Shown here: piece after piece, positions 1 through 15,591 of the stretch
Layout: every line of letters starts with the position of its first letter
Numbering within the stretch: position 1 is the stretch's first letter
Source of the DNA: Candidatus Desantisbacteria bacterium CG1_02_38_46
GTDB lineage: Bacteria; Desantisbacteria; UBA1551; UBA1559
Length of the DNA stretch: 15,591 bases
Direction: 5' to 3'
Assembly: GCA_001871015.1 (NCBI GenBank)
Contig: MNUO01000069.1
Location: 1 to 15,591 of the forward strand
Position numbers and translations under genes: made by a program
Notes under the pieces: model-generated
The model's database searches: none
Seen by the model: the letters and a program-made list of their open reading frames with translations, nothing else
What the model was told of the DNA's origin: nothing

Positions 1-269
1 CGCAGGCTGGGGGCATCCGCTTGTGTACTTTCTTTTGCTCTGTTTATTATCTTATCGTCTATATCTGTAAAATTCTGCACATAGTGAACTTTATATCCTT
101 TATATTCAAGGTATCGCCTTATCACATCAAATACAACATAGCACCTTGCATGCCCAATATGGCATTCATCATAAGGTGTAATTCCGCAGACATACATCTT
201 CACGTCTGGCGGATTCTGCGGAACAAATTCTTCTTTTTGCCTTGAAAGTGTATTATATATCTTTACCAT
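1..269 (-). CDS. cysS: Cysteinyl-tRNA synthetase, N-terminal part, cut by the window edge
   Basis: This is the first 89 residues of class I CysRS, which attaches cysteine to tRNA-Cys in the cytoplasm. Visible are the start [11 protein letters not shown], the zinc-ligand cysteine in [11 protein letters not shown] (C28), the class I signature HIGH at residues 37-40, and the conserved [13 protein letters not shown] at about 66-78. The start is ATG at 269, with a GAGGG ribosome binding site about 7 nt upstream. The frame is open to the window edge, so the gene continues to the left. It begins 12 nt after the stop of the small nuclease gene, and I see no promoter or terminator between them, so it is probably carried on the defence operon transcript or has a promoter inside it. 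Residues 80-89 ([10 protein letters not shown]) differ from the usual text after this motif, but the fragment is too short to judge. Confidence 0.93.
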
Positions 270-281
270 CTTAATCCCTCA

Positions 282-650
282 TCATATTCTTTTATAGAAA
301 GCTTCTCTCCCCTTAGTAATCAACTTATATTTCCAACCATTCCTGCAACAAAAATCTATTGCTGTCTCTCTTTTCAGTTTTGTCGATAACCATAAGAGTA
401 AGGGCAAACCTTTTGTTTCATGAATTTCTTTAGCACCATCTCGATATTCAACCAAAAAATCAGGAATGTAATATCTTGCAAATCCTAAAAATTTATAAGG
501 TATCCTAATGTTATGCTTTTTTGTCCATTTTGCCACAGCATGGTCACGCTCTAACTCAACCATATATTCTCGTTCAAGGGTAGAGTCATATTTCTCTTCG
601 CCATAAGGACTCTTTTTAAGATTTGTTAACTTCCCTCTTATGGTAATCAT
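282..650 (-). CDS. Small PD-(D/E)xK nuclease, stand-alone partner of the Res-like helicase
   Basis: A 122-residue protein that looks like a lone PD-(D/E)xK nuclease domain. An acidic helix STLEREYMVEL (23-33, candidate E25/E27) is followed by IPDF with D64 and then HETKG with E78 and K80, the order expected for an E...D...ExK active site. In classical type III enzymes a nuclease of this fold forms the C-terminus of Res. Here it is a separate gene whose ATG overlaps the helicase stop as ATGA, which predicts translational coupling and a near 1:1 ratio. The gene ends in two consecutive stops (TGATGA), directly before the cysS ribosome binding site. TnsA-like nucleases have a similar N-terminal helix and are an alternative family label. 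The fold call rests on motifs only and no cleavage specificity can be read. Confidence 0.72.
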   Translation of the reverse strand: MITIRGKLTNLKKSPYGEEKYDSTLEREYMVELERDHAVAKWTKKHNIRIPYKFLGFARYYIPDFLVEYRDGAKEIHETKGLPLLLWLSTKLKRETAIDFCCRNGWKYKLITKGREAFYKRI

Positions 651-2704
651 ATTTTACTTTTTGCAAAAATACCCTCTATCAACTCTGGTCTCAAAAACAC
701 ATCTCTAATCTGGTCAACTATTGCCCAAAGGATGCGTAATAATCGCTCATCATTTGATTCCTCAACATCGGTCCCTAATAGAAAACGTTTTCTAATATGC
801 TCACGAATAATTTTAACCAAAACAACCTGTCTCTCATCTGGATTTCTATCATATTCAAGAAATGCATCATGTGCTATTAAGTGAATCTGTCGAACTAATT
901 GTTTTTTCAATTCTTCTATACCCCAATTCTCAGTTTTCGTTATTCGGGCAATTTCCTCTATTTCTATTTTAGGAACATCTTTATCAATAATTGTAAGGTC
1001 CCCATCAAGATTCAGACTTTTAATCTGTTCAATTTCTTCAGTAATGTTCATTTTATGAAATTCATATTTATAATCATCAAGAAATCTCTGCCATTCATAA
1101 ATTGGTTCAACTATTTCTGGTGGTTCTGGAGTAGGTGGCAAGGAAGAAATATCCAGTCTTTCTTCTGCTTCTTCGATAGTAGTTTCGCCTTCATCTATTT
1201 TTTCCATCTCTTTATCTTCCGGAATTTTTTCAATATCAAAAATAATGCCTGCTGGGTCTAACGAATCTGGATATTGAGTCGCCCTTAAGTGCTCCCATAG
1301 CCAATCGTGCTTCAAAATTGGATGGTCAACCACAAATAAAGATTCCCATTCTTCAGGATTTTTACTCATTCTTCTTAAACCTCTTCCAATGACTTGTGGA
1401 CCATATACAGAAAATTTTTGTCCATCTGGCATCTGTTTAAAGCAAAATTTTCTAAAAAGTAAAATCACAGAGATATTACGAACATCCCATCCTTCACGAA
1501 GCATCAAAACTGAAACCACAGCGTCCCATTCCGTTAAGGGCTCTTTATTCAGGTTGCGAGCAGCCTCTTTTAACTCATCATCAGATTCATTAGTTACAAG
1601 TAATACTTTTTTTACTCCATAGGGTTCCCCGATTTTTAAAATTTCATCTTTTATACGTTCTGCATCTGCAATTGAAATTGCGACTACAAAAAGAAGTGGC
1701 TTAAACCGAGGACTTCCATCCTTATTCATTGGCATTCTCATATGTTGATTCTTCAGGAGTTCAAGAGCAATTGCAATTTGCTGACGCATAGGTTTTACAC
1801 TTGTTATGTAGCGCCTGGCAGGTATATTCCTTCTTTCAATTTCTTCCCAGGGCACATCTTCTGCAGAAATAGTTTTTCCTGTTTCCAAATCTTCATAGGT
1901 TAACTGAACCTTTCGAACATCAGGATGAAATACCACAATTCTCTTAATAATTTTATCCTGCATTCCCTGGGCAATGTCATATACAAAAATCATTTTGCTG
2001 TCTGGATGTAATCCATCAAGTCTATCAGGAGTAGCGGTTGTATCTAACCTGAAGAACCTCTTTGGTTTGAGTTTGTTTATCAGGTCATTATATTGTTCAG
2101 CTTTAGTATTATGTGCCTCATCATTAAATATACATAAAGATTCAACATTGTCGCGTAATACTTTCCAGTTATCTGTTCGTTCATAAATCTGGTGAATATT
2201 TCCTAAAATAATATTTCCGGATCTTATGCCTACAGCACTTACAAAAGGTTTCATTATATGAAGAGAAAACCTATTTTTTAGTGTTTCATAGGAATTTGAA
2301 AAGAAGGGAAAAACATCATACACATAGGAAGAAGAATTAATATCAAAGTCGTCTATCAATCTCTCACGCACAATTGTATTTGGTGTTAAGACAAGAAATT
2401 TCATCTGGTCGTGGACAATCATCATATATGCACTCATACCAGCAATAATAGTAGTTTTTCCTCCTCCAGTCACGATATTTGTTAGTATATCCTTTTCGCC
2501 AAGAATTTCAAAGGAATAAACACAGCGCTGAATTGCTTCTAACTGCATTTTCCATTGCTTTTCGCTAAAAAGTTCCATTTTGGGCTTGAATAGTGAAGAA
2601 GAAATGTGTCTCGAAAATGCAATTCCTTTTTCAGGAATTCCCTGAAATTCTGTCTTTACCCATTCCCTAAAATTTGCTTCGTGCGATTTAAAAAAGTAAT
2701 ACAT
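647..2704 (-). CDS. SF2 DEAH helicase/translocase, type III Res-like, without its own nuclease domain
   Basis: A 685-residue superfamily 2 ATPase. The motifs are in order: Walker A TGGGKTT (79-85), DEAH (195-198), motif III TAT in RLDTTATPDR (223-225), motif V in VLMLREGWDVRN (about 399-410) and motif VI QVIGRGLRR (437-445). The LREGWDVRN block is typical of type III restriction Res subunits. After about residue 480 there is a charged region (480-560) rich in E and P, then a helical tail, with no ExK-type nuclease motif; that domain is supplied by the overlapping downstream gene. Four nucleotides separate this gene from the HEPN gene upstream. The likely role is ATP-driven movement on DNA in restriction of unmodified DNA. 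Other DEAD/DEAH defence helicases cannot be excluded, but the neighbouring methyltransferase supports a Res role. Confidence 0.88.
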   Translation of the reverse strand: MYYFFKSHEANFREWVKTEFQGIPEKGIAFSRHISSSLFKPKMELFSEKQWKMQLEAIQRCVYSFEILGEKDILTNIVTGGGKTTIIAGMSAYMMIVHDQMKFLVLTPNTIVRERLIDDFDINSSSYVYDVFPFFSNSYETLKNRFSLHIMKPFVSAVGIRSGNIILGNIHQIYERTDNWKVLRDNVESLCIFNDEAHNTKAEQYNDLINKLKPKRFFRLDTTATPDRLDGLHPDSKMIFVYDIAQGMQDKIIKRIVVFHPDVRKVQLTYEDLETGKTISAEDVPWEEIERRNIPARRYITSVKPMRQQIAIALELLKNQHMRMPMNKDGSPRFKPLLFVVAISIADAERIKDEILKIGEPYGVKKVLLVTNESDDELKEAARNLNKEPLTEWDAVVSVLMLREGWDVRNISVILLFRKFCFKQMPDGQKFSVYGPQVIGRGLRRMSKNPEEWESLFVVDHPILKHDWLWEHLRATQYPDSLDPAGIIFDIEKIPEDKEMEKIDEGETTIEEAEERLDISSLPPTPEPPEIVEPIYEWQRFLDDYKYEFHKMNITEEIEQIKSLNLDGDLTIIDKDVPKIEIEEIARITKTENWGIEELKKQLVRQIHLIAHDAFLEYDRNPDERQVVLVKIIREHIRKRFLLGTDVEESNDERLLRILWAIVDQIRDVFLRPELIEGIFAKSKI

Positions 2705-2708
2705 AACT

Positions 2709-3473
2709 TTATCCTGGTTCTATCCTTTCATCTAAACGTTTCAAAAGTAAACTTGCTAATGATAAATATTCAAGTGTTTTATAAGGATCTTCCTGTTCTA
2801 TATTCTCATGGGCTTTTGGATTTCTAATACCCAATGTAACACCTTTGAAAATTTCCATAAAACCTAATTGTTCATCTTTTTCTGATTGTGCTTGTAGATT
2901 GTTCAACTTTATTTTTGGATTATTTAAAGAAAATGCTTGTTCCATAAGTGTCGCCCCATCTAATTCTCTTAAACCAGAGATTTCTCTCACATTTACAATA
3001 ACTTCTTTAAAGGCATTTAAAATTGCTTCTGCATACATTTTATTTTCAAATGCTTTTTTGCTGACTCTTACAATATTGGGATGAATTTTGAGCGAATCAA
3101 AAAGTATAATCAAATCTTCAAGAAGTACCTGCTCCTCTTCTGTGGTTTCTACTCTCCCAATAATTTTATTGAGTTCTTTTATAACTAAATCCAAAGCAGG
3201 CCCTTTTTGGGAAGGTTCAATTCCTCCTAAAAAATCAATCCAAGGATCTTGACTTATCCCGATAGAAGGCTGATAAATCATAAGACCACTGAATTTTCTT
3301 ATGTATGGTTCTATTGCTCCAAATTTTCTGCTTAAGATTTGTTCCTGTTTTCGTATCTCACCATGGTTCTTGATTACTTCGCCATCATCTACAGATTCAC
3401 AATAGTAATTTCTATGTTTTTTCAATAAGCTCAAAAAAGATTTTAATTTTTTTATCAAGTCCTTTGTCTTCAT
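2709..3473 (-). CDS. HEPN-superfamily Ymh/TIGR02391-like protein, putative ribonuclease
   Basis: A 254-residue, largely helical protein. Residues 1-140 are a coiled, charged N-terminal half I cannot assign. Residues about 142-250 match the pattern of the Hypoth_Ymh (TIGR02391) family: AILNAFKEVIVNVRE, SGLRELDGATLMEQAF, a glycine in LGFMEIFKGVTLGIRNPKAH, and LEYLSLASLLLKRLDE. RNPKAH at 217-222 is an R-x4-H motif, the catalytic signature of HEPN RNases (codons at 2808-2825). Family assignment is from memory of the pattern. RNase activity is inferred. Nine nucleotides separate it from the methyltransferase stop, and four separate its own stop from the helicase start, so it is an integral member of the operon. 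Possible roles are an abortive RNase effector, a regulator of restriction, or a purely structural subunit. Confidence 0.75.
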   Translation of the reverse strand: MKTKDLIKKLKSFLSLLKKHRNYYCESVDDGEVIKNHGEIRKQEQILSRKFGAIEPYIRKFSGLMIYQPSIGISQDPWIDFLGGIEPSQKGPALDLVIKELNKIIGRVETTEEEQVLLEDLIILFDSLKIHPNIVRVSKKAFENKMYAEAILNAFKEVIVNVREISGLRELDGATLMEQAFSLNNPKIKLNNLQAQSEKDEQLGFMEIFKGVTLGIRNPKAHENIEQEDPYKTLEYLSLASLLLKRLDERIEPG

Positions 3474-3482
3474 TGTATTCTT

Positions 3483-5417
3483 CTATTCTCCTATTTTAAT
3501 TTTCCTTGCTAATACAGTCTCGCCGGCAAGGTTGTCCTGAACTTTGCAGGCAATCGTATATTCTCCTGACTTCTCAAATTTGTGTTTAGCGGTCAAGATT
3601 GCTTCAAATCGCTCGCCAATTTTCTTATCTTTAACCTTTTCTCGCGATAAAATATATTCTTTGTCTGCAACAAAATGACCTTCCTGATAATCAAGGTCCC
3701 ACTGGCAATTGACTAAAAAACTATCTTCGTTGGTTGAAAGGGCATCAATTGCTTCAAATTCATATTCAAGTTCACTAATCTTTTTTGCCTTAATATCACC
3801 GATAACCGGTGGCTTGGAAAAACGCAAGAAAAATTCATTTTCTTCGGCATCTGGATAGCGCTGTAAAATACGAGCACGGAATTCTCTTGAATCAAGTGGA
3901 ATTAACTCTATTTCAACAGGCAAATTATTTTCCTCAGCATATTTTCTAAGTACTTTAATATATTCAATGCCCTGCCGACTGAACCTCCACCCAATAATTT
4001 TTGCACGCACAAGTTTATTTGGCTCAAGTCGGGATTTTATTTCATCAAAGAAGTCCTTAACAACTTTTGCATCAATAGAATCGTTTGGATTTGCAGGTCC
4101 CACCAAAATTGGTTCCTGCTGTCCGGGCGGACGAAAACCATTAGCAATGCCTTCCGCAGTATTAGCACTTGCACCATAGCAGGTTAAAACAAAATCTATA
4201 AAATCATCTTGGGAAAGATATGTAAATTTGTCAATTGGATAAACGCCAAGATAAGAAACTTCAATGTTAGGAATTTTTTCTGCTGTAATATCCAATTTTC
4301 CCTGAACCATTTCCGCTTTGGATATGTTACTTTTTACTCCACTCATTTCTTCACCAGTTTTAACAAGCCGGTCAAGAGTTACTGAAATTGCAACGCGCGA
4401 GGAATCGCAACCAATAAATCTGCGCTTTAGTTTCATTGCCACAGCTAAAGTAGTTCCTCCCCCACAGAAGAAATCAGCAACAATATCACCCTCATTAGAA
4501 GACGCTTTAATAATCCGCTCTAAAAGTGCTTCAGGTTTTTGGGTAGGATAACCGATCATCTCGCTTCTTACTCTATCCGTGGTATAAATATCACACCACC
4601 AATCTTCCATAGCTTTTCCTTTTTCCTCAAGTTTTTTAACATCTATTTCTTTACCCGTATAAGCAAGAGCCGTGCCACGGGTATCATGAACTCCTGATTT
4701 ATGAGGGCTACGAGGCTGATTAAAAGTAAACTGTTCTGTCTTAGAATATCTTAGAATAATATCATGCTTTTTTGGAAAGTGTTGGTGTGTTCCACTTGGT
4801 CCTGAATAACACCAAACTATCTCGTTCTGAAAATTCTCATATCCAAAAATTTTGTCCATCTCGCATTTGATATAATGACTTGCATGCCAGTCGCAGTGGA
4901 CATAAATTGAACCGGTATTTTTCAAAACACGTCTCATTTCCCATAGCCGGGCATTCAACCAGATAAGATATGTATCAATTCCTCCTTCCCATATATCATA
5001 GAAAGTGCGGACTTCATTTGTATCGCCCCAGATAACATTATAGGTTCTACCTGAGAAAAATGGTGGGTCAATATAAATAAGATCAACAAATTCTGATGGA
5101 ATTGTGCGAAGAACTTCAAGATTATCTCCCAGAATCAGTTGGTTTGCTGGTAATTCAGGAGCATTAAAAATTACAGTATCTCCGTGATTAGGTGGATGAA
5201 GTCTCGGGAGCCGGATATATGGAAAAACTCTGTCAAATGACTTGTGTTCATCATATCCCAAGGGTGGGCGAGTCGGGTCTGGTAAATTATGGACCCGCCT
5301 GCGCATTTTCTCAGAAACAGAAAATACCCTTTTCTGTTCCGGTAATGCCTGTTTTTGCGACTCTTCTTGAATTTTCTGTAAATCTTCCTGCGCCTGAACC
5401 TTCTTTTCTTTCTGCAT
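3483..5417 (-). CDS. Beta-class DNA methyltransferase (type III Mod-like) with a long C-terminal extension
   Basis: A 644-residue AdoMet-dependent DNA methyltransferase, probably N6-adenine. Catalytic motif IV DPPF lies at 117-120 within VDLIYIDPPFFSG. The AdoMet-binding motif I, DFFCGGGTT, follows at about 315-323, and GYPTQKPEALLERI (289-302) is the usual motif X region. The order IV, target region, I is that of beta-class enzymes such as type III Mod. The first 50 residues are a charged QKE-rich coil. From about 360 to 644 there is a long extension. Its end (about 555-640) alternates short strands and contains CQWDLDY and KFEKSGEYTIACKVQDN, resembling a PKD/Ig-like beta sandwich. The start ATG has an AAGGGA site 5 nt upstream. 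It is the first gene of the operon, as expected for the protecting activity of a restriction system. Confidence 0.9.
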   Translation of the reverse strand: MQKEKKVQAQEDLQKIQEESQKQALPEQKRVFSVSEKMRRRVHNLPDPTRPPLGYDEHKSFDRVFPYIRLPRLHPPNHGDTVIFNAPELPANQLILGDNLEVLRTIPSEFVDLIYIDPPFFSGRTYNVIWGDTNEVRTFYDIWEGGIDTYLIWLNARLWEMRRVLKNTGSIYVHCDWHASHYIKCEMDKIFGYENFQNEIVWCYSGPSGTHQHFPKKHDIILRYSKTEQFTFNQPRSPHKSGVHDTRGTALAYTGKEIDVKKLEEKGKAMEDWWCDIYTTDRVRSEMIGYPTQKPEALLERIIKASSNEGDIVADFFCGGGTTLAVAMKLKRRFIGCDSSRVAISVTLDRLVKTGEEMSGVKSNISKAEMVQGKLDITAEKIPNIEVSYLGVYPIDKFTYLSQDDFIDFVLTCYGASANTAEGIANGFRPPGQQEPILVGPANPNDSIDAKVVKDFFDEIKSRLEPNKLVRAKIIGWRFSRQGIEYIKVLRKYAEENNLPVEIELIPLDSREFRARILQRYPDAEENEFFLRFSKPPVIGDIKAKKISELEYEFEAIDALSTNEDSFLVNCQWDLDYQEGHFVADKEYILSREKVKDKKIGERFEAILTAKHKFEKSGEYTIACKVQDNLAGETVLARKIKIGE

Positions 5418-5454
5418 AATTATCCCTTTATATGAGAGTAGAACTAAAAGTCTA

Positions 5455-5471
5455 TTCTACAATTTGTAGAA
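5455..5471. promoter_or_regulatory. Perfect 17-bp dyad, candidate operator of the methyltransferase operon
   Basis: TTCTACAA-T-TTGTAGAA is a perfect inverted repeat with a one-base centre. It lies 38 bp upstream of the methyltransferase start and covers the proposed -10 box. A further half-site, GTAGAA, occurs at 5438-5443. Repressor or C-protein control of restriction operons through such dyads is established in other systems; no regulator gene is visible here, so the binding protein is unknown. Confidence 0.55.
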
Positions 5472-5490
5472 CCCCAATAAAAATTTTCAA
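5463..5490 (-). promoter_or_regulatory. Probable sigma70 promoter of the defence operon
   Basis: On the minus strand, TTGAAA (5490-5485) is followed after 16 bp by TACAAA (5468-5463), giving a transcript that starts near 5456 and a leader of about 40 nt to the methyltransferase ATG. The -10 match is weak, and the dyad overlaps it. Confidence 0.4.
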
Positions 5491-5546
5491 GCCGTCAGAG
5501 CAAGTTCTTCCTAAGATTGCAGAAATTTTTAAAATTGCGATTTTAC

Positions 5547-5575
5547 TTGACAAAAATAAAAAAATATGATATAAT
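5547..5575 (+). promoter_or_regulatory. Near-perfect extended -10 sigma70 promoter on the + strand
   Basis: TTGACA (5547-5552), a 17-bp spacer, then TATAAT (5570-5575) with TG at 5567-5568 forming an extended -10. This is the consensus in every key position. It points away from the methyltransferase operon and has no protein-coding gene downstream before a terminator, so it most likely drives the small RNA that follows. Confidence 0.85.
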
Positions 5576-5581
5576 CTTTAC

Positions 5582-5676
5582 AGAAGTTGAAAGTTAATTT
5601 TCAAAAGGTTCCTCCTCAGTGATAAAAACCCGGGATAGGGTTTTTCCGAAAGGATAGCTGGGGAGGTCGTTTTTTT
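5582..5676 (+). ncRNA. Unrecognised small RNA of about 95 nt with a branched fold
   Basis: Transcription is predicted to start near A5582. The RNA begins with a small hairpin (UUGAAA 5587-5592 with UUUCAA 5599-5604). A three-way junction follows. The closing stem CCUCCUCAG (5611-5619) pairs fully with CUGGGGAGG (5658-5666). One arm is AAAAACCC (5624-5631) with GGGUUUUU (5638-5645). A second short arm is CC-GAAA-GG (5646-5653). Seven U residues follow (5670-5676). There is no start codon with an open frame and I do not recognise a known family: SRP RNA, 6S, hammerhead and the common riboswitch cores do not fit. It lies between the methyltransferase operon and the DUF3800 gene and is divergent from the former, so a role in the island is possible but unproven. 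Confidence 0.68.
5611..5676 (+). terminator. Intrinsic terminator formed by the closing stem of the small RNA
   Basis: The 9-bp stem 5611-5619/5658-5666 is followed by UCG and seven U residues. The U run overlaps the DUF3800 stop codon, which is read from the other strand, so the two transcription units meet tail to tail. Confidence 0.7.
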
Positions 5677-6397
5677 AGTGGATTTTATATTTATTGTCAT
5701 CGTTTCTTTTGCTATAATAAGAGTTTCGTTCATAGAAGATATCTCTTCCTGGTTTGTAATAATTAAACTCGCTTTTTATTCTTTGTTCTATCGCTTTATA
5801 TGGCCTCACTTCAATATCACCCCAGTCACCATATTTTCTATAAATTGCCCATCCACAATAATCAGCTGCTTGAAGACAATAATTAGACTCTGATGGATGG
5901 TGAAAAATGTAAAACCTTTTATTTTCATTCCCGCCTAACAACCTCCTCAATGCTACCTTAATACCCTTCTCAACAAAATCCCTCTTTTTTGTAAAAGGAA
6001 TTGAATCTGTAAAAATGAAAACTTTGTTAAAGGAATATCTTTTGAATATATACTGAAGAAGGCATTTGTATATTTCAAGATAAATTACAAAATAATTTCT
6101 TGTGGGATGATTTTTTGGTTTTTCTATAATTATTGAATCTATTTCATATGAATCATCGCTCTTTAAAATGTCAAAAACTTTATTTCTTATAATCTGGCTA
6201 TCTTCGCTTGCGTGAAAGAGTTTTATATTTTGACCTTCTTTTAGCAGTTTATTATCAAGTTCATTCAGCTTTTCCATTAAGCCAAAAGGGGTTGTGCTTA
6301 ATAATGAAGTAAAAACCAGGTGCTGGCTACCCTGTGAGGAAAAATCAAAATTTCCTGATTCGTCAAAAAATAAATAAAGCTTTTCTACATTTTTCAT
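5675..6397 (-). CDS. DUF3800 family protein, RNase H-like fold expected
   Basis: A 240-residue soluble protein. It has the family hallmarks: an N-terminal strand ending in DESGNF (12-17), FHASED (61-66), an aspartate after a hydrophobic strand in VFIFTDS (D131), and the C-terminal CLQAADYCGWAIYRK (174-188). Aspartates spread in this way suggest a metal-dependent RNase H-type nuclease site, but the biochemical role of the family is not established. DUF3800 genes are often seen near defence and mobile genes. Its start has no clear ribosome binding site. It follows the HDAC gene by 65 nt and precedes the small RNA and methyltransferase operon, so it may be part of the island or an independent passenger. 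The C-terminal tail is rich in K, R, Y and N. Confidence 0.82.
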   Translation of the reverse strand: MKNVEKLYLFFDESGNFDFSSQGSQHLVFTSLLSTTPFGLMEKLNELDNKLLKEGQNIKLFHASEDSQIIRNKVFDILKSDDSYEIDSIIIEKPKNHPTRNYFVIYLEIYKCLLQYIFKRYSFNKVFIFTDSIPFTKKRDFVEKGIKVALRRLLGGNENKRFYIFHHPSESNYCLQAADYCGWAIYRKYGDWGDIEVRPYKAIEQRIKSEFNYYKPGRDIFYERNSYYSKRNDDNKYKIH

Positions 6398-6444
6398 CTG
6401 TGCAATTTTCCAACTGTGTCAGAAAGTATAGTATCTTGAAAAGA

Positions 6445-6455
6445 GGGACAGTCCC
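6445..6455. repeat. Short palindrome GGGACaGTCCC between HDAC and DUF3800 genes
   Basis: An 11-bp palindrome in the short gap at the border between the core genes and the island. Its GGGAC/GTCCC form recalls REP-type palindromes, but only one copy is seen here, so membership of a repeat family is a guess. It could also be a regulatory dyad for the DUF3800 gene. Confidence 0.35.
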
Positions 6456-6462
6456 ATATTCC

Positions 6463-7293
6463 TCAGTCCATAGCCCCCTGCAGGTATTCGTAGATGCATT
6501 CTGGTAAATCTTCGCTGTATCCGCCTTCAAGAACGCTGAAGACTGGTTTCCCGAGATTTTTTATTCTTTCTCCAATCTTTTTATAACTTTCTTTTTCCAA
6601 TTCCATATTTGTAATAGGGTCAAGTTTATAAGTATCAAAACCTGCAGAAACTGTAATCAAAGATGGATTGAATTTTTTCACTTCAACCAAAGCATTGTCC
6701 AGTACTTCCAGATACCTTTTTTCACTTGTTCCGGCAGGAAGTGGAAAATTCAGACAATTCTTATAAGATTTCAGACCTGTTCCAGGATAGAGTGGATTCT
6801 GGTGAAGAGAAACATAGAGCACTTTTTCCTCTCCCAGTAAAATATCTTCTGTTCCATTTCCATGGTGGCAATCTATGTCAATGATGGCAATTTTTCGACT
6901 ACGCTCAGGACTTTCTCCTAAAGCTTTCTTAACTGCTATAGCAATATTATTAAAGTAACAGAATCCACCAACATTATTTTTTGTAGCATGATGGCCGGGT
7001 GGTCTTAAAAGTGAAAATGAAATTTTATTTTTTAACGCCAATTCACAAGCCTTAATTGCACCGCCTGCTGACAATTTAGCAATCTCAAATAACCCAGGCA
7101 AATTCTTTACACTTTCTACCATCTGCTGTGAATGAACTAAAAGCAAGTCTTCCTTAGAACAGGGCTCTGGCTCAACAAGCTCAAACCCTTTTTGTTTTAA
7201 AAAAAGATATGAATTCTGCACCCTTTCCGGCGATTCTGGATGTCCTGGTTCTCTGTAATTCAAACACTTTTCAGAAAAAACTATTGTAATCAT
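6463..7293 (-). CDS. Histone deacetylase family (AcuC/acetylpolyamine hydrolase-like) zinc amidohydrolase
   Basis: A 276-residue arginase/deacetylase-fold enzyme expected to remove acetyl groups from lysines or polyamines. Motifs are complete: HPESPER (18-24), RPPGHHA (97-103) with the tandem catalytic histidines, GGFCYFNN (109-116), DIDCHHGNG (139-147) with zinc ligands D141 and H143, [10 protein letters not shown] (217-226) with the third ligand D220, and LEGGY near 257-261 with the transition-state tyrosine. It is shorter than typical 300-370 residue members. Its ATG overlaps the aspS stop as ATGA and lacks its own ribosome binding site, so it is translated by coupling. The substrate cannot be read from sequence; speD and speE lie about 3 kb upstream on the same strand, which makes an acetylated polyamine worth considering. 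Confidence 0.9.
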
Positions 7294-9113
7294 ACTGTCT
7301 TTATGTGTAGTTCTTTTAATTGTTTTTCTTCTACTTTTGAAGGCGCTCCGGTCATCGGGCAGGTGCCAGTTGCGGTTTTGGGGAAGGCAATTACATCCCG
7401 GATTGATTCCTCTCCAGCCATCAGCATCACCAGACGGTCAAGTCCAGGAGCAATTCCACCGTGAGGAGGAGCACCATATTCAAGCGCTTCGAGAAAAAAT
7501 CCAAATCTCTCTATGGCATTTTCCTCTGTAATCCCCAATATTCTGAATATCGCCCGCTGCACATCTAAGCGATGATTTCTGATGTTGCCGCTTCCAATTT
7601 CCACCCCATTCAAAACCAAGTCATAAGTTCTCCCTTTTAATCGCAACAATTGTTGAATAAATTCGGGATGGTTGAGCAGTCTGGGTAATTCCTGATTATT
7701 AAGTTCAATAATCTTTTCTATGTCTTCCTCAACAGCAGAGGCAAACGGATGGTGGGTTGGCTGAATTCTTTTTTCCTCCTCGTTCCATTCAAAAAGGGGA
7801 AAGTCCATAACCCAGACAAACTTGAACCCGGATTCAATTAAATTCATTTTCTTTGCCATTTCAATCCTGAGATTGCCTAACACTTTATTTGCAACTTCTC
7901 TTTTATCAGCAACAAAAAGCAATAGGTCTCCTGTTTTAGCTGACATTGCTTTCTGTATTCCCTCGAGCTCTTTACTAGTGAAAAACTTCACAATAGAAGA
8001 AGCTGGACCTCCTTCCTCAACTTTTATCCATGCCAGACCCTTTGCACCAGAACTTGTTGCAAGAGTGATAATTTCATTTATTTCTTTCAGACTGAACTTT
8101 GCTCCACCCTGCACATTTATACCCTTTACTACTCCTTTGTTTTCCAGAATTTCCCTGAACACTTTAAAGCCAGTGCCTGTAAGCATCAAACTCAGCTCAA
8201 CCAACTCCATACCAAACCTTAAGTCAGGTTTATCAGTTCCATATTTCTTTAGAGATTCGGCGTATGGAGTACGCGGGAATGGAATCTTGATTTCCATATC
8301 AAGCGTTTCTTTGAATACCCTGTATATCATCTGCTCAGTAAGTGCATAAATGTCTTCTTCAGTTACAAACGACATCTCAATATCAACCTGGGTGAATTCC
8401 GGCTGCCTGTCTGCGCGCAAATCCTCGTCCCTGAAACAACGAGCAATCTGAAAATATTTCTCATAACCGGCAATCATCAGAATCTGTTTGAACAATTGTG
8501 GTGATTGCGGCAGGGCATAGAATTCGCCTGGAAGCAAACGGCTTGGAACAAGAAAATCCCTGGCACCTTCAGGAGTACTCTTTGCAAGAGCTGGCGTTTC
8601 AATTTCTAAAAATCCATTTTCTATAAGGAATTTGCGGATAGCGATACAAATTTTTGAACGCAATGTCAGGTTCTTGACCATTGGGCGGCGGCGCAAATCA
8701 AGATAGCGATATTTGAGTCTGACCTCTTCGCTTGCGTCAACCTCGTCCTGAATGACAAAAGGTGGAGTTTTTGACTCATTCAATATTCTCAACTCGTTTA
8801 CTTTTACTTCAATCTCGCCGGTAGGCAATTTTGGATTTTCTGTGCCAGCAGGTCTGGGAACAACCTCTCCCTTTACCGCAATTACATATTCAGGTTTAAG
8901 TGTGTGTGCTTTCTTGTGTAGTTTTGGATCATGTTGTGGATTGAAAACTATCTGTGTCACGCCCTCCCTGTCGCGCAGGTCAATAAAAATAACGCCACCG
9001 TGGTCACGGCGGGTATCCACCCATCCCATCAGTATCACTGTCTTACCCAGGTCTGACTTTTGCAAAGCGGAACAGTGATGACTCCTTTTCCAGTCTCCCA
9101 TTAATTCAGTCAT
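7290..9113 (-). CDS. aspS: Aspartyl-tRNA synthetase, predicted non-discriminating (Asp/Asn)
   Basis: A 607-residue bacterial-type class II AspRS. An N-terminal OB-fold anticodon domain (about 1-115) precedes motif 2 [20 protein letters not shown], a GAD insertion domain (about 290-420) and motif 3 [17 protein letters not shown] near the end. The anticodon domain carries His38 in RRDHGG and Gly90 in PAGTEN. In the Pseudomonas-type enzymes a His and a Gly at these places mark AspRS that also charges tRNA-Asn, whereas E. coli has Leu and Lys. This predicts that Asn-tRNA is made with the GatCAB amidotransferase, whose genes are not in this window. The start at 9113 has AGGAG 5 nt upstream. An intrinsic terminator lies just upstream, so a nearby promoter or readthrough is needed. 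Confidence 0.97.
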
Positions 9114-9149
9114 TTTGGCTCCTGTTATTAAACTTTACTAAATATATCT

Positions 9150-9186
9150 AAAAAAAGCCCCTTCACTAGAAGAGGCTTTTTAAAAA
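9150..9186 (-). terminator. Intrinsic terminator after rpsI, nearly symmetric
   Basis: Read on the minus strand, AAAAAGCC-CUUC pairs with GAAG-GGCUUUUU around a UAGU loop (one mismatch), with seven U residues at 9156-9150. The complementary strand also ends in U5, so it can work in both directions. It ends the speD-speE-rplM-rpsI unit 37 nt before aspS. Confidence 0.85.
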
Positions 9187-9206
9187 ATTCTGTGGTTAAT
9201 ACATTA

Positions 9207-9596
9207 TTACCGTTTTGACCACTGGAACTTACCACGAGCTCCCTTTTGCCCGTATTTCTTCCTCTCTTTCTCCCTGGGGTCACGGGTGAGGAGTGAGGCC
9301 TTTTTGAGCGTAGGAATTGTATCTGGATTAGCATGGGTTAATGCCCTCGCTATTCCCAATTTTATAGCATCCGCCTGCCCATGAATTCCTCCGCCTTCAA
9401 CATTTGCCAGGACATCAAACTTATCAAGAGTTGATGTTGCCTCTAATGGCTGACGCACTACATTCTGCAAAATTTGCCTGCCGAAGTAGGCAGCTATCTC
9501 TTTTTCGTTCACTATTATCTTGCCTGTCCCTGGTACCAGTCTTACCCTTGCTATTGAAGTCTTTCGCCTGCCCGTACCATAAAAAAACTCAGCCAT
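9207..9596 (-). CDS. rpsI: 30S ribosomal protein S9
   Basis: 129 residues from the ATG at 9596. It shows the S9 core [14 protein letters not shown] near the start, [19 protein letters not shown] in the middle, and the basic tail ending in KFQWSKR that reaches the decoding centre. I prefer the ATG at 9596 to an in-frame TTG at 9602, because AGGAG (9607-9603) sits 6 nt before it. The gene starts 13 nt after rplM, the common bacterial L13-S9 pair, and is followed by an intrinsic terminator. Confidence 0.97.
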
Positions 9597-9609
9597 CTTC
9601 AACTCCTTT

Positions 9610-10011
9610 TTATACTGGAAAGGGCTCTAATTTCTGAGCCTTGTGCGGATGCGAAGACGTAGGATAAACCTTCAAGCGGGATATAATCTTGTCCTCCAGG
9701 TGATTGTGCGGCAACATTCCTCTCACTGCATGCCTGATAATTTCCTCTGGATGGTCTTCAAGCATTTTAAGATATGGGACATTCTTTGCTCCACCTGGAT
9801 AGCCGCTGTGGCGGAAATAAAATTTTTGCTGTGCTTTCTTACCGGTTACCCGAACATCTTCTGCATTTATAACGATTACATAGTCACCAGTATCCTTATC
9901 ATGCGAAAAGGAGGATTTATGTTTTCCCATTAAAATTCGGGCAATTTGCGTTGCAAGTCTGCCTAATATTTTTCCATTCGCATCCACTAAAAAAAATTTT
10001 CTTTCAGGCAT
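9610..10011 (-). CDS. rplM: 50S ribosomal protein L13
   Basis: 133 residues from the ATG at 10011 ([19 protein letters not shown]). Family marks are [41 protein letters not shown] and [15 protein letters not shown]. An in-frame TTG at 10020 would add three residues but is less likely. The ATG lies inside the last codons of speE (ATGCCTGA, 8-nt overlap), so the two genes are translationally linked. There is only a weak AAGG site upstream. L13 binds 23S rRNA early in large-subunit assembly. Confidence 0.97.
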
Positions 10012-10876
10012 TGTAAACAACCTTGCCTTTCCTCAAATTCTTCTTTAAGTAATCTGGCAATACGAAAAGACTATTATGCACTTCTTGACTGTAAAACTTT
10101 AATTTTCCCTTCAATCGCTTTTTCCTGATACAATTTTGATTTAATGAACCTGGAAGAGCAGACATACTTGCTAAATTAAAACCCCATGGACCAACAAATG
10201 AAGGAACATATACCTGATATGGAAGCACGAATGGGAAAACTGCTTTCAGGGTTTGAAAGACATTTGAAAAATACTTAAGCATATTGAGATTTGTACTCCC
10301 TGATTGCACGGCAACAATACCATTTTCGGACAGCCTTTTCTTTATAAGGGTGTAAAACTCCTTTGTAAATAAAAGCTCTGACGGACCCTCGTTTTCTCCC
10401 GGGTCACAGAGGTCCAGAAAAATACAATCAAAAGTCTCTTTCTCTTTCCTTAAAAATTTTCTTGCATCCTGATAATATACCTTTACCCTCGGGTCTTCAA
10501 ATCTTCCTCTGTGCCACGATAAGAGATATTTCCTGGCAAGCTCCACCACTTCTTTATCAATATCAACCATTACAACTTTCTCAATGGTTGGATGTTTTAA
10601 TATCTCTCTTAAAATTGCACCTTCACCTCCGCCACCTACAAAAATTCTCTCAGGTTTTGGATGAAGAAAAAGTGCGGGATGGATTAGTGCTTCATGATAA
10701 ATAAATTCATCAAGCCGGGCAGATTGAATTTTCCCATTCAGAAAAAGGCATCGGCCATATTCAAGTGTATCAATGATCTTTACATCCTGATATTTTGTCT
10801 GAATACTTTTTACAATCCTGCCCAACCCATACATATGAGCTTCATAAGGAGTTAAAAATTCAACATACCAGGACAA
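10004..10876 (-). CDS. speE: Spermidine synthase-type aminopropyltransferase
   Basis: A 290-residue enzyme that transfers the aminopropyl group of decarboxylated AdoMet to a diamine. Visible are the N-terminal strand domain (YQDVKIIDTLEYGRCLFLNG), DEFIYHEALIHPAL, the nucleotide-binding GGGGEGAILREI, the acidic VVMVDIDKEVVEL, and the catalytic-loop region DCIFLDLCDPGENEGPSE. The last differs from the DSTDP form of classical spermidine synthase and resembles broader aminopropyltransferases, so the acceptor could be putrescine, agmatine or longer amines. The start is a TTG at 10876, preceded by AAAGGGGGTG, a strong ribosome binding site. It follows speD after a 145-nt gap holding tandem repeats, and its end overlaps rplM. 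Confidence 0.92.
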   Translation of the reverse strand: MSWYVEFLTPYEAHMYGLGRIVKSIQTKYQDVKIIDTLEYGRCLFLNGKIQSARLDEFIYHEALIHPALFLHPKPERIFVGGGGEGAILREILKHPTIEKVVMVDIDKEVVELARKYLLSWHRGRFEDPRVKVYYQDARKFLRKEKETFDCIFLDLCDPGENEGPSELLFTKEFYTLIKKRLSENGIVAVQSGSTNLNMLKYFSNVFQTLKAVFPFVLPYQVYVPSFVGPWGFNLASMSALPGSLNQNCIRKKRLKGKLKFYSQEVHNSLFVLPDYLKKNLRKGKVVYNA

Positions 10877-10916
10877 AAAACACCACCCCCTTTATGCTGC
10901 GCCCTGAAAATTTTAT

Positions 10917-10984
10917 GTCGCAAGACCTACTTGGTCGCAAGACCTACTTGGTCGCAAGACCTACTTGGTCGCAAGACCTACTTG
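10917..10984. repeat. Four perfect tandem copies of a 17-bp unit between speD and speE
   Basis: The unit, CAAGTAGGTCTTGCGAC on the transcribed sense, is repeated exactly four times, followed on the speD side by a partial fifth that diverges after one base. Each unit can form CAAG/CUUG or GGUC/GACC mini-hairpins. It lies in the leader of speE. Seventeen is not a multiple of three and no frame uses it. Copy number is likely to vary between strains by slippage. Confidence 0.95.
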
Positions 10985-11021
10985 GATGCCTCTGCCGATT
11001 CGTCTGAAGCAGTCCTCTTCC

Positions 11022-11459
11022 TTATCTTCCTTTTCTACAGACAACGGCTTCTCTTGACTTTTCAATCAATCCCTGCGTCGTCAAGAACTGCTCGGCCGTA
11101 AGAACTGGAAGAGGAATTACTCCTCTTTTCATCTCTACTATTACAGAACTCTTGGCCTTAAAATGGTTAATCATATAGTTGTAAGCAAGATCAGGCCTCA
11201 AGTCATCCCCGCAGGTAAAGATATCTACTGCCGCATACCCATGCTCTGGCCATGTATGAATGGAAAAATGGGATTCGGCAATAATCACCACTCCGCTGAT
11301 TCCATGGGGATTGAATTGATGAAAAGCACTCTCCAGAATATGTGCATTCGCCAAAAGAGCGGCGGCGTTCATTACCTTCTCGATCCTCTCGCAGTCGTTC
11401 AAGATTTCAGCATCACAACCATAAAGTTCTATCAGCAAATGATGCCCTAAAGCGTCCAA
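11022..11459 (-). CDS. speD: S-adenosylmethionine decarboxylase proenzyme (pyruvoyl, short bacterial class)
   Basis: A 145-residue proenzyme that cleaves itself to form the pyruvoyl cofactor and makes decarboxylated AdoMet for the adjacent speE product. Cleavage is expected between E62 and S63 in VVIIAESHFSIHTWPEHGY. The catalytic His68 and Cys83 (DIFTCG) are at the same numbers as in the Thermotoga enzyme. The length is a little above the usual 120-135 residues because of a C-terminal tail. The start is a TTG at 11459, with GGGGG (11472-11468) about 8 nt upstream; no ATG is available in frame nearby. A strong promoter and a 135-nt leader precede it. Confidence 0.95.
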   Translation of the reverse strand: MDALGHHLLIELYGCDAEILNDCERIEKVMNAAALLANAHILESAFHQFNPHGISGVVIIAESHFSIHTWPEHGYAAVDIFTCGDDLRPDLAYNYMINHFKAKSSVIVEMKRGVIPLPVLTAEQFLTTQGLIEKSREAVVCRKGR

Positions 11460-11479
11460 TTATCTACCCCCTTTCTTTC

Positions 11480-11525
11480 AGCCTCAGATGAAGCCTCCAG
11501 CCCCCCGATATAACATCGAGGAGGT
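11480..11525 (-). promoter_or_regulatory. Structured speD leader, unassigned
   Basis: The leader contains CUCCUCGAU-GUUAU-AUCGGGGGG (9 pairs including G-U) and GCUUC-AUCU-GAGGC. CCUCC at the left end can alternatively pair with GGAGG at 11498-11494 or with the GGGGG ribosome binding site. Control by AdoMet or polyamines is conceivable, but the cores of the known SAM riboswitches are not present. Confidence 0.35.
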
Positions 11526-11600
11526 TTGTGAAAACTATCAACTGATAAACTTTTTTTGATACTGACACTTTAGTTACTTTTAATTTATTCTTTTGATAAT

Positions 11601-11628
11601 ATTATACATTATTTTTTTCAATTGTCAA
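11601..11628 (-). promoter_or_regulatory. Consensus sigma70 promoter for speD-speE-rplM-rpsI
   Basis: TTGACA (11628-11623), a 16-bp spacer, then TATAAT (11606-11601) on the minus strand. Start of transcription near 11594 gives a leader of about 135 nt before the speD TTG. A/T runs upstream could act as an UP element. Confidence 0.82.
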
Positions 11629-11670
11629 GAAAAAAATGCAAAAAAATCCAAAAAAAATTCATTTTTTTCT

Positions 11671-11710
11671 AAAAAATTTTTTAAATTTCCGTCGGGAAAT
11701 GAAAAAAATT
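11671..11710 (-). terminator. Probable intrinsic terminator directly after glyS
   Basis: The hairpin AUUUCC-CGAC-GGAAAU (11700-11685) is extended by an A/U outer stem and followed by UUUUUU (11676-11671). It overlaps the glyS stop region. The stem is short in G-C pairs, so efficiency is uncertain. The surrounding 90 bp is almost pure A/T. Confidence 0.5.
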
Positions 11711-13898
11711 ATTTTTTTTCAACCAAAGATTCACTTAGAACAATTTTAGAAAAATCTGCAATTAAAAAGAATAAATTTGCAATTAAACAAAGTAATGAGA
11801 GACGATTTTCTTTCAAATTCTCGTCGTCAGTCATCACCATAACATGGTCAAAAAAATCATCAATCGGCTTGCCAAAATTTGTTAAAAGGATTTCCATCGC
11901 CTCTTTGAAATTATTATTCTTTACTTTATCCTCCACTTCATCTTTTACTTGCAAATAAATATCATATAATTTCTTTTCTTCTTTTTCCTGCAGTAGTTCA
12001 CTTTCAACTTGCAACTTGTCGTGCCCAAGCCAGATCCGCTGTGGCGGACAACTTGCAACTGTGATTTTCGCCTGCTCCAGTATATTCACGACCCGCTTGA
12101 ATGCAATGATGAACTTTTCAAAATCCGGACGTTTTCTGAATTCCTGTATAATTTTTGCTCTGTCCACTGCAGTACGCAAGTTTTTATTAAGTGCAATTTC
12201 CATTACTGCGTCCGCCTCATCATATTCTATACTGCGAGTTTTAAAAAAGGTTCGTATACGCTGCTTAAGAAAAATTATTATTTCATCTTTTGCATTTTTG
12301 TTTGTTACCTTGTCAGTGATTAATGATAACTCCTTGTCCACCAAATCCATAATTGGAACGCTGCTGACATCATTAACCTTCATCAGTACTTCAATCAAAC
12401 CCTGTGCATCCCGCCTTGCTCCAAATGGGTCCTCTGAACCGGTTGCTACATAGCCCTGGGCAAAAAATGAACAGATATTATCAATCTTATCTGCAATTCC
12501 TATAATCGCACCAATAGTCCCGGGCATATCCAATTCAAATCTTGGTAAATATTGCTCTTCTATGGCTCTTGCAACTTCACCATTTTCTCCAAACTCCAGA
12601 GCATAAATTTTTCCCATTGTTCCCTGCAAAGACGGAAATTCATTTATAACCTGATTTCCTGTGTCAATCCTGGAAAGAATTGCTGCTCTCTGAATTTTTT
12701 TCTTCATTTCTTCGTCCAATCTTAATACCTCTGCAATGAACAAAGAAAGTTTTTCTATTCTCTGAATTTTATCATACAGCGAGCCCATTCCGCCCTGGAA
12801 TATTACATCATTCAGCCGCTCTAATTTCGTATTAAGCCCTTCTTTTTTATCCTGCTCATAAAAAAACTTTGCATCTGCAAGCCGAGCGCTTAAAACATTT
12901 TCATTGCCCTGCCTTATTGTATCCTCAACAGATTTTGATAAACAGGGATTATTGACTATAGAAATAAAATTTGGACGAAGTTTTCCATCCTGCCCAACTA
13001 CCGGGAAGAACCTCTCATGCCCCATCATGCAGGTCATTACTAATTCCGAAGGCAGATGGAGATATTCAGGCGAAAATTCGCCTTTTATTGCATGTGGATA
13101 TTCTACAAGGTCGGCAACTTCATCAATAAGTACCCTCTCGAATTCTTGCCCGGCAATAGAGCCTCTACCTGCACCCTCGCACGGATATTTGCAAAGTTTT
13201 ATTAATGCTTTTTGTATCATTTTCTTTCTTTCTTCATGTTCGACAATTACATATGCTTTTTTCAATGCTTCTTTATATTTTTCAATATCCGCTTCTTCAA
13301 TTTCTATTTTCCTGGTAGAAACCAATCGGTTACCGTATGTAAATTTATTGGATTGCAAATCAGAGGTATTAAACTTTACAACTTTATCTCCATATAATGC
13401 AAGGACCCAGCGAATGGGCCTGGAGAATTTCATTCCACTCTGGTTCCATCGCATGGACTTTGGAAAAGTGAGCTGTGTTATAAAATATTTAAGATAACCA
13501 CACAGGTAAGAATACGTATCTTTGCCCTTTTCAATTACCCTGGCGCACGCATAATCACCATTTCCCCTTTTTTCAATCTTCAAGTTTTTGGCATCTATGC
13601 CAAGGGACCTGGCAAATCCGATTGCAGCTTTAGTGGGATTGCCACCGGCATCAAAAGCCACATTCTTCGCAGGACCAAAAATCTGCCTTTCAACATCATC
13701 CTGCTTATTATCTAAATTTTCTATGAAGAAAATTATTCGTCTGGGCGTTGTAAAAACTTTTACATCTCCATGAGCAATATTTTTAAGAGTTGGTCCACTT
13801 TTATAAACTTCTCTTATGCATCTCTGGTGAGATACAGGCAGCTCCTCGCACCCGATTTCCAGAAGCAAATTTTTCTTTTGACTCGCTGACACTTTCAT
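11709..13898 (-). CDS. glyS: Glycyl-tRNA synthetase beta subunit, with a repeat-encoded insertion
   Basis: The 729-residue tRNA-binding beta subunit of the alpha2/beta2 bacterial GlyRS. It shows LLLEIGCEELP (11-21), KSMRWNQSGMKFSRPIRWVLAL, DEVADLVEYPHAIKGEF, MMGHERFFPV, GMGSLYDKIQRIEKLS, DPFGARRDAQGL and the C-terminal DALR-like PIDDFFDHVMVMTDD. It is longer than the usual roughly 690 residues. Residues 613-631 (around SCPPQRIWLGHDKLQ) fall where relatives run straight from the VNIL helix to an EKEL-type helix, and are coded by a palindrome flanked by 12-bp direct repeats. The start ATG uses GGGGGTAGG as its ribosome binding site, contributed by the repeat element in the glyQ-glyS gap. It forms an operon with glyQ. 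Confidence 0.96.
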   Translation of the reverse strand: MKVSASQKKNLLLEIGCEELPVSHQRCIREVYKSGPTLKNIAHGDVKVFTTPRRIIFFIENLDNKQDDVERQIFGPAKNVAFDAGGNPTKAAIGFARSLGIDAKNLKIEKRGNGDYACARVIEKGKDTYSYLCGYLKYFITQLTFPKSMRWNQSGMKFSRPIRWVLALYGDKVVKFNTSDLQSNKFTYGNRLVSTRKIEIEEADIEKYKEALKKAYVIVEHEERKKMIQKALIKLCKYPCEGAGRGSIAGQEFERVLIDEVADLVEYPHAIKGEFSPEYLHLPSELVMTCMMGHERFFPVVGQDGKLRPNFISIVNNPCLSKSVEDTIRQGNENVLSARLADAKFFYEQDKKEGLNTKLERLNDVIFQGGMGSLYDKIQRIEKLSLFIAEVLRLDEEMKKKIQRAAILSRIDTGNQVINEFPSLQGTMGKIYALEFGENGEVARAIEEQYLPRFELDMPGTIGAIIGIADKIDNICSFFAQGYVATGSEDPFGARRDAQGLIEVLMKVNDVSSVPIMDLVDKELSLITDKVTNKNAKDEIIIFLKQRIRTFFKTRSIEYDEADAVMEIALNKNLRTAVDRAKIIQEFRKRPDFEKFIIAFKRVVNILEQAKITVASCPPQRIWLGHDKLQVESELLQEKEEKKLYDIYLQVKDEVEDKVKNNNFKEAMEILLTNFGKPIDDFFDHVMVMTDDENLKENRLSLLCLIANLFFLIADFSKIVLSESLVEKK
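12005..12060. repeat. Palindromic direct-repeat element inside glyS
   Basis: CAACTTGCAACT occurs at 12005-12016 and exactly again at 12049-12060. Between them is the hairpin TCCGC-TGTG-GCGGA (12035-12048). The two repeat copies are read in different frames (offset 44), yet the reading frame stays open through the element and back into normal GlyS sequence. Confidence 0.8.
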
Positions 13899-13905
13899 TG
13901 TGACC

Positions 13906-13970
13906 TACCCCCGACGTTTCTTTTCGAGCAACAAGGTTCCCCGCCAATTAGTAGTGGCGGGGGTTCTTAT
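13906..13970. repeat. Hairpin repeat element, copy B, in the glyQ-glyS gap
   Basis: On the + strand it runs TACCCCCGAC, a T-rich linker of 14 nt, AACAAGGTTC, the stem CCCGCCA (13940-13946), the loop ATTAGTAG, TGGCGGG (13955-13961), then GGTTCTTAT. It begins at the glyQ stop codon and its other end supplies the ribosome binding site of glyS. Copy A lies about 1 kb to the right. Confidence 0.8.
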
Positions 13971-14815
13971 TTTTCTTCACTCTTCTTAAGGTATCCCAGT
14001 GCACACTTGCGTGCAATCGCCCTTACCCTTGAAATGTAATTTGTCCGCTCTGTAATGCTGATTGCTCCCCTTGCATCAAGAATGTTAAAAATGTGGGAAC
14101 ATTTCAGAGTGTATTCATAAGCAGGTAAAACAAGCTCTTTTTTTAATAGGTCCTTTGCCTCATCTTCATATATATCGAATAACTTGAGCATCCTTTCCAG
14201 GTTTGCCTCTTTGAAATTATATTTTGAAAATTCTTTTTCTATCTGGAGTTGCATATCCCTGTATTTAAAATCTTCATTCCAGTCTATTTCAAACACACTT
14301 TTCTTATTCTGAATATACATTGCAATTCTTTCAAGACCATATGTGAGTTCAGCAGAAATCGGGTCCAGGTCGATTCCGCCAGATTGCTGGAAATAAGTGA
14401 ATTGCGTAATTTCCAGCCCGTCCAGCCATACTTCCCAGCCAAGCCCCCAGGCACCCAGTGTAGGCGATTCCCAGTCGTCTTCAACAAAACGGATATCGTG
14501 CTCCTTTTGATTAATTCCGAGTTCTTCTAAACTTTTAAGATAAATATACTGGATATTTTCCGGAACAGGTTTTAAAATCACCTGGAATTGATAATGCTTC
14601 TGGAGACGATTTGGATTTTCCCCATACCGACCATCGGTTGGGCGCCGGGATGGTTGCACATAAGCAGTTTTCCATGGCTCTTTCCCTAACACACGTAAAA
14701 AAGTAGCAGTATGAAAAGTACCTGCTCCAACTTCCATATCATATGGCTGAAGGATAATACAACCCTTCTTTGCCCAGTAGTCCTCAAGTTTTCGAATAAT
14801 TTCCTGAAATGTCAT
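13967..14815 (-). CDS. glyQ: Glycyl-tRNA synthetase alpha subunit
   Basis: The 282-residue catalytic class II subunit of alpha2/beta2 GlyRS. Marks are [90 protein letters not shown] and [13 protein letters not shown], followed by the C-terminal helical region ending in [15 protein letters not shown]. The ATG has AGGAG 5 nt upstream. Its own promoter lies 20-47 nt upstream, which gives a leader of only about 13 nt. glyS follows after 68 nt, all of it taken up by the hairpin repeat element. Confidence 0.97.
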
Positions 14816-14834
14816 TGCTACTCCTATTGGAAAT

Positions 14835-14862
14835 ATTATATCATAAAATTCTAAAAATGCAA
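14835..14862 (-). promoter_or_regulatory. Extended -10 sigma70 promoter for glyQ-glyS
   Basis: TTGCAT (14862-14857), a 16-bp spacer, then TATAAT (14840-14835) preceded by TGA, an extended -10 of the same TATGATATAAT form as the small RNA promoter at 5565-5575. Confidence 0.7.
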
Positions 14863-14892
14863 CAATAAATTGAGTTATTTTTTATTACGCCA

Positions 14893-14953
14893 TACCCCCG
14901 ACTTTTAGTTATCAAGTAACAAGGTTCTGTCGCCCGAGGCGACAGGTTCTTAT
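14893..14953. repeat. Hairpin repeat element, copy A, at the end of the dCMP deaminase gene
   Basis: On the + strand it runs TACCCCCGAC, a 15-nt linker, AACAAGGTTC, the stem TGTCGCC (14928-14934), the loop CGA, GGCGACA (14938-14944), then GGTTCTTAT. Flanks are identical to copy B but the stem sequence is different and still fully paired. Its right part encodes the last residues and the stop of the deaminase gene. Confidence 0.8.
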
Positions 14954-15382
14954 GAGTTTAACCCTTGCTTCTTTCAAAAGAGAAAGTGCAAGTTTGTCCG
15001 GATAACTACCAGTGAAAATTATCTTATTTATTCCTGCATTGATTAACATTTTCGCACAAAGAACACAGGGTTGATGGGTGCAATAAAGTTCAGCGTCTTT
15101 GAGACTTACTCCCATTAGTGCTGCCTGAATAATTGCATTTTGCTCAGAATGTAATCCACGGCATAATTCCTGTCTTTCTCCAGATGGTATTTTTAATTTA
15201 TTGCGCAGGCATCCAACTTCTTCGCAATGTTTCAGGTTGCTTGGCGCACCGTTATAGCCAGTAGCAAGTATCCTCTTATCTCTGACGATTACACAGCCAA
15301 CCTGACGGCGCAGGCAGGTTGAACGCTGCGAAACTAAATTCGCAATCTTCATAAAATATTCATCCCACGACAATCTTTTCAT
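14912..15382 (-). CDS. dCMP/cytidine deaminase family protein (ComEB-like)
   Basis: 156 residues from the ATG at 15382. A zinc-dependent deaminase, most likely converting dCMP to dUMP for dTMP synthesis. Zinc and catalytic motifs are HSE (78-80) and PCVLC (105-109). Further cysteines at 53, 58 and 74 (HCEEVGC, ELCRG) are those seen in ComEB-type enzymes. The substrate loop [14 protein letters not shown] is intact. The ATG has AGGAG about 5 nt upstream, while an upstream GTG at 15406 has no such site. The last 12 residues ([12 protein letters not shown]) and the stop codon come from the hairpin repeat element, so the natural C-terminus has been replaced or extended. Confidence 0.88.
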
Positions 15383-15468
15383 TGTGTCTCCTGATATAAT
15401 ATTCACATGGGTTCTAACAGTGGGTTTTTGTAAAGTTAAACAAGAATGAACCTCAGAGGCGAATATTA

Positions 15469-15496
15469 TTGAAATTTTTTGTAAATCTTGTATAAT
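15469..15496 (+). promoter_or_regulatory. Candidate sigma70 promoter reading out of the window
   Basis: TTGAAA (15469-15474), a 16-bp spacer, TATAAT (15491-15496). It points right, divergent from the deaminase gene, so a + strand gene or RNA may lie just beyond the window. Confidence 0.5.
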
Positions 15497-15591
15497 TTAG
15501 TTCAAAGATACTCTTAAAGCAGGGTTGACAATTTTCAACTCTCCTTATGGGTCACAGGGATTCTCAAACTTTGTTTTGGGGGGGGGTATTG
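15497..15591. other. Non-coding end of the window, unassigned
   Basis: No gene is visible. GTTGA-CAATT-TTCAAC (about 15525-15540) can form a small hairpin, and a run of nine G occurs at 15578-15586. It may be the start of a + strand leader or RNA that continues outside. Confidence 0.3.

Follow-up and report, generated by a model that had tools for sequence, protein, structure and literature searches.

The stretch of DNA analysed here (hereafter the window) comprises positions 1–15,591 of the forward strand (15,591 nt) of contig MNUO01000069.1 from Candidatus Desantisbacteria bacterium CG1_02_38_46 (assembly GCA_001871015.1; GTDB lineage Bacteria; Desantisbacteria; UBA1551; UBA1559). It carries four adjacent minus-strand genes, i.e., a DNA methyltransferase gene (mod, 5417→3483), a HEPN gene (3473→2709), a helicase gene (2704→647), and a nuclease gene (650→282), with gaps of 9 nt between mod and HEPN and 4 nt between HEPN and helicase, and a spacing of –4 nt (ATGA overlap) between helicase and nuclease. 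The coordinates, strand, gene order, and spacing given in a first-pass annotation of the window were all borne out by these gene positions, and the families it had named (Mod, HEPN, SF2 helicase, and PD-(D/E)xK nuclease) agree with the profile matches; judged by their sequences, the four genes are real and not chance readings of open frames. The features of the locus and its surroundings are as follows:

282–650, minus strand: NUC, TnsA-like PD-(D/E)xK nuclease, 122 aa, core gene 3 (PF08722, E 1.7e-8)
647–2704, minus strand: HEL, Res-like SF2 helicase without a nuclease domain of its own, 685 aa, core gene 2 (PF04851, E 2.4e-19)
2705–3482, no strand: variable accessory slot from the MOD stop to the HEL start, 778 nt (unrelated genes in other operons; sharp homology breaks between operons L008 and L034)
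2709–3473, minus strand: HEPN protein of the TIGR02391/Hypoth_Ymh family, 254 aa, slot occupant here (PF09509, E 1.6e-34; TIGR02391, E 3.5e-27)
2808–2825, minus strand: R-x4-H motif of the HEPN protein (RNPKAH, residues 217–222; R217 and H222 invariant)
3483–5417, minus strand: MOD, beta-class DNA methyltransferase, type III-like, 644 aa, core gene 1 (PF01555, E 5e-48)
4553–4796, minus strand: hypervariable region of MOD, residues ~207–288, presumed target recognition domain (nucleotide homology to homologues breaks)
5547–5575, plus strand: promoter-like site TTGACA-17-TATAAT with extended –10 TG, sigma-70-like, reading towards the RNA (12/12 match to the consensus, a consensus match only)
5610–5671, plus strand: structured RNA resembling DUF3800-IX, facing the DUF3800 gene (RF02968, 26.5 bits, full length)
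5675–6397, minus strand: DUF3800 gene upstream of MOD, 240 aa (PF12686, E 6.8e-12)

The Mod protein was recognised by the PADLOC MTase_II/III models and matched CcrM, RsrI, and the Mod subunit of EcoP15I (4zcf) in the PDB. Its motif IV (DPPF) precedes its motif I (DFFCGGG), and both appear intact in the sequence, while the anatomy of type III Mod proteins suggests that the hypervariable region presumably serves as the target recognition domain. The helicase motifs (GGGKT, DEAH, TATP, and QVIGRGLRR) and the catalytic residues of the nuclease (P63-D64...E78-T-K80) were each invariant among six homologues, and the nuclease additionally matched PF19778 below threshold. The helicase had no match in the phage and viral collections or among PDB sequences, and the nuclease reached an E-value of 0.7–0.8 at best among the latter.

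Relatives of the operon were gathered from ca. 1,600 genomes by means of the helicase and of the nuclease profile, and the content of the interval between mod and the helicase gene was not a selection criterion. Some 12 operons were examined, the majority in metagenome-assembled genomes, where binning errors may occur; the set with a complete Mod–helicase interval consists of the window and 11 others (12 in total). Identity to the window amounted to 63–75% for Mod in seven nearer homologous operons and to 67–81% for the helicase in the nearer homologues, and dropped to 34–42% for the core proteins of remote homologues. As read from these sequences, Mod, helicase, and nuclease are a conserved core across the homologues. 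Among the aligned Mod proteins, only that of L010 (3037–5307) carries an extra C-terminal stretch with two CxxC pairs, which looks zinc-ribbon-like by eye.

This core shares with classical type III restriction-modification (R-M) systems (e.g., EcoP15I and EcoP1I) a beta-class Mod with a variable centre, encoded upstream of a Res helicase of superfamily SF2 and of a PD-(D/E)xK nuclease. Cleavage by type III systems requires ATP and a pair of unmethylated sites in inverse orientation. In contrast to the classical systems, the nuclease of the window has a gene of its own (122 aa), and an accessory gene is situated between mod and the helicase gene. Single-chain mod-res junctions on five plasmids (i.e., Aminobacter SS-2016, Sphingopyxis, Dietzia, Rhodococcus, and Arthrobacter) ranged from –11 to +6 nt and held no insert. 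The nuclease profile nevertheless matched the C-terminal part of single-chain Res proteins, namely residues 762–838 of 895 on the Aminobacter plasmid and 722–789 of 849 on the Dietzia plasmid (among 19 proteins searched, with E ~1e-4 for this stretch). Moreover, on the 970-position NCBIfam model NF046055 (BPTD_3080 family restriction endonuclease), which likewise has a helicase part followed by a C-terminal nuclease part but describes a single chain rather than two genes, the helicase matched positions 532–628 and the nuclease positions 858–923, in order. Since these matches scored only 41 and 32 bits, respectively, against a cut-off of 800, the window proteins are not members of NF046055. Because both proteins match single-chain Res in order, with the nuclease at its C-terminal end, the data support the reading, at the level of sequence, that helicase and nuclease correspond to one Res chain divided into two genes. 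The nuclease profile and the order on NF046055 also uphold the first-pass description of a type III-like Mod/Res system with the nuclease as its own gene. The window and the homologues read thus far all encode the nuclease as a separate gene, and none has it inside the Res chain; since a beta-class Mod with a variable region and an adjoining SF2 Res helicase are present while the nuclease lies outside that helicase, the operon was filed as a split type III-like variant and not as a classical type III member. A type III subgroup with an extra helicase-like gene 5′ of mod-res has been described (PMC8259958).

Plasmid loci of Leptospira, Lysinibacillus, and Priestia, in which a helicase is followed by a 109–110 aa protein, were considered as further examples of the slot and rejected, as the nuclease profile does not match the small protein and the annotation shows no adjacent Mod. 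On two of the Leptospira plasmids (L039 and L047, ~6074–9148), a caspase gene precedes the genes for a remote SF2 helicase and for a protein of 110 aa, with no annotated Mod, and this is a different, possibly defence-related set. At two other loci (L025, 400–1326, and L026, 965–1930), a gene for a ClpP-like SDH-type serine protease lies directly upstream of a remote helicase-nuclease pair, and no Mod was visible before the start of either contig.

The gene situated between mod and the helicase gene in the window encodes a clear member of the Ymh/TIGR02391 family (PF09509, 118.8 bits vs. a cut-off of 25; TIGR02391, 95 bits vs. a cut-off of 39.45), and was assigned by PADLOC to PD-Lambda-3_B and Aga_HEPN. 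The R217 and H222 residues of its R-x4-H motif were invariant among 15 aligned proteins, and likewise in an alignment of the window protein with four plasmid relatives (n=5). In an AF2 model, the Ymh domain core (residues 129–250) was mostly predicted with a pLDDT of ~90 or more, with a dip at ~211–230, and the N-terminal 128 residues form low-confidence helices. The top four rows of a VIA-align comparison were all HEPN-type (sacsin 3o10, TT1696 1ufb, 1wwp, and AbiA 8oz7; Z 6.7–7.3), which is suggestive, albeit in a range that helical folds also reach by chance; 1ufb and 1wwp are HEPN proteins. Foldseek returned nothing at E ≤ 0.001 for the model against the PDB, and the protein matched no PDB sequence. 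The HEPN protein is probably a ribonuclease.

Family members also occur apart from this core, i.e., on plasmids of Leptospira, Hymenobacter, and Paenibacillus and on a Ti plasmid. In a Peduoviridae phage (L044, 2983–4134), a Hypoth_Ymh (HEPN) gene lies between a replication gene and a portal gene. A 2013 survey linked at least 16 HEPN clades to R-M systems, placed Ymh among the HEPN families ‘in operon with R-M’, and proposed a PrrC-like backup action for R-M-linked HEPN proteins (PMC3710099). The EcoprrI-PrrC system likewise carries a HEPN ribonuclease gene inside an R-M operon (the RNase activity of the window protein being a prediction). EcoprrI, however, has a type IC core and its PrrC is fused to an ABC ATPase, whereas the window combines a type III-like core with a Ymh HEPN protein in an unstable association; no ATPase family was matched within the 254 aa of the latter, setting it apart from PrrC/RloC. 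An RNA-degrading backup role is plausible for this one occupant.

The content of the Mod–helicase interval differed greatly among the other operons:

L008: UvrD-like helicase (GajB-like) + DUF3800
L034: TIR (PF10137, PADLOC PDC-S35) + DUF3800
L009: DUF5677
L010: 108-aa predicted membrane protein
L011: 120-aa predicted membrane protein + 288-aa protein with no family named
L029: trypsin-like protease
L030: 251-aa protein with one predicted membrane segment
L028: AAA + Schlafen/AlbA_2
L035: TrlF + AlbA_2
L031 and L021: empty

HEPN was found in the interval of the window only and in none of the 11 others (0/11, with the DUF5677 occupant of L009 scored as non-HEPN by its family name), and was missing even from operons whose helicases are 78–81% identical to that of the window. 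The only other genome of the window’s phylum among those searched (L021, 8235–12790) also had no slot gene; its operon is decayed, with mod interrupted by ~130 nt of unrelated sequence and a frameshifted helicase gene. An all-against-all blastp comparison of the slot proteins yielded good matches only among the DUF3800 proteins of L034, L012, and the gene upstream of mod in the window, and between the two AlbA_2 proteins; the match between the DUF3800 proteins of L008 and L012 was weak. Several of the occupants are members of defence families, i.e., TIR PDC-S35, GajB-like UvrD, RT-linked proteases, TrlF/Ppl, and DUF3800_VII.

These observations bear directly on the central claim of the first-pass annotation, according to which the four genes form one dedicated system with HEPN as its integral, built-in RNase. 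The tight spacing and single direction of transcription fit such a system. That annotation had, however, itself pointed to the adjacency of the four genes as the check to make, and to a HEPN gene missing from most intact homologous operons as the outcome that would tell against it, and precisely this pattern was found: all 11 other complete intervals hold unrelated genes or nothing instead. An integral four-gene system is rejected on the synteny of the operons read and retains virtually no credence. Because related operons hold wholly different genes at the same position, the RNase looks like swappable cargo rather than a fixed part of the machine.

How the slot changes was most apparent from L008 and L034, the helicases of which are 97% identical while their slots are unrelated (UvrD+DUF3800 vs. 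TIR+DUF3800). Their DNA homology stops 2 nt past the mod stop codon and restarts exactly at the helicase ATG, and the sole other break within the core coincides with the presumed target-recognition region of Mod. Moreover, L008 retains a 56-nt relic of a helicase 5′ end (MYYSFKSHEANFKKWLKSG) at 8001–8056, 3 nt after the UvrD stop codon and before DUF3800, with a best local score of 40.6 vs. a maximum of 14.6 in 100 shuffles. The simplest reading of this relic is that it is the scar of a cassette insertion, in which a second cassette would have arrived together with a new helicase start via recombination in the helicase 5′ end. Candidate scars in the other slots scored at or near the shuffled background. 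In the helicase tree, neighbouring tips carry different slots. The Mod–helicase junction was occupied in 10 of 12 operons vs. none of at least 17 for the helicase–nuclease junction (Fisher p 3e-6, a value that is descriptive only since the operons share kinship and are not independent). Taken together, the best explanation of these sequence patterns would be that genes enter and leave the slot at gene boundaries and leave the core undisturbed.

The slot might alternatively be a merely tolerated insertion point, with the HEPN gene as a passenger that has no role in defence. Slot genes tend to have a higher A+T content than the core, as is often the case for recent acquisitions: in 9 of 10 operons, G+C was lower in the slot genes than in their own core (with the DUF3800 gene of L008, whose G+C content falls between those of its mod and helicase genes, averaged with its slot neighbour), L028 being the exception. 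The scar in L008 also marks an imprecise insertion. Such passive accumulation nevertheless seems very improbable: the occupants are intact, oriented with the operon, and in many cases from defence families, the HEPN motif is retained, and the helicase–nuclease junction, in principle equally tolerant, is never occupied.

The DUF3800 protein encoded upstream of mod in the window is 38% identical to the slot DUF3800 protein of L034 (which matches the PADLOC DUF3800_VII model) and 36% to the DUF3800 protein of L012 (blastp). The RNA element on the opposite strand ends 3 nt from the DUF3800 stop codon and faces the gene, a location that is also that of DUF3800-IX RNAs. It shares the architecture of this 67-position family (RF02968), which is named for its DUF3800 neighbours, and matched it over the full length (E 8e-4 in 191 nt), albeit below the gathering score of 36.8; at gathering level, Rfam yielded no match in the entire window. 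A search of the whole genome with RF02968 returned the window site as its single match (E 0.0017). The element is rich in hairpins, with a fold z-score of –3.0 and a T-rich end, and is by these sequence features a probable DUF3800-IX-type RNA.

A second copy lies in L008 (8701–8765, minus strand; 55.3 bits, above the cut-off), within the slot between the DUF3800 gene and the helicase gene and facing the DUF3800 stop codon. Unlike typical DUF3800-IX RNAs, the window copy thus scores under the gathering level, while in L008 both gene and RNA lie inside the slot of an R-M operon. Among 14 genomes that carry such an operon or what remains of one, RF02968 matched only the window and the L008 slot; L034 and L012 had no match. 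Folding of the equivalent place in these two nonetheless gave a similar stem with two inner hairpins, with modest pair support and a poor automatic alignment, so that, counting L008, three DUF3800 genes besides that of the window have a look-alike of the RNA. DUF3800 proteins are described as having an RNase H fold and as accompanying putative ncRNAs and CRISPR systems of rare types (PMC10910872, PMC12669027). The presence of a DUF3800 gene and its RNA inside a restriction operon (L008) would point to a defence role for this RNA-protein pair.

On the basis of these comparisons, we consider it likely that the operon is a three-gene split type III-like R-M core in which an accessory slot with exchangeable content separates mod from the helicase gene; the occupant of this slot would be co-transcribed as a second line of defence. 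Mod would methylate host sites, with the specificity set by its variable central domain, and helicase and nuclease, directed by Mod, would cut unmethylated invader DNA. The gene spacing suggests a single transcript for the slot gene and the core; upstream of mod, the minus strand showed no conspicuous promoter-like site. The occupant would add an independent second line, and HEPN may stop growth or translation once infection has been sensed or restriction has been overcome.

A different relation between core and occupant would be that of EcoprrI and PrrC, in which the restriction complex keeps the slot protein inactive and releases it upon inhibition or overload. The HEPN gene lies a mere 9 and 4 nt from the core genes, the survey that placed Ymh in R-M operons proposed a PrrC-like model (PMC3710099), and several occupants (TIR, HEPN, and protease) resemble growth-arrest enzymes. 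The occupants, however, have no common domain by which one core could hold them, and some are multi-gene, with the DUF3800 module of L008 bringing its own RNA. Relatives of the HEPN protein also occur alone elsewhere, and at least one slot-free operon (L031) retains an open core. We regard control by the core, which might involve a PrrC-like physical link to HEPN, as unlikely, albeit worth weighing. Given the lack of a common domain and the parts of their own that some occupants bring, independent cargo is favoured over a PrrC-like latch. HEPN is more probably cargo that works by itself than a restriction-complex subunit, and most likely acts as a co-transcribed backup RNase. A broader conjecture, quite unlikely, is that the split core serves as a common sensor or chassis and that the slot supplies it with exchangeable effectors to trigger (RNase, TIR, protease, membrane proteins, or DUF3800 + RNA); if true, restriction would here be coupled to a plug-in suicide arm, the cassette swaps of which parallel the swaps of target-recognition domains.

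Independent cargo in the slot, as preferred here, resembles the defence genes known to be nested in the operons of other systems, such as darTG2 embedded between hsdS and hsdR (PMC12255303), under what has been termed ‘guilt by embedding’ (Payne et al. 2024, as cited in PMC12988326 and PMC12255303). Like these, HEPN is nested between conserved core genes and absent from homologous operons, and the TIR protein of L034 is a PADLOC PDC-S35 match. The papers searched, mostly from the open literature, contained no account of a split type III-like operon whose slot recurs, with replacement at exact gene boundaries and a scar. Embedded defence genes as such are already known; as far as the open literature shows, the split type III-like operon with its recurrent slot is what is new.

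If this reading is right, a single operon junction would act as a capture site for defence genes, and the slots of more genomes would yield candidate anti-phage genes, several of which are without known families here. Such operons would also provide a natural experiment on the control of embedded effectors by restriction cores. Elsewhere in the window, an intergenic 17-bp tandem repeat (GTCGCAAGACCTACTTG) is present in four perfect copies at 10917–10985.

Follow-up and report, generated by a model that had tools for sequence, protein, structure and literature searches.

DUF3800 RNAs owe their name to comparative genomics, and a literature search found no tested function for them. In the type III systems on record, the antitoxin RNA precedes the toxin gene within one operon, usually as repeats. 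One such antitoxin, the abiF RNA (RF03085), neutralises its protein (PMC12373285). Phage PhiTE can carry a copy of an antitoxin RNA as a ToxI mimic (PMC3475682), and RNA anti-CRISPRs (Racr) have been described in phages (PMC10651486). A CRISPR-associated DUF3800 protein reportedly combines the RNase H fold and a catalytic rearrangement, and an earlier link of DUF3800 to putative non-coding RNAs is mentioned in the same paper (PMC10910872). The window, by which we mean the whole 15,591-nt stretch analysed, holds a module that resembles the type III toxin-antitoxin systems ToxIN and AbiF in joining a small structured RNA to one nuclease-like protein, both in defence loci and in prophages. It differs from them in that the RNA is a single unit on the opposite strand, convergent past the stop codon of the DUF3800 gene instead of upstream in its operon, and in that the protein, a candidate toxin, has a predicted RNase HII-like fold.

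Sequence comparison showed that the segment 5547-5676 encodes a conserved and structured small RNA, about 90 nt long. A sigma-70-type promoter, TTGACA-17-TATAAT with a TG extended -10, was found at 5547..5575 (+) and matched at 12 of 12 positions; 0.003 perfect promoters with a spacing of 17 are expected per window of the same dinucleotide make-up. RNAfold gave -30.5 kcal/mol for 5582-5678, compared with a mean of -21.0 for shuffled sequences (z -3.3), and none of 200 shuffles folded as low. A second perfect promoter (TTGACA-16-TATAAT, lacking the extended -10) was observed at 11601-11628 (-).

The RNA core (5603..5674, +), which ends in a U tract, scored 76.8 bits with covariance model R1, the window copy being part of the R1 training set. 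Its 5' flank and the start of P1 read AAAGGUUCC (5604..5612, +), with the family consensus AAA(G/C)GU.CC. RNAfold and covariation agreed on the closing stem P1 (5611..5620 with 5657-5666, +), and the fold and covariation likewise defined two inner arms. P2 occupies 5625..5644 (+), pairing 5625-5631 with 5638-5644, and its 5' strand is AAGAGCC in most relatives. P3 (5645..5654, +) is UCC-GAAA-GGA, pairing 5645-5647 with 5652-5654 under a GAAA loop, and differs in length between relatives. UAG, the 3' strand of P1 and GGUC follow at 5655..5668 (+), and a U7 tail comes after GGUC. The consensus flank, UAG and GGUC were invariant in 38 of 38 copies. The promoter, the three-way junction with two arms (one GAAA-capped) and the terminator-like U7 end had all been described in an earlier note made from the sequence alone, and each was found in its place; the closing stem reported there as 9 bp was also present and has 10 bp when its last pair, a conserved U.G, is included.

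The same note had called the RNA isolated, which did not hold. A DUF3800 gene (5675..6397, -; PF12686, 46.8 bits) converges on it, with the stop codon 6 nt past GGUC, and this tail-to-tail layout recurred in 18 of 18 strong linked loci. The gene encodes a 240-aa protein for which an AlphaFold2 model built from 21 sequences reached a pLDDT of 87.5. The best solved structure for the model was RNase HII (1eke; Foldseek E 1e-4), and VIA-align superposed the two over 161 residues at 3.0 A (Z 12.3); RNase H2/H3 and Argonaute PIWI domains were the next matches. The residues D12, E13, G15, F19, H62, R71, K93, Q176, D179, Y180 and W183 were invariant, so that the predicted RNase H fold comes with conserved acidic residues (D12, E13, D179), as in RNase HII-like proteins. 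Judged from this model, the DUF3800 protein is probably a nuclease.

DUF3800 homologues of about 24-50% identity were collected from GTDB genomes, plasmids, phages and IMG/VR; the viral search found nothing with the window protein as single query and succeeded with an alignment as query. The same RNA was found on the opposite strand, just past the DUF3800 stop, in the first homologue set. R1, whose E-values are based on a short calibration, was built from 11 copies including that of the window, and it found seven linked copies outside the training set (L017, L024, L037, L038, L039, L040 and L044) at 66-75 bits. In all, R1 placed the RNA tail-to-tail with DUF3800 at 18 non-redundant loci of Patescibacteria, Alphaproteobacteria, phages and others (64-83 bits, the range over all members being 51 to 83). 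Weaker matches (17-28 bits) stood in the same place and orientation at eight distant viral DUF3800 genes, and the only homologues with no R1 match were L052, which is very distant, and L047, which is cut at a contig end. The distribution of R1 matches was patchy: 10 of 386 sampled genomes matched, one of them a false positive; in genus g113 the RNA was present in one of 12 genomes; and one further copy came from surveying four phyla. The candidate L036 (26 bits) was rejected, as its match lies inside murF.

The closing stem showed strong covariation. Over 21 copies, 99.5% of the P1 cells were paired, and both partners had changed in seven of the ten pairs; when the partners were shifted by one column, overall pairing fell from 91% to 56-57%. 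MAFFT alignment A2, made independently of the model, gave the same result for P1; A5 and A8 are model-fitted alignments. In P1, G.U occurred in 26 cells and A.C in none, a wobble asymmetry that assigns the RNA to the strand opposite to DUF3800 and rules out an RNA on the gene strand. Together with the fold, the covariation over 21 sequences bears out the earlier proposal of a real small RNA gene.

A cmscan of the window gave no Rfam match at the gathering cut-off, and a housekeeping RNA was rejected on this ground. Run on the segment alone, it returned RF02968 (DUF3800-IX RNA) at 5610-5671 with 26.5 bits (E 9e-4; gathering cut-off 36.8), and other families, searched up to an E of 10, appeared at chance level only, no known ribozyme or sRNA among them. 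The RNA is thus relatable, below the cut-off, to a family that the earlier note had been unable to name. L016 scored 28.8 bits with RF02968 and the other members gave no match; in the loci scanned, the window-class RNA stayed below the cut-off of every Rfam family, and RF02968 produced only 19-21 bit matches across 98 sampled genomes. Like DUF3800-IX RNA, the window class has a three-way junction, two arms, similar junction letters and a tail-to-tail DUF3800 gene, as seen in the consensus alignment and in the PF12686 gene 6 nt away. In contrast to it, the window class has another P2 sequence, the AAAGGU flank and solitary phage copies; most members are invisible to RF02968, and R1 was blind to the true DUF3800-IX RNA that lies beside DUF3800 in L061. 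In the wide sense of a conserved structured RNA adjoining DUF3800, the 18 linked loci and the covariation make it a DUF3800 RNA, and sequence comparison places it as an undescribed class among those known. In L024 (-), a DUF3800-V RNA (67 bits) was observed 22 nt upstream of the window-class RNA, in tandem (2177-2244 and 2267-2365), both being convergent with one DUF3800 gene. Further DUF3800 genes in these genomes (L056, L060-L065) had no window-class RNA; of these, L061 has its DUF3800-IX RNA and L063 a DUF3800-V RNA.

On its other side, the RNA-DUF3800 unit of the window adjoins a restriction-modification (RM) operon, so that its location in a defence island, as first described, was confirmed. 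By profile matches, this type III-like operon (282..5417, -) lies outside the unit and comprises a methylase (3483-5417, -), a Hypoth_ymh protein (2709-3473, -), a ResIII helicase (647-2704, -) and a TnsA-like endonuclease (282-650, -). The Hypoth_ymh protein (TIGR02391) matched the PADLOC models PD-Lambda-3_B and Aga_HEPN, and it is possibly an abortive-infection part of the operon. A covariance search of relatives had been suggested with the methyltransferase operon as the expected neighbour; the fold was conserved as proposed, and the constant neighbour was DUF3800. On the sequence data, the window RNA thus belongs with the DUF3800 gene that converges on it and not with the methyltransferase operon, because it is the DUF3800 link that accounts for it. 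Elsewhere, the pair was found just upstream of hsdR, with hsdS and a NYN nuclease (L037), and just upstream of another hsdR, with a HEC-07-like gene (L038), both on contigs from the viral collection. Other neighbours were hsdS (L026), an Eco57I methylase (L024), Mrr with a PtuA-like ATPase (L040) and a PADLOC candidate family (L018), and in Gordonia phage Kenna the pair comes after an immunity repressor. The comparison thus shows the pair to be frequent in RM islands and mobile elements.

Twenty copies had no adjoining DUF3800, 16 of them in phages. The four bacterial orphans are L032, L034 and L035, which the genome survey returned as R1 matches at 61-64 bits, and L066, from a later survey. 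PF12686 was absent from two of the three genomes with L032, L034 and L035 and had three copies elsewhere in the third; L032 belongs to a type I RM locus, where it converges with hsdM and has an Abi_C protein as neighbour. A DNA pattern of the 5' half, using neither the protein nor the 3' half, retrieved 11 IMG/VR stretches, all 11 of which were members by R1 (51-75 bits) and three of which had DUF3800; a second pattern retrieved nine members, two with DUF3800. For the second set and L066, the absence of DUF3800 was judged on the fetched stretch only. For 14 orphans the 5' half was set by the pattern itself; GGUC, UAG and the 3' side of P1, which the pattern did not include, are present in them. 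Among whole viral records of orphans, DUF3800 was found in none of eight (controls, three of three), which is not proof of absence because the records may be fragments. L069/L073 and L072/L076 are near-duplicates, and the count of 20 excludes L076; a long open reading frame overlaps with the RNA in both L069 and L073. Taken alone, the orphans had 98% of P1 paired and double changes at seven of ten pairs. They covary like the linked copies, and are therefore maintained as RNAs.

BLAST with orphans located the RNA 75 nt upstream of tRNA-Asn in Mycobacterium phage Nebkiss and, in Corynebacterium phage PSonyx, within a five-member array between tRNA-Lys and tRNA-Arg. A tblastn of the window DUF3800 protein against the phage collection matched Gordonia phages only, and thus Nebkiss and PSonyx have no recognisable DUF3800 relative. 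In Gaia, a near relative, the RNA was absent at the corresponding site. In L086 and L082 the RNA comes after a tRNA, and phage DNA methyltransferases lie near L072/L076 and L069; apart from the tRNA cases, the neighbours of orphans were diverse. Own promoters showed no excess in the orphans as a group (2 against 0.7 expected). BLAST of orphan L072 against phages and of orphan L035 against plasmids returned nothing.

A nuclease-fold partner, an RM context and intact solitary phage copies fit the precedents of ToxIN with PhiTE and of the anti-CRISPR RNAs, and for these reasons we lean, with confidence somewhat below the halfway mark, towards a type III toxin-antitoxin-like module in which the RNA restrains the nuclease and phages carry antitoxin-mimic RNAs. 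DUF3800 would act as a nuclease effector of RNase HII-like fold. It would bind the RNA at the invariant parts (the AAA(G/C)GU.CC flank, the A-rich and UAG junction, and GGUC) and, while bound, would be kept inactive as in type III systems. If an infection interfered with transcription in the host or with the RM system, the amount of RNA would fall and the nuclease would be released; a phage bringing only the RNA would provide a mimic of the antitoxin and so cancel the defence. The 18 linked loci, the P1 covariation, the RNase HII fold, the RM and defence neighbours, the immunity repressor of Kenna and the orphans were counted for this antitoxin reading; counted against it were a convergent, single-copy RNA where type III antitoxins lie upstream in the same operon, the orphans in bacteria, the lack of a promoter excess among orphans, and the DUF3800 genes of these genomes that have no window-class RNA. 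An alternative that we regard as possible and on balance unlikely makes the RNA a required cofactor, DUF3800 and RNA forming an active ribonucleoprotein nuclease and the phage copies being decoys or serving another purpose. The constant pairing of gene and RNA suits it, as does the likeness of the DUF3800 fold to Argonaute PIWI domains; however, the aligned copies contain no variable, unpaired guide-like segment of the kind found in omega RNA, tracrRNA or crRNA, and a phage without the protein would have no obvious use for the RNA unless as a decoy.

The existence of 20 copies with no adjoining DUF3800, four of them near tRNA genes, would also be expected if the RNA had its own function, for example in phage RNA or tRNA regions, and DUF3800 exploited or recognised it, the protein link being secondary. 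This is improbable, given that the DUF3800 homologues of the group all keep the RNA at one fixed place, that orphans are otherwise scattered among unlike genes and that no known ribozyme or sRNA family matches. The distance of 6 nt to the stop codon, very short elsewhere too, and the U-rich tail of many copies could mark a mere cis element at the 3' end of the DUF3800 gene, antisense or a two-way terminator. Fold and sequence are unchanged in copies without DUF3800, however, the wobble pairs reveal selection on the RNA strand as RNA, and the U tract is missing in some linked copies (L014, L018), all of which makes such an element very unlikely. The earlier note had also pointed to CCUCCUC as complementary to ribosome binding sites, which would suit a free trans-acting sRNA. 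The motif does stand in the closing stem of the window RNA, but as a conserved feature it failed, occurring in four of 38 members and within a P1 whose sequence varies by compensatory change; since it is not invariant, the anti-ribosome-binding-site idea fails, and a trans-acting sRNA of this kind is barely credible.

Returning to the antitoxin reading, a fuller version of it is put forward more tentatively still: RNase HII-like DUF3800 toxins, held off by a convergent RNA, would represent a new toxin-antitoxin architecture guarding RM islands, with mimic RNAs carried widely by phages, some among tRNA genes. The phage orphans resemble Racr in being solitary copies of a host defence RNA, but Racr mimics CRISPR repeats, whereas the orphans, putative inhibitors, copy the partner RNA of DUF3800. 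That this class also occurs alone in phages is a direct functional clue, suggesting inhibitor and mimic, and the isolated phages Nebkiss, PSonyx and Kenna offer a test system. If the reading is true, an RNA-based counter-defence would join two precedents, the ToxI mimic and the anti-CRISPR RNAs, and defence islands would gain a new nuclease under RNA control.

Several smaller observations concern other DUF3800 loci. Past the DUF3800 stop, the distant viral loci L043, L045, L046, L048, L049, L050 and L051 carry a GAGCCC arm and a UAG junction with a longer, bulged closing stem, and Rfam recognised none of these variants at gathering. Segments resembling sRNAs, with a promoter and a hairpin, were seen on the opposite strand past the DUF3800 stop in L060 (G116 contig 110, past 2199) and L062 (contig 71 of the window's genome, past 2027); no Rfam family matched them, and they are perhaps further DUF3800 RNA classes. 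Two Patescibacteria have, immediately upstream of DUF3800, an open reading frame of about 118 aa that lacks a confident Pfam match and abuts the DUF3800 start or comes close to doing so (L014, 937-1293; L015, 5642-6001).
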